DNA from: Sporobolomyces roseus
Lineage: Eukaryota > Basidiomycota > Microbotryomycetes > Sporidiobolales > Sporidiobolaceae
DNA length: 64,000 nucleotides
Reading direction: 5' to 3'
Assembly: GCA_016617785.1 (NCBI GenBank)
Contig: JADILM010000005.1
Location: 1,798,001-1,862,000, forward strand
The notes below the pieces were generated by a model. It saw only the letters and a program-made list of their open reading frames with translations, searched no databases and had not been told where the DNA came from. A program made the position numbers and the translations under genes. How positions within the stretch are numbered: the first letter of the stretch is position 1; every line of letters begins with the position of its first letter. Positions 1 through 64,000 of this stretch are shown here, piece by piece.

Positions 1-779
1 ACTCCCATCCTCCTCCTCCTGACCCACATATGAGGATCATCCAGAATCTTTCTAACTAAAGGTTCCTGTTCCTTCTCCGCATCCATATCCTTGGCGTACT
101 TTCTCAACTTCTCCGTCAATCTCGGAGAGATGGGTTTGTGAGGCCATTGAAAAGAAGCGAGAGTTTTGAATTCTGGGAGTTTCGTGGGTTGTCCAACGCT
201 CGAAAGTGGTCCCTCCATATCTAACGTAACATCGAGAGTTTGATGGTTCGAGGCGTTGGCGGAACTTCTTCGTCGAAGGTGGGATTCGCGTCGACTGTGT
301 GAAGGAACTGGATGACCTTCGGAGATAGAGCGAGGAGGAGTGATGGGATCTGAGGAGAGGTCTTCTTCGGATGGAGTCTTGTAGAGTTCGGGAGTCGGTA
401 AGGGATGCCGAGGTGCGAGTAAGGTTGCTCGTTCTTTCAGGGTGTCTCGAAGTGCGAGTAAGGCGGAAATGATCAATTTGCCCAATTCTGCGAACGAAGA
501 GAAGAGTACAAAGGGCGGATCAGTTCCCGGAAACTTCCCTCAATTCCCGAGATTGACCTCACCTGTCATCAGAACCGCACTCGAAGCTTTGTATTGCGCT
601 TGTCCTGGCTTGAGGTGAGCTTGAGAAACATGTAACCTGAGGGATCGACAAAAGTATGAGATCAGCCTCCTTCCAACTTTTCCACCTCGCTCTCGACCTT
701 GAACTCACACTATCGCCAGCACTGTTGACTGTAAGCATACTGCCGCTAAGGAGAGTGTCCGTGCCGAGAGGAGTCCCAT
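1..779 (-). CDS. Nucleotide-sugar transporter, SLC35A-like (5' part only)
   Basis: Partial gene: it starts at 779 and runs off the left edge. Exons 709-779, 563-636 and 487 down to 1 join in frame through two short GT-AG introns. The N-terminus has a first membrane segment of the form LSLAAVCLQSTVLAIVL. It is followed by the block YKASSAVLMTELGKLIIS, which fits the start of the SLC35A family (UDP-galactose, UDP-GlcNAc and CMP-sialate type Golgi antiporters). A hydrophilic loop of about 110 residues follows this second segment, longer than in animal members; long loops are common in fungal ones. Known for the family: exchange of a nucleotide sugar for the nucleoside monophosphate across the Golgi membrane. 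The sugar cannot be told from this fragment. It diverges from the next gene, so the 780-1325 gap probably holds both promoters. Confidence 0.7.
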
Positions 780-1325
780 TCTGAAGAGAAAGTCGGAAAC
801 TAGCTCCGAAGAGATTAAAGAGTTTGATGGCGGCTTTCAGGCTATTGAGCGAGTGACTGAGCTTGAAGGAGAGAGCTGGCCTGCAGCGTATCTAGGTCGA
901 GGATAGCAGTCGGATTGAGGAGGGAGAGTCGGTAAAGTGATCAAAACGAGAGCTGTGAAGTGGATGAGCAGTCGGGAGCGGTTCAAGACCCGGCAAGTCT
1001 GAATAGGACAGGGATGAGATTCTAGATCCATCTTTGATCATTAGAGGGGTGTGAAAGGCTTGCAAGGAGGTGAGATCGACTGAGACACTGATGAGAAATT
1101 TCGCTGGATTTGGAAGGAGTCGCTCTTCGCTTCTCGCCTCTCCTCTCTCTCCTCTCCTAGCCCCATTGAAGCTTCCAAAGGGTGTCTCACACTCTAAAAA
1201 GATCCTGCGTTCATCTCCGAAACCAGCCTTGTCTTGGGAATTTCCTCTGTTCCAGCCGAAACAATAGATAGACCCTCCTCTTCACGCTGTCACACCTACT
1301 CGCCTGCTACTCCTCACTACAGAGT
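780..1325. other. Divergent intergenic region
   Basis: Shared upstream region of the transporter (minus) and the HtrL-like gene (plus). A pyrimidine-rich stretch near 1120-1320 precedes the plus-strand start. The short open frames here have no recognisable protein features. Confidence 0.5.
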
Positions 1326-2980
1326 ATGACCTCGTCGTCAGTGCATTACCGGACGCTATCAGTTCATGGACTAGAGGACGACGCACCCTCACCGATTCCA
1401 CCTTCTTCCGCTTCATTCCTCACTCGACGCTCTTCCTTCAGTTCGCCAGACGTCAAACCTTTCTCCATAAACTCTCACCGCAAATACTCGGATGCACCAT
1501 CTCTTCCCTTCTCAGAAACTCCCTCAAGGCGACAACGCACCCTACCGAAGAACTCGAAATGCCTTCGAATCACTGCTTACCTAGGATGGACGTTAGCTGG
1601 ACTACTCTTCGTCGTACTCGTCGTGAATCAATCGAGTATCTCGCCGTCAGAACACATTCAGAATGGGTTGGCGAGAGTGAGGGAACATCCATTCGCTTCG
1701 AGATTGTTGGATAATGTTGGGTTGAACGCGGTTGGAACCGGTGGAACCGGTGCAGTCAGGGTCTCACACGCTTCGAAACCGGGGAGAACACCGAGTGCGA
1801 CGGGAGCGAAGAAGATATCGGGAGGGACGAAATCGAGTGTGACAATCGTTTCAAGTTTCTATCGGATTGACACTGGAAAGAAACACAGGATAAGCGGTAA
1901 GTTCGAAGCGGATCTTGACATCTTACAGCAGTCACTGATGTTGATTCCCTTCCCGAACTTTCAGAGTATCAAGAATGGTTGACGAATTTCCTTGGTTCCG
2001 TCGAACTTCCTATCGTTTTCTACTGTGCTCCTTCGATGGCCGCTTACGTTCGCAATCTACGAGGGAACAAGGTGAGTCAATTCGCACCTCTCTTCACCTT
2101 CCGTGCTTGCTGACTCGTTCGAATCCGTTTTAGCCTATGGTTTTGATCGCAGACTATTCCGATCCTTTCGAAATGCCACCACTCCTCGCACTCGGCGGCA
2201 AATCGTGGGCTGAGAAACAATACCAGATCGATCCTGAACAACGATGGCACGTTCCTGATGTGTACGGAGTTTGGACTGCGAAACCTTGGATTGTGAGGGA
2301 TGCGAGTGATAGAAATCCGTTCGATTCGGAATACTTCTTCTGGGTAAGCTGACCCTCCTTCTTTCTCAAGAAGATTTCGTACTGATGCGATGGTTGAGTG
2401 TAGGTCGATGCGGGTTCCTTCAGAGATTCTCAAGTCAAACACGATTTCTCTGCACTTCCCTCCGTACTCTCGAAAACCTTCTCCTCTTTACCCTCGGACA
2501 CGATTCTCCTCGCCGCGACAACGCAACCTTTCGCAGATGGCCTCGACTTCGTGAAAGGTGCGAAAGCGGGAAGTATTCCAGATCGAGAGGATCGATTACA
2601 AGGTGGATGGTTTGGAGGGAAGAAAGAGGGGGTTGAGATGTGGGAGGAAACGGTGAAAGAAGTTACGGTCAGACAGAGTGCGTTGGGGAGGTTTGCGGGT
2701 AAGGAACAACCGATTTGGACTCAGGCTGCTAGGCTGAATTGGAAGAAGATTTACGTTCAAGTGAGTCGCTACTTCCTCTCTTTTCTCTCATCGAATCTTC
2801 CCCATATTGACGGTATACCTTGCAAATCGATAGAACATGGCGCTACGAACCGGATCTGACTGTGGAAGCGATTTATGGTTTGGATTCGAGTACTTCGCAG
2901 ATGGACGAGATTGCGAAATTCCAGTTTGGAACGGACCCGAGTACGCCAAGCTCGAGCTACAAGAGCAGAGCTCGACATAG
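1326..2980 (+). CDS. HtrL/YibB-like type II membrane protein
   Basis: Five exons (1326-1896, 1965-2071, 2134-2343, 2404-2760, 2834-2980) give about 463 residues. Residues ~1-75 are Ser/Pro-rich and cytosolic-looking. One membrane segment follows (ITAYLGWTLAGLLFVVLVV), then a Gly/Ser linker. The C-terminal ~290 residues carry the HtrL/YibB pattern: TIVSSFYRIDTGKKHR near the start, later VYGVWTAKPWIV, and SEYFFWVDAGSFRD. The family (bacterial HtrL/YibB and eukaryotic relatives) is linked to surface-glycan loci in bacteria, but its reaction is not established. The topology suggests a Golgi or cell-surface luminal domain. All intron phases agree and the ends are clear. Being next to a nucleotide-sugar transporter fits a glycan role, which is inference. 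Confidence 0.72.
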
Positions 2981-3648
2981 TAAGCTCGTATAATCTGGAA
3001 GGGAGAAGGGTCGACGGATTATCCTAGCTTTACGCATCTTTAGTTTCACCATCATTTTGTGCTTTGTTGTAGTACCTTTACTCATTTTGTTCACTTCCCA
3101 TCTATCGCATTGCATTATCGACATTGGCATTCATCATTGTCCGCTCGCTATTCATCTTCTTCTGCTCCCGTCCTTTGATCGTTTCAACAAGTTTCGCTTT
3201 GACCTGCAGATTTCAATCGAGACTCTTCCCAACGAAAGCAAGCCTTCTTTCGTGAGACGATCTCAGCCAAAGAAGGCTGTGCAGTCTCGCCTGTCAGGAA
3301 TGCGACCCTCATCAGTCTCGCCTGTCAGGAATGCGACCCTCATGAGGCCGGAAGCTTTAAGCAGGAAAGTTTCAAACCGCTCTGCACTCGAAAACGACGG
3401 ACATAAGTTTGCGAGACGAACGACTAGGGGTGCTTTCCATGATGTAGCTACAGGCCAGAGGAGACGAAAAAGCTACAGTGGGGAGGGCGAGACAGATTAA
3501 AGGGTATAGAGGAGTGCGACAAAAAGAATCGACAGGTGGTGATGAAGGGTATCTCTAGGAGTGTTGAACGCAAGGGACGCATTTCGACTCTTTGCAGATA
3601 GCTCGTCCAGGAATGCTGTGGTGCGTAAAGTATTCCTCGTCAGCTCTG
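2981..3648. other. Intergenic, convergent 3' ends
   Basis: Lies between the 3' ends of the HtrL-like gene and the Cys-rich secreted gene. It holds a perfect 31-base tandem duplication (3282-3343) and no convincing gene. The plus-strand frame 3057-3500 lacks any family feature. Confidence 0.5.
3282..3343. repeat. Two perfect 31-base tandem copies
   Basis: Positions 3282-3312 and 3313-3343 are identical head-to-tail copies beginning CAGTCTCGCC and ending CCCTCAT. There are only two copies, so this looks like a recent local duplication. Confidence 0.9.
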
Positions 3649-4312
3649 TTACGAAGAACAGTTGAGAAGAGCATTTCGCAAGACTGACCAGAATTTCGTG
3701 TTTCCGGCTCCTTGATCGCAAACATCTCCAGTTGGAACTCGAACGGCTCCAGCGGGAGGCCTGCATCGATTCAAGTCGCAAGTGTAGCCGAGAGCGGTGT
3801 TGCAAGGTGTTCCAGCATCGCAGAATCGTTCAGTCGTGTCAAGACCGCAGAGATAAGCGCATTTCTGTCCACTGCAGGTCAAGCCGGTCGCGCTAGAGTA
3901 AGAGGGTGCGACGCGTCAGTATCAGGACGAACAGCAGGGAGAAGAGAGTTGAAGCGTACCAGCAAGTTCCGGAAGATTGATCGCAAGAACTACCGAATCC
4001 CGCTGAGTAAGAGCATCCCACTGGACCACTCGCTTGCACGATCGATCCCGAGGCAGATTGAGTCGCTCCAGGTGCAGCAGCTTCCGTATCGGATACTACT
4101 GGAAGATTGTCACGACGTCCCCTGCGGAAAATGGACAAGTCCTTCGTCAACTCTGTCTCGGTTCACCGTCTTCGTAGAGATGAGGAGACTCACCATGCAC
4201 GCTTTTGACGAAGGTGAGTACGCTTCATTCCTTCGTGGCCGCCATGAGAACCGTGTGCGACTACAGTGGTTGCGAGAGCTGCCGCGAAGAGGAGAGAAAG
4301 GAATGATCGCAT
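3649..4312 (-). CDS. Small secreted cysteine-rich protein with pro-region
   Basis: Three exons (4194-4312, 3960-4121, 3649-3892) encode about 174 residues. The start at 4312 gives a strong signal peptide (MRSFLSLLFAAALATTVVA), then a His/Gly stretch (HGSHGGHEG), then the dibasic site RQKR, typical of Kex2 processing. The rest is Cys-rich, about 13 Cys in the last 100 residues, with a CC pair across the second splice and spacings such as FCDAGTPC. No family is recognised. Known biology: such proteins are often wall-associated or effector-like. The 3' end is less certain because a possible further splice donor (GTCAGT) lies close before the stop. Confidence 0.6.
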
Positions 4313-5155
4313 ATCGATTCGAATGTGGCTTGCGAGGAGAGTCGGTCGAGCGAGGATTGGGGTCGGAGTCGAGGATGCTAGCGCAACGGGGATCGAACTT
4401 GTGGAGCTAGAGTCGAGTGGGAGCAGTACTGAAGAAAGGCGAAAGGTTGTTAAACGAGTGTGAGAGCTGTGAGAGCGAGGCAAGATATTGTCGACGTGGG
4501 ACTTGAAGATAGTAGTCGAATGAAGAGGCTAGGCGATGAGACGGAAGATGTAGAGGAGGATCAGAAAGAAGAGAAAGGAGAAATAAAAGATCGACCGCAA
4601 AGAGCAAGAAATTTCGGACGAGTCTCGAACAAGTTTCTGCAAGGGGTTAAGTCATGATTGATCGGAATCGAAGCCGGAGATCCGAAGATTGAGGAGTGAG
4701 GGGGGAAAAAGGGAGAGAAGGGAAGGGAGGCTGGATCAAGATATCAAAGAGCGAGACACAAAAAGTCCTCCGAAACACTTTCTGCATTCGGATTTCTTTC
4801 CCTCAAGCAGCCATGCCTTCGATTAACCTGTTATTAAACGCTCGCCCTATCCAATCTCTGCCGCAATCCCGGCTCGACTCTCCCTCTTTCCTAACTCATC
4901 CAGCAGTCTTTTTCTCTCTTTCATCTCCCTTCCGCCTTAGCGCTCTTTCCTCTTCTTCATTGCTCTTGTTCTCTATCAGTGTCTGCTCCCAACTACTTCA
5001 TTCATTTACACAACAGAAACAAGCTGAGCTCAACTCAGTTCGACAATCTCCCTCAACTTAAACTTTAAACGTCAGATTCGGTGGAACTTGGGATTCATTA
5101 AAAGGGTTCGACTGGCAGTGAGATCGGGTTTATATCATACATAAGATCTATAGAG
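4313..5155. other. Divergent intergenic region
   Basis: Upstream of the Cys-rich gene (minus) and the first PIG-L giant (plus). A long CT-rich run covers about 4860-5000, and an AT-rich stretch with TTATATCAT lies near 5130, shortly before a leader intron. No credible gene is seen; the open frames lack family features. Confidence 0.5.
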
Positions 5156-5220
5156 GTAAGCTGCATCCTATCCGCTATCGTTCTGACCAGTTTCGCTGAT
5201 TTCGAAATCTCGCTTGACAG
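5156..5220 (+). other. Probable 5'UTR intron of the first PIG-L giant
   Basis: GTAAGC donor at 5156, CTGAC in the middle and TTGACAG acceptor at 5220, 11 bases before the chosen ATG at 5232. The second PIG-L gene has a similar intron in the same place, which supports both. Confidence 0.6.
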
Positions 5221-5231
5221 ACTTTCCCATC

Positions 5232-8200
5232 ATGCCCTCTCAACGAACGACTTTACTCTCTTTCAGCTCTCTCTTCCTCCTCGCCCTTCAGTTCGCCTCT
5301 CTCGCTTCAGCCGCCGTCTTCAACTGTCAAGGAGGATCAGTTTATGTAGTCGCTCACCCGGACGACGATTTACTCTTCCAATCCCCCGACTTGCAAACCG
5401 ACGTCAGTGGAAACAACTGTATTACGGCAGTCTTCTTGACTTCGGGAGATTCGGGAACGACAACGGGTTACGCTCAAAGTCGAGAGACGGGAAATGCAGC
5501 AGCTTACGCAGAAATGGCAGGAGTAGCAAACTCTTACACTTCGTGAGTTCTCCTCACTGTATCTGTATCGACGAGACGGACCCTAACGAGACGCTATGTC
5601 CAGTGTTACGGCTACTTTGGCTGGACAACCCGTTCTCGTTCAAACTCTCGTTGGAGCTCCTCAGATTCAACGAGTCATGTTCCGACTACCTGATGGAAAT
5701 ATGGATGGAACTGGTTACTCTGCGAACGGATATCAATCTTTACGACAACTGTGAGTTTGGAGTTTCGTGGAATCTAGCAGAACCCGAGCGAAATTGATCG
5801 ATCTCTCGGAAACAGTTACTTTGGTTCAATCTCGTCTATTCGTAACACTCCCGGCACCGCTTCCTTCACCCTCGCGACTCTCAAACAAGCCATCACCGAG
5901 ATCATCACCGCTCGATCACCGAATCAAGTTCGAACTCTCGACTACCTCTCTGAATTCGACTGTGGAGATCACGCAGACCATCTCACTACTGGTCGTATCA
6001 CTGCGAGTCTCGTCGGAAACGCAGCTCCTGGTGCAGGATTCAGTGGATATATCGGTTACGGAGTAGCGAATTACCCTCCTACGATGTCGACGAGCGATCC
6101 CGCTTTCACGGCTAAAGGAAACGCTTTCTTCGCTTACACTCCTTACGACTCTGCCGAATGTCAATCATACTCTGCCTGTGTCAACGCTGGTCGAGCTGAA
6201 TCTTACTGGCTTACGAGGTGAGCTTCTAGGAATCTTTTCTTCTCTCGCCGCCGAAACTGACGAATTTTCCCTCGACAGGCAATATCAAACTTCGACTTCC
6301 CTCGCTTTCGCCTCTTACGACGGTAGTGCTCAAACTCCTGTCGACTTGCCTGGGGGAGACAACGTCGCTCCCCTCGGAACCATCTACGCTTCTTCTTCCT
6401 ATCCCGGTTATACTCCTTACGCTGCTGTCGATGGCAATATCGGCGGATACCCTGGAAACTCGTCAGCGGAATGGGCCACAAATGGAGAGACAAACACCGC
6501 TTGGTGGGGAGTTGCTTGGGATCAACCTTACAATATCAGTTCTGTAAGTTCTCTCAGTTCTCTCGATGTCTCGGACTGTACTGAATCCTCACTTGCATCA
6601 GATCGTTCTTTACGACCGACCCAACACTTACGACCGAATGACTGGATCAACTCTCACTTTCTCAGACGGCTCGACGGTTTCCGTTGGAGCTCTCGCCAAT
6701 GATGGATCCGCAACTCTCGTCACTCTCCCCGGAACAGTCGTTACGCAAATGATAGTTCTCGCCGTCACTTCGACCTCCTCTTCGACTTCGAACGTCGGAC
6801 TCGCAGAGTTTCAAGCATTCGGAGAACTCTGCGTAGGCTGCTCTCTCGGGAACAACTTTGGCGACGATTCGGCTACGACTACCACGAGTGGAGGAGTTGT
6901 TAGTGGAACCGGAGCGAATGCAGATCTCGCCCTCCTCGCTACTGCTACTGCTTCATCCTACGGTTCGAGTCAACCTCCTCAACGTGCTATAGATGGAGTT
7001 ATTTCGGGTTACCCTGCGAATTACTCGGCGGAATGGGCGACTGCTGGAGAGACTACGGGAGCTTGGCTCAACCTTACTTGGGATGCTTACTACCTCGTTG
7101 ATTCCGTCACTCTTTACGTGAGTCGAGTTTTCGTATTTTTTCCTTCGAACTTCTCGCTGACTATCAGCTTTTCGAACAGGATCGCCCAAACACGAACGAC
7201 TGGATCACTGGAGGTGTCATCAACTTTGACGATGGTACTACTCTTCCGATCTCGAGTCTCGACAACACGGGAGGAGCAACCGCTTTCAATCTCCCTACTC
7301 CCGCAAACATGTCCTCGCTCCAATTCACTGTCACTTCCGCTAGTGGATCAAGTGGGAACGTTGGTCTCGCCGAGATCGTCGTCTCTTACTCGCAACCTCA
7401 AACTCCGATTCTCAAAGGAAACGAAACGAATTCCACCGTCGTCGCTACTCCAGCTCCTACCTTCGATTGGTCGACTGATCTCGCTCTCAACGCTACAGCC
7501 CGAGCATCAACCTCCTCGCCTAATCAAGGACCTGAGAAAGCGATTAACGCAGCTCCAGGAGGTTTCACTTATGCTGGAGGATCTTACCTCGACGAATGGG
7601 CTTCTGCTGGAGAACAAGCTGGAGCTTGGATCAAACTCAACTGGGATTACGGAATCACAGTCAACCAAGTCGTCCTCTACGATCGACCGAACGTCAACGA
7701 TCAGATTACGGGAGGAACTCTTCGATTCGACAACGGATTAATCATTCAGACTGGAGCTCTCGCAAACGATGGAAGTGCGGTCAACATATCGGTGCCAGGT
7801 ATCAACACGACCTCAATCTTCTTCACGATCACTTCGGTATCCTCAACGACTACGAATGTCGGATTGTCTGAATTCGCTGTCTTTGGATCGATCAAGTGAG
7901 CTTCCCTTTCTTTGCTCCCCTTTCCGAGTCCATCCTAACGAGCTTCTTCTCTTCTTCAGCCCCCTCTCTAACTCTACGACCACGAACTCGACATCTACCT
8001 CAAACTCGACTATCGCTGCTGGGTCCTCGAACCTACCAGTTCCTACCGGACCAAATCTCGCTTTGAACGCGACGATCTACGCTTCCACCTCGAGCTACAA
8101 CCAAGGAGCGGACAAGGCAATCGACGGTTCAGTCAACGGATACAAGGATGATGGCAGTGGAGATTACTCGAAAGAATGGGCTTCGAATCACGAAGGAGCT

Positions 8201-10419
8201 GGTGCTGGACTCTACCTCACCTGGCCCACCTCGATCAACGTCTCGACCGTCGTACTCTACGATCGACCTAACGCTGGAGATCAAGTCACTGCTGGACGAC
8301 TCACCTTCTCCGATGGTTCGACTTTCCAAGTTTCGACTCTCCCGAACAACGGTTCAGCTTTCGTCGTACCTATCGGGAACCGAGCTACTACTTCGCTCGC
8401 ATTCTCTGTCACCGGTGTCAGCGATTCGACTTCAAACGTTGGACTCGCTGAGATTCAAGTTTACGGTTCTCTCGCTTCGTGAGCCTTTCGTTCTCATCTA
8501 CTTCCTCTCGCGACGTAAGCTGATCTCGATATTCAAAAACAGAAACTCTTCCCTCGCTGGAAACTCGTCTATGATCTCAAACTCGACGCTTACCGGAAAC
8601 TCGACAATAATTTCCAACGGCACCCTTATCACCAACGGAACCTTGATTGGAAACGGCACCTTTATCGGGAACGGCACCTTACTCAACAACGGTACCCTCA
8701 TCAACAATGGTACTCTCATCACGAATGGAACTCTGATCGGAAATGGAACTTTCATCGGAAACGGAACTCTACTCAACAACGGTACTTTCATCGGAAACGG
8801 CACGATCGTCCCCAATAACGGTACCCTCGTCAGCAACTCTACTTTGCCTACGAACGGCACCTTCTTCTCAAATGGAACCTTCGTCGGAAACAGTACCTTC
8901 CTACCGAACGGAACCGTAATCTCGAATTCGACCACTCTCTTGCCTAACGGAACTGTCATCTCGAATGGTACCGTCGTCTCGAACTCGACCTTACTGCCTA
9001 ATGGTACTGTGATCTCGAGCGGTACCGTCATCTCCGGGAATGGAACTCTCGCAAGTAACGGCACGAGTTTCGGAAACGGGACGATTTATCAGAACGGAAC
9101 GATCATCTGGAACAACACCTCCCTGCCTACGAATACCACCTCGAAACTTCCGAATGCAACCTCTTCCCTCAACGTTTCCTCTGCTCTTCCCTCGATAACC
9201 TCGAATTCTTCCTCAACCGTCAACATTTCCTCCTTCTTCCCTTCTGCGACCGCTAGTGCAAACGCTTCATCAAGCGTCAATCTCTCCTCCTCAGCAGTTC
9301 CAACGGGTAGTCGAAACTCTTCCTCTATTGCATCCGCAACCTCATCCCTCCTCAATTCGTCCAGCATCATTTCGGCTAGTTCGACCTCATCTCGACTACC
9401 GAACAGCACTGTCAGCAGTACCCTCTCATCCACCGCATCTGCATCCATTTCGGCGAATGCGACTTCATCGGGACCCGTTTCGACTGGATCGGCTTCATCC
9501 TCCGGGAGACTCTCATCCTCAGCATCCCTCAACAGCTCCTCGACCATCGCTTCATCCACTCGATCATCTTCAGCGGTATCTTCATCCCTTGCTCCCTCCT
9601 CAGTCTCCTCAAGCAGCATCCTCTCATCCTCGATTCCTGTTTCCTCTTCGATTCTCCCCTCATCAAGTTCGATCCGTTCTTCCACCGTTTCGAGCTCCAC
9701 CGTAACTTCAGTACCTTCCTCCTCGACCCCAAGTCCGTCTAGTACGAAAATGGTGATCTCCTCAGTCTCCTCGAAACCTTCCTCCACTTCGAGCACCTCC
9801 TCCGCTCCCGCCGGTCTCCCTACAGCTGCTCTCACTGGGCCAAACGTTAATATCGCTCGACTAGGTCTCGCAACTGCCTCAGGAACGAACGGACGATCGC
9901 CAGCTTCCGGAGTCAACGATGGAAACGTCGGAGGACTCTCAGCTCTCGGATTCGGAACGGCTTCTCAAGAATGGGCCGTCTCTGGTACCGCGCCTCAATG
10001 GGTTCAGCTCGATTGGAAACAACAATACTTCATGCGCAAGATTGTACTCTACGGAAGACCCAATACTTTCAACACGGTTACTTCGGGAGTTCTCTCTTTC
10101 TCCGATGGAACGATCATCAAGGTCACGGGATCTATCTCGACTAGTGGATCGACAGTCTCTCTCGGAGCCGGAATGTGGGCATCGAGTGTCAGGTTCACTA
10201 CTGCTGGAACTTCCCTCTCTTCGAATAGTGTCGGTTTGAGTGAGATTGCGATCTGTACGTTCTCTTTTCTTCTCTCTCCTTTGCTGGCTCTTATCTGACT
10301 CTCGCTCCCTCCCTCTATCCATAGACAACGCTGCTCCTCCTACAGTTGGATTGGTGGGGGCTATAGGAAACGCAGTAGGAGGTACGCTCTCTGGAATTTT
10401 GAACACCCTCGGTTTCTAG
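5232..10419 (+). CDS. Giant secreted PIG-L deacetylase with 5 galactose-binding-like modules
   Basis: Nine exons (5232-5542, 5604-5750, 5816-6217, 6279-6543, 6602-7117, 7180-7895, 7960-8478, 8543-10254, 10325-10419) give about 1560 residues with consistent phases. A signal peptide spans ~1-28. The PIG-L/LmbE deacetylase domain spans ~29-305, with the zinc motif AHPDDD (family norm HPDDE), FLTSGDSG, and a second ligand cluster CGDHADH. Four beta-sandwich, F5/8C-like modules follow (about 313-450, 480-635, 650-785, 815-958). Each carries a variant of EWAS, VVLYDRPN, L.FSDGS and NVGLAE. Next come a ladder of N-x-T sequons (~960-1150), a Ser/Thr-rich mucin-like stretch, a fifth module (~1390-1530) and a hydrophobic tail. 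PIG-L enzymes remove N-acetyl groups from GlcNAc-type sugars; the signal peptide places this one outside the cell. The modules suggest glycan binding (inference). Confidence 0.85.
8544..9160 (+). repeat. Pentapeptide N-glycosylation sequon array
   Basis: Coding repeat, period 15 bases, consensus NGTLI or NSTLL, with about one N-x-S/T sequon every five residues. An internal block (LIGNGTFIGNGTLLNNGT) occurs twice. Codons for the same residues vary (GGA/GGC/GGT, ACC/ACT), so the protein pattern is kept while the DNA has drifted. Confidence 0.85.
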
Positions 10420-11329
10420 AGAAGACTAGAAACCTCCATTCTCTCCCTCTCATTCGTCCAATATCCTCACACTCCTTATGTGCTCCCTTTCCATAGCGTA
10501 ATCCTTCGCTGTCATCAAGACACACTCTCGTCTCTCCTCTAGTTCAACATCCCTCCAATATCATTCTTGTAGCATTTCATCCTCCGTCGTTTCATAGATA
10601 CCCCTTCTACTCTAACAGCCTGTAGCATAGACCTTCCTTCTTTCCTTCGTTCATTCATTCGAAATATCATACCCATCGATTCTGCATCCACTCCTCGTGT
10701 TCGTCCCTGCTGTTTCAATACTCGGCGAAAATAGCTTCACTTCGATCTTCCGTACTCCTTGAGTGCAATAGCAGCTTGAGGACGATCAGGAGAGGGAGAG
10801 GGAGAGGGAGAGGGAGAGGGAAGGACAGATTGAAGTTGAGCGAAAATTCCAAGTCGCTATCGATTCCTGTCGAGTTGCTTCTTGGTCGAGTGAGTTTATC
10901 ACTAGCTTGTATAGGTCTCAGTGATGTGTACTCGAATGAAAGAGTCGTGGAGGACGGAAGGAGGTTAGACTTTCCTTTTTCTGAGATTTGTCTCTTTGGT
11001 CTCTCACTACTCACAATACCGCGAATAGATAATGTCTCTCACCTTACCAGCTTTCACCGCTACTCTCCCAAGGTCTCGCTCTGGAAGCTTGCGTTCGCCT
11101 CGACCCTTTCCCTCTCCCACTTGGATCCCGAATTTGGAAGAATCTTGATCGACCTCCGAGCAGCAGCTGCTCCTACGCTACCCACCAAGGCCTAATCGCT
11201 CCTCTCACTCACCGTCCCCAGCTGTACGGAGTAAAAGGTTGACGGAGAATAGATAGAGGGAGATTCACTTCGCAAGTCTCGTTCAGCTCCTCTACAAGCC
11301 TTGAATCGGAGACGCACTTTCATTAGATA
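10420..11329. other. Intergenic between the two PIG-L giants
   Basis: Includes the 3' flank of the first giant and the promoter and leader of the second. A purine hexamer repeat (GGGAGA about five times) lies at 10789-10822. No gene is supported. Confidence 0.5.
10789..10822. repeat. GGGAGA microsatellite
   Basis: About five and a half uninterrupted hexamer units, in a non-coding stretch. Confidence 0.85.
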
Positions 11330-11412
11330 GTGAGTAGCTGACTCTCCCTTACCTCCCCTTTCTCCTCATGGAAGAGACTCCCCGTTTGCTGATAAACTCT
11401 ATCGATTCTTAG
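11330..11412 (+). other. Probable 5'UTR intron of the second PIG-L giant
   Basis: GTGAGT donor at 11330, CTGAC soon after, and TTCTTAG acceptor at 11412, 45 bases before the ATG at 11458. It matches the leader intron of the upstream paralogue in position. Confidence 0.55.
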
Positions 11413-11457
11413 GTCGTCTCGTTTCCTTCGCTCTTCCCGCTTTCCCCTTACTCCGCG

Positions 11458-14400
11458 ATGCTCTACGCACGCTCCACACTCGTTTCGCCCCTCTCGCTCT
11501 TCATCCTCCTCCTCCGACTCGTTCCTCTCGCCTCAGCATCCATCTTCTCCTGTCTCGGAGGATCAGTTTACGTCGTCGCCCATCCAGACGATGATCTCCT
11601 CTTCCAAGCTCCCGACCTTCAAACCGACGTCAGCGGGAACAATTGTATCACTGTGGTTTTCTTGACAGCGGGAGATTCGGGAACAAATTCGGGTTATGCG
11701 AAGAGTCGGGAAGCGGGAAGTGCGGCTGCTTATGCTCAAATGGCTGGAACTCCAAATGCTTACACTGCGTGAGCTCAAATCCTACTCCTCTCTGCGTGAA
11801 AGCTCGACTGATGAACGAGGATTGTGTAGCGTTACCGCTATTCTGGGAGGTCAACCTGTCGTCGTCGAAACTTTGGTCGCAGCTCCTCGGATCCAAAGAG
11901 TCATGTTTCGATTGCCCGACGGAAATATGGACGGCACAGGCTTTCCTATCACTGGCTACCAATCACTTCGAGCGCTGTGAGTTATCTCCCACTGAAGTTT
12001 TGCAAAATCGAGATACTGACTCTCCCTTCTGAAACAGCTACTTCGGATCAATCTCAAACATCAACAGTCAAGATCTCGGTTCCTCTTTCACCCTCTCGAC
12101 TCTCCAACAAGCCTTATCAGAGATTATGGCAGCTCGTTTGCCCGACAGAGTTCGAACGCTCGACTACCTCTCCGAATTCGACTGCGGCGATCACTCTGAC
12201 CATCTCGCAACGGGAAAGATCACGGCTAGCATGGTCCGAAACGGAGCACCGGACGCTGCGTTCAGCGGTTATATCGGTTATGGAATCTCGAATTTCCCAC
12301 CGACAATGTCGACCAGCGATGCTTCATTCATTGCGAAGACCGACGCTTTCTTTGCGTACACTCCGTATGACTCGGCGGAATGCCAGTCGTTCTCTTCGTG
12401 CCTTGCTGCTGGGAGAGGTGAATCTTATTGGCTTCGAAGGTACGTCTTCTCTCCTTTCTTGTCCAATCTTCATTCGAGCTGATGCTTCCTCCGCTTTCGA
12501 TCTCGTAGACAATACGTTACTTCTTCTGCACTCGCTTTCGCTTCTTACGGTGGTAGTGCTCAAGTTCCAGTAACGCTTCCGAACGCAACAAATGTCGGTG
12601 AGTTCGCACTTTTCGCTTATCGACACACAACCTTGAGGTGCTGAAACAATCCTGTAATTCGACGTAGCTCGTTTCGGTCGAGCTTACTCGTCTTCGGAGA
12701 GACAAGTGTCACCTGCTAGTGCAGCGATCGATGGAGTCATCGGAGGGTCAGCTCTTCTCCTTGATCTTTTCGAGACTACTCGACAATACTGACGACTCAC
12801 TTCCGTCCCCATCCTTGCTCGAATAGATATCCCGGTAACTCTTCAGCTGAGTGGGAGTCGAATGGAGAGCAAACGACGGCTTGGTGGGGAATCTCGTGGG
12901 ATGAACCTTACAATATCACCTCCGTCCGTCTCGGAACCGATTCTTGCTCTTTCTATTCACCAATCACGATACTGACAAGCTCTCACTCATGTAGATCGTG
13001 CTGTACGATCGACCGAACGTCGACGACTGGATCACAGGATGTACTCTCACTTTCTCGGACGGATCGACTGTCCCCGTTGGAGCACTCGCAAATGATGGCT
13101 CAGCGACTCTCGTTACTCTTCCTGGTTCAGTCGTCACCTCGATGATCGTCGTCGCCGTTACTTCAGTCGGTCTGCCTTCTCCCAACATCGGTCTCTCAGA
13201 ATTCAAAGCATTCGGCACGCTCTGTTCGGATTGTCCCATCGGTAACACCTTCGGAAACTCTTCGACTACGACGACGACGAGTGGAGGAACCGCAAGTGGT
13301 TACGACGCAAATGCGAATCTTGCGAGGTTGGGAGTAGCGAGAGCTTCATCTTGGCCTGCTACTCAACCACCTCAACGTGCGATCGACGGAGTCATCTCGG
13401 GATATCCGAGGAACTCGTCAGCGGAATGGTCAACGGTTTCTCAAACGGTTGGAGCTTGGTTGAATGTTTCGTGGGATTCTTACTATCTCGTCGATCGAAT
13501 CATTCTACATGTGCGCTTCAGCTCTCTACTTGTCGAATTGCTGAGATATATTGATACTGATGAGAGGAAGAGATGAGATCTATAGGATCGACCAAACTCG
13601 AACGATTGGATTACGGGAGGAAAAGTTGGTTTCGATGATGGAACCGTTGTCCCGATCACTTCGCTCAACAACGCTGGACTCGCTACTACCTACGATCTCG
13701 CTACTCCAGTCAACATGTCGAGTCTCAAATTCACCGTCACTTCAGCAGGACCTTCGAGTGGAAACGTCGGCTTAGCTGAACTCATCGTTTCGTACTCTCA
13801 ACCTCAAACACCGATTCTCAAAGCAAACTTCACGGATCCTCAACCTGTCGCCGGAGGTACTCAATTGCCGTTCGACACTTCGACAGATCTCGCTCGAAAT
13901 GCAACTGCGAAAGCATCGAGTTCTTTCACAGGTCAAGGTCCCGACAAGGCTATCGACGGATTCATCGGTGGATACACTCCGGAAGGTGGACTTGGATCCC
14001 AGGAATGGGCATCTTATCGAGAGAAAGATGGAGCTTGGATCAAACTTACTTGGCCTTATGGAATTACTGTCAATCAAGTCGTTCTCTACGTAAGCATCCT
14101 TTCCTTGCGCTTTTCATGCATGCAACTGACTTGCTCGTTGACTCTCAACAGGATCGCCCGAATTTGGCTGATCAAATCACGGGAGGAACTCTGCGATTCG
14201 AAGATGGATCTCTGATCGACACTGGTCCTCTCGAAAATGATGGATCTCCTACAAATATCTCAGTTCCTGCAATCAGTACTACGACAATCTACTACGTTGT
14301 GGATTCGGTTTCGAGCACTTCTTCAAGCGTTGGACTGAGTGAATTTGTCGTTTATGGTTCGATCAAGTGAGTCAATTCATTCTCTGTTTCGAGCTGCTAT

Positions 14401-17400
14401 GAAGGCGATCTGACGTTTCTGCGCTCTTAGTCCTGTCGACAACTCGACTCTCGCCGCGAACTCGACTGCGAACTTCACGACAATCGACGCAGGCTCAGCA
14501 TCTTTACCTGTTCCGAAAGGCATCAACTTCGCTCTCAGCTCTACGGCTTGGGGTTCTACCGCGAATCCGGGTCAAGGCGGTGCGAAGGCTATTGACGGAT
14601 TCGTGAATGGTTACAAAGAGAGTGGAAATGGAGATTACACGAAGGAATGGGCAACGAATGAAGGAATCGGTGCTTTCTTGACGCTCAAATGGACCGTCCC
14701 TGTCGTCGTCTCGTCTGTAGTCCTCTATGATCGACCGAATCTCGGCGACAACATTCTCGGAGGCCGAATCACCTTCTCTGATCGCTCGACCTATACAACT
14801 TCAGCTCTCCCGAACGATGGTTCAGCTTTCATAGTACCGATCAACAATGTCACGACATCTTCGCTTACCTTCCTAGTCACGAACGTCAGCTCGACAACGG
14901 GTAACGTCGGTTTAGCTGAGATTCAAGTTTTCGGTTCAGTCTCGTGAGTTTTCCCCTCACTCGCGCATCTCATATACAGCATCGCTGATCGAGTTATCTC
15001 GAGCTATCAGTGCGTACAACTCGACTGCATTCGCAACGGGAAGCACGTTACTCGCCGTTCCGGAATCCCCAAATCTCGCTCTCAACTCGACTGCCGTAGC
15101 TTCTTCTTCAGCCTCGGGACAAGGCGCTTCTAAAGCGATCAACGGAGTCATCAACGGGTACAAGGAGGATGGTAGTGGAGATGGATATCAAGAGGTGCGT
15201 TTCGAAGCTCTTTACTCGAGCTATTCCTCCAGCGTTGCTGATCGATACCATTTCGTGCTGTCGTAGTGGGCAAGTGCGAATCAGAAAGCAGGAGCTACGA
15301 CCAAACTCAGCTGGCCAGGTTCTATCAACGTGTCGAGCGTTGTTCTGTACGATCGACCGAATTCGAACGATCAGATCACTTCGGGAACTCTCGTTTTCGA
15401 TGATGGTTCGAGCTACACCGTCGGAACCCTACCGAATAATGGAGCGCACTTCTTCATTCCGATCAACAACGTCGTTACAAAGTCTATCTTGTTTACGGTG
15501 ACGGGAGTCAGTTCGTCGACGGGAAGTGCAGGGTTGAGCGAATTCGAAGTTTACGGTTCACCTTTGTGAGTCTCCTCTCAGCCTTCGATTCAGTGCTGCT
15601 GACTGACGGATTGCTGTTCTCTGCTTGTCAGGTATTCGATCGCAGCCCCCCAAGGTTCTGCTTCACTACCTGTGCCAGCAACTCCAAATCTTGCCCTCGA
15701 GGCAGTTGCAAATGCTTCGACAGCAGCAAACGGACAATCAGCCTCGAAAGCTATCGACGGATTCATCAATGGGTACAAGGAGAATGGCTTGGGTGATTAC
15801 TCGAAAGAGGTTTGCTGTTCTCTCTTCCGACTCTCATTCGAGACGACTGACGATCTCTTCTTCGCCCTGCGCAGTGGTCTACTGTCTCTCAAGGAGCTGG
15901 AGCGACGATCACTCTCAGTTGGCCTTACCGAGTAAAGGTTTCGTCAGTCGTTCTCTATGATCGACCGAATCTCAGCGATCAGATCACTTCGGCATTACTG
16001 CTCTTCGACGACGGATCGATTTACCCTGTCGAGACTCTCCCGAACAATGGTACTGCATACGTTGTCCCCATCGATAACGTCGCAACGGAAACGATAACGC
16101 TCAAAATCACTGGAGTCAGCTCAAGTACCGGTTCTGTGGGATTGGCGGAATTCCGAGTCTTCGGATCCATCCTGTGAGCTTCAACGTATCTCTGTCACCT
16201 GTTTGATACTCAGATATCTCTCCCTACAGCGCCTCAACGAATTCGACTTCACCTCCTGGTTCCTCTTCGTTCCCTGTTCCCACTTCTCCCAACCTCGCTC
16301 TCAACGCTACCGCTCTCGCTTCGAGCGCTTCGAATGGACAAGGCGCTCTCAAGGTGAATGATGGATACGTCAACGGATATAAGGAAGATGGGACTGGTGA
16401 CTCAAGTCGAGAAGTGCGTCCTCTTCCTCTTCTTTCCGCCCTATTTCGTCGCGAGCTCATATTGTCGTCTTCTCTCTGTAGTGGGCGAGTTTGAATCAAG
16501 GTGTAGGGGCTACGATCAAACTTACTTGGCCGGGATCGATCAACGTTTCGAGCGTCGTTCTGTACGATCGACCCAACGGAAACGATCAAATCACCTCCGG
16601 CACTCTCCGCTTCGACGATGGTTCGACCTTCGCTGTCAGATCGCTTCCAAACGATGGCTCACACTTCTTGGTGCCGATTGGAAACGTCGTAACGAAATCT
16701 GTCCTTTTCACAGTGACTGGAGTCAGCTCGTCAACTGGTAGCGTGGGATTAAGCGAATTGGAAGTTTACGGTACCTCACTGTGAGTCTCTCCATCAACTG
16801 TGTTGGACCTCGAACTGACACTCTCTCCTCGATGTAGCTATTCTATCGTTGCGGCAGACCCGAGTTATTCATATTTACCTGTACCAACTTCACCCAATTT
16901 GGCACTTGATGCTGTCGCTACCGCCTCTACATCTTCGCCCGGTCAAGGAGCTGCGAAAGCGAACGACGGATTCATCAACGGATACAAAGAGGATTATTCG
17001 GGAGATTACACTAAGGAGGTGAGTCAAGATTCCCTTTGATCGAAATCCTTCCATGCGCTGACTCTCATTGAACCCCCTACTTAGTGGTCGAGTGCTTCGC
17101 AAGGTGTCGGCGCAACCCTGACCCTCACTTGGCCTTCGAGCGTCAACGTTTCTTCAGTCGCTCTTTACGATCGACCCAACCTCGGTGACCAAATTACCTC
17201 GGCTCTCCTGCTCTTCCCCGATGGCTCAATCTATTCCGTTGGGTCTCTGCCGAATAATGGCTCCGCTCTTGTCGTTCCGATCAACAACATCGTTACAAAA
17301 TCGGTTACTCTGAAAGTCACTGGCGTGAGCTCGACTACCGGATCTGTTGGTCTCGCCGAGTTCCAGGTCTTCGGTTCTATTCTGTACGCGGCTGTTTGAC

Positions 17401-20400
17401 TCATTATCCTCTACTCGAGACTGATCCCGTTCTTCTTTCAGCTCGAACTCGACCTTGCCTGCTGGATCCGACTCACTCCCTGTTCCCACAACGCTCAATC
17501 TCGCACCCAACGCTACGGCCTCTTCATCAAGCGCGGGTGAAGGTCAATCTGCGAACAAGGCGAACGATGGAATCGTCAACGGCTACAAAGAGGACGGTTC
17601 CGGAAGCTACCTCAACGAGGTAAGCTTACCTTTCACTTCTTCGTAAACGTCTGATGAATCAAATTGACCTCTCGGAATCACTCGCTATACAGTGGGCATC
17701 TTCAGGAGAAGGTATCGGAGCGACGCTCTCCCTCGTTTGGCCCGCTCCCGTCGTCGTCTCAGATCTGGTCTTTTACGATCGACCGAATTTGAATGATCAA
17801 GTGACGGCAGGACGTGTCCTCTTCTCGGATGGTTCGATCTACTCGATTGGAGCTCTCCCGAATAACGGATCTGCTTTCGTCGTCCCAGTCAACAATATTT
17901 TGACGGATTCGCTACTTTTCACGGTTACCGGAGTGAGCGCCTCTACTGGCAGTGTCGGACTCGCTGAGCTGGCAGTCTACGGATCATTCTACTCGTAAGC
18001 TTTCTAATGTAAAACTTCTCTGCGAATCGATTTATTGAACTCTTTTTTCTCCGCAGGAACACCTCGGTAATCGCCAATTCAACCTTGACGAACTCCACGC
18101 TCGTCAGCAACTCTACCATCATCGGAAACTCTACGCTCGAAAGTAACTCGACTCTGACGAACAATTCGACACTCCTCGGAAATTCGACCCTCGCAGATAA
18201 TTCGACTCTTATCGGCAACTCAACTCTTCTCGGCAACTCGACGCTTATCGGAAACACGACCATCGCCGACAACTCGACACTCGCTGACAACTCGACCCTC
18301 ATCGGCAATTCTACTCTCGCTGGAAACTCTACTGTCCTTCTTCCGAATAACTCCACCCTCCTCCCGAACTCGACTATCGACACAAACTCTACTCTACTCG
18401 ACGGTAATTCCACTTTGTCTGATCCCAATTCGACTTCGACCTATCCAAACTCTACTTACATCGATACGAATTCTACCCTCTTCGATTCGAATTCGACCCT
18501 CGCCAATTCGACCTCGACACTGCTACCGAATTCGACAGTTCCCGACAACTCGACCATTTACACGAATGGAACTCTCGCTGGAAACACGACGCTTCTCGGC
18601 AACAGCACTTCAGAAGGAAACGCAACAAGCACGGAATCGAGCTTAACGCTTCTACCGACGGGCACTGTCGATTCGAACAGTACTCTCCCTTCGAATGCAA
18701 CTCTCGAGTCGAATGGAACGATCTCGTCCGATCTACCCTTACCGACCAATTCTTCTTCTACGAGGTGAGCTCGACTTTCGAATTGTGCGGTCTTCCCAAC
18801 TGACACTCATCTCCCGTAGTCTCAACTCTACTGAACCGACAAGTACGGTAGCAAGTGAGGATACATCGACATTACCGACTTCCCTCTTCCCGAATGCGAC
18901 AGTCTCTTTCAGCTCCGAACTACCTTGGGTCACTGGCAATTCGACCGAATTCAATGCGACGTCTACCCTCGACAATGGCACAATCTATCCGACTGCGACA
19001 GCCAGCACGAGCTCGACGCTCGAGACCACGGATTCTTCCTCTTCCCTATCTCCCTCAGAAGCTTCCTCAACCGCCGGAAGTTCCTCCGCTTCGCAAGCGG
19101 CTTCGAATCTCGAACCAACTACAGGAGTGAATGCTACCTCGACTATCGATAGCGTATCGGCATCAGTCACCAGCTCGTCGAGCGTATCTTCCTCGCTAGA
19201 AAGTGGAGGAGCGAACTCGACGCATTCAGATTTCTCGATGCCGACTTCAACAACCGATCCTTCCCCCTCTTCAGCGACTAGCTCGTGAGCACTCTCTATT
19301 ACGAAGCAAGTGACTGACTGCTGATCTTACTCTGTTCCTTTCACAGTTCATCAGCGGAGATCAATCAGGAGTCGCCGATCGTTAATCTCGCCAATTTCGC
19401 CAAAGTCGCTGCTTCTTCCTTCGTCAAGGAGTCACCCCCTTCCGGAGTTATTGACGATGTCATCGGATCTACAGCGCCTTCGAGCGAGTGGGTTGCCGGA
19501 GGTATTTCGCCGGGTAGTTGGATCGAACTTTCGTGGTCCGAAAAGTACCTGATTCGACAAGTCGTTCTCTTCGGTCGAGCCGATACCAACAACGTGGTCA
19601 CATCCGGCGTTCTCTCTTTCTCCGACGGTACGGTGCTCATGGTCAACAACACAATCTCATCGAAAGGTTCAATCGTTTCGCTCGGAGACGGACTATGGGC
19701 GTCGACTGTTCGCTTCACGACTCTCGGTACTTCGGGTACTTCGAAGTCAGTTGGTCTGTCCGAGATCCAAGCCTGTAAGTCCATTGTCGCTTTCTCACTT
19801 GCGATGAGAACACACAAGCTAAACGTTCATCTTTCGAATAGTCGAGAACGAAGCAGTCGGGCAGCAGTTCACCGCTACCATGGACAACGTCGTGTCCGCC
19901 ACTGTCGAGGAGGTCGTTTCACAGTTCAAGGCTCAAGCAGAATCGACTACGCAGCCGACAGCATCTCCAGTTTCAACCCCCGAACCTTCCCTCTCTCCGA
20001 GTAGCTCCGCTCCATCTTCTCTGACCTCGGACTCGATCAGCGCCGGATCTTCGATGGCCCTTTCCTCTTCCTCAATCTCGACAAGCGGATCAGTATCATC
20101 GAGTGAACCTTCTTCATATCGAGCCACAAGTACCTCGGTTTCTGCGAGCGATTCCTCCTCCTCCTCGTCGAGCTCGAGCCTGGCGTCCCAATCAAGCAGC
20201 GTATCATCCTCAATCTCCGCAACCTCTTCCATCTCCTCAGCAATGTCCTCAGCACCCTCGACCATTCTCGTATCTTCGACTGCTACATCTTCCTCGACCG
20301 GAAGTTCTACTCTCCAATCTCAATCTTCAACCCCATCGAGCTCCCCCCCTTCCTCCTCTCGTCCCGCCTCCTCGACAGCATCTTCCTCAACACCAAGCTC

Positions 20401-21384
20401 TGCCTCTCAACCTCAATCCTCTACCGCATCAACTTCTGCACGATCTTCATCCGCCTCAGTTTCCGCCGTAGCGAGCACAACTCCTCGACCTCAATCGTCC
20501 ACGTCGTCAAGCTCCGTTCGAGCCTCTTCCTCCTCTTCCTCATCGGTCAGATCGTCTTCATCCTCGACTTCCAGCAGCAAAAGCTCGTCGATTTCTTCGG
20601 CGATTCCATCAAGCTCGTACGTCTTCTCTTTTTTCGAGTATCTTTATGGATTTCAACTGATGCTTCCTACTGCACGCAGAAGCAAGATGGTGACGTCGAC
20701 CAAGGCTTCCAGTACTTCGGCAGCACCTACAGCTACAGGACTTCCGAAAGCTCCTCTCACCGGTGCAACGGTCAATATCGCTCGAATTGCCGGCACAGTA
20801 GCAACCGCTTCTTCAAACATTCCCAGCTCTCCTGCTTCAGGTGTCATCGATGGAAAGATTGGAGGGTTATCGCTACTGGGATTGGGGAAAGCGGCGGAAG
20901 AATGGGTTGCGGCGGGAACTTCTCCTCAGTGGATTGAGCTAAAATGGACCAAGCAATACTTCATGCGCAAGATCGTACTCTATGGTAGAGTCAACTCGCT
21001 CAACACCGTTACCTCTGGAGTTCTATCGTTCTCGGATGGTACAATCATCAAAGTTTCCGGTTCAATCTCATCGACGGGTTCGATCGTCTCCCTCGGAAGC
21101 GGGATCTACGCTTCGAGTGTTCGCTTCACTACTGCTGGAACATCACTCACTTCGACGAGCGTAGGACTCTCCGAGATTGAAATTTGCGAGTGTTCTTTTT
21201 CTTCTTTACCTTCGCAGTTTGATCTTCTTTCGTTCCGTGCTCCAAATACGCAAAGAAGCTCACGATTCCTTTCGCACGAATGAAAACAGTCAACGTCGCT
21301 GCTCCTACGACAGGATTGATTGGGCTGATTGGCAACGTTGTTGGATCAACGATTGGAGGTGTTCTCAACCTTCTCGGATTCTAG
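11458..21384 (+). CDS. Giant secreted PIG-L deacetylase with 11 galactose-binding-like modules
   Basis: Tandem paralogue of the preceding giant. The 26 inferred exons sum to 8253 bases (2750 residues) with every phase consistent; the last three are 19842-20616, 20680-21185 and 21290-21384. Signal peptide and PIG-L domain occupy ~1-286, with AHPDDD and CGDHSDH. Nine binding-like modules follow up to ~1757. Then come an NST sequon ladder (~1760-1970), mucin-like Ser/Thr stretches, module 10 (~2150-2290), a very Ser-rich linker (~2310-2545), module 11 (~2570-2719) and the hydrophobic tail. Modules 5-9 are each encoded by two exons split just before the Trp of the EWAS-like motif. Unusual splice sites: donors GTCCGT at 12924 and GTTTGC at 15810, and GC at 21186. 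Role inferred: extracellular or wall-bound deacetylation of an amino-sugar polymer. Confidence 0.83.
15011..17994 (+). repeat. Five tandem two-exon module units (~600-base period)
   Basis: Unit starts at 15011, 15632, 16230, 16838 and 17442, spaced about 598-621 bases. Each unit is exon a (178-184 bases), an intron at the same codon before Trp (phase 0), exon b (299-302 bases), then a linker intron (phase 2). Both exon sizes and intron positions repeat, so whole genomic units were copied. Confidence 0.88.
18073..18630 (+). repeat. NST/NGT sequon array
   Basis: Coding repeat of period 15 bases, consensus xxNST (LIGNSTLLGNSTL style), one sequon per five residues for about 180 residues. It is the counterpart of the array in the upstream paralogue, but with Ser instead of Gly in the middle of most sequons. 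Confidence 0.85.
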
Positions 21385-21673
21385 GGATTTCCCTTTCTTC
21401 CTCTCCTCTCCTCCTCCTCTTCTCCTTGGTGTATATCTCTCGCTTCGTCTCTCTCACCTATACCCCTACACTCTCGTTGTTCTCCATTGTCGTTCCATTG
21501 CAATACCTCTCATCTGTTTGCTTAGCAAGGAAAGGGGTTCGAGGCGAGGGAAGCGAAACACCGAAATCTTCTCAAACTCCGAAGGGGTTCCATTGTTCTT
21601 CTTCTCTCATCTCTTCTACTCCTCTCCTTTCCCCCTCGAATACTCTACGAGGGGGCTACAACCATCCTGCACC

Positions 21674-23534
21674 ATGTCCTATCAACCTCTCGACCCTACA
21701 CCTTCAACAAGCAGCAGCAAGAGTTCAATCACTTCTTCTCAACTCCGCAAATGGAGACCCTTCGTTCTTCTAGCAGCTACAGCACTCCTTCTGATCGCTC
21801 TCATCCCGACTGGATCCTACACGCCTCTCACAACAGCAGCTCACGATTTGATTCACCTGGAGAAGTTTTCGCGAAATGAGGGAAATCCGACGATAGCAGT
21901 AGCAGAAATGCAGGCTTTGACAAGCTTGATGGCCAAGGTGAGTTTATATGACAGTCAACTACTCTTCGTGACAGTCTCAGCGCTATAGGAGAGGTAGAGA
22001 GGTGAGACGGAGTTCCGGGCAAAGCGAAGGGGTGAAACATTCAATTCAAACCCAAGGCTTATGGGATAACGTCGTGAAGGCGATCTAGTAGTGGACTTAC
22101 TGACGTGAAAGCTCGTCGGAAACAGGCGGGAAGAGCTTGCGGGTGGGCTCATGGTCAACCACATCGAGAACACACAACTTCACCTTACGGATGGGCACTC
22201 GAAACTCCCCCAGATTCACCTTACTTCCTCACCGAATCAGATCAGTACTCTCTCGACCACATCCTGACGACAAGAGTCCTTTCGTACGCGAATCGAGTCC
22301 CACTTCTCTCGACAAATCCTCCTCCCGATTTCATTTTCCTTCCCGTCCTTTCTCAACTCTGGTCGAATCCATGGGGCTGCCCAGATCCGAATCTCCTGTA
22401 CGCGATCGAGCGAACGACACAACTACTTCGAGAAATCACAGCTCAAATCGGACCTTCTCCCTATCCTCGAATCATTCTCCCTATTGCGACGATTCGGAGT
22501 AATCTCGAACGGAGTGTCTTTACACCGGAGCTTATGGAGGAACTGAAGGATAGCGTTATTGTCGTTTCGATCGAGAACGCTCTCAAAACGAATGAAGAGG
22601 GCATGAACTATACTATCGATCTACCTTGTGAGCTTTTCTTCCTGTGATTCGACTTGTTTCGCTTCGCTGACTTTGAATCGATTCAACAGATCCGACTGCT
22701 TTCCATCTTTCCCTCGACCAGAACGACTCTCGCTCGACTCTCAACGACGATCTCCTCACTCGTGACAGACCTTACCTCCTAAACTACGCCGCTTCGACCA
22801 CACATCCTTGGGGCGCATCGGCCCTTGAACGATTCAACGGATTCGCCCTACGAGCAGCACTTCACAAAGAGTTCGCCTCTTACAACACTCGACCCGGTCA
22901 GAAACCATCCGACTCTCGAATTCTTTACGACGAAATCACGAACGCGATGGACGGAGCCCAGAATCTCACCATGTTCCACGAGCACATGGCCGAGTCGGTC
23001 TTCTGTCCCATGCCAGCCGGAGACTCGCCCTCTCGACGAGCGTTCTACGAAGCTCTACTCCTCGGTTGCATTCCCGTCGTTTTCCGCCAACACTCTTACG
23101 GTCGACTCTTCCCTTCTTCCCCCGACATCAACGACATCTCGAAATACACCGTATTCATCGACGAGAACGACCTCATCCTTGAAAATGGCCCCTCCCTCAT
23201 CTCTCGCCTCGAATCGATCACTCCCTCTCAGATTCGCAAGATGCAACAACACATCCATCTTATCTCACCTCGACTTCAATGGTCTCTTCCAACCGAGCAA
23301 GAATGGTTCGCATCAGATCCTTGGACCGACAAGGAGGATCAAGCGAAGATTCCAGAAGCAGCAAAGTTATTCAATTTGACGGAAACAAGGGAGAAGGAGC
23401 GAGTGACCCCGCCGACCGAGGACGCGTTCACGACGTTCTTGAAGGAGCTTAGATACATAAGAGATGGGAGATGGAAGAAGGGTTATGCTGTCGATTTGAG
23501 ACCGGATCCTCTCGAGGAATTGGGCGAAGCTTAG
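21674..23534 (+). CDS. Exostosin/GT47-like glycosyltransferase, type II membrane protein
   Basis: Three exons (21674-21937, 22126-22627, 22690-23534) give about 536 residues. A single membrane anchor (WRPFVLLAATALLLIALIP, ~residues 27-47) is followed by a luminal domain. That domain carries exostosin-family features: FIFLPVLSQLWSN, the block RDRPYLL, and the late motif FCPMPAGDSPSRRAFYEAL followed by GCIPVVF, the usual nucleotide-sugar binding signature of GT47. Known: GT47 proteins add glucuronate, galactose, xylose or GlcNAc in the Golgi; the donor here cannot be read. Intron 1 (188 bases) is long for this window, so a missed short exon is possible. It lies 290 bases downstream of the deacetylase gene on the same strand. 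Confidence 0.75.
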
Positions 23535-24007
23535 TTGGAAGTTTGACGTTTGTTGTATTCGTTTGTATCTTTGTCTTTCGGTATCATCTTCATATCCGTA
23601 TTTATATCACTGCATTGCATAGAATCTGAACGAGCGGAATTCTCGAGTGCGAAAAACGAAGTTGCGAGGTTACTCTCAAACACTTCACTCCACATCAATT
23701 GATCGACTCTAGCTCGATACGGTACCGACATAAGGCTATCTATAACACTCCTCGACTCAGTCTCACGCATCCAAGGCAGTTCTCGCTCTTCCCGAATCAA
23801 GTGAACTTTCCATCTCGGATTACGTTTCTCGCCTTTCGACTGGAGCTAGACGTATTCGAGCGTAGTGGACAAGGTTTGTCTACTCTAAGGCTCTACCTAA
23901 AAGCTAGCTGACCTTGTCTCTCGCTATTTCGACAGCTTTCTTATCTCTTCGCTCGAACCTTTTCCACGTTATCCTCTCCCTCTCTCCTCTCGCACCTTCT
24001 AGTCGAT
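23535..24007. other. Intergenic
   Basis: 3' flank of the exostosin-like gene and 5' flank of the MYND gene. A CT-rich leader runs from about 23935 to 24000. Nothing else is seen. Confidence 0.5.
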
Positions 24008-25021
24008 ATGGCAGCCGCTTCAACCGGTCAATGCGTAGTTTGTGGAGTTGTAACGTCGAAGAAATGTTCAGCTTGTTCGAAACAAGGGTTGGATTGGATG
24101 TATTTCTGCTCAGAGGATCATCAGAAGCTCGTACGCTTCTCCTCACTACATCCAGCGCTGATGCATGCTGAGTTCGATGCCTACAGGTCTGGTTCATGCA
24201 CAAACGAGTTTGCGGAGAACGCTCAAATCCTTTCGAATGGCCGCCTCTTTCGAAAGCTGAAGTCATTCGTTGCGTGGAAGTAAGCTACGTATATGGCTCG
24301 AGTCTCAACTGCTGGTTTGGTCAATGGTCACACGGCGGGCATCGTGTTCCTGCGAACGCCAGCGGAAGAGCAGCTTTCAGGGTGCGCAGAGCTCAATCCT
24401 TTTCTCCTTTCGCTGAATCGCTCAAGCTGAGATCTCTCTGTCCAATCACAGAAAATGCTCGAAGATGCAAGTGAGATGAATCCTTCGACCGTTGACAGCA
24501 AGATGGTCGTTTCGCATCGAATCAACAGTTTCCGCTTCGAATCGCTCGCAAGGCTCAAACAACGTCAAGACGTCGATCGTATCGTTCTCAGCATGCTGAA
24601 GAGTCATCCCTTCAACTTCCTCGCTTATCATTTGGATCGATACTACCATTCCAAATCGTCGCCGATTGAGACTCCGTCTTCGACTTCTTGGTCAACTACA
24701 TTCCTGCACCGATACCTCATCTACATCTCCGTCTTGATCAAGCACCTCGACGCAAAGCCAGTCCCTTCATCCTACGTCGATCACGCCTATTCCGAGTTGA
24801 AGAGGTTCTCCGATGAAGTGGTCAAGAAGGATCAACCAGAATTCTTCAAAATCTATGATTTGCAGCCGAAAGGATCCGTTGGACTCGTACCATGGTCACC
24901 TGCTGAAGGTGATTCGACTGGCCACATTCACTTCGTAGTGAGAAACGTGCCCAATGTTCCGGAAAGCAATATAGTCGATGTGGGTGATCAAGAAAAGATT
25001 GAACCTTTCACTTCCTCGTAG
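24008..25021 (+). CDS. MYND-finger protein, local family member 1
   Basis: Three exons (24008-24130, 24187-24381, 24452-25021) give about 295 residues. The N-terminal zinc finger reads CVVC, seven residues, CSAC, ten residues, then FCSEDHQKL and later HKRVCG. This is a MYND-type Cys/His pattern with His of the DHQ block where a Cys is common. An intron (phase 0) cuts the finger right after HQKL, as in the three other family copies of this window. The remainder is helix-rich, with the shared block SHPFNFLAYHL. MYND fingers usually bind Pro-rich peptides; the partner here is unknown. Confidence 0.7.
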
Positions 25022-25741
25022 TAGCTTCCCCCTTTCTTTGCTTGTGGAACTATACTTGACCTTCCAACACATCTCTGACAATGTCCAGCGAGAGGATTGA
25101 GAGGCTCGCGACGAAGCGAAGAGGCGACGAGGAAAGTTTAGTTAGAAGGAAAGCGAGAAGCAACGAGCAGAAATGATCTGAGCGGCGCGTCGGACGAGTT
25201 CATATTACCTACAAACTGGCGTAGCTGCGAAGCGCGACTATCAGGCAAGTGACAGAGGGAGAACAAAATATCGACCAAGGAAGTCACTCACGCCCACCCG
25301 AGTCCGAGAAGCTACTTCGCGTCCGAGAAGCTACTCAGGTGGTATTAAGAGTAGGAAGAAGTCTGGAAAGTGAAGTGTAGGAAGCAGAGAAGCGAATTCG
25401 CTGTTTAGTTTCGAACAACTCACCGACCACGACCACAACGACTCAGATTCAGCTGGACGCGCTTTTGTACGATACTCTAGATTCTCAAGAACCTTACAAT
25501 AGTCCCTGTAGTCTTAGTAAGCCGTCCTCGCTGTTCCTCGGCTCGATCAACTTTCTCATCTCGAATTGTTTGGGCCTCTCTTCAGCCCGAGGCAAAGCAG
25601 CTCTAGCGGTGGTAGATTATAAGTAGCTATCTTTCGCTATACTGAGTAACGGTCTGACTGTCTCTGGCCAGCAGCAGCTCACAACTTCTCCTCTTCCTCT
25701 CCTCTTCTCATCTCGACCGATTCCTTCCGAACTTTCTCGAC
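25022..25741. other. Intergenic with a short direct repeat
   Basis: No gene is supported. A 15-base sequence, GTCCGAGAAGCTACT, occurs at 25302-25316 and 25321-25335. A CT-rich leader precedes the next start. Confidence 0.5.
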
Positions 25742-26670
25742 ATGTCCACTCGCTCTCCGAATTCAGAAGATCAAGCGCCCGGCAAGTGCGTGCTGTGCGG
25801 GACGGAACCCTCGACAAGGCGTAGTTCATGTTCGCAAGCGGGACTAGATTGGATCTACTTTTGCTCGAGGGAACATCAGAGGTTCGTGAGTTCGACCACG
25901 ATTCATTCTAGCTCGAGACTGTTCGGAAAGCTGATTGAAGCTGGAATAGACCTGGGACCTGCACAAACGAGTTTGCGGAAAGAAGGGAAATCCATTTCGA
26001 TGGCCGGAATTGACAGAGAGCGAGGTAGAAGCTATCGTCGCTCAATCTCGTCTTGAAGTTGGATCATGGGAAACAAGACGCGAGGGAGCGCACGCTCAGG
26101 GCTGGCTGGAACTGGCAGGACCTGCTCCATTCTCGAAAGCCGAAGACGATCGACCTGAGAAACTCCGTGTGAGTTCCAGTTGATCTGAATGCATTCCTTG
26201 TATCTCTGCTGACTGAACCTAATACGCTTGTAGCGCATGCTCCGCAGCGCACAAAGGCAAGAAGATTTGCCGTACTACGGTACCTCCGAGAGGCCACCAA
26301 TCGATTAAAAAATTGCGTCGTTCCGAAAGCAAGGCCACACCGAAGATCGAGCAGACTCAATCACAACGTCGGAGAATCCATTCGACTACCTGTGTGCGAT
26401 TCAAGAGCAATGGGTACCGAACATCTCGCGAAAATCCGATGAATACGGGATCTGGTGAAACGACTTCACCACCTACATCTATTTGTTACGAGTGTCGTAT
26501 ATAACAAGTGCAAGACTCGTACGGATGACTATGCCCGAATCACTGTGTCTGCAGAACTTCTCGAGTACACCAGTTCTCGACTCGCACAGTTCCTTCGGGA
26601 GGTTGTCGCCGTCACTCACCCGAAGGAAGCAGAACGTCTACTCATGATGCTTGGACCTTCGATATCTTGA
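25742..26670 (+). pseudogene. Decayed MYND-finger family copy
   Basis: Homologous along its whole length to the neighbouring MYND genes, with the same intron after HQRF and a second intron after EKLR. Lesions: the third zinc Cys is Arg (CGT at 25820-25822); an in-frame TAA at 26306; an in-frame TGA at 26456 inside the conserved WW block; then a frame change near 26505-26530. After that the C-terminal block (EYTSSRLAQFLREVVAVTH) continues open to 26670. Recognisable family blocks persist in all parts (ENPFDYL, VPNISRKS). Several independent lesions make a sequencing error an unlikely full explanation. Confidence 0.8.
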
Positions 26671-27421
26671 TAGGGACCAGTTCTAGACAAGGCTCGAGTG
26701 AACCGCTGGATTGGAGTGATTGAGCGGGAATTGGTAGAAAATGCTTGTAACGTTCATTTTCTTCCCTACATTCCGCGAGTCAACTCCATTCTGGTCTATT
26801 CTCACGTTTCACCAAGTGCAGGGAGAGCATGGAGACTCACTTCGAGTTTTTGTTCCTCTGCGCAGAGCCAACAGAGAGCGACGTTTTTGAAGACTATGCT
26901 CAAGATATGCTGGTTTTCGCTTTGACTATGAAATGAGGGCTCACCTTGGCATCGAGGGTACCTTCATTAGTATCATCACTCGTTTGTGCGTTGATGCAGT
27001 TGAGACTGCGATTCAAGAAAAGCGTTCCCAATTCTTGACTTTCGACAATTCACCCCTGAAGTTCTCGCTCGGCTCAATTACCTCCACTAACGCATCCACC
27101 AGGTCGAGAGCTACACTTAGAGCTCCAGCACAAGCAATAAACTCCTTCCACCTTGTTCCCGTTCTTTCGCGACTCGACACAATCCCTCACCTCGACAACC
27201 TGCAGATTCTTTTCGTGTATTCGCTTCTCTCTGATAGGATTTTGTTCTCTCAGGTTAGCTGGCAATGTAAAGCAGACGTAGCTGAGAACAACTTGAGAGA
27301 GTTTACATGTGAAAAGGAGAGACGAAAGAATGAAAAAAAAAGGTAAAGTAATGAGAGAACAACTCCATTTTAACTCAACTAGGGTATACACACACACATC
27401 ATACCATTCCAACTCTATCCT
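26671..27421. other. Intergenic, possible gene remnant
   Basis: Short coding-like pieces occur on the plus strand (for example a frame near 26830-26935 and one at 26933-27346). They have no recognisable family and no clear splice connections. The region contains the 3' flank of the clathrin light chain gene. I would not call a gene. Confidence 0.35.
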
Positions 27422-28442
27422 CTAGTATCCACCGGCACCAGGGGCGTTCTCTCCCTCCCTCTTCAAACTCAAAAGTACCTCCTTGAACCTCGACAAGTCT
27501 TGTTTCGATTTCGTCGAAGTTTTCGATCGAGAATCTGTCAGGTCGACGAGGGTACAAATTCGTTCCCATGTAGTACCTTGAGCTAACGAGTCGGATTGAG
27601 TAGACTTGAATTTCTCTTCGTCCTCCCTAATCATTGACTCCATTTCGTCAATCATTGATTTCGAGGGAAGGGAGATGAGAGACGCACTTGTTCTGAGCGA
27701 TAGACTTCTCTTTCTTCGAGTTGTAATCCTTGTAAAAGTTATCAATCGCGTTACGAGCTTTCGCGATCGTTTCCTCCTTCTTTCCTTGAGCCTTTTCTTC
27801 ACGTTCAGCGATCTCTTGTGCTTGTTTAGCTCTCCATGTTCTACGTTGCTCTCTTTCATCAGTACTCATAGGATCTAGGGACGAGAAGTAGAGAGCCTTA
27901 CTGAATGAATTCTGATTCTTCATCGTTTGGTTGAGGAGGTTGAACGAAAGAGGTTGGTTGAGAGTAAGGGTTCGCGTAGTTTGACATGTGTGCTTCATTC
28001 CCGTTCGAATAAGATTGTTGATCGAATCCATTCGAGTGAGGCTGAACCAAACAATTCAGAACGAGATCAACTCCGATTTCACACCTCAGAAAAAGAGGGA
28101 GAGGTTGCTTACTTGTTGACTAGGGATTTCAACCTCTGGGTAATCTTGTTCGAATGCAGCAAACTCGTTATCACCCGTCACTGAAACTTGTTGACCCATC
28201 CCACTCCCTGGGTTTCCAACTGGAGCACCTCCTGTAAATCCAGCTAATGCATCCTCATCATCATCACCACCCAAGTCTGGAAATGCTGAAGCTGAAGTCT
28301 CGTAGTCTTTGTCTTGTGATTGAAGTTGTTGGGAAGAGGAAGAGAAGGAAGAGAGATCGTCACCTAATGCTGCTCGCTCACGGGCGAGGAAATCGGCTTG
28401 GGGGTCGGACTCAGGTGCAGAGGAACCAAATAAGTCGTCCAT
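27422..28442 (-). CDS. CLC1: Clathrin light chain
   Basis: Four exons (28113-28442, 27902-28041, 27688-27852, 27422-27626) give about 279 residues. The acidic N-terminal half has the uncoating-type segment NEFAAFEQDYPEVE. A central charged coiled coil follows (QAQEIAEREEKAQGKKEE and NFYKDYNSKKEK), and then the C-terminal segment with TTWERICTLVDL. This order and length match fungal clathrin light chains, which sit on the clathrin heavy chain hub and regulate coat assembly in endocytosis and Golgi traffic. The acceptor of exon 3 could shift by a few bases. Confidence 0.92.
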
Positions 28443-29637
28443 TTTGTTAGTGAGTGTGAAGGGGAGGAAGAGGGAAGATAGTTCGGATGTCGTGGAGGGG
28501 GAAGATTCTCCTTCTCTTCTACCAACCACTCTGCTTGCTGCTTCGTTCAGTAGACCAGCTCTACTAGGTCTCCTATGCCACCTGCTTCGTATCTCGCTCT
28601 GCTACGGCTCCGCTTTGAGTTCTCGCTCTCCTTTTCCTCCTCCTCATCAAACTCGCTTCTACCAGTCTCTCACGACTAAGGCAAGCTCCTTAAAGGGCCG
28701 GCAATCGAAGGGCAACTGCTCAAGGAATCGTAGAGCTTTCAAAGGCGAGGTATCATCTCGGTTTCGCTCTGAATTTACTTCTTTTCGCTTCGTTTTCGCT
28801 CAACTTTGAGATCCATAGGCCGTCTGTTCCCCCTCCCCGACTGTCTCAGCACTCCGGATCTATCCAACGGTCAGAGGTATGTCTGCCGGGAGGACGAAAC
28901 GCTTGACACTCAGCTTGCATCCTTGAAGACGATTCACAACCTCCTCTCTTCCCGCTCAACTCGCAGTCTCTACAGGTTCCACGCTCGTCACGTTCCCGAG
29001 ACGGCACCCCGACACTCAGAATCCCAGGTCTCGAGCCTTAACGCTGCATTGGAGGTCGACTGATCAACGCTCGCTGCATCTTTTGGATTTCGGGAATCGC
29101 TCTTTCCGTCAGAACGTCCGCTGTTACCGCTTCTTCCTCGCTGAGACTCCGTCTTCCTACGTTAGAACTTACGGCGATTGAGCATTTCACTACATCTCTG
29201 TCTGCCTCGAGGTTGAGTGAAAGAGAAGTAAAACGTTTCGTCACATACTTGAAAGAAACATTTCATCAGACGGCCAGGCGACCTGCATGAACGCCCCACT
29301 GTGCGAAAGAGGTTGATCCGATCGAATGAAATAGTCAGAATGGTCCCGTGATGTGCACTTTGAGTAGTGAGTGAGCGAGTTTCGCAAAAGACGTTTCGCA
29401 AGAATCGACAATCTTTTTCACCTTTTTTTTTCGGCGAGAGCTGCTTTCTCGTTTCGCCAGCTTTATCCCTTCATCGCTCTCCATCAAAGTATACAGCTTT
29501 GCGAGCGTAACAGATGTCTTTGAATATATTTTGCGAAATGAGACGACGCCCAGCATTTTGGAATTCCTTCATTTTCTTTTCCAACCTCTCTCTCTCTCTG
29601 TTTTGCTTCGAACCTCGACCGAACCACAGCAAGAAGG
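28443..29637. other. Divergent intergenic region
   Basis: About 1.2 kb between the starts of CLC1 (minus) and KRE6 (plus). A CT-rich run (CTCTCTCTCTCTG near 29588) lies before the KRE6 start. Open frames here show no family features; the region probably holds both promoters. Confidence 0.5.
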
Positions 29638-32600
29638 ATGTCAGGATTCTCACCCGATCAACGACAGAGTCTAAGTGGTAGACTTTCTCGGATCAGTAAT
29701 TCATTCCCCACCGCCAGTGGATCAAGTTCAAGAGATCAACACCAACAGAGACCTCAATCCTCTCAAGGGAATCGTTCACCTTCGGTAGATTCTAGTCAAT
29801 CATTACGTGGTGGTGGTGGTGGTAGTGGATCAAAGAGGTATTCAATGGATGCTCAACAACAATTGGATCCTACAGCTTTTGGTGAGTTATATCTTGGACT
29901 TTTGAGACTTGCCCCCCCCCTTTCTCCCCTCGTTCGACTCCTTTCGATATCGATCGCTGACTACTCTACGTCTCATTAGGTATCTTGAATGGAACTGTTG
30001 GAGGTGACTTGAATCCTGAATTTACGGAGAATGAGTTTGAAGCTGACTTGTCCGTTGCGAAACTTCTTTATTCTCCTTGAATCGACAGCATCATACGGAC
30101 CATTCCCACAATCCTTTGGACCTCGACGTAACTCTGCCATTACTCAAGCACACCGATCCTCTTCTTCAATGGGACTCGACCCTCCAGTCCTCCCTTACAC
30201 TTCTCAATCCGAAAATTCCTCCCTCGACGAACTCGAACCCGTACCGAAAACTTCTTCGACTCAATCGATCCCTCGACTCGAAGGGAGGATGGCAGGGGGT
30301 GCAGCATCGACCGGATTGTTGTGGGAGAAGGAACCGGATGATTTCTTGCACAGTTATGATCCCGAATTGGAAAAGATGATGGATAGGCAGATTAGTAGCA
30401 AGTTTAGTTGGATCGCTTTCATCAATACCGCTTCTTTGATCATTGTTATCGTCGTTATCATTGGGTTGTTTGCTGGGTGAGTTTCCTGACTTTTTCGAGG
30501 TCCACGACGTGACTGATTCTTGTTTGAGAACAGATGGCCAATCTATCGATTCGTACGTCGAAGCGGTCTGAAACACGAGATCGTACTCGATACTGACGTG
30601 CCCTTTTTTCCTTCCCACGTACAGGCGATCAAAGGAGGTTTCCCCATGTCCGCAACGACTCTCCTCTCAAATTCTTCCGGACAAGTCCCCATGATCCCAG
30701 GTCTCCCCGGTCTCATCGACAAGGATACACCTCAAGAAGCTTACACTCGTACTGGATTCGATGGAGAAACTTATAATTTGGTGTTTTCGGATGAGGTGAG
30801 CTTTCCTTGATCGTTTTAGCCAACATTCACCCGCTGAGCTAAACTTCTCCTTGAATGCACACAGTTTGAACAAGAGGGACGAACGTTCTGGCCTGGAGAT
30901 GATCCGTTCTGGGAAGCTGTCGATGTGAGTCCCTTCTCTTTTCGTGTCGTTCGATACTTTTCGCTGATTTCACTTTCTCTCTATTAGATTCACTACTGGC
31001 AAACAACAGGTACGCTCTCCTCGAGACCCTCTGAGAGTGTCCACTGACTTGTTTGTGCAGATCTCGAGTACTACGACCCCGACGCGATTACGACGAAAGA
31101 CGGAAATCTCGAAATTACGCTCACTCAAGAACCTATCAACGGTCTCAACTTCCGCTCGGGAATGCTTCAGTCGTAAGTCTAGACGTCTCTCGCATTTGTG
31201 GAACGATGTTCGTAAAGAGGGAGAGGGAGAGGAAACTGACTTGCGATTCGTTCTTTCGTTCTTTCGTTTGGTCGTTTTCAGATGGAACAAGTTCTGTTTC
31301 AGCGGAGGATATCTCGAAGTCAACCTCTCACTACCTGGAGAACCCACTGCTCAAGGTTTCTGGCCAGGAGTGTGGACAATGGGTGAGTTTCACATCAGAA
31401 CTGTTCTCTCGCCCATCAACCGACATTTCACTTGAACTCGATCATAGGCAATCTCGGTCGAGCTGGTTACGGAGGATCAAATGACGGTGTTTGGCCTTAC
31501 TCCTACGACGAATGCGACGTAGGAACTCTACCGAATCAAACGTATGTCCAAAACGTTTTCGCTTTCTTCGTCGAAACTCATCGATGTTTCTGCGTGTAGG
31601 AATTCCGATGGACGAACTCCTACTGCTGCTCGAACGTCTGGATCTCGAGATTACGGAGGATCGCTTTCTTACGTAAGTTTGGTCTGTCGATTTCGTTCTC
31701 TCGCAAAAACTCATCACTTTCGATCTTTCCCTCTAGCTTTCCGGCCAACGCTTCTCTGCCTGCACTTGTCAAGCCGATGCTAGTGAGCACCCTGGACCGA
31801 ATGTCCGCACCGGTAGGGGCGCGCCTGAAAGTACGTCAAGTTCTCGAGTGGATCGCTGCGTTTCCGAACTAATAACGTTTCTTGCTCCCTTTTTCTATTC
31901 GACGCATTGGAGGGCGCCATCTGGAGCGACGGTGCGTCTCTGCGTCCCTCTACATATCCACTGAGCTGATTGAACTCTTTTTCCGCAGGTCGCACGAGTT
32001 CCGCGTCTCAAGTTCGACTTTTTTGACTTTTGAGCCTGCTTCGCTTCGTCCTGACTCCTCCATACTCTCTGCTGTCCACAGTCCATCCAACTGGCCCCAT
32101 TCACCAACGGGTACAATTGGCTTAATGTGACTCCTCACATCGAGACCAACGACGCTCAGTGGGTGATCAAACAAAGTAAGTTTCTCCTTTTGCGATTTCC
32201 TGGCTTAGCTCACACTTCCTCTGTTCTCGTAGATCAATGGCACGGATCTGTGTACCAAGAATCGATGAGTCTCGAGGTGCAAGGCGACAACACTTCTTTT
32301 GAAGGGCGAGGCTGGACTTCTTACGGATTCGAATACGAACCTTCTGAAGGAAAGACCGGATCTATCCAATGGGCTATCAACGGTACTGAAACGTGGAAGA
32401 TCTACGACACTGCTTTCGGTCCCTCAGCTGAAGTCGAGATCGGTCAACGAAAAGTCAGTGTCGAGCCGATGAGCATCAACCTGAACTTGGCGATGAGTGC
32501 GTACATCTCTCCTCTTCATGCCTCATGCGCTTGATTGACTCTCGAATCATCTTCTTTCTGTTCGTAGGTACGAAGGTACGTTTTTCGCAATCTTCCCACT

Positions 32601-33089
32601 TTCGTCTCGACTCTTCGCCAAGCTGTTCAAGCTGACGTCTCCTACCTCTCCTCTCTTGCTCTCGTGCAGTTCCAAGAGCCTGGTGAGTAGCGTCGTTTCC
32701 GCTTCTGGAAACCGCCGAATGAGACTGATTCTTCTTCCATCCTCTCCCTTTTCCTTTCCCTCTTCGTTGCCTGTCCTTCCTTTCCCTCTTCTCCCTGTTA
32801 AGAGTACGGGAAGCTTACGTACCCCGCCACTTTCAGGATAGCCTCTGTTCGAGTCTATCAGAAGGGAGACGCGAACGTAGGATGCGATCCGAGGAAATAT
32901 CGTGAGTTTCCCCTCTCGCAAAGCCCTTGTCCCTCTACTGATATCTCCCTTCCCTCCCTTCACTCCGCAGCCACCTCCGATTACATCAACTCGCACATGA
33001 GTCTCTACACGAACAACAACTTGACGATGTTCTCTCAATCCGAGTTTACGAAACCACGAAACTCTCTCGGCGAGGGAGGCTGCAACTAA
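29638..33089 (+). CDS. KRE6: KRE6/SKN1-type beta-glucan synthesis protein (GH16-like)
   Basis: Twenty inferred exons sum to 2055 bases (684 residues) in a consistent frame. Residues ~1-195 are Ser-rich and cytosolic. A type II anchor follows ([19 protein letters not shown]), then the KRE6 luminal domain: [46 protein letters not shown] and the GH16 active-site motif E-I-D-A-L-E. The family is needed for beta-1,6-glucan in the fungal wall. Micro-exons occur: 24 bases (29980-30003), 19 (30534-30552), 22 (30988-31009), 23 (31989-32011), 8 (32568-32575) and 13 (32670-32682). The active-site exon 31899-31931 fits perfectly in frame, but the intron before it (31831-31898) ends in AT instead of AG. 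The donor GTTCGA at 32012 is also weak. Confidence 0.88.
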
Positions 33090-33417
33090 ACCCCTCTCTC
33101 TCTCTGCTGTATATACCTCCTCTAGCATCTATCCTCTACGTTATACGGACCCTCAGCATCCTATTATTCGAACCTTTCTGTCGATACGCTTTTCTTCGTC
33201 TTTTCCCTCCTCTCTCACTTTTCGTTCGATTTGTTCATTCTCTAATCTTGTTCTCCCCTGTAGCTTCTCTCTGCTTTGTCACTACTCTATGATTCTGGAA
33301 AATAGACACTCTTTCTTCTCGCTCTTTCGTCACGGAGAGATCATTCGTTTCGCTGAGTTCAGTGCATCCCTAAGCGATTCTGCAACCTTACACACACGCG
33401 CTACTGCAAACTGAAGC
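33090..33417. other. Intergenic, convergent 3' ends
   Basis: Lies between the KRE6 stop and the MYND fragment. It is T- and C-rich with no gene visible. Confidence 0.5.
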
Positions 33418-33735
33418 TCAATTGATAGCCTCCATACAAGCACACAAGGCGGTAACTACCGCTGGATGCGAACGAGCTACGACTTCGCTCAAAAATCGTA
33501 TGATCTCGCGAGTACTGTGCGAAGCGTAACTCCTGCTGTAAGGCGTGTCATCGAAGCGGTAGTGGTTGATCAATGAAAGGTGGATGAGGATCTTGTGACG
33601 GAAGGAGCTGAGCCACTTCTCGTAATGCTGAAATTTGTTACAGATCAAGCAGTACACGAGCGATTCTCCCTGCCCCTCTGCAAGATCTGCGATCCCATTC
33701 AAGCTCTCCTGCCCATTAAATCCTCTCAGACATCT
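33418..33735 (-). pseudogene. C-terminal fragment of a MYND-family gene
   Basis: An open stretch without start or zinc finger encodes KWLSSFRHKILIHLSLIN and STREIIRFLSEVVARSHP. These align with the last third of the neighbouring MYND proteins (SWWSTFHHLHVHLV and GRLIRYLREVVALTH). It sits directly downstream of the intact copy that ends at 33738, on the same strand, which suggests a deletion or unequal crossover left only the tail. Confidence 0.65.
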
Positions 33736-33737
33736 TC

Positions 33738-34668
33738 CTACGCCTTTTCGTACTTGATCAACAGATGACTGATCTTGTCGGCCAGGTCGGGATGAGTCGC
33801 CTTGATTTCTTCTTCGCACAACTTGAGTATACTCCTTCTTGACCAACTCATACATCTCCAAAGCCCTTCATCAAAACCTGCTGCTCTGAAGTGCCTGTTC
33901 AAAAGTGCTACGTAGCGAAGGTGCTCGTGTTGAAAGCGAGTCCACCATGAGGCGAAAGTCGGGGAAGAGGGAAGATCTGCTTGGAAGTTGATTTGGGTGA
34001 GGGCAATGTAATTGAAAGGGTTCAAAAGTATCGCTTGGTGATCGGTAGCAGCCATTGGCTCTCCTGCATATCTCTGTGTTTCGAATCGGTTTTTCAATGC
34101 CGATGCACGAAGTTGTACGATCTTCTGAGTGTCTGAAAGTGTGAGAGGTCGATTCTCCAAAGACGACTCTTGTAGACGTTCTAAAGCTTGCTGTCAAGCG
34201 CGAAAAGCAGCGCTTTGAGCGGTTTCGAACGGTAAACGAGAGGCGACGCAGACTCACCTTGAAAAGCCCGACACGCTTCTCCGGCGGTGCAGCATTCTTC
34301 TCGAATAATGAATCCAGCCAGCAGCTACTTTGAACGCCGTTGATGACGGTTGTGGCGTAGGGCTTTTGCGAGATTTCGAGCATGTCCTCAACTTCCTCCG
34401 GGGAAAATCGAGGCCACGAGTAGGGAGTTGAGCGGACACCGCAAACTCGCTTGTGTACAAACCAGATCTGTATATCTCGATCGTCAGCGATATATGCGTA
34501 GCGAATGGGAAGAGGCAAGCTAACCAATTTCTGATGCTCGATCGAGCAAAAAAACATCCAATTGGTCCCACTCGACGCGCATGAGCTGCAACGTTTCGTA
34601 GTGATACTTCCACATACTACACATTCGCCCGAGTCAATTTGAGCTGAAGGAGAAGTCGAAGTAGACAT
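33738..34668 (-). CDS. MYND-finger protein, local family member 2
   Basis: Three exons (34525-34668, 34258-34467, 33738-34190) give about 268 residues in frame. The finger reads CVVC, seven residues, CSSC, ten residues, FCSIEHQKL and later HKRVCG, with the first intron (phase 0) right after HQKL. The middle exon has SSCWLDSLF. The last exon has LLNPFNYIALTQINFQADL and a terminal helix (RRSILKLCEEEIKATHPD), both shared with the other copies. All zinc-ligand positions are present and there is no lesion, so this copy should be functional. Role unknown. Confidence 0.72.
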
Positions 34669-35334
34669 GACTGGAGAGGGGAAAGGAAGAGTGGAGAAGA
34701 AAAATCTAACTAATGTCCCAAGAGCTGGTCAGCGAAGGCTTCACTCCAAGAGATGGAAATAAGCTTACTTCTGCTGTGACTAGTAGCTCGCTACAATCGA
34801 GTTGAGGAGAGGGAGAAGCGACTCGAGATGACGAAGTTGATTGATCTGAAAGAGAGCGAGGACGGCGTGGAGCTAGCTTGAACTTCGTACAGTCAGAGTT
34901 GTGAGTTTTTTGATACTGTTCTGAGTGGCACAGAGTCGTTCGAGTGAGGTTGAGGCGTTTCTGAGGAAGTGAGGAGAGTGAAGAAGCGAGAGCGCTTTTT
35001 CGCACCATCCAACGTTAAGTATCCAAATACACCAAGCTGCAAAGATCTCACTCCGAGGCAGATCAGATCAGCTTCGGAGAGTGAAAATGTAACTTTCGAA
35101 ATTGTCGATTTTTCTCTCTCGCGAAGTTGCGAAAAGTCAGAGGCGACTTGCGATGCTCTCAATGGCCTCACTTACCGGAGATTGACAGCGAGATTGAGCG
35201 ACGAGGCGGATCGAGACGGATTGCCAGGATAAAGAGGAGTGTTACAACGACAAAGGTTCAAATTCCCACAAAGATTACAACAAGATAATCCTAACGACAC
35301 AAACTGGACCCGTACCCTCCTCGTACCCTACCCT
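34669..35334. other. Intergenic
   Basis: Upstream of MYND member 2 and downstream of the frameshifted copy, both on the minus strand. The open frames on both strands have no family resemblance; nothing else is seen. Confidence 0.45.
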
Positions 35335-36222
35335 TCATACCATCTTGATCAATGCCTCCGCCTCCGCTTCATGAGTCAGCGCGACGACCTCTCGCAAGTA
35401 GCGAATGAGTCGACCTGCAGTGTATTCGATGTACTCCTCCGTCTGAGCGAGTCGAGCTTGATCTCCCGGAGGTATCGTACACTGCTGATACAGGATACAA
35501 ACGAGGTGAACATGTAAGTGATGGAATGTCGACCACCATGATTTGTATTTGAGGGAGTTCCGAGAGATGTTTGGGAGAACTAGTTCTTCAGAAGCGATCA
35601 AGTAGTTGAAAGGATTTTCGGCGATGAGGCAGTTGACGATATCATCTGAGGATTGACCGCGATGTTGGAGAGATAGGTAACGGATTTGATGGGCTGAATC
35701 GCGGAGAAATGACAAGTCCTCTTGAGTTTTGTCTAGTTCTAGACGGCGCTGCGAGCGCGTGCAATAAAGAAACGTCAGTCAGAGACAGTCGCGAGTGAGT
35801 GTTAGCGAGGTAGACGTACTCGTAGCAGGAAAGGTCGAGGATCGAAACTATTCGGAGGTGGTCCAGATCCCATCAATCCGAGCCATCCTGGTATCCCCAC
35901 CTCGCTCAACCACGTTGCACCTACTTCAGTCTGACCTTCTCGAATGATATCGTCGATCTCTCCCCTCGTAAAGTTTGGCCACAACAAGGATTTGATCTTT
36001 TCCCACAAACTCGTTTATGCATTACCCATATCTGGAAGCGTCGATTCAAGTAAGCTCCGGTTACACTTCAGGCTGGTAGATGAGCGAGCTCACGAATCGC
36101 TGGTGCTCCTTTGAACAGAAATAAATCCAATCGCAACCATTCTCGGAACAAGCTGAACAACGTGTGTAAGAGTCCATCCCGCATACTACGCACTTGCCCG
36201 GGGCGAGTGAGGGGTTCGACAT
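35335..36222 (-). pseudogene. MYND-finger family copy with one frameshift
   Basis: Exons 36094-36222, 35820-36031 and 35335-35748. The finger is complete: CVVC, seven residues, CSAC, then FCSKEHQRF and HKRVCG. Just after HKRVCGKRSNP, near 35978-35990, the frame that encodes the conserved LWPNFTRGEIDDII is one base away, as if a T had been lost. The exon lengths sum to 755, not a multiple of three. Everything downstream is intact (AENPFNYLIASEELVLPNIS and GRLIRYLREVVALTH). It is either a young pseudogene or an assembly error. Confidence 0.7.
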
Positions 36223-36620
36223 GCCGAGAGGCTGATGCGCTTCAAAGGTAGGGGATCGAGGGGAACGAAGGGGAGAAGAGCGGCTGCAAACGTCTTTGCA
36301 AGAGGGTTAAGAGGACCCCATCTGGTTATTGATGGTCTAGTATGACTCACAGAGTGGTAGCTAGGAAGCTCAAGAGTTCTCTGAGCGAGCCACAAGCGAT
36401 GCGAGATCAGTAAGTTGATCGAGGTGGGAAAGAGCGAGGAAAGAGTCAGATCGATCGTAGTTGATTCTAGCAGTATTCGAGCTTGACCTTCTGGTATTCG
36501 AGTGTATCACAAGCGATTCAGCGAAGTCGAGAGAGGTGGAGGAAGCTAACCTTTTCAGAGCGATTTCTCTCCCTTCTCCACATCACTTTAATTCTCAAGC
36601 TACCCTCCGACCCAACCAGA
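36223..36620. other. Divergent intergenic region
   Basis: Lies between the start of the frameshifted MYND copy (minus) and TRAX (plus). No gene is seen. Confidence 0.5.
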
Positions 36621-37787
36621 ATGGCAGAAAGCACCTCCAGTAACGCACCTAGCGCCAAGAGACCTCGCTCCGTAGCCTTGATGGATCAATTCTCTACTTT
36701 CCGACTCGAACTCGATCAATCTCAAGCACAACGCGAGCGGATAGTCAAGATCTCACGAGATATCACTGCGTTATCCAAACAGATGATCTTTGCGTTACAT
36801 CGAGTCGCGAGTGGGAAACCTTGGGAATCGGTCAAGAAAGAAGTAGAGGGGAAAATGGAACAACTAAGAGCGTTGTTCGCAAAGGTGAGGGATGAAGTCA
36901 AAGGTGGTGATTTCTGGAGGTGCGTTTGATTCATACTCCCAAAGAAAAGATATTTGGGCTGACTTTCGGAGATTGAATGTTTCGCAGATATGAACGATCA
37001 ATCTCTCCGGGACTACAGGAATACGTTCGTTGAGACTCCTATCTATCCTGACTCGTCGAATCAAGCTGATCGGAAGAAGTCGTCCAACGAACAGCTCGAA
37101 GGATTCACATTCTATCACTACCTCCAATTCCGAACTCTCCCCACTCTCGAACAAGCCCAAGCATCCCTCCTCCCTCCGCCTACACCTCCTTCAATCGACT
37201 CTACATCCGCTCCAACAGAATCCGTGCCCACTCCAGAAGAACCCTACGTTGTCGTTTCAGCCGAAGACTATTTAGGAGGAGTAGCGGATTTGACTGGAGA
37301 ATTGATGAGATTGGCGATTGCGAGTGTTGGGAAGAATTTGAGCTCTTCGTTGAATGAACAGAAGGAAGGGGAAGAAGCCGAGAGCTTTACGGATATCGAT
37401 AGGATTGGGAGATTGGTTAGGGAGATCAAAGGCGGTACGTTGCGAATTTGTTTGTCCGATTTGCGAGTTCGAAGATTGACTGGAGATGAATGAGATGATA
37501 GAAATGGACCCTCTAGCACCTTATGCGAGATGGTTGAACAAGAAATTGGTGGTGCTCGATCAATCTTTGGGTAAAATCGAAAATGGTACGCTCTTTCACG
37601 CTCTCCCTCCCACGATTCGACCTTTAAGACTGATCAAATCGACGTTCGTCTAGCTTCTTATAACTTACGGATCCGAGGAGCTGAATACAAAGATTCGCCG
37701 AAAATGTTGCAAGAACTCGCGAGGAAGATGGCGACGAGTAACGAGGGAGAAGAGAGAGGAGGTGGGAGGATGGAAGTTGTAGCTTGA
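36621..37787 (+). CDS. Translin-associated factor X (TRAX)
   Basis: Five exons (36621-36919, 36988-37024, 37095-37434, 37502-37585, 37654-37787) give about 297 residues. Features match TRAX of the translin family: RERIVKISRDITALSKQMIF near the start, SISPGLQEYLEGFTFYHYL, YLGGVADLTGELMRLAIASV, and the end block KIENASYNLRIRGAEY. With translin, TRAX forms the C3PO nuclease, which acts in small-RNA and tRNA processing; TRAX normally carries the catalytic acidic residues. The donor of intron 2 is GTTCGT, chosen because it restores EYLEGF in frame. No translin gene is present in the window. Confidence 0.88.
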
Positions 37788-38053
37788 AGCGTCTTTGCTC
37801 GCAACGAAGCCGAGGTTCGAGCAAGAACAACATAAAACGAATTGCAAGACTAAAACGATAAATCGACTGAACATTTTTGTGACCCCTCCTTCCCCTTCCA
37901 CAGAGACAGACCCGTACTTGTGTCGACAAAGCATACTGCCACAGGTGATCAGGCAGCGCCCGTTCGCGAGACCGGAGTGTAGGGAGAAGGAAGGCTCAAA
38001 GTGAGATCAAGTTCAGCTGACTGTCTAAGGTCGGTCGAACAAGTGTACGTAGC

Positions 38054-38762
38054 TTACCAAGTCACGGTAGACGAGGGTGATGTCGAAGCGGGCTGCTGTT
38101 TGAGATGAAGTCGATGCTTTCTTCCGTCCTCGAGATCTGAAACCCGTTACGAAAGTGAGCACTCCTCAAATTCGTTCGTTCATCTAGAGACCTTCGTTGA
38201 CTTACACTGCTCGGAGGTGAAACCGTGATTCCACACATACTCCATTTCGGCACTGACGACCAACACTTCGAGTTGGTTTTTGCTCTCGCACAAGATCTTC
38301 GCATTCCGAGGTCCGACCATGACTTGATCACCCGCAGATCTCGTGTCTGATCTCTCGGTAAGCGAACATGCTACCCATTGTTTGGATTTGTGCCAGTACG
38401 AGAAACGCATTTTGACTCCCGGAATATTCAACCTGGAGACTTTGCCTGCTCGAATACAAGTTGACAGAGTCAGTAGCCACAACAATTCACCAGAGTAGAG
38501 GAGTAGGCACAAACCCCGGTCGTTTGTTACTTCGCCAACAAAGACAATGTCTTCCTTTCTGCAATGATAAGGTAGTTCGTAAATCCTGTCAGCTTGTCTT
38601 GAACTTGTGTACCGACATAGCTCATTGAACGCCTTCTCGATGAGGAGAGCGAGCAGCTTGGGGTCGCGCTGTATCAGTACTAACAGAACGATCAGAAAAG
38701 AAACCGGTTAAAGACTGTGAGAAAGAAAAGGAGAGTCAAGGGAGACTTACAATAATGCTCAT
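38054..38762 (-). CDS. AGPR-family protein, copy 1 (short)
   Basis: Four exons (38751-38762, 38515-38668, 38206-38445, 38054-38136) give about 162 residues, intron phases 0-1-1. It belongs to a family seen six times between 38.0 and 55.4 kb and not recognised from known families. It shares the helical start LLALLIEKAFNELC, the block YELPYHCRKEDIVFVGEV, the strand LNIPGVKMRFSYW and a variant motif VGPRNAKIL. The last exon is 83 bases against 254-311 in the other copies, so the C-terminal strand-rich part is missing. There is no signal peptide or membrane segment. It may be expressed as a short form or be degenerating. Confidence 0.55.
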
Positions 38763-39214
38763 TATGGCTCGAGCCCTCGGTCGAAGAAAGCTGCAAGCGA
38801 GATCCGCAGTGAAGAAGCCCGAGAGACTCGATAGAAAGCGTTAAGGGAGAAAAGGACCTCGTATCGGGACTTTCACCTCGACTTGTAGGCCGCGGATTTC
38901 TCGGGGGTTGAGAGCATTCGGCTAGTGCGGGGGCGGAGAAGGAACTCGTACGTCATGCCCGCTCAAGCTCAAGTCGACCGAAGGGGAATTTGAGGGGAAG
39001 CAATCAGTTTCGAAAGGTGAATTTGAAGAGACGTAACCGAATGACAACGAGGTTAGGAGGGTAGACTACATTGGTGCAAGAGACAGTCAACTATGGTGCT
39101 AATCACAAATGAGAAGGAGCCCCGAGAGGACAGAGTAACAAATTAGGGGAGAAATAAGAGAACAACCATCTCAGCTTTCGTAGAGATCACGGTGTAGTAG
39201 ACATCAAATGACAG
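38763..39214. other. Intergenic
   Basis: Lies between AGPR copies 1 and 2, both on the minus strand. Nothing further is seen. Confidence 0.5.
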
Positions 39215-40143
39215 TCACGACTCTAACTTGACGGGAGTTCGAGGTTGAGGGTGGTGAGGGTTGTGCTTTCGATTGAGCTCTGCCGTAAATTCAAAGTGAA
39301 TCTTTGTAATCGGATTCTTCCCGTCACCGCGGTAGATCTTGTAGTCTGCGTTATAATTGACAAAGTCGGGAGGATGGAGAGTATATAGGCTTCTTGGGGG
39401 GTTGCCTGCTTGAGCAAGGACGAGCTCACACCGGTACATGATCGAATCCGCTCCCTTCAGATGGAGGACTGAATAATGACAAACCGCGAGCCAAGAGTCA
39501 GTGTAGCCCGAGCGTTAGAGGAAGAGAGTCTACTTGCTCATACTGCTCATCCAGCTACGCCGCTGAAAGTCGTCCATTCCAGGAGACGACGGCTTGACAT
39601 TCGAATGAACCCCCTTCTTCCCTACGAAATCGAGGTGTCCCGCCCAGCGAGGTCCGGCCATCTGAGCAAACTTGTAGTGGGGGAATCGATGTATATCGAC
39701 AAAACGAGGACAAGTAATCCAGGAAGAGATGAGAGGATTCTGCTGGTCGAGACACGCTCGCATTGGGACGGCAGGTATCTTGTACTGCCAAATGTAGCGC
39801 TCTTCCCGCTGCTTCGTTGTGGCTATCAGTCAAGACAGCTCATGTAAGCTCATCTCTGTAAGTGGGACAATAGAGACTCTGGACGAACCGCGATGGAAGA
39901 TTCCGCGAACTACACCGGACGGGATCAAATCTTGACGAACACAGTGATAAGGCAACTCGTAGACAGGCCATTGATCACCCTTCGTGATCTCACAGATCCT
40001 CGTAAACCCTACTTCGACGAGTTTGGCGACGATTTCAAGCTGGATGATTATCGAGCTTTTGATCAGCTAGAATAAACGACTTTGAGGACGGAAGAGATTG
40101 GGCTCACTGTGTTCTCTGAAGGGGGCGTTTTTAAGTTGAGCAT
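39215..40143 (-). CDS. AGPR-family protein, copy 2
   Basis: Four exons (40108-40143, 39889-40039, 39559-39822, 39215-39468) sum to 705 bases, 234 residues, phases 0-1-1. Family blocks in order: LVEVGFTRICEIT, YELPYHCVRQDLIPSGVV, WQYKIPAVPMRACLDQQ, SWITCPRF, MAGPRWAGHLDF, and the late strand ITKIHFEFTAELNRKHNPHH. It has no signal peptide and no membrane segment, so it is probably cytosolic or nuclear. Function unknown. It is the same length as copy 3, which argues for a complete gene. Confidence 0.65.
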
Positions 40144-40558
40144 GAGTAGTGCGGATGAAAGAAGCAAGATGTGAGCAAGCCTATCGTTCGGACTCCGAAA
40201 AAGTCCGCGGTGTACCTGCAGCTCGGCATGGCTGACTCTGCACAGCAACGAGACAGTGTAAGTGTGTTTGAGATAGCAAGACAGTTTGTTAACGACGACG
40301 AGGAGAAAAGAGAAAGTAGTATATGAAAAGTAGAGAAGGGGGGCGTGTTTACGAGCCGAGAGAGTGTGAGTGAGGTAGAATAGTAAGCGGAGTTGAAAAA
40401 GGGGTAGATATGTAAGGGTATCTTGAAAATGAAGAGAGAGAAAGAATGTGACTTTTGTCGGGGAAGAAAGGACGAAGGAAATATAGTGAGGGAGGGAGGA
40501 AGGAAAGATATCGAGAGAGTTATGACATGGAGCAGATAAGGCAGATAGAGTGATCCAT
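40144..40558. other. Intergenic
   Basis: Upstream of AGPR copy 2 (minus) and downstream of CHS7 (minus). It is purine-rich on the plus strand. No gene is supported. Confidence 0.5.
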
Positions 40559-41923
40559 TTAGTAAGCGACACCCTATGAGAACGAACGCATAGATGAGAT
40601 CAGTTCGACTCGAAAGATGTCATGCAAAGAGTTTGAAGACTCACCTCCCAATCATCTTCAGTAACCATTTGCCACGCAGCAAAGATCAATCCAATACTGA
40701 CCGTCTCCAAGAGAGTCGCGATCCATGATCCATCAATCCTCGCGTTGGTTCCGGTACAGATCCTATGACTCAAAGCATAGTACGCTGCTTGAGCCAAAAT
40801 GAACGAGATAGCACTCGCGAGTAAGGTGACTATACACTCAGGTTTCGTCAGTACAAGCTCACCAAAGAGAGGGAAGCGAAGGAACGTACAGAGAGGTTTC
40901 TTTTCCCTCAATACTCGAACGACGACACCAGCTTGAATGACGAAATAGATGAACGCAGCAGCGGCGGGCCAGATGATGGTCAAGACGAACAACCAGACCG
41001 AGTGTAGTTGATCAGGAGGAGAGGATTGGAAGAAATCTGTGATGGTTAATCCAACGTCTGCTGCGATGTATCCGGAACCGACAGTGAGGACAGTTCCGAT
41101 CGCGAACATGGGCTAATCACACGTCGAAGAGCGTCAGTAGTGAATAGAGGAGAAGGAAAGGGAGGAATGTGCGTACGATGAGTGAAAGGAGAGTTCCATC
41201 TTCCACCACTTGGAGGGATAAGAATGCGACCCAAACGAGTACCCAGAATAATCCAACGAGTAATCCAACGTGAGCTGCCGTGATCCTACGTACTCGAAAT
41301 CCTTCTATCAGCACCCACTAACAAGATAGAGGAGAGAGAGTTACGTACCAAGTGAGAGCGACTGATCCAGCTCTGAGTAACGCCGAATTATCTGCCAATT
41401 GCGCACCTTGCACCAAAGCGTACATAACGAACAAGACAGTAATTTCTACCCTTCCAACCGCTGCCGTTCTCCTCAATGCCGCCGCCGCCAATCCCAATCC
41501 AACCAAAACGGCAATTCCACACAGAATCAAATTTGCGATATTCCCCAACCTGCCATCTAAACCTCCTGTGAACCCTGCTCGAGGGATGTAACAAGCTGAA
41601 TTTACTCCCACTCCGTAAGTTGAGAGGAGTTGGTTGAATTCGGGAGTGGAAGCATCGGGGAATCCGAGGAGTTGGGAAGCGGGTGCTTGTTGTCCTGAAG
41701 GGTTGTGTAAGAGTTGACGGAAGAATAAATTGCAGATGGGGAGGGATGGGATGTTGCGACAGGCCTATTGTTCAGTCGAGAGGTAAGAATCAGTCAACTC
41801 TGCTTTTTGGGAGGAAACGGTTTCCGATCGGAATATTCGAGGGACGCGATTTTCTTGCTATCTATTGAAGCTAAGGGTAGTAGGACGTACGTAATCAAAG
41901 TCACCGAATCCGAATAAAACCAT
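40559..41923 (-). CDS. CHS7: Chitin synthase export chaperone CHS7
   Basis: Six exons (41891-41923, 41349-41764, 41177-41285, 40890-41112, 40645-40829, 40559-40573) give 326 residues in frame. Start MVLFGFGDFDYACRNIPSLP, then about seven hydrophobic segments, including NIANLILCGIAVLVGLGLAA and AAHVGLLVGLFWVLVWVAFL. The CHS7 hallmarks VEDGTLLSL and ALSHRICTGTNARIDG are present, with MVTEDDWE near the end, matching the family. CHS7 is an ER membrane protein required for exit of chitin synthase III. The last exon encodes only GVAY and stop and is the least certain part. Confidence 0.9.
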
Positions 41924-42812
41924 CTTGTAACTGGCTGAACGTGTCGAGAGGGAGAGGAGTCGAAAGTTGGTTGAAGTTGATTTCTACTTCTATGTTTTTC
42001 AATCGAATTCCGAGCCTACAGCAGAGATCGACGGGTCAGCTACAATTTGAGTACTGTCAGTGATATAATGAGAATACTGACTGGTAGAAGGGGAGGATAG
42101 ATTCGAAAGGTTTGTTCCCGGAGAGGAAGGAGAGTTTAGAGAGAGAGACGGGGACCGAGTCTGCTTTGAAGGAGGAGCTGACTTGGTGTGAATGAATCTG
42201 CTTGAAGTGTAGTCGGAACTGGAGCTACTGATTGCTGTATTCGAAGAGTAGATTGATGGAGAGAGGAGGAGAGACAAGGATGGGAAACGAGAGACAGAAA
42301 GTTGAAAGAACGCGGGGGGGAAAGCAGCAAAGGGGAGAGATCAATACTGAATCAGTTCTACTCCCTGACTCCTAGTATATATAGTCAGTACTTACAGTTC
42401 TAGCCTAGTGAGAGAGAGAGAGAGGGATCGACGGTGAGAGAGGTTCAAGCCAAGGCATGATTTCACCTCGACAACTTTTTTCATTACAAGTTGAAATCGA
42501 AACTCAAATAGGAAAGTTGACCGTTAAGCCTCCTCGAGCTAAACTTGCATCGTCGAGCTCAAGAAGAAGTGAGCGACGTAGATTCATTCCGAACTGCGCG
42601 AGTTCAAAAGGAGGAAAGAACGATGAAACGAAACAACGAAAACTTCGATTCTTTCGCAAACACCTCTCGCTGTTCTCTACCTCCTTGAAGGACTAGCTCT
42701 CTCAGTCGATGAGCGAGAGTGTGGAAGCGAATGTATATTACTGCGTTGTAGAGTACTTCTCCTGTCCTCCTACCTTCCCACTGATCTCGTTGACTTGTCT
42801 CCCTCGATCAAA
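41924..42812. other. Intergenic
   Basis: Upstream of CHS7 and downstream of BUD31, both on the minus strand. It includes a GA-repeat run near 42410-42424. The open frames on both strands show no family features. Confidence 0.5.
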
Positions 42813-43794
42813 CTAATCTGTTGACGCACAACCTTTACAGCCTGTGCACGATCTCAACCCATCAGTGTCCTGTCAAGACGGATGAAGGGAAAGCAGGAAG
42901 AGAGACGCACCGCAATGAGTGCATTCAACGATGACATTCTCCTTCAGTTGCGCTTTCGGTACCCTACAAATGCAAGTAGATCCACTATAATTCATATCCT
43001 GCACGTCGAACCCGAATTTCCCATCAGCTGATTCCCTTAAATCAGGATTGGAGAGAGGTAGAAATGCGTACCCTCGATTGAATACATCTAGCACAACACA
43101 ATTTCTCATATCCAGATTTCTTCCATTTCGCAATCAAACTAATCACTCCTCTCAACTCCTCAACAATCAGTATCCCCCTTTCTCTCCCAACTTTCATAAA
43201 CAAAGAGAGAGATATAGGTAGGCTTACTTTGCATCGGCGTATTCTTGTTTCAATAACCAATCGTAAAGTTCTTTTGAAATCGCTTCTCGTTTATAATACA
43301 TATCGTATATATACCTAAGCTCTTTCTCTCGTATCAGCTTCACTTTTTCCAGCCCTCCTGAGAAATGAGGGAAGAAAAACAAAAACGAACCGAGTACGAG
43401 TATGAGTAATTCTCATTATAGGCCACAAACTCTCAGTTTTCCTTTTACCCTCATGTGACTCTGCTTCCGCTGTACACCACACACTCACACGAGTCAGTAA
43501 GGATGAGGAAAGAGGAGGGAAAGGAGGGGAGAGAAGACGTACCATCTCGCATTTTTCGATTGTATTCTTCTAGAATATCTTCGATTTCTTCATAACCTTC
43601 TGGTGGAGGTTTCGTGCGACTACATTGGAGTACGATTGAAGAACAGGGAATAGGGAGTAGGCAAAGGAAAGGGGAGAAAGGGAGATGATGAGATGAGGAG
43701 AGATGAGGGGAAGAGAAAGGGAAAGGTCAGTCAGTGAGGAGCGGAGGAGGAGGAAAGGGAAGGTAGAGATTTACTTTGTCTTGATCTTTGGCAT
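42813..43794 (-). CDS. BUD31: Pre-mRNA splicing factor BUD31 (G10 protein)
   Basis: Seven exons (43775-43794, 43543-43619, 43391-43469, 43228-43314, 43072-43138, 42911-42998, 42813-42841) sum to 447 bases, 148 residues, close to the usual ~144-157. Conserved throughout: [38 protein letters not shown]-like [35 protein letters not shown], and the Cys-rich zinc end ICRVPKAQ then CTHCGCKGC. BUD31 is a core spliceosome component. Seven exons for so small a protein underlines how intron-dense this genome is. Confidence 0.95.
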
Positions 43795-44905
43795 GCTAGA
43801 GAGCGGTGTGAGGCGGGAAGGAGGCGAAGTTGATCAACAAAGAGATGAAACTAAACAACTTGATGGGAGGCGTTGAGAGTTGCTCTGTGTTGTTGCTGGT
43901 GTATGTGATGAGTGTTCTAGGTGGTCAATGAAGTAGTAGAGCAAGAGAGAGTGGTGGGAGGGAAGTCAACCTTCGGAACTCGAAATCTGTCAAAGGTTGA
44001 TCTGCTACTCTTCACTTTGCTTCGCTCTGGTTTTGCTTGGGATGCACAGCTACTATTAGGAAGCTGGTACGAGCGCCGTACTATTGATCTCATCACTCTT
44101 GAACGCTTTCCTCGAAGATTCGCCATTTTCGACTTTATCGGTTCACAGCCGGAGGAGAGGACGACCTCGTCAGTTTGGAGGCTACGAGTGGTCTCAAGAG
44201 TGCGCCCGAGTACTATGGCAGGAGCTTCAGGCAACTCGCAACGCGCAACTTTAAATTTGACTGTTTCGAGCGAAATCTCGATTCGATTCGTGAGTCGGTC
44301 AGAGGCGCGACAGATGAACTGGAGGAAAGTTGCAGATACGTGTGAGTTCACTTCTGCTCTCTTTGTGACAGAAGGGAAGAGAGAATGGCCTGAGCTGACA
44401 TGAGATTCTGAGGTTTCCCAGATTCTCTTCAATCGTTTCGCCTTTCATCTCGGTTACAACCTAGCTCGTCGCTTTGAGCTATGAGGTACACAGCTCAAAT
44501 CCTCTCAGCTGGTCGGAATGTACGACCCTGGATTGGTGATCAATCGACGCTTCGCCGCTTCACGCAGACTCAGCTTTCGCATTACTTTCCCTTCCCTTTC
44601 CCTTTACGTCCTCCAATTCGCTCGAGCGCTTCGCTTCTTACCTACCTCTCTTCAAGACTCAAGAATTCTTGCCGTTGCATACACTTCTCTCAGCTCGTCG
44701 TCAGGAGGGACCTCCTTCGTTCGGTCAACAATCTACCGCTTTGTTCCCATAAAAGGGGAAACGTCCGCGTCTTGTCTCTTTCTTCCTCTCTTCTCACCCT
44801 AGTCATCACCTCACTTTTCGTAAGCATCTCGCGATTAGGGATTACCCAAGCTTGCTAATCAGTTGTTGTGCCGACAGTTCCTTCTTCCCCTTCGTCCGAA
44901 CAACA
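43795..44905. other. Divergent intergenic region
   Basis: Lies between BUD31 (minus) and the GPI-type gene (plus), about 1.1 kb. Overlapping open frames of ~160-170 codons occur on both strands near 43920-44430, but neither has a signal, domain or splice pattern. CT-rich DNA precedes the plus-strand start. Confidence 0.45.
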
Positions 44906-45890
44906 ATGTCCCGCTCGCTCCTGTCCCTCGCAGCCACCATCGCTCTCTTCTCTCTCGCTAGTGCACAAGCTACCGTCGGCTCTCCCAACCTCTTCGAATG
45001 TGCACCTGCAGCGGTACAATACGAATGTTCTAAGCCTCCGTGCCAAATCATCGGTTCGTCCGCACCCCCGCACTTTACACACTCCTCTTGATTTCGAGAG
45101 CTGATCGGAATTGAACGTGAGCAGCGAGACCTGACGGAGACCCAACTAGTAGTCTTCACAACTTTGGATCTGTCAATGATGCGAGCGGAAGTGTATCTTG
45201 GAGACCTGTAGATCAGAAACAAGGGTTCGCACTCGTTTGTCCTATCCGTCTTCGCGGGAAACTGATAAAGTCAAACGATCAAACAGCACCGTCGTCGTTC
45301 TCTACATTACCGATTCTGATGGAGTTCAAGCAACTTCCGCCAAATTGACTGTAAACGAAGCTTCGGATCCAAGCAACACGCTCAATGATCAAGGACAATG
45401 TTTCCCTCTCGACCCCAACAGCTCTTCGGCTTCGGGGGAATCTTCGACTGCAGGATCTCAAACTGGTTCTTCCTCCTCGAGTGCGTTGGACTCTCGGAAT
45501 TACATCCGCTCTTTGACTGACCGTTACTCCGATGATCTCACGCAGACGCCGCCGATACTGCTAGTTCGAAAGTAGCTTCAATCACTTCCAAGTTGGGAGA
45601 CGCTACTTCGAAAATTGGAGATCAAGCTACTTCAGCTGCCAACGCTGCGTGAGTCGTCCTCAGTGCTTCAGCGACCTCTAGACAGACGATCGCTAAAGCT
45701 TCTGTCGTCTTCACAGTGAGAGCGCTACTCCTGGATCTGGAGCAGCTGGAGTATTCGTCAAATCTTCGTGAGTTCGGAAAGCGATTCATAAGTAGTCCCT
45801 GTCCGAAGACTGATGTTATAGCTTGCTGGTCTACGATCTCACAGTGCCCTCGCCGCCGCCATCGTCGTAGCCGCTTCCGCTCTCTACTAG
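44906..45890 (+). CDS. Secreted, probably GPI-anchored Ser-rich protein
   Basis: Six exons (44906-45053, 45125-45224, 45287-45480, 45546-45648, 45717-45767, 45845-45890) give 213 residues. The signal peptide SLLSLAATIALFSLASAQA is followed by a compact domain with CAPAAVQYECSKPPCQI, SVSWRPVDQKQGTTVVLYIT and LTVNEA. A Ser/Thr/Ala-rich stem follows. The end SALAAAIVVAASALY is a short hydrophobic tail of GPI-signal type. I chose the acceptor at 45844 for the last exon because it yields this tail; the alternative acceptor near 45821 gives a Pro/Ser end. No named family recognised; likely cell-wall or surface protein. Confidence 0.7.
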
Positions 45891-46460
45891 ATGTCACCTT
45901 TCCTCCCCTTACGATTGCAGTTCTAGATCTTCCCCTTCTCTTCCACCTTCGACTCTCTATCTCTCTCATTCCTCCTATACGATCCCACCTTGTGTAAGAC
46001 TGCTGCGCGTTGTTTTCCTTTTCGAACGAGACATCATGGACTTTCTACGCTATGAAAGATTCATCGAGAGCGAAAGCTTACCATATCGAGTGGAAGCTAA
46101 CCGTATCTCTACAATCGAGACGAGCTATCCATACACTCGAAATCAGAAGCTGCATTTCCATCTCTCGTCTATCTATTCACAACGCTGTTAGTTGTCCAAT
46201 TTTGCCATTTATCTCTTCGAACGAGCGTTATGGAGTGGATCTCTTGGTACATCGGCCGATCTCGGATCGTCAGATGAGATTAGCGAGACGAGGTACACAT
46301 GGTGCACTGTTAGCGCTAGTCAGCAGACCAAGAACGTGAGAAGAGCGAGATACCGGTTATAGACGACGCCAGCTAAATCTTCCGAAGCTGACTCTGCCAC
46401 TCTCCTCTCTCACTCTCTGCGATTAGAATCAATCAGCTCGAGCAGCTGTACCTCCTTGCG
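45891..46460. other. Intergenic
   Basis: Downstream of the GPI-type gene and upstream of AGPR copy 3. No gene is supported. Confidence 0.5.
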
Positions 46461-47353
46461 ATGTCATCATCAGCTCCAATCGATCTCGTGAGTGGAAGTC
46501 TGCTGTCTGTTTTTCATCTCGTTGACTAGTTTCCCTGATCAGCACTCACTTACAAGCCTACTAAGACAAGCCATTGATGAAATCTGCAAGAGTACTGATG
46601 CAGGTCATGATATCTACGCTGGTCTACCTTACCAGCTCGATTGGAAACAGCTCGTTTCGAAAGGGTCGAAAGTCACGAGATCATCCGAAGGCGGTACGCT
46701 CTACTACTCATTTGATGGATCCGACCTTCATCAGACGAGCCGCTGACTACGTCTGTCTCGTTGAATGTAGAGGAAGTTCAAGTTTGGCTCTTCGACGTTC
46801 CCGCTATTCCAATGGTTCTCGCACTCTCGAGCGTTTTCGATCAATGGGCAGCATATCCAGCACATCTTCGAGCGAGCCCGGTCGGTAGACCCAAGGCTGT
46901 TACCGTCGCCGGTCCTCGTTACGCTGGAATGTTGGCCGATGATCTCGAAAGAATTGATTTCTCGAACCAAGAGATGACTCGCTTTCGCAATGAAGGGTAT
47001 ACCTTGAATCTAAGTGAGCTGATTCTATCTCTCTCAGAGTCGGCCTGACTGAATGTCTTTCGATCTCAGACGCCGAGGATGAACAGCACATTTTCTTCCT
47101 TCGCCAACGAAACCCTTACAATCTTCACCCACTCGATCGAGACGACCCACCGCCCAGCTTCGTCGTCTACGACGCAACTCACACTCATCGATGGCCAGAA
47201 GGATCGCGAACAGTACACCTCGAATTGACTTTGCGAATCCCTCTTCCGCCTCGAAGTCGTCGAGAATTTACACCTACTCCTCGAGCAAGAGCCGTAAACG
47301 TCCTAAACTCACCCGAGCAACTTCTTCACCCTCTTCGTCACCCCTCGCAGTAG
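46461..47353 (+). CDS. AGPR-family protein, copy 3
   Basis: Four exons (46461-46487, 46543-46693, 46771-47013, 47070-47353) sum to 705 bases, 234 residues, phases 0-1-1. Family blocks: SLLRQAIDEICKSTD, YAGLPYQLDWKQLVSKG, VWLFDVPAIPMVLALSSVFD, TVAGPRYAGMLADDL, EMTRFRNEGYTLNL and, late, RTVHLELTLRIPLPPRSR. It is probably soluble. Function unknown. It is separated from the nearest copies by housekeeping genes (CHS7, BUD31, HOOK), so the family is interspersed rather than in strict tandem. Confidence 0.63.
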
Positions 47354-47675
47354 CCATTCTTGACCTTTTGTTTGATCTTCCTGTCCCTCTGTTCATTTCC
47401 CGTTCGAAGCTGTAATCTCACAAATCCTGTTCACCGATTGAAACGAGCTGACAAGGAAGTAGAACGGATGTTGCAGGTATCGAGAGAGATTCTAGTAATA
47501 AGTGATTGGGTATGCGAGTGAGGGATAGAACGAGAGTACTGAGTGAGGGTATATGGATGATGCGAATAAGAAAGGAATGAAGAGGGGAGTCGACGGAGCA
47601 TGGGTGGAGTCAAGTCTAGGAGTGGCGCTGATGAGGTGAGATAGGGCGAACATCAGCTAGTCGTCCCCGGCGAAA
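47354..47675. other. Intergenic, convergent 3' ends
   Basis: Lies between AGPR copy 3 (plus) and the HOOK gene (minus). Nothing is seen. Confidence 0.5.
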
Positions 47676-50600
47676 TCAAAGGAAAGAGATCGGGAAACTC
47701 GCCAAACTTTTCCCACCATTCGTAGCTCTCAGTCTCTGTTGTTTGATCCAACTTTGAGGCTGGTACTCTCGTTCACCGTTACTTGAGCTAGAGTTCGAAT
47801 TGACGACTTGTTCACGAAGATGCTTCATAGCGTTGTCGTGCCAGGCTGAGAGAATCAAGGAGTGTTCTCGTTGGTAATTCCGTTCGAGTTCATTCGTGAT
47901 AGACTAGATCGGGAGGGCAGATGAGTATCAGCAACAGCGACAGAGCATAGTCCAAGGTTCTGCAGAAATGATGAGCGTACCTTTTGACGAGCGAGGTCTT
48001 CTGTCAGTTGCGAGATTTGCGAAAGATTCGATTGCATCGTTTCTTCGTAGTTCGCCTATTCAGCAGACGGTGGCGGATCAGTGTCAAGCAGCAAGAGATT
48101 CAAGTGCTATCATGTAAGCGCGGCAAGGAGACGTACCGATAACTCAGCTTTCAACAGCTTGTCTTGCGATTTGATGAACTGTATCCAACAAGAAACTACC
48201 ACATCAGTCTCGCGCGAGCAGGAGAGACATGTAGAGCGAGTGGACACACAGCTTTAGCTTTTTGTAGGTTCTCTTTCAGCCTTTCGACTTCATCTCGCAA
48301 CTCTTTCTCAACTCCAGCAAGTTTCGTTCGATCCGCTTCAGACATTCCCTTCTTGTTCGAGCTGCACACCGACTCTATCGTCAGCCTTTATACTCGCCTG
48401 GTGAACAACACGAGAAGGACGCACCCAAATTCTCGCTCTCTTTCAAGCATCTTCTCCCGTTGATTGATCCCCTCTCCTTGTAATTCAATCTTCTCCATCA
48501 ATAGCTTGTTCACTTCTTCTCGATGAGCCTTGGCACGATCTTCTGCGAGCTTGAGAGAGCCCTTGACTTGTTCCAACTCGGACGAAACGGCGTCTTTCTC
48601 GACAGAAACAGAGGCTCGAAGGGAATGCAGGATCTCGAGTTGATCTTTGTTGACGAGGTTCACTATAATCGCCGGGGATCAGTCAGCCGAACAAAAGCGG
48701 CGAAGGAGAACGGAGAGCTGACGATCAGACTTTGCGATAGTGAGTTCTCGTTGTTGCGATTCGAACTTGACCTCGATTTCTGCCAGTTGTTTTCGAACCT
48801 TTTCGAACTCATCGATCGTTTCGTTGAGATGTTGACGTAGCGCAATAGCTGCTTCAGGGCTGAGAGAAGGAGTTGAATCAGTAAAATAGCCTCCGAATAT
48901 GTCAAAGAACGCCTCACCCATCTCCCACTCTCGATTTCCCGCTCATAATCTCCTCTAGTTTCCTTTCCGCTCTCATTCGCTCCCTCGTCTCCTTCAAGTA
49001 TTCTCCCTCGTATCGCTCCTTCATCCTATTTGAATCCTCCAACAAATTCTCCAGCACCATCAACCGACTTTGATCTGCAGAATTCGATTCCGCCGCCTTG
49101 AGTTGACGCTCCAGTTTCCGAATTCGAAGTTTTAAATCGGTCGTGGTCGTCCCAGTAACCGCATCGTTCAACTCCGATCCGACTCCCTCGAGATCTGAAT
49201 CATCTCCTCCGGTACTATTCTCACGTTTCTTCCCATTTCGTTTCGACCCTTTCTCTCCCAATTCCAACTCCCTCACTCGCTCTTCCAACAATCCAGCTCC
49301 CTCCCTCTCTGTCCCTCGTTCCTCCTCGACGGCTCTCAGTTTCTCTCGAACTCCCTCCAATTCTCCTTTCAATCGTTCGTTCTCTTTCAGGTGTTTCGAT
49401 GATTTCGATTCGAGAGTAGAGATTTGTGATTTGTAGGAATCCATGAGAGGTTTGAAGGTTGAAAGTTTCGTGTTCTCTTCTTCGAGCGTAGTATTCTTGT
49501 CGAGTAAATCAGAATTTTGATCTTCGAGAGTCTATCGTCGCAAGCAAGTGTGATCAGTTCATCCCAAGTCAGAAAGAATCAGAGTGGTATTGACCTTGAT
49601 CACTCGTTTCCATTCACCTGCTTCTTCGACTTTCTTCTTATACTTTTCGAGAACGTTTTCCATCTTCTTCGCTTTCTCACTCGCATGCTTGTACTCGTCC
49701 ATCTGATCTTTCAGTCGAGTAGCTTCAGTCGCCAATGGTGTAAAATCGTCGACCTGTTCAACCTCGACGGAAATTATTCAGCGCGCGAACGATCAATAAC
49801 TTCCAAACGAGACGAACCTTTTTCGTCAATTCCTCAACCAGTTTCGTTTGTTTCTCTGCAAGTTGCTCGGATTCACCAAGTTGATTCTCCGTCTTCTGCC
49901 TGTGAGGTACCACGGATATGATCCATCAATTCCAGCCGAGAACGATGGGAGAATCAGGTGAAACTCACAATTCTCCTCGTAATCGATCAATCTCAGCTTT
50001 CAATCCTAGTTCGTTCCTTTCGCTTGACTTGGCTTTCGATCGTTTCTCGGCATCGAGAGCTCGAGCTTCGGCTGCAGCAGCGGTTTGAAGCGCTTCTTCC
50101 TATTCTCGAACAGAGAGACGGGGGATCAGTCTTTGAGCTGCTTTTAACGGCATGCGAGACTCGGAGCTTACGTGTTCTTCTTTGAGCGCGTTATGTTGTT
50201 CGACGAGATCTTCGTAGATGATTTGTAAAGCTTCTTTGTCGTGCATCAATCTTGATTTCTCGTGTTGGATGTGGTAGAACTCGGAGTCGGCGCTGGAAGA
50301 TCGAAATCAATTCAGCTGGAGATGAGACAAAAGCTGAAGGACTGTCGAAACTTACTCTTGTTCCATTGTTTTATCTCGATCTGAATTTGGGTGAACTTTA
50401 CTCATGACCTATCGAGGTGAGGTTTGATGAGTTGAAGCGATCCAGATGAGGCAAGAGAGAGAGCAGGGTTTACTTGTTCGATCGAATACATGAGCTCTCG
50501 TTGAACCCATTCCTCGAGACCTTGAATCAATTCGATATGTTGTAGTCGGTGTTCAGACTGCGAGGCTTGGGACCATTTCAGCTTCGGATCGGAAGAAGAT

Positions 50601-51221
50601 GAAGATGCGCGAAGACTCACCTGCACAGCGAGAGCGAGAACCAATCCGACCAACTTGCAGATCTCGTCTTCTGCACCTTCTGCTTGAGATTGACCTTTCG
50701 CAACGAGCTGAAGATTCGGTGTGTGGAGTTCCGTCGTTGATGATGACAGTACATCTCTACGCGTGTATTCCTGGTGAGCTGAAGTCCTCAATGTATAGGA
50801 GGAAGGTAAGACTCACTCGAAATAACGAATCAATAATTTGTAAAGTCTCTTCAAATTGTTGAACCTCAATACCCAATTCTCGCTCAACGCTTTCGTATTC
50901 GACAATGAAGCAGTGAGTGGTTTGAAATGATTCGAATCGCTATTCTCCTCTTGAAGAGAGTCAGAACCCAAACCCCCACTTTATCGAAAAGAAAGGGAAG
51001 ACTCACATCTCCAATAGAGCTTGACCTAACACTACACCATCCATCAGATCACCTAACTCGTCCACTTTGTGACCTTCCCCAATACCATCGCTTGTGGTAG
51101 AAGAGAGCAAACGCTGAGTCGAAGGAAGAGTTCGAGTCCACGTCAACAGCGCTTCGGGGAGTTGAGCATGCGTCGAGGTCGATGCAAGGGAGGAGAAGAG
51201 CGATTTGCGAGGTGCTGGCAT
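47676..51221 (-). CDS. HOOK-family dynein adaptor (long coiled coil)
   Basis: A many-exon gene starting at 51221. The N-terminal HOOK domain is clear: LPEALLTWTRTL, DLMDGVVLGQALLE, then ENWVLRFNNLKRLYKLLIRY, EICKLVGLVLALAVQ and HIELIQGLEEWVQREL. The rest is almost continuous coiled coil, with heptad-rich stretches such as LKEEHEEALQTAAAAEARAL and LRIRKLERQLKAAESNSADQ. The protein probably ends at 47676. HOOK proteins link cargo, for example early endosomes, to dynein. Exon ends are clear in places (first exon 51007-51221) but not all were resolved. A frame problem exists between the first and second conserved blocks (50945-51006): the donor is phase 2, but no AG in the interval gives the needed frame. 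Confidence 0.8.
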
Positions 51222-51765
51222 GCCTTAGAGTGAGAGTGAGAGGAGGGAGGAGGGAAGGTTGAGGGATCGTGCGGAAAGAGAGAGAACGGCTCGATGGACG
51301 TGTAAGTTGCGCTCGATGAGGATTATGAATTTCGCTTAGCTGGTGCAGGTGTTCAGTGGCTTGCTTGAAGAGGTTGCTGAAGTGGAGTGATTCGTTGAAG
51401 TCGAAGGGATTTTCGAGAGTCCGCTCTTGCTTCTCTACCACAACCTCGATTCCTGCTTTAGCGCCCCTGAAGATCTAGATCATGCTCAGATACGGTCAGC
51501 AAGGCAATGCAGCTCTCGGTTGGGCTAGCTTCGCTCTGATTTCGCCCTTCTCGTTTCGTCATCTTAGATTCTGCTTCAATGGCTTCTCCCGAGCCTGACG
51601 ACTCTGTGAAGGACTTCACCAGTACGAAGAGCTACTAGGAGACTGTATGGGTCGTCTCTCGCTCCGCGGTACTGTCTAATCCCGATCAAAAACTTGAGGA
51701 ATCGCTCTTTTCCTCTTCCTCTTTCCCCCTTATCCTCTGTTCCTCCTCACTATCGGCCGCCTGAG
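51222..51765. other. Divergent intergenic region
   Basis: Lies between HOOK (minus) and AGPR copy 4 (plus). A CT-rich leader precedes 51766. No gene is supported. Confidence 0.5.
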
Positions 51766-52694
51766 ATGGAGGCACTGCGAGACTCGGTGCGTTTGTCTTC
51801 CGTTCCCTTCTTGGGTGAATCGAAACTGAAAAGCTGTTCTCTTCTTAGCTCGATAAAGCAGTCATCGCTCGACTCCTACACAAAGGGTTCCTCATGATCT
51901 GTGATCTCACCGACAAACCAACTTTCCCCGATTATCCTAGTCGTCGAAACCTTTACCTTCACGGCTATCAATGTTCGGAACAAGATCTCGTTTTAACTGA
52001 ATTCTTACTTGCCGATGTTCAACCTGGTCAGTCTCTTTCTCTCTCTCTTTTGACTTATCGACCTTGAACTGAGAAAAAGATTATCGCAGGTGGCCGACAA
52101 CCTGTCTGGAAGTTCGAGGTTCCAGCAGTTCAAATGGTACGCCTGTGCCGACCTCAGTCAACTTCAACCGATTTGGAAGACTTGTCCCCAAGCCACAGCC
52201 GTCTCGGAGCATCCACACTTCATCTTAGAGCTCATGGCTGGACCTCGATTGGCTGGAGTTCTGCCACAACGAGGAGAAGTCAGACCTGACCTCGGAAATC
52301 AAGGAATGCTTGAGTTCGCGAGTCATGATAGGACAATCCTTGTCGGTACGTCTCGGCTTCTCTCCTACCCACTGCTGAGTCTTAGCTGAACCCCTTTTGC
52401 ACCGTTCTAGAGGAAGGATTCGAATCTCACGGTACCAATTTTCGACATTCGCTGGAACTTCGACAAGAATCTGAAACTCTCGAAGTCTCACACAACCTCG
52501 TACCTCCTCAACAAGTCGTATATCTCGGTATCTACTCGGTATATCAGATCAACGTCCCCCAGAATCGACTCGTTACCAGACATCTGAAGTTTACGGCGAA
52601 ACTTCGTTCGACGTTTCAACCTCGATCTCGCAAAGTTCAGGATACATCTCGCTCTCTCGACGTTTTGAACTCTACACATCGCTCCTCTCGCTGA
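51766..52694 (+). pseudogene. AGPR-family copy 4, with one-base frameshift
   Basis: Exons 51766-51786, 51849-52026, 52090-52345 and 52411-52694. The family blocks are well kept: ARLLHKGFLMICDLTD, YLHGYQCSEQDLVL, VWKFEVPAVQM, then YACADLSQLQPIWKTCP, LMAGPRLAGVLP, QGMLEFASHDRTILV and LVTRHLKFTAKL. Between VPAVQM and YACAD, at about 52136-52140, there is one extra G; exon lengths sum to 739, one more than a multiple of three. All other positions are intact, so this is a very recent lesion, an assembly error, or (unlikely) recoding. Confidence 0.68.
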
Positions 52695-53089
52695 GAACCG
52701 ACTAGGTTCTCCGCAGTTCTCGATATTGTTGGTGTTCGTCGTTTGGTGAGTCGATCTTTTCGCTTCGCTTTCCCTCGATTCGTCAGAAAGCTTATCTTTT
52801 ATCCAATCGTATACAGTTGCAACGAAGCCGAGTCATTATGTGTACTTGACAGGGAAAGACCCGCTCGGCTCTCGTTCTCACCTACGACTGGCGAGTCTTC
52901 GCATCGTTTGACCTCCGCTTCTGCATTTTTGCCCTCGAATCCTCGATGCGCCTTCAAGGGAACTGTCGACAACTCTGACTCAATCTTGTGAAGTCTGGGT
53001 AGTTTCCGCGGTGATGTCTAAACCCGAGGAGCTCGCTCTTGGCTTGCGTTCTCTTTGCGTTCTCCTCTTCTCGCTTCCCCTCTACCTCC
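52695..53089. other. Intergenic
   Basis: Lies between AGPR copies 4 and 5. It shows nothing beyond a pyrimidine-rich leader before 53090. Confidence 0.5.
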
Positions 53090-54034
53090 ATGGCACAGGC
53101 TAGAGTACCGGTACGTTATACTCTTACTGCTCCTTCACGTCACCGAACTAAGCGCTCTTCTACTACAGGTCGACAAGCAGCTTCTCGCTCAACTTCTGTT
53201 CAAGGCTTTCGCGAAGATATGCGCAATCACTGATCAGCCAGATACGAGTTATCCTACAGGTCGAGGGCTTTACATGAGAGGTTATCAATGCGATGCGAAG
53301 GATCTCGTCTTTAGTGGTTCCCAATTTACAGAATTCGAGCCAGGTTAGTCCCATCCTTTCTCCCTGGTCCCTCAGCTGAGTACTCAGCAAACGCATCATC
53401 TAGGTCTAATTCATCAAGTCTGGTATTTCGAAGTCCCGGCGGTCACTATGTACGCTTGTGCTCCGACTGATCCAATTTCGACATTCCCGAATCGTCCAAT
53501 GTGGGTGACTTGCCCTCGCCCTCGCAAGAGGGTCCTATGGAATGACAGAGAGGCGGACCATATCCTCAAAACGATGGCGGGTCCTCGATGTGCAGGAGTT
53601 CTCGAGCTCCCGCGGGAGAAGAGACCTCATTTTCAGACAGAAGGAATGTTGAGATTTGAGGCGGCTGACAGATCAGTCAGAGTGGGTGAGCTTTCTATTC
53701 CCTTCTTGCTACTCTGCTCCTCGGCTGGCTGACCTTGAGAGAACCACGAACAGAGGAGGACTTTCGAGTGAACAGAACCGAGTACCGACAAACACTCGAG
53801 GTTCGTCAAGACGGTGATCCTCAAACTCCTCTGGTCTTTGTCAAAGGTCATCCTCCACCTCAGCACGTCACATATGCTGGCGTATCTTCTCTATATCGAG
53901 CCGACGACCTCATCTATCCGGTCGAGGTCACTCACTTCGTTTTCCGAGCTCACTTGGATTCCCGATTGCGTTATCAACCTCAAGCGCGCGATATTCCCTT
54001 GGTCTCCACTGTCCGGGAAGGTCTAAGGTACTAG
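53090..54034 (+). CDS. AGPR-family protein, copy 5
   Basis: Four exons (53090-53110, 53169-53343, 53404-53685, 53754-54034) sum to 759 bases, 252 residues, phases 0-1-1. Blocks: LLFKAFAKICAITD, LYMRGYQCDAKDLVFSG, VWYFEVPAVTMYACAPTD, MWVTCPRP, TMAGPRCAGVLELP, EGMLRFEAADRSVRV and VTHFVFRAHLDSRLRYQP. This is the cleanest copy and a good reference for the family. It has no signal peptide or membrane segment. The pattern of a short helical start followed by alternating strands suggests a compact soluble domain (inference). Confidence 0.68.
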
Positions 54035-54409
54035 GAAAGCCGGAACTTTGATCGATCATGATCTCTTCCCTACAAATTTACTTTTCAGTCTTCGTAAGCC
54101 GTACTTCGCTCTTGTTGTTCTCGTCTCTGAGCTCTGACCTGTCGATTTTGCTTCCTGTGTGTTAAGGTAGATCTCATCTCCTCAATTCTATACTTCGTTT
54201 CGCAACATCTTTTGTTGCGATTTTCTTCTTTCGCATTTTCCTTTCCTCCGACTTTCTTCCGTTCGCAGCTCTACAACCCCCAAAGTTGACGCACGCGGTG
54301 TGATTTACTTTGCCAAGTCGGTAAGAGACTGTCGACCGCGGCAATATCGGACTTCGAAAGATCCCACGCTTTCCTGCTTTCATCCCTCTCTCTTCTTCAA
54401 GTGAACGCC
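54035..54409. other. Intergenic
   Basis: Lies between AGPR copies 5 and 6 on the plus strand. It is T-rich (3' flank of copy 5). Nothing else is seen. Confidence 0.5.
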
Positions 54410-55372
54410 ATGGACAACAATCATGATTTGTCGCAAGCAGCCGTATGTCGATCGCTCAAGCACTCACGCTTAATCTTCTGACCAGTTTCTCTGGCCGTTA
54501 TCAAATAGCTCGGAACTATCGCAAAGCTCATCACCAAAGCCTTTCGCAATATCGCTCGTATAACAGATTCGGCGCCACACGGCTCGTCGATCTATCGTCA
54601 AGCAAATGAGTACTTCTGCACTCGAGACGACATCGTAGTTGTTCAATCGCATCACCCGCGTTAGTCAGACTCTCTCGTTCTAAAACACCATCCTTGCTGA
54701 TTGAATCGCTGTATAAGATAGTACTGCTGACGCCAATCACGCACCTCGAGATACCGGCCATCGCCATGAACACCTGTCGCGCACAAAGTCCGCAAGCTCA
54801 AGTTCGACAATGGTTAGCTTGTCCGACTACGGCAATCACTACACAAGTGACGGGAATCGAGTACACAATGACAGCTGGTCCTAGATGGGCATGGTGCCTA
54901 GGACGTACAAGCGTTGATGGAGGACGAAGTTCTTTGCCTGCGGCGGAACCGAGCGGAATGGGAGCTTTCCGTCTCTCAAACTGGAGAGACACAGTCAGTT
55001 AGTCGTGACCTTTCCCCTTTACCCTACTATCTAGAAGCTGACTTGAAATTCTGTCAATCAGTGGAGGAAGTTTCTTGGCAAGGAAGGGATTGGATTCACG
55101 AGCTCGTTTTGACGCAGAAGGAACCAGAAGCCATGGTGGATATCTCTGACAGACCGCCAGATGAGGTCGTATATGACGCGGTGTATCGCTTCCATCACAA
55201 AGAGCCACACTACATCCAGAAAGAACGACGCTTCGAGCTCAAGGCAAAACTCGAGCATCAACATCATCCGAATCCCCACCACGTCCAGGCACGAAGTCAG
55301 CCAGCACCACACATCCTCCTCACTCAGCCTGATGACGTCGGTACAGGCTCCAGCAACTTCCGTTTGGCGTAG
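54410..55372 (+). CDS. AGPR-family protein, copy 6 (diverged)
   Basis: Four exons (54410-54442, 54509-54659, 54722-54997, 55062-55372) sum to 771 bases, 256 residues, phases 0-1-1. Blocks: IAKLITKAFRNIARITD, YFCTRDDIVVVQ, LEIPAIAMNTCRAQ, QWLACPTT, MTAGPRWAWCLG and HYIQKERRFELKAKLEHQHH. The second Gly-containing part of the motif is changed (AGPRWAW instead of AGPRxAG). Introns use donors GTTAGT at two places. Intact frame, so probably still coding; the most diverged full-length copy. Confidence 0.6.
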
Positions 55373-55746
55373 CGATAGCGAAACTCTCCTTTATCTTTCT
55401 TTTTTGTCGCATCCTGTCCTTTTGTCCTGTTCACCTACGTTTCCTCTTTGCGTACATTCCCTAATTGTAGGAAAGACGCTCTTTAGTTTCGCCGTTCCGC
55501 TTTGATATCGAGAGAGATCCAGAATCTACCACGGAAAATTCGCAAATAGCTTTGCTTGTCGCTTCTTCAGCTGCTACAGCATTTTCGAGCTCGGGAATAG
55601 CCTCGACGGATACGAGTCGACGAGAAGCGACTCACAGCTTTCTTTGAGCCCTCCTCTTTGTCGACGAGAAATCCTTTCTTCGACTTCTCCGAAGAATTTC
55701 GAAAAAAAAACGTTTCTCTACCTCATTCACTCTCGACTCGCTTCGA
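55373..55746. other. Intergenic
   Basis: Lies between AGPR copy 6 and the RING gene. Nothing is seen. Confidence 0.5.
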
Positions 55747-57674
55747 ATGGGACTCTCTGATATCTTCTCTTCCTCAAATTCATCAACACAGCAACCACAA
55801 GCTAACGATCTCAACCTCGTTCGTCTTTCTTTCCACCACTTTCGGCATTGGAAACAATGACTAATCTTCAATGTGAGGCTATAGGAGAAGGAGGAAGTGT
55901 TTAGAAAACTTACAGAAGATCTTGTACAAGTTAGAGAGGTAAGCCATCAGTCTCCAGCGAGTGTGAAGAGGGAGAAAGTTGGCTCGATGTTGAGGGACAA
56001 AGGAAAAGGCTAGGGAATTCGAGGCAAGAAGCGAATGCCAACAGGGACCTGATATGGTGCATCTACGCTCGTACGCGCGACTCTCAGGGCGAACGGTCGA
56101 GGGTCTGGGACGATCGACGAGGAGAGGAGGAGAAGACATTACGCCGTTCACCCGGTAGAGAGCGACCGGGGCAGTCAGAGGACAACGCACAATGGTAGCA
56201 TGATCAGGAGATTGAGATAGAAGAGCTGACGGAACCTTTCTGTTGACGTTTCGCAGAAGAATGCAAAACTCGAGAGTTCGCAACGGATAGCGATCGCTGT
56301 AAGCTAACCGGTTCCTCTCGACTAATCAGGCACGTGGTCTGAGTACTGATCTGCGTACTCTGCCGGCAAACAGGAGCGAAAGGAAGCTGTGTATCGAACG
56401 AAGGACCTCGAAGACAGCTTGCGAATGAAGGAAGGAGTGCGTTCAAGCTCTCCAATCACCTCTCGGATCTGAGGAAACTGATATAGCTCATGATAGATCC
56501 TCGATAACCTGGAACGACGAATCGAACATCTCGAGAACGAGAACAATCGTTTACTTTCCGTCGAAACCGTTCGTTTCCCTTCCCTCTGGCATTCCCGCCA
56601 CGCTCCGTTCGGCATCGTCTTAATCTCAGCAGTATACTGACCTACCTCTTGCTCTTCCAGGAACTCTCCCTACTACGAGAAGATCAACTCCTCCACCCAC
56701 TCTCCTCTTCCGACGCCTCATTCCGCTACTCACAACTCTCCTCCCTTTTCACCCAACTACGCGACACTTTATCCTGTGCAGTCTGCTACGAGCCTTACAT
56801 CAAGGATCAAGCCGTGTCTTTGATGTGCGGTCACTCGTTCTGTCGAGATTGTTTCACGAATTGGGAAGTTAGACATGTAGAAGCTTGGAAAATGAACCCG
56901 AATCAACAAGGAGTGTATCCGGGAGCGGATTGTCCAGAGTGTAGGAGTAAGGAGGTTAGGAGAGGCAAGGTAAGGATTTGGGCGTTAGAGGAAACGGTTA
57001 GATTGGTTGATCGCGCGGTCAGGGAAATTGAGAAGAATCAGTTCACGCCGGAGATGAAGGAGCGAACGTCATCGATTGATGAGGTGGACGATCTGATCTC
57101 GATGGAGGATGGCGAAGAAGCGAGTGGAGGGACGGCTGCAGAAGAAAGGGAAGGGATGAACGAAGAGGGATCATCAAATTTCGGCGAATCGCACCAGTCA
57201 ACATCAATAATCGACCCCAGTCAGTCTCATTCCAATCAAGCTTCCAACCCAAGCTCTTGGCCTTCCTCGCACGTTCAAGTTCCCGCAGTTGGAACCAGTT
57301 CTTCCCCCGAAACTCCCTCTTTCGAATCTTTGCAACCTACCTCCTCGTCCTCATCTCGCTCTATCGACCCCCTACCTTCCTCACACACGCTTGACGTCTC
57401 TCCTACGACTCCAGCGCCTCCTCTCGATCAAACCATCTCCTCCTCCGACTCTTCAGAACCTCTCTTCGAAACTCCTCAACACCCTTCGGACGCCTTTAAT
57501 CACGCTTCCACTCCTCCTTCCAACGCTTCCTTTGCCTCACAAGACTCTCCAATGCTCGACCTCGACTCACCTGAACCCAGAGTTGTGGAGGAGGATCAGG
57601 AAGAGATGGAAGAAGCGAGGAATTTGTTGAGACCTAGAACTCCGAATCCTTACGTTGCGGTGTTTCGTCGATAG
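55747..57674 (+). CDS. Coiled-coil RING-finger protein (probable E3 ubiquitin ligase)
   Basis: Solid part: exons 56257-56298, 56374-56436, 56497-56568 and 56661-57674, all phase 0. They encode a coiled coil (KEAVYRTKDLEDSLRMKEG then NLERRIEHLENENNRLL) and a C3HC4 RING: CAVCYEPY, then CGHSFCRDC and DCPECR. A long Ser/Pro-rich tail and the end RPRTPNPYVAVFRR-like follow. Upstream exons 55747-55818 (MGLSDIFSSSNSSTQQPQAN) and 55885-55938 (EKEEVFRKLTEDLVQVRE) are likely. A 36-base exon at 56159-56194 could bridge the gap but is weakly supported. RING proteins recruit E2 enzymes; the target is unknown. Confidence 0.7.
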
Positions 57675-57981
57675 AGGGGAAATCTCTATTGCTTTGTTTT
57701 ATGGTTTTCGAATACTGCTTGTTGTCATATACTATCGCTCTTCTCTCGATTACAGGAACTGAGGTTTCGCCGATTCGAGCGAGAGAGGTGAGCTTGAATT
57801 CAGTGATCTTTTGAATAGCGATTTGGCTCTTCGCGAGTAGCTCTACCTCTGAGCTTAAAATAATAGCCCCGTGTTGACCTCCTCCAAAGTTGCGAAAGCT
57901 GAGTCAGCTCTTTCTCCCTCTGAAATTTGTCCAACTTTTCTCTTCTGCTCTCACTTTTCCACTTCGAAACTATCGTATATC
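57675..57981. other. Intergenic
   Basis: 3' flank of the RING gene and leader of the zinc-knuckle gene; CT-rich just before 57982. Confidence 0.5.
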
Positions 57982-59462
57982 ATGTCTTGCTACAACTGCG
58001 GTCAACGTAAGCTTTAACCATCAAACTCATCACGCCCCTCCTCAAGCACTCCTACACCTTCAAATGGATTGAAAGAGGGATGAAATCGATTTTTTTCGAA
58101 TTGTGGCGGATCTCTTTCTACACGGCTCTCGGGATGGTGGGAACAGGTGGGAAAGAATCATGAGGGTTGGTTTTGATCGTAGCAGGGGACGTTACACGCG
58201 CAGACGTTGATGATGATCCCCTGTAAAAAAAGACGCACTTTTAATCATCTCACTACTTTCTTTCTTTGAGGGGGATGAGGAGGAAGAGGGAGGGGTTTCT
58301 ATAAGGGGACGGTTGAGCACTTTCTTCACTATTCAAAGGGGACGGGAGCTGATGATGTTGCTCCCCATCCTTTTCCCACTTTTTTCGCCCCTTCGCTCTT
58401 TTTCTCCGTTCGACTTTCTCTTTTCTCTCTCGCGACTTCATCGTTCTATGTGATTCTCTTCCAATATAATCTGGTTGAGGATTGTTTTCAGCCGGTCACA
58501 TCGCCTCTGCTTGCCCTACTGCGGCTCAAGGTGCCGTTTGCTACAACTGCTCTCAACCTGGTCACATCTCGCGTTAGTTTCTCTCTTCCTTGATCCTCCC
58601 TTTCAAACTAGAAGAGGGTCTCATCGACGTCATCTCTCTCTCTATGAATGTAGGTGACTGCCCTCAAGGACCCGCTCCTAAGAAGTGCTACTCGTGCGGT
58701 GATGTCGGTCACGTCGTACGTTTTTCTCTCTCTCTCTCTCTCTCTCCCTCTCCCTGTCTGTGAGACTCAAGAACTGATCAGAATGTAAGCTTGCTTTGGG
58801 ATAGTCACGAGAGTGCCCTCAAAACCCTAACGCCGGAGCTGCTGGATTCGGAGCGGGACAAGCTTCGTTCCAACAAGGTGGACAAGGAGGAGGTCAAGGT
58901 GCTTGTTACAGATGTGGACAACCCGGTCACATCTCTAGGCAATGCCCTCAATCTTTCGGTGGAGGAGGATGTAAGTCTCTACTTCCTTCTTGTCGAGTGC
59001 GAGATTGAAGAAGAGCTGATTGAATTTGGGAGAGTGTGATTAGACGGAGGAGGATTCCAGGGTGGATTCCAAGGTGGATTCCAAGGTGGACCTCCCAAGA
59101 CTTGCTACACTTGTGGTGGAGTTGGTCACTTGTCGAGGGAGTGCGTCAACCCTTCAAAGTGCTTCGTAAGTCGAAACAGAAAACTCTTCACATCAGACTC
59201 TCTGATCTATGAGACTGATGTGCTTGAATTTGTCGATCGACTTAGAACTGTGGTCAAGTAGGACACATCTCGAGGGATTGCACCAACGCTCAAGCTGCTA
59301 AATCATGCTACGTATGTTTCTTCCTCTCGCTCATTGTGCTTCTTTCGAGTTGCTGATGAATCAGCTGGAACTACCTTACAGAACTGTGGTGAGTCTGGAC
59401 ACATCGCGAGGGAGTGCCCTACTCAACAAGGTGCCGCCGCTGCCGCTCCTGCTCAAGAGTAA
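57982..59462 (+). CDS. GIS2: GIS2/CNBP-type protein with seven CCHC zinc knuckles
   Basis: Seven exons (57982-58006, 58492-58572, 58654-58715, 58805-58970, 59044-59165, 59246-59311, 59382-59462) give 200 residues. Seven CX2CX4HX4C knuckles are visible, beginning CYNCGQPGHIASAC, CYNCSQPGHISRDC and CYSCGDVGHVSREC. A Gly/Gln-rich spacer between knuckles four and five repeats GGFQ. This matches yeast Gis2 and animal CNBP, single-stranded nucleic-acid binding proteins that act in translation and stress granules. The first intron (58007-58491) is 485 bases, far longer than any other here, and splits the first knuckle. Intron 3 contains a CT microsatellite (about 58724-58750). Confidence 0.93.
58007..58491 (+). 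other. Unusually long first intron of the GIS2 gene
   Basis: Donor GTAAGC, acceptor TTTTCAG. Seven to eight times the usual intron length of the window. It contains T- and A-rich runs and a G-rich stretch near 58260-58310. It may carry regulatory elements or a small RNA; no clear hairpin pair or snoRNA box set was identified by eye. Confidence 0.6.
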
Positions 59463-59860
59463 ACCCTTTCTTGACGATTTGAGTCGAAGTATCGACGAAA
59501 AATGAAACGAAATACAATACAAGTTCCGTTTGATCAACTAAGGGATCGTTCTTCTTGCGTCGTCGAGAGTGTGACGGCTATGTCAATGTCGAAGAGAGGA
59601 AGTGAGATGCGAAGAGAGAGAGAGTTGCGAAATCTCTTCGTCGAGAATGAGCGAAACTCCTCCGAAGTTTTGTCTCGCTTTCCTTTCTTTTTTTTTGATC
59701 GCCTCTAACGTACTGAAAACCTTTACCAACGAAATCGTACTTTAAATTTGCGAAACTCCTTCTCTCCTTTTCCCCTCAAAAAACACCGCCACCTCTCTTT
59801 CCGTCTCTCTCTCTCACTCTCTTCACACTCTCCCTCACCAACTCCCCAACTCGCCCAATC
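59463..59860. other. Intergenic with CT-rich promoter or leader
   Basis: 3' flank of GIS2, then a strong pyrimidine tract (about 59755-59850) directly before the next ATG, a common leader type in this window. Confidence 0.55.
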
Positions 59861-61772
59861 ATGCCACGAGCAGGTTCTGGCCTCTCGTCGACTGGTTCAC
59901 GTTCTCCAATCCTTCTATTACTCACACTAGCCCTGATCTCATTCTTAGCAATCTCTCCTCTCTACTACCTCTCAACTTCAAGCTCAAACACACTCGTAGC
60001 ACAACGAGATGGAGATCAAGGTAGTGGGCAACGAGTGGAAACGAGTTGGATGGTTCAAGAGGGGGATCAAGTTGAAGATGACTCGTTCAACCTTTCTACT
60101 CTCTCTATACAACAAGCAGTTCCTCTCGACCAATTAACGAAATCATCAAGATGGAGAAGAATCGCCAGTGATGCGGTGGATCAAGTTGGGGATTTAGTTT
60201 TGGCATTATTTGGATTCGATGAAACCGATTGGTTTGAAGATTCATCTAATTTCGATGGAGAGGAGGAGGAAAGTGAATTGAGGGAAATGGGAATTGAAGG
60301 GACTAGTTTGACTAGTTGGAGTGAATCTTCAGTTTATGTCGAAGTAAGTTCTCATTCTCTCTCTTCTTTTTACTCCCACTCGAAGTTAATAATCTCGTAC
60401 TTTTTTTTTTGGTGGTAGCGTACACAATCTTTACATCCTTCAAGACCATCAGCTTTTGGTCCACATTTATTAAACTCTCCTCTTCGTGGAAACCTCTACC
60501 CTATCCAACTCTTCTCAAACAATTCTTATGGTTGCTCTCCCTCCTCCTCTTCCCCGAACGCACCAAGAGACAAGAACTGGATCGCATTAGTACAAAGGGG
60601 ACAATGTCCTTTTAGTGAGAAAGTTAGGGTCGCTCAGGGTTTCGGGGCGAAAGCGGTCGTTTTCGGTGATGAGGATGAAACGAGAGGTGGGATTAGAGGT
60701 GGGAAAGGTTTATTAACTCCTTGGTCTCCTGGTACGTAAAGAACTCATCTCTCTCTCTTACTGTTATCGTGGGGAGAGAGCTGATAAGAGAGGAGGAAGA
60801 GTTTAGATGATACGAGTGATGTAGAGATTCCTAGTATTTTTGTGAGCAGAGCTAGTTATTTGAGTTTGGAGAGGACTTGGGAAGATGAACAATCAATTGG
60901 TGGTGGTGCTAGTGCTAGTCAAGAGTTTGTGGGTTTGGAAGTGGTTTTATCGAAAGATGAAATGTTTGCTTGGTGCGTTTTCTTCTACTCTCTTCACTAT
61001 CATTCTCGAATAGGAACTGATGAGATTGATTTGGTGTAGGCCTCTACTCGATTTATTGTTCTTACTATTATTCCTACCTTCGCTCTTGACCCTCTTGACG
61101 GTGTTTACTCAAAGGGTTAGGTTGGCAAGGTTGGCGAAAGCTGAAAGAGCTCCGAAATCTGCAGTCGCGAAATTGGTCGTGTTCAAATGGGGCGAACCGG
61201 CAGTTGAGAAGACGAATGTGGTGGGCAACACGGGAACGAGCCAAGAGAGAGTGGATGAGGAAAGGGAGATTGGATTGAATGCGACGAGGTCAAATGGTAC
61301 GGAAGATCGAGAGGAGGAAGAAGTCAACGTCGATGAATCCACTTCCTTACTCCTCACTCCTCACCCTCCTTCACCTTCTCTTCCTACTCCCTCTTCGAAC
61401 CTCCTCACTCGTCTTCGTCGATTCGTCCGACTCCCTTCCCATCGAACCTCGCCCATTTCACTCCCTTCAAACTCGTCTTCTCTCCCTACCCGTGGCGCTT
61501 CTCTCCTCTACCCTTCCTTGACGGATTGTACGATCTGTTTGGAACCGTTCGTCAAGAATGAGAGTATAGTGATTGAATTACCGTGTAAACATTTGTTTCA
61601 TAGGGATTGTTGTGTCGATTGGTTGGTTATGAGGAAAGGAGTTTGTCCGATTTGTAGGAGGTCAGTCATGGAGGAGGAGGATGGAGATGTCGGTGGAGAG
61701 GGAACGGAGGAGGTTAGGATTCAATTGGGAGAGGAACGCGAGGGGGAGCAGGGAGAAGGGAGAGTTGTATGA
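59861..61772 (+). CDS. PA-TM-RING ubiquitin ligase
   Basis: Four exons (59861-60343, 60419-60731, 60807-60972, 61040-61772) give 564 residues. Order: N-terminal signal or anchor (ILLLLTLALISFLAISPLYY), then a protease-associated (PA) domain with NWIALVQRGQCPFSEKVRVA and KAVVFGDED. A membrane segment (LLDLLFLLLFLPSLLTLLTV) and a cytosolic region follow, with the RING-H2 finger near the end: CTICLEPF, PCKHLFHRDCCVDWL and CPICRR. This is the RNF13/RNF167-type layout; such proteins ubiquitinate endosomal or vacuolar membrane proteins. The CDS ends in an acidic stretch. Confidence 0.88.
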
Positions 61773-61976
61773 ATTGGGGTTTTGGTTTTTTTTGTCGTTG
61801 TATTCCTTTCTTTCACTTTGATTCTGTTTGTTCTCTTCTATCTGTAGCTACGAAAGTCTCCTCTCACGCCCTGTTTGAATATAAAACATGATTCTCTGTC
61901 TTTTCTTTTCGACTTAGAAAACCACGCGGCTCCACCTTTCCTTCCTTCTTTCACTTCACTTGACTCTCCCTCGAGA

Positions 61977-63721
61977 ATGATCATCTCGTTACCAACGTTT
62001 CATTTCGCTGAAGGATATTTCACTATCGATGTCGTATATCGATTGTTATCAGCGACTCTGTTAGATCCAGTCCTCACCTTCCTCTTACCTTTCTATCAAC
62101 TACAACGACTCACTTCACTCTTCACTCAAACTACCGCAGCTCATGCATTACAATGGGCAATCAGGTTCGTCAAATGGAGAGAAGTGTTTAGAGATCCTTG
62201 GATGTTGGCGAGTTTGGTAGTTTGGGGAATAGGATTGTTAGTCAAATTGAATCAGGAGTTGACGAGAGCTAGTAGGAATAACTTTAGGGGAAACAAACAA
62301 GGTTGGGAGAATTGGCAAGGGAGAGTAGTATTGATAACGGGAGGTAAGTTTCAACCTTTCACCCCCGAAAGATTTCGGTTCACTCTTGTTTTTGTGCTGA
62401 TGCGTGTTGGGATTCGAGTTTATTGTAGGTGCGGGTGGAGTAGGAAGAGAAGTAGTGAAACAATTGAGAGCGAGAGGGTTGAAGATTAATATCGTAGTTT
62501 GGGATCAAGTTGAAATTTTCGAAAATCCTCGTCGTAAGTTCTTCACTCTCCTCTCTACTCTCAGCTTGATCTCAAAAAGCTGAGTGGTAGTCAACTCATA
62601 CAGCTGAGGGTGTACATTATTATAAAGTCGATATATCGAGTCAGAAAGCAGTGAGAGAAGCTGCTGAAAAAGTAAAGAGGGAAATCGGTCATCCGTACGC
62701 TCAATTCTCTCGAGTTATATCGCAGTTCGATGCTGATATACAGAGGATAACGTGTGCAGTACGGTACTTGTGAATATGGCTGGGGTTGTACGAGCGAAAT
62801 CAATCTTGGATATGACTGAACAAGATATCGATTTGTAGGTCGTCGCTTTCCCCTCCTCGACTGTATCTGATTGTGAGACTGAGTGGAACTGCGTTGATCC
62901 TGCAGAACTTATGATATAAACGTCAAGAGTCATTATTACACAGTTCAAGCATTCCTACCCGAAATGATCAAGACTGGAATCGGTCACATTGTCGTTCGTT
63001 CCCTCTCCTTCCCTCCCTTCTCACTTGCTTCACGCTGATTCCTCTTCCTCTAGACCATCGCCTCTTCAACAGGTTATCATCAAGCCGCTAATGGAGTCGC
63101 TTGTTCGTCTTTCTCTTCTCTCTCCCTTTCTTTCTCTCCCTACTAATCCCTCCCTCTCTCTCTCTCTCTTCTCGCTAGATTGTTCATCCAAAGCAGCAGC
63201 TCTATCATTCCACGAAGGTCTCACCGAAGAACTTCGACACGTCTACCTCCCTCATTCAGAAGCGAGGAGAATCAGAACTTCGATCGTTTGTCCTGCTCAT
63301 ATCAAAACTAGGATGTTTGAAGGGTTTACGAGTAGTATTCCTGGTTGGTGGGCACCGAGTTTGGAGGTTGAAACTGTTGGGATGTTGGTGACTCAAACTG
63401 TTTTGAGTGGTGAAAGTCAAGTGAGTTTTTCTTCTTCTTCTCTCTTGGGGAGGGAGTATGGGAATACTGATGAGTGAGGTGTGTGAGGATATTTCTAGCA
63501 TATCATTGAACCTCTTTATGCAAAGTTCACCCCAATGGCGAGAGGATTGCCAAATTGGATTTATTCTTTCATTTTAGCGTGCGTTGATCGCTTCCTCTCT
63601 CTCTTCAGTCATTGTTTTGAGGAGAAGGGTACTGATATGAGGAGGGATGTACAGGTGCGCGAGGAAATCGATGGGAGGCGTTAGGGATGTTCAACAGAAG
63701 AGAATCGAGAAAACGGAATAG
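61977..63721 (+). CDS. Short-chain dehydrogenase/reductase, membrane-anchored (HSD17B11/RDH-like)
   Basis: Nine exons (61977-62343, 62429-62533, 62604-62694, 62760-62834, 62906-62993, 63054-63102, 63179-63420, 63499-63578, 63655-63721) sum to 1164 bases, 387 residues. N-terminal hydrophobic segments (including PWMLASLVVWGIGLLVKL) precede a classical SDR fold: cofactor loop GGAGGVG at ~123-129, NMAG, the Ser of IASSTG and the catalytic YCSSK. The C-terminus (WIYSFILACARK) is again hydrophobic. The family acts on lipids, retinoids or steroids at ER or lipid droplets with NAD(P); the substrate here is unknown. All phases agree. Confidence 0.9.
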
Positions 63722-64000
63722 AAGAATCGTTTTTGGATTTCGAATTGAATTTTCGAAAAGTGTTTTATCTCGTAATCAGTAACTCGCACATCAGTACAAC
63801 GGATCATCTTCAATCGCGTTCGAGTATGACTTGGCGTCGGTCTCATCGATTGATTCTCTCGATGTCGTTTTCTCGCTTTCATCGATTTCGCAGAACCTGC
63901 TTCGCGTTCTTCAACTCTCACGCTATCGTCAGACGACATAAGATACTGAATAGATTCTCATGACAAAAGCTACTTGTAGAGGTTACGGAACGAGTGCCCT
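63722..64000. other. 3' flank
   Basis: Downstream of the dehydrogenase. Nothing is recognisable up to the window end. Confidence 0.5.

Follow-up and report, generated by a model that had tools for sequence, protein, structure and literature searches.

A family of AGPR-motif genes clustered near a chromosome end of Sporobolomyces roseus with CCGCGG sites ahead of most start codons

Introduction

Clustered orphan gene families near chromosome ends are already known in fungi, and the abstract of a study on Neurospora crassa (PMC2684829) describes lineage-specific orphan genes that have tandem paralogues and are enriched in subtelomeres. With respect to fungal promoters, zinc-cluster factors recognise CGG repeats in direct or everted arrangement, and a passage of a second source (PMC8211738) describes the pleiotropic drug response element TCCGCGGA that Pdr1 binds in Saccharomyces cerevisiae. 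Here, we analysed six genes that share an AGPR motif in Sporobolomyces roseus and that can be set beside both systems. Like the N. crassa orphans (PMC2684829), they have no recognised domain, their paralogues are partly tandem and, for the cluster, a chromosome end is close. Unlike those orphans, the copies lie on both strands between conserved genes, two further members are found on another contig (C12; 762485 bases), 125-159 kb from its end, the copies have a promoter word in common, and their restriction to a single lineage is putative. The likeness to the Pdr1 element TCCGCGGA lies in the everted CGG core CCGCGG, which several genes carry upstream; the differences are that the flanking half found here, TCGGACT or AGTCCGA, does not belong to the Pdr1 element, that the factor is putative here and that the AGPR family genes are not transporters.

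Results

The window, a 64,000-nucleotide stretch of contig C5, had been read from its letters alone as holding six related genes, each with a tiny first exon and four exons in total. When the six loci were read with splice sites, we obtained six gene models with the same ends (Table 1), all of which have four exons, the first of them 12-36 nt long, separated by three GT-AG introns of 41-82 nt. Intron phases are 0-1-1, as claimed, in five of the six copies; copy 4 reads as 0-1-2 owing to the frame break in its third exon, and it fits the shared pattern if this frameshift is allowed for. The motifs required some correction: AGPRxAG, ascribed to five copies, is exact in four (copies 2 to 5) and is replaced by AGPRWAW in copy 6, the VGPR of the remaining copy reading VGPRNAK in full, and W.FEVPAV.M is exact in copies 4 and 5 only, the other copies having [VI]P[AG][VI]xM.

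Table 1. Coordinates of AGPR family genes, their exons, upstream CCGCGG sites and the members on C12 (window positions, except for C12)
Feature	Position	Strand	Remarks
Copy 1	38054..38762	-	162 aa (truncated); VGPRNAK; stop early in exon 4
Copy 1 exons	38762-38751, 38668-38515, 38445-38206, 38136-38054	-	gene model
Copy 2	39215..40143	-	248 aa; AGPRWAG
Copy 2 exons	40143-40108, 40066-39889, 39822-39544, 39468-39215	-	gene model
Copy 3	46461..47353	+	234 aa; AGPRYAG; no CCGCGG within 400 bp upstream
Copy 3 exons	46461-46487, 46543-46693, 46771-47013, 47070-47353	+	gene model
Copy 4	51766..52694	+	AGPRLAG; broken frame in exon 3
Copy 4 exons	51766-51786, 51849-52026, 52090-52345, 52411-52694	+	gene model
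Copy 5	53090..54034	+	252 aa; AGPRCAG
Copy 5 exons	53090-53110, 53169-53343, 53404-53685, 53754-54034	+	gene model
Copy 6	54410..55372	+	256 aa; AGPRWAW
Copy 6 exons	54410-54442, 54509-54659, 54722-54997, 55062-55372	+	gene model
CCGCGG, copy 1	38890..38895	.	128 bp before start codon
CCGCGG, copy 2	40205..40210	.	62 bp before start codon; within TCGGACT-N10-CCGCGG, spacing not favoured
CCGCGG, copy 4	51664..51669	.	97 bp before start codon; starts 23-bp block
CCGCGG, copy 5	53006..53011	.	79 bp before start codon
CCGCGG, copy 6	54336..54341	.	69 bp before start codon; within AGTCCGA-N5-CCGCGG, favoured spacing
C12 member	C12:603044-603277		P0004 query, E=2.5e-5
C12 member	C12:637281-637508		P0004 query, E=0.026

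Two copies had been suspected of damage, and both suspicions were confirmed: the reading frame of copy 4 changes inside exon 3, and copy 1 has an early stop in exon 4, after which the family-like reading continues (frames read by eye). In the metagenomic orthologue of copy 4 (P0003, see below) a methionine directly precedes the copy-4 residues in one frame, and the frame break is therefore not seen in P0003; in copy 4 itself it may reflect a recent loss or a sequencing error. An unrecognised intron was also considered at this position and judged unlikely, the candidate measuring about 20 nt by eye as compared with 41-82 nt for family introns.

Repeated copies on both strands would also suit remnants of a mobile element or virus in the genome. 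Against such an origin, the introns are conserved in all six copies, which argues against retrocopies, the copies keep their neighbouring positions, we found no mobile-element domain, and a viral structure library gave no significant match (best E=0.008, exon 4 only). We therefore regard it as very improbable.

Pairwise identity among copies 1, 2, 3, 5 and 6 is 25-32% (10 pairs), and copies 4 and 5 are closer to each other, with 43% in each of exons 2 and 3 and 31% in exon 4. Third codon positions are the most diverged in all 10 pairs (0.67-0.74) and second positions the least diverged in nine, the pattern that would be expected of coding sequence near saturation. For profile tests, each copy was omitted in turn (the C12 pair together); the remaining copies supplied profiles for exons 2, 3 and 4, which were run against all ORFs of at least 25 aa from the window, the two C12 stretches and twenty 10-kb stretches elsewhere. 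This gave 17 copy-exon tests for the window, exon 4 of copy 1 being too short for testing. The omitted copy outranked the best non-member ORF in every one of the 17, so that the copies align beyond the motifs by which they had been described, with E<=0.003 in 16; the exception was exon 2 of copy 3 (E=0.059, the best non-member having 0.37). No member was found at E<1 in the twenty other stretches. Judged by these comparisons of sequence, the six genes are a real gene family.

Genome searches (22.4 Mb) with copies 5, 6, 2 and 3 returned 8, 6, 9 and 4 matches, all 27 of them in the cluster. When the metagenomic relative P0004 served as query, seven matches were obtained, of which five fell in the cluster and the other two on C12. 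The idea that the family is confined to the cluster was dropped on account of these two further places. In the leave-out test, the C12 members were recovered by the exon 3 profile (E=6.6e-5 and 1.5e-4), the exon 2 and 4 profiles gave no significant match to them (E=1.5 to 20), and exon order and two phase-1 introns could be followed by eye; since exon 3 alone is significant, their membership rests on exon 3, exon order and the two introns. The genome-wide count that the sequence-only reading had proposed thus comes to at least eight members on two contigs, C5 and C12, a lower bound, the searches having been run exon by exon with only the best candidates scored.

The cluster itself (C5:1836054-1853372) holds its six copies in 17 kb of a contig of 1881794 bases that ends in GGGTTA repeats (TTAGGG telomere), and it therefore lies 28-46 kb from the telomere. 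Translin, Chs7, Hook and RING genes were recognised as its neighbours, bearing out the claim that the duplicates occupy both strands amid conserved genes. The members on C12 and the nearby telomere, together with the shared promoter word described below, go beyond the sequence-only reading. That reading had also named mating among possible roles. In favour of the AGPR genes belonging, or being tied, to the mating-type system there is only the general consideration of fast evolution in mating genes. STE3 matched on C11 alone and Homeobox_KN once, on C8, in a gene whose identity as the mating HD gene is putative, and the cluster is on C5; linkage was looked for and not found, and we consider a mating role exceedingly improbable. 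The passages of PMC3236058 consulted contain neither translin nor CHS7.

Ten distinct ORFs proved to be relatives among about 5.8 billion predicted proteins, a collection in which spliced fungal proteins may be poorly represented. Eight of the ten match one copy each at 87-99% identity: P0005 matches copy 1 (81/87 residues), P0010 copy 2 (68/74), P0002 and P0008 copy 3 (91/95, and 120/138 partly out of frame), P0003 copy 4 (73/83), P0001 and P0007 copy 5 (90/99 and 74/77) and P0009 copy 6 (150/151), most of these residue counts including intron read-through. The other two, P0004 and P0006, do not exceed 45% with any copy and form a further subfamily. Since every window copy is paired with a metagenomic orthologue of its own, the six-copy set is common to the organisms concerned, some of which may be the same species. 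The birth-and-death pattern that had been proposed is thus upheld as regards the two decaying copies and finds no support as regards rapid turnover.

These data also bear on a recognition or conflict family (incompatibility, killing, antiviral), likewise suspected in the sequence-only reading, the copies of which would diversify under selection. Diverse paralogues near a telomere with two copies broken are consistent with it, as is the loop from W to MAGPR, which by eye differs more than nearby sequence between copy 3 and P0008. The one-to-one orthologues of every copy in relatives, Pfam scans in which no immune or toxin domain was found, and a shared promoter word, which fits an ordinary co-regulated family as well, speak against it, and we hold such a family to be improbable.

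Five window copies, three C12 pieces and four metagenomic ORFs were scanned against Pfam, and none had a match below E=0.1; the best PDB match by sequence had E=1.1 and a profile search of PDB gave no match. The statement that the genes match no known domain thus withstood Pfam and PDB searches, neither of which returned a relative, and a search of the open-access literature found no paper on the AGPR family or the CCGCGG composite element. Folded alone, exon 4 is predicted to form four antiparallel strands in a beta-meander (mean pLDDT 71), for which structure searches gave weak matches and no significant one; exon 3 alone did not yield a confident fold (pLDDT 43). With GRAVY values of -0.44 to -0.55 in five copies, the proteins are hydrophilic, and neither a signal peptide nor a membrane helix was seen by eye in the copies; they are probably soluble and intracellular. 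The genes could also belong to a known, ordinary family from which they have diverged beyond the reach of sequence profiles. That the exon 4 fold matches are weak and come from single exons folded alone, and that orthologues are maintained, would be in line with this; against it, no known family was found at E<=0.05 in Pfam or in PDB by sequence for any member scanned, and we think it somewhat unlikely.

Upstream of the genes, five of the six copies were found to have a CCGCGG at 62-128 bp from the start codon, copy 3 being the one without it (Table 1). The window contains seven such sites, all within 38890-54341; five precede a start codon and two fall in coding exons of copies 2 and 5. This total is not above that of shuffled sequence (mean 7.8). 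In twenty other 10-kb stretches, 10 sites were counted in 200 kb, a background against which the everted CGG site before five of six copies resembles a zinc-cluster (CGG-element) regulon. From this density, 0.045 sites would be expected in six 150-bp upstream stretches, as compared with the five found (P=1.5e-9, or 3e-6 once 2080 six-mers are allowed for). This result is limited by the word having been picked after looking. Copies 4 and 5 share a 23-bp upstream block found nowhere else in the genome, and the five sites therefore represent fewer independent events. Since third positions are saturated in copies 1, 2 and 6, survival of the word there by descent alone seems unlikely. It is the placement of CCGCGG, not its total, that is unusual.

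CCGCGG belongs to a larger composite element that is enriched genome-wide. TCGGACT-N0-12-CCGCGG occurs 41 times, as opposed to four times for the pattern read backwards, with a spacing of 2 in 25 and of 0 in 10 of the 41, and AGTCCGA-N0-12-CCGCGG occurs 35 times, as opposed to once, with a spacing of 4-7 in 34 of the 35. The two patterns together give 76 matches in the genome, some of which are repeats of each other. Three identical AGTCCGA composites lie within 41 kb on C6 and may be repeats. Exact composites are found at two of the six copies, copies 2 and 6 (Table 1); the sites at copies 1, 4 and 5 are in neither set, and no composite site was found near the C12 members. Three of the 10 background sites are composite, one at L033 and two at L048 just past the window, all of the form TCGGACT-N2-CCGCGG. 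The two at L048 sit inside a 35-nt repeat, 94-103 bp from possible minus-strand start codons, one of them also 70 and 242 bp from others. Eight ORFs beside three composite sites (L048, L052) gave no Pfam match over the cut-off (best E=0.012).

Discussion

Exon layout, profile recovery, members on a second contig and metagenomic orthologues together lead us to an undescribed fungal protein family. As far as DNA and predicted proteins can tell, we read its members as intracellular proteins that are probably co-regulated and putatively restricted to one lineage, with a function that we infer. The six genes would have arisen by old, mostly local duplication near a chromosome end, and copies may now be being lost, a direction suggested by the two damaged ones. 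Five of the six copies would probably be switched on together, in response to a putative signal, by one candidate CGG-binding factor of the zinc-cluster type acting at CCGCGG. The encoded proteins may consist of a putatively helical N-terminus, a middle exon with W..CP and MAGPR blocks and a predicted C-terminal beta-meander. Tentatively, the copies might provide binding scaffolds during some conditional response, for instance to stress or nutrient change, and differ in what they bind. To the joint reading of an undescribed family shaped by old, mostly local duplication, copy loss and co-regulation and encoding intracellular binding scaffolds, we give even chances. It is quite improbable that the genes are a new family, perhaps with a new fold, of recognition or defence proteins, in which a single CGG-binding factor would switch on diverse paralogues by a telomere together and strains would differ in recognition through having lost or retained different copies.

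Many fungal genes are without known relatives, and most of them offer no handle for study. Here, at least eight related genes of one genome, a promoter word in common, damaged copies beside intact ones and natural orthologues occur together, and regulation and loss are therefore testable together. The promoter element is the most testable part of the finding, and the composite CCGCGG element suggests a regulon open to mapping.

Local families and copy 3 of the AGPR family

In the second local family, the left and right ORFs match one another in BLAST (E down to 2.5e-18) and have Cys-rich starts resembling a MYND finger; Pfam had no match at E<=0.01 for the three of them that were searched. In the large repeated-ORF set, one ORF matches DUF7402 and F5/8 type C (discoidin-like) domains, so the set is likely to be a family of surface or secreted proteins that has expanded in tandem.

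P0008, a metagenomic relative of copy 3, reads from exon 3 of that gene through the intron into exon 4, the latter in a different frame. Since by eye this out-of-frame part seems more conserved relative to copy 3 than the stretch between the W and MAGPR blocks of exon 3, that stretch may be a single fast-changing loop.

Features compared and their positions
Feature	Position	Strand	Basis or locus
Region compared with P0008	47018-47225		Copy 3 locus; conservation judged by eye
35-nt repeat with TCGGACT-N2-CCGCGG	L048:1486-1520; L048:3107-3141	-
Large repeated-ORF set	5102-21381		Repeated ORFs; domain matches in one ORF
Second local ORF family, left	23912-27343	+	BLAST
Second local ORF family, right	33421-36306	-	BLAST

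Composite CCGCGG element

Just past the window, in the sampled stretch L048, two copies of a 35-nt repeat with TCGGACT-N2-CCGCGG on the minus strand lie upstream of two putative minus-strand reading frames.

Across the whole genome, the TCGGACT-CCGCGG type (mostly N2) occurs at 41 places and the AGTCCGA-CCGCGG type (nearly always N4-7) at 35, both counted over spacings N0-12 and both strongly enriched relative to a backward-read control. The composite element probably marks a zinc-cluster regulon.
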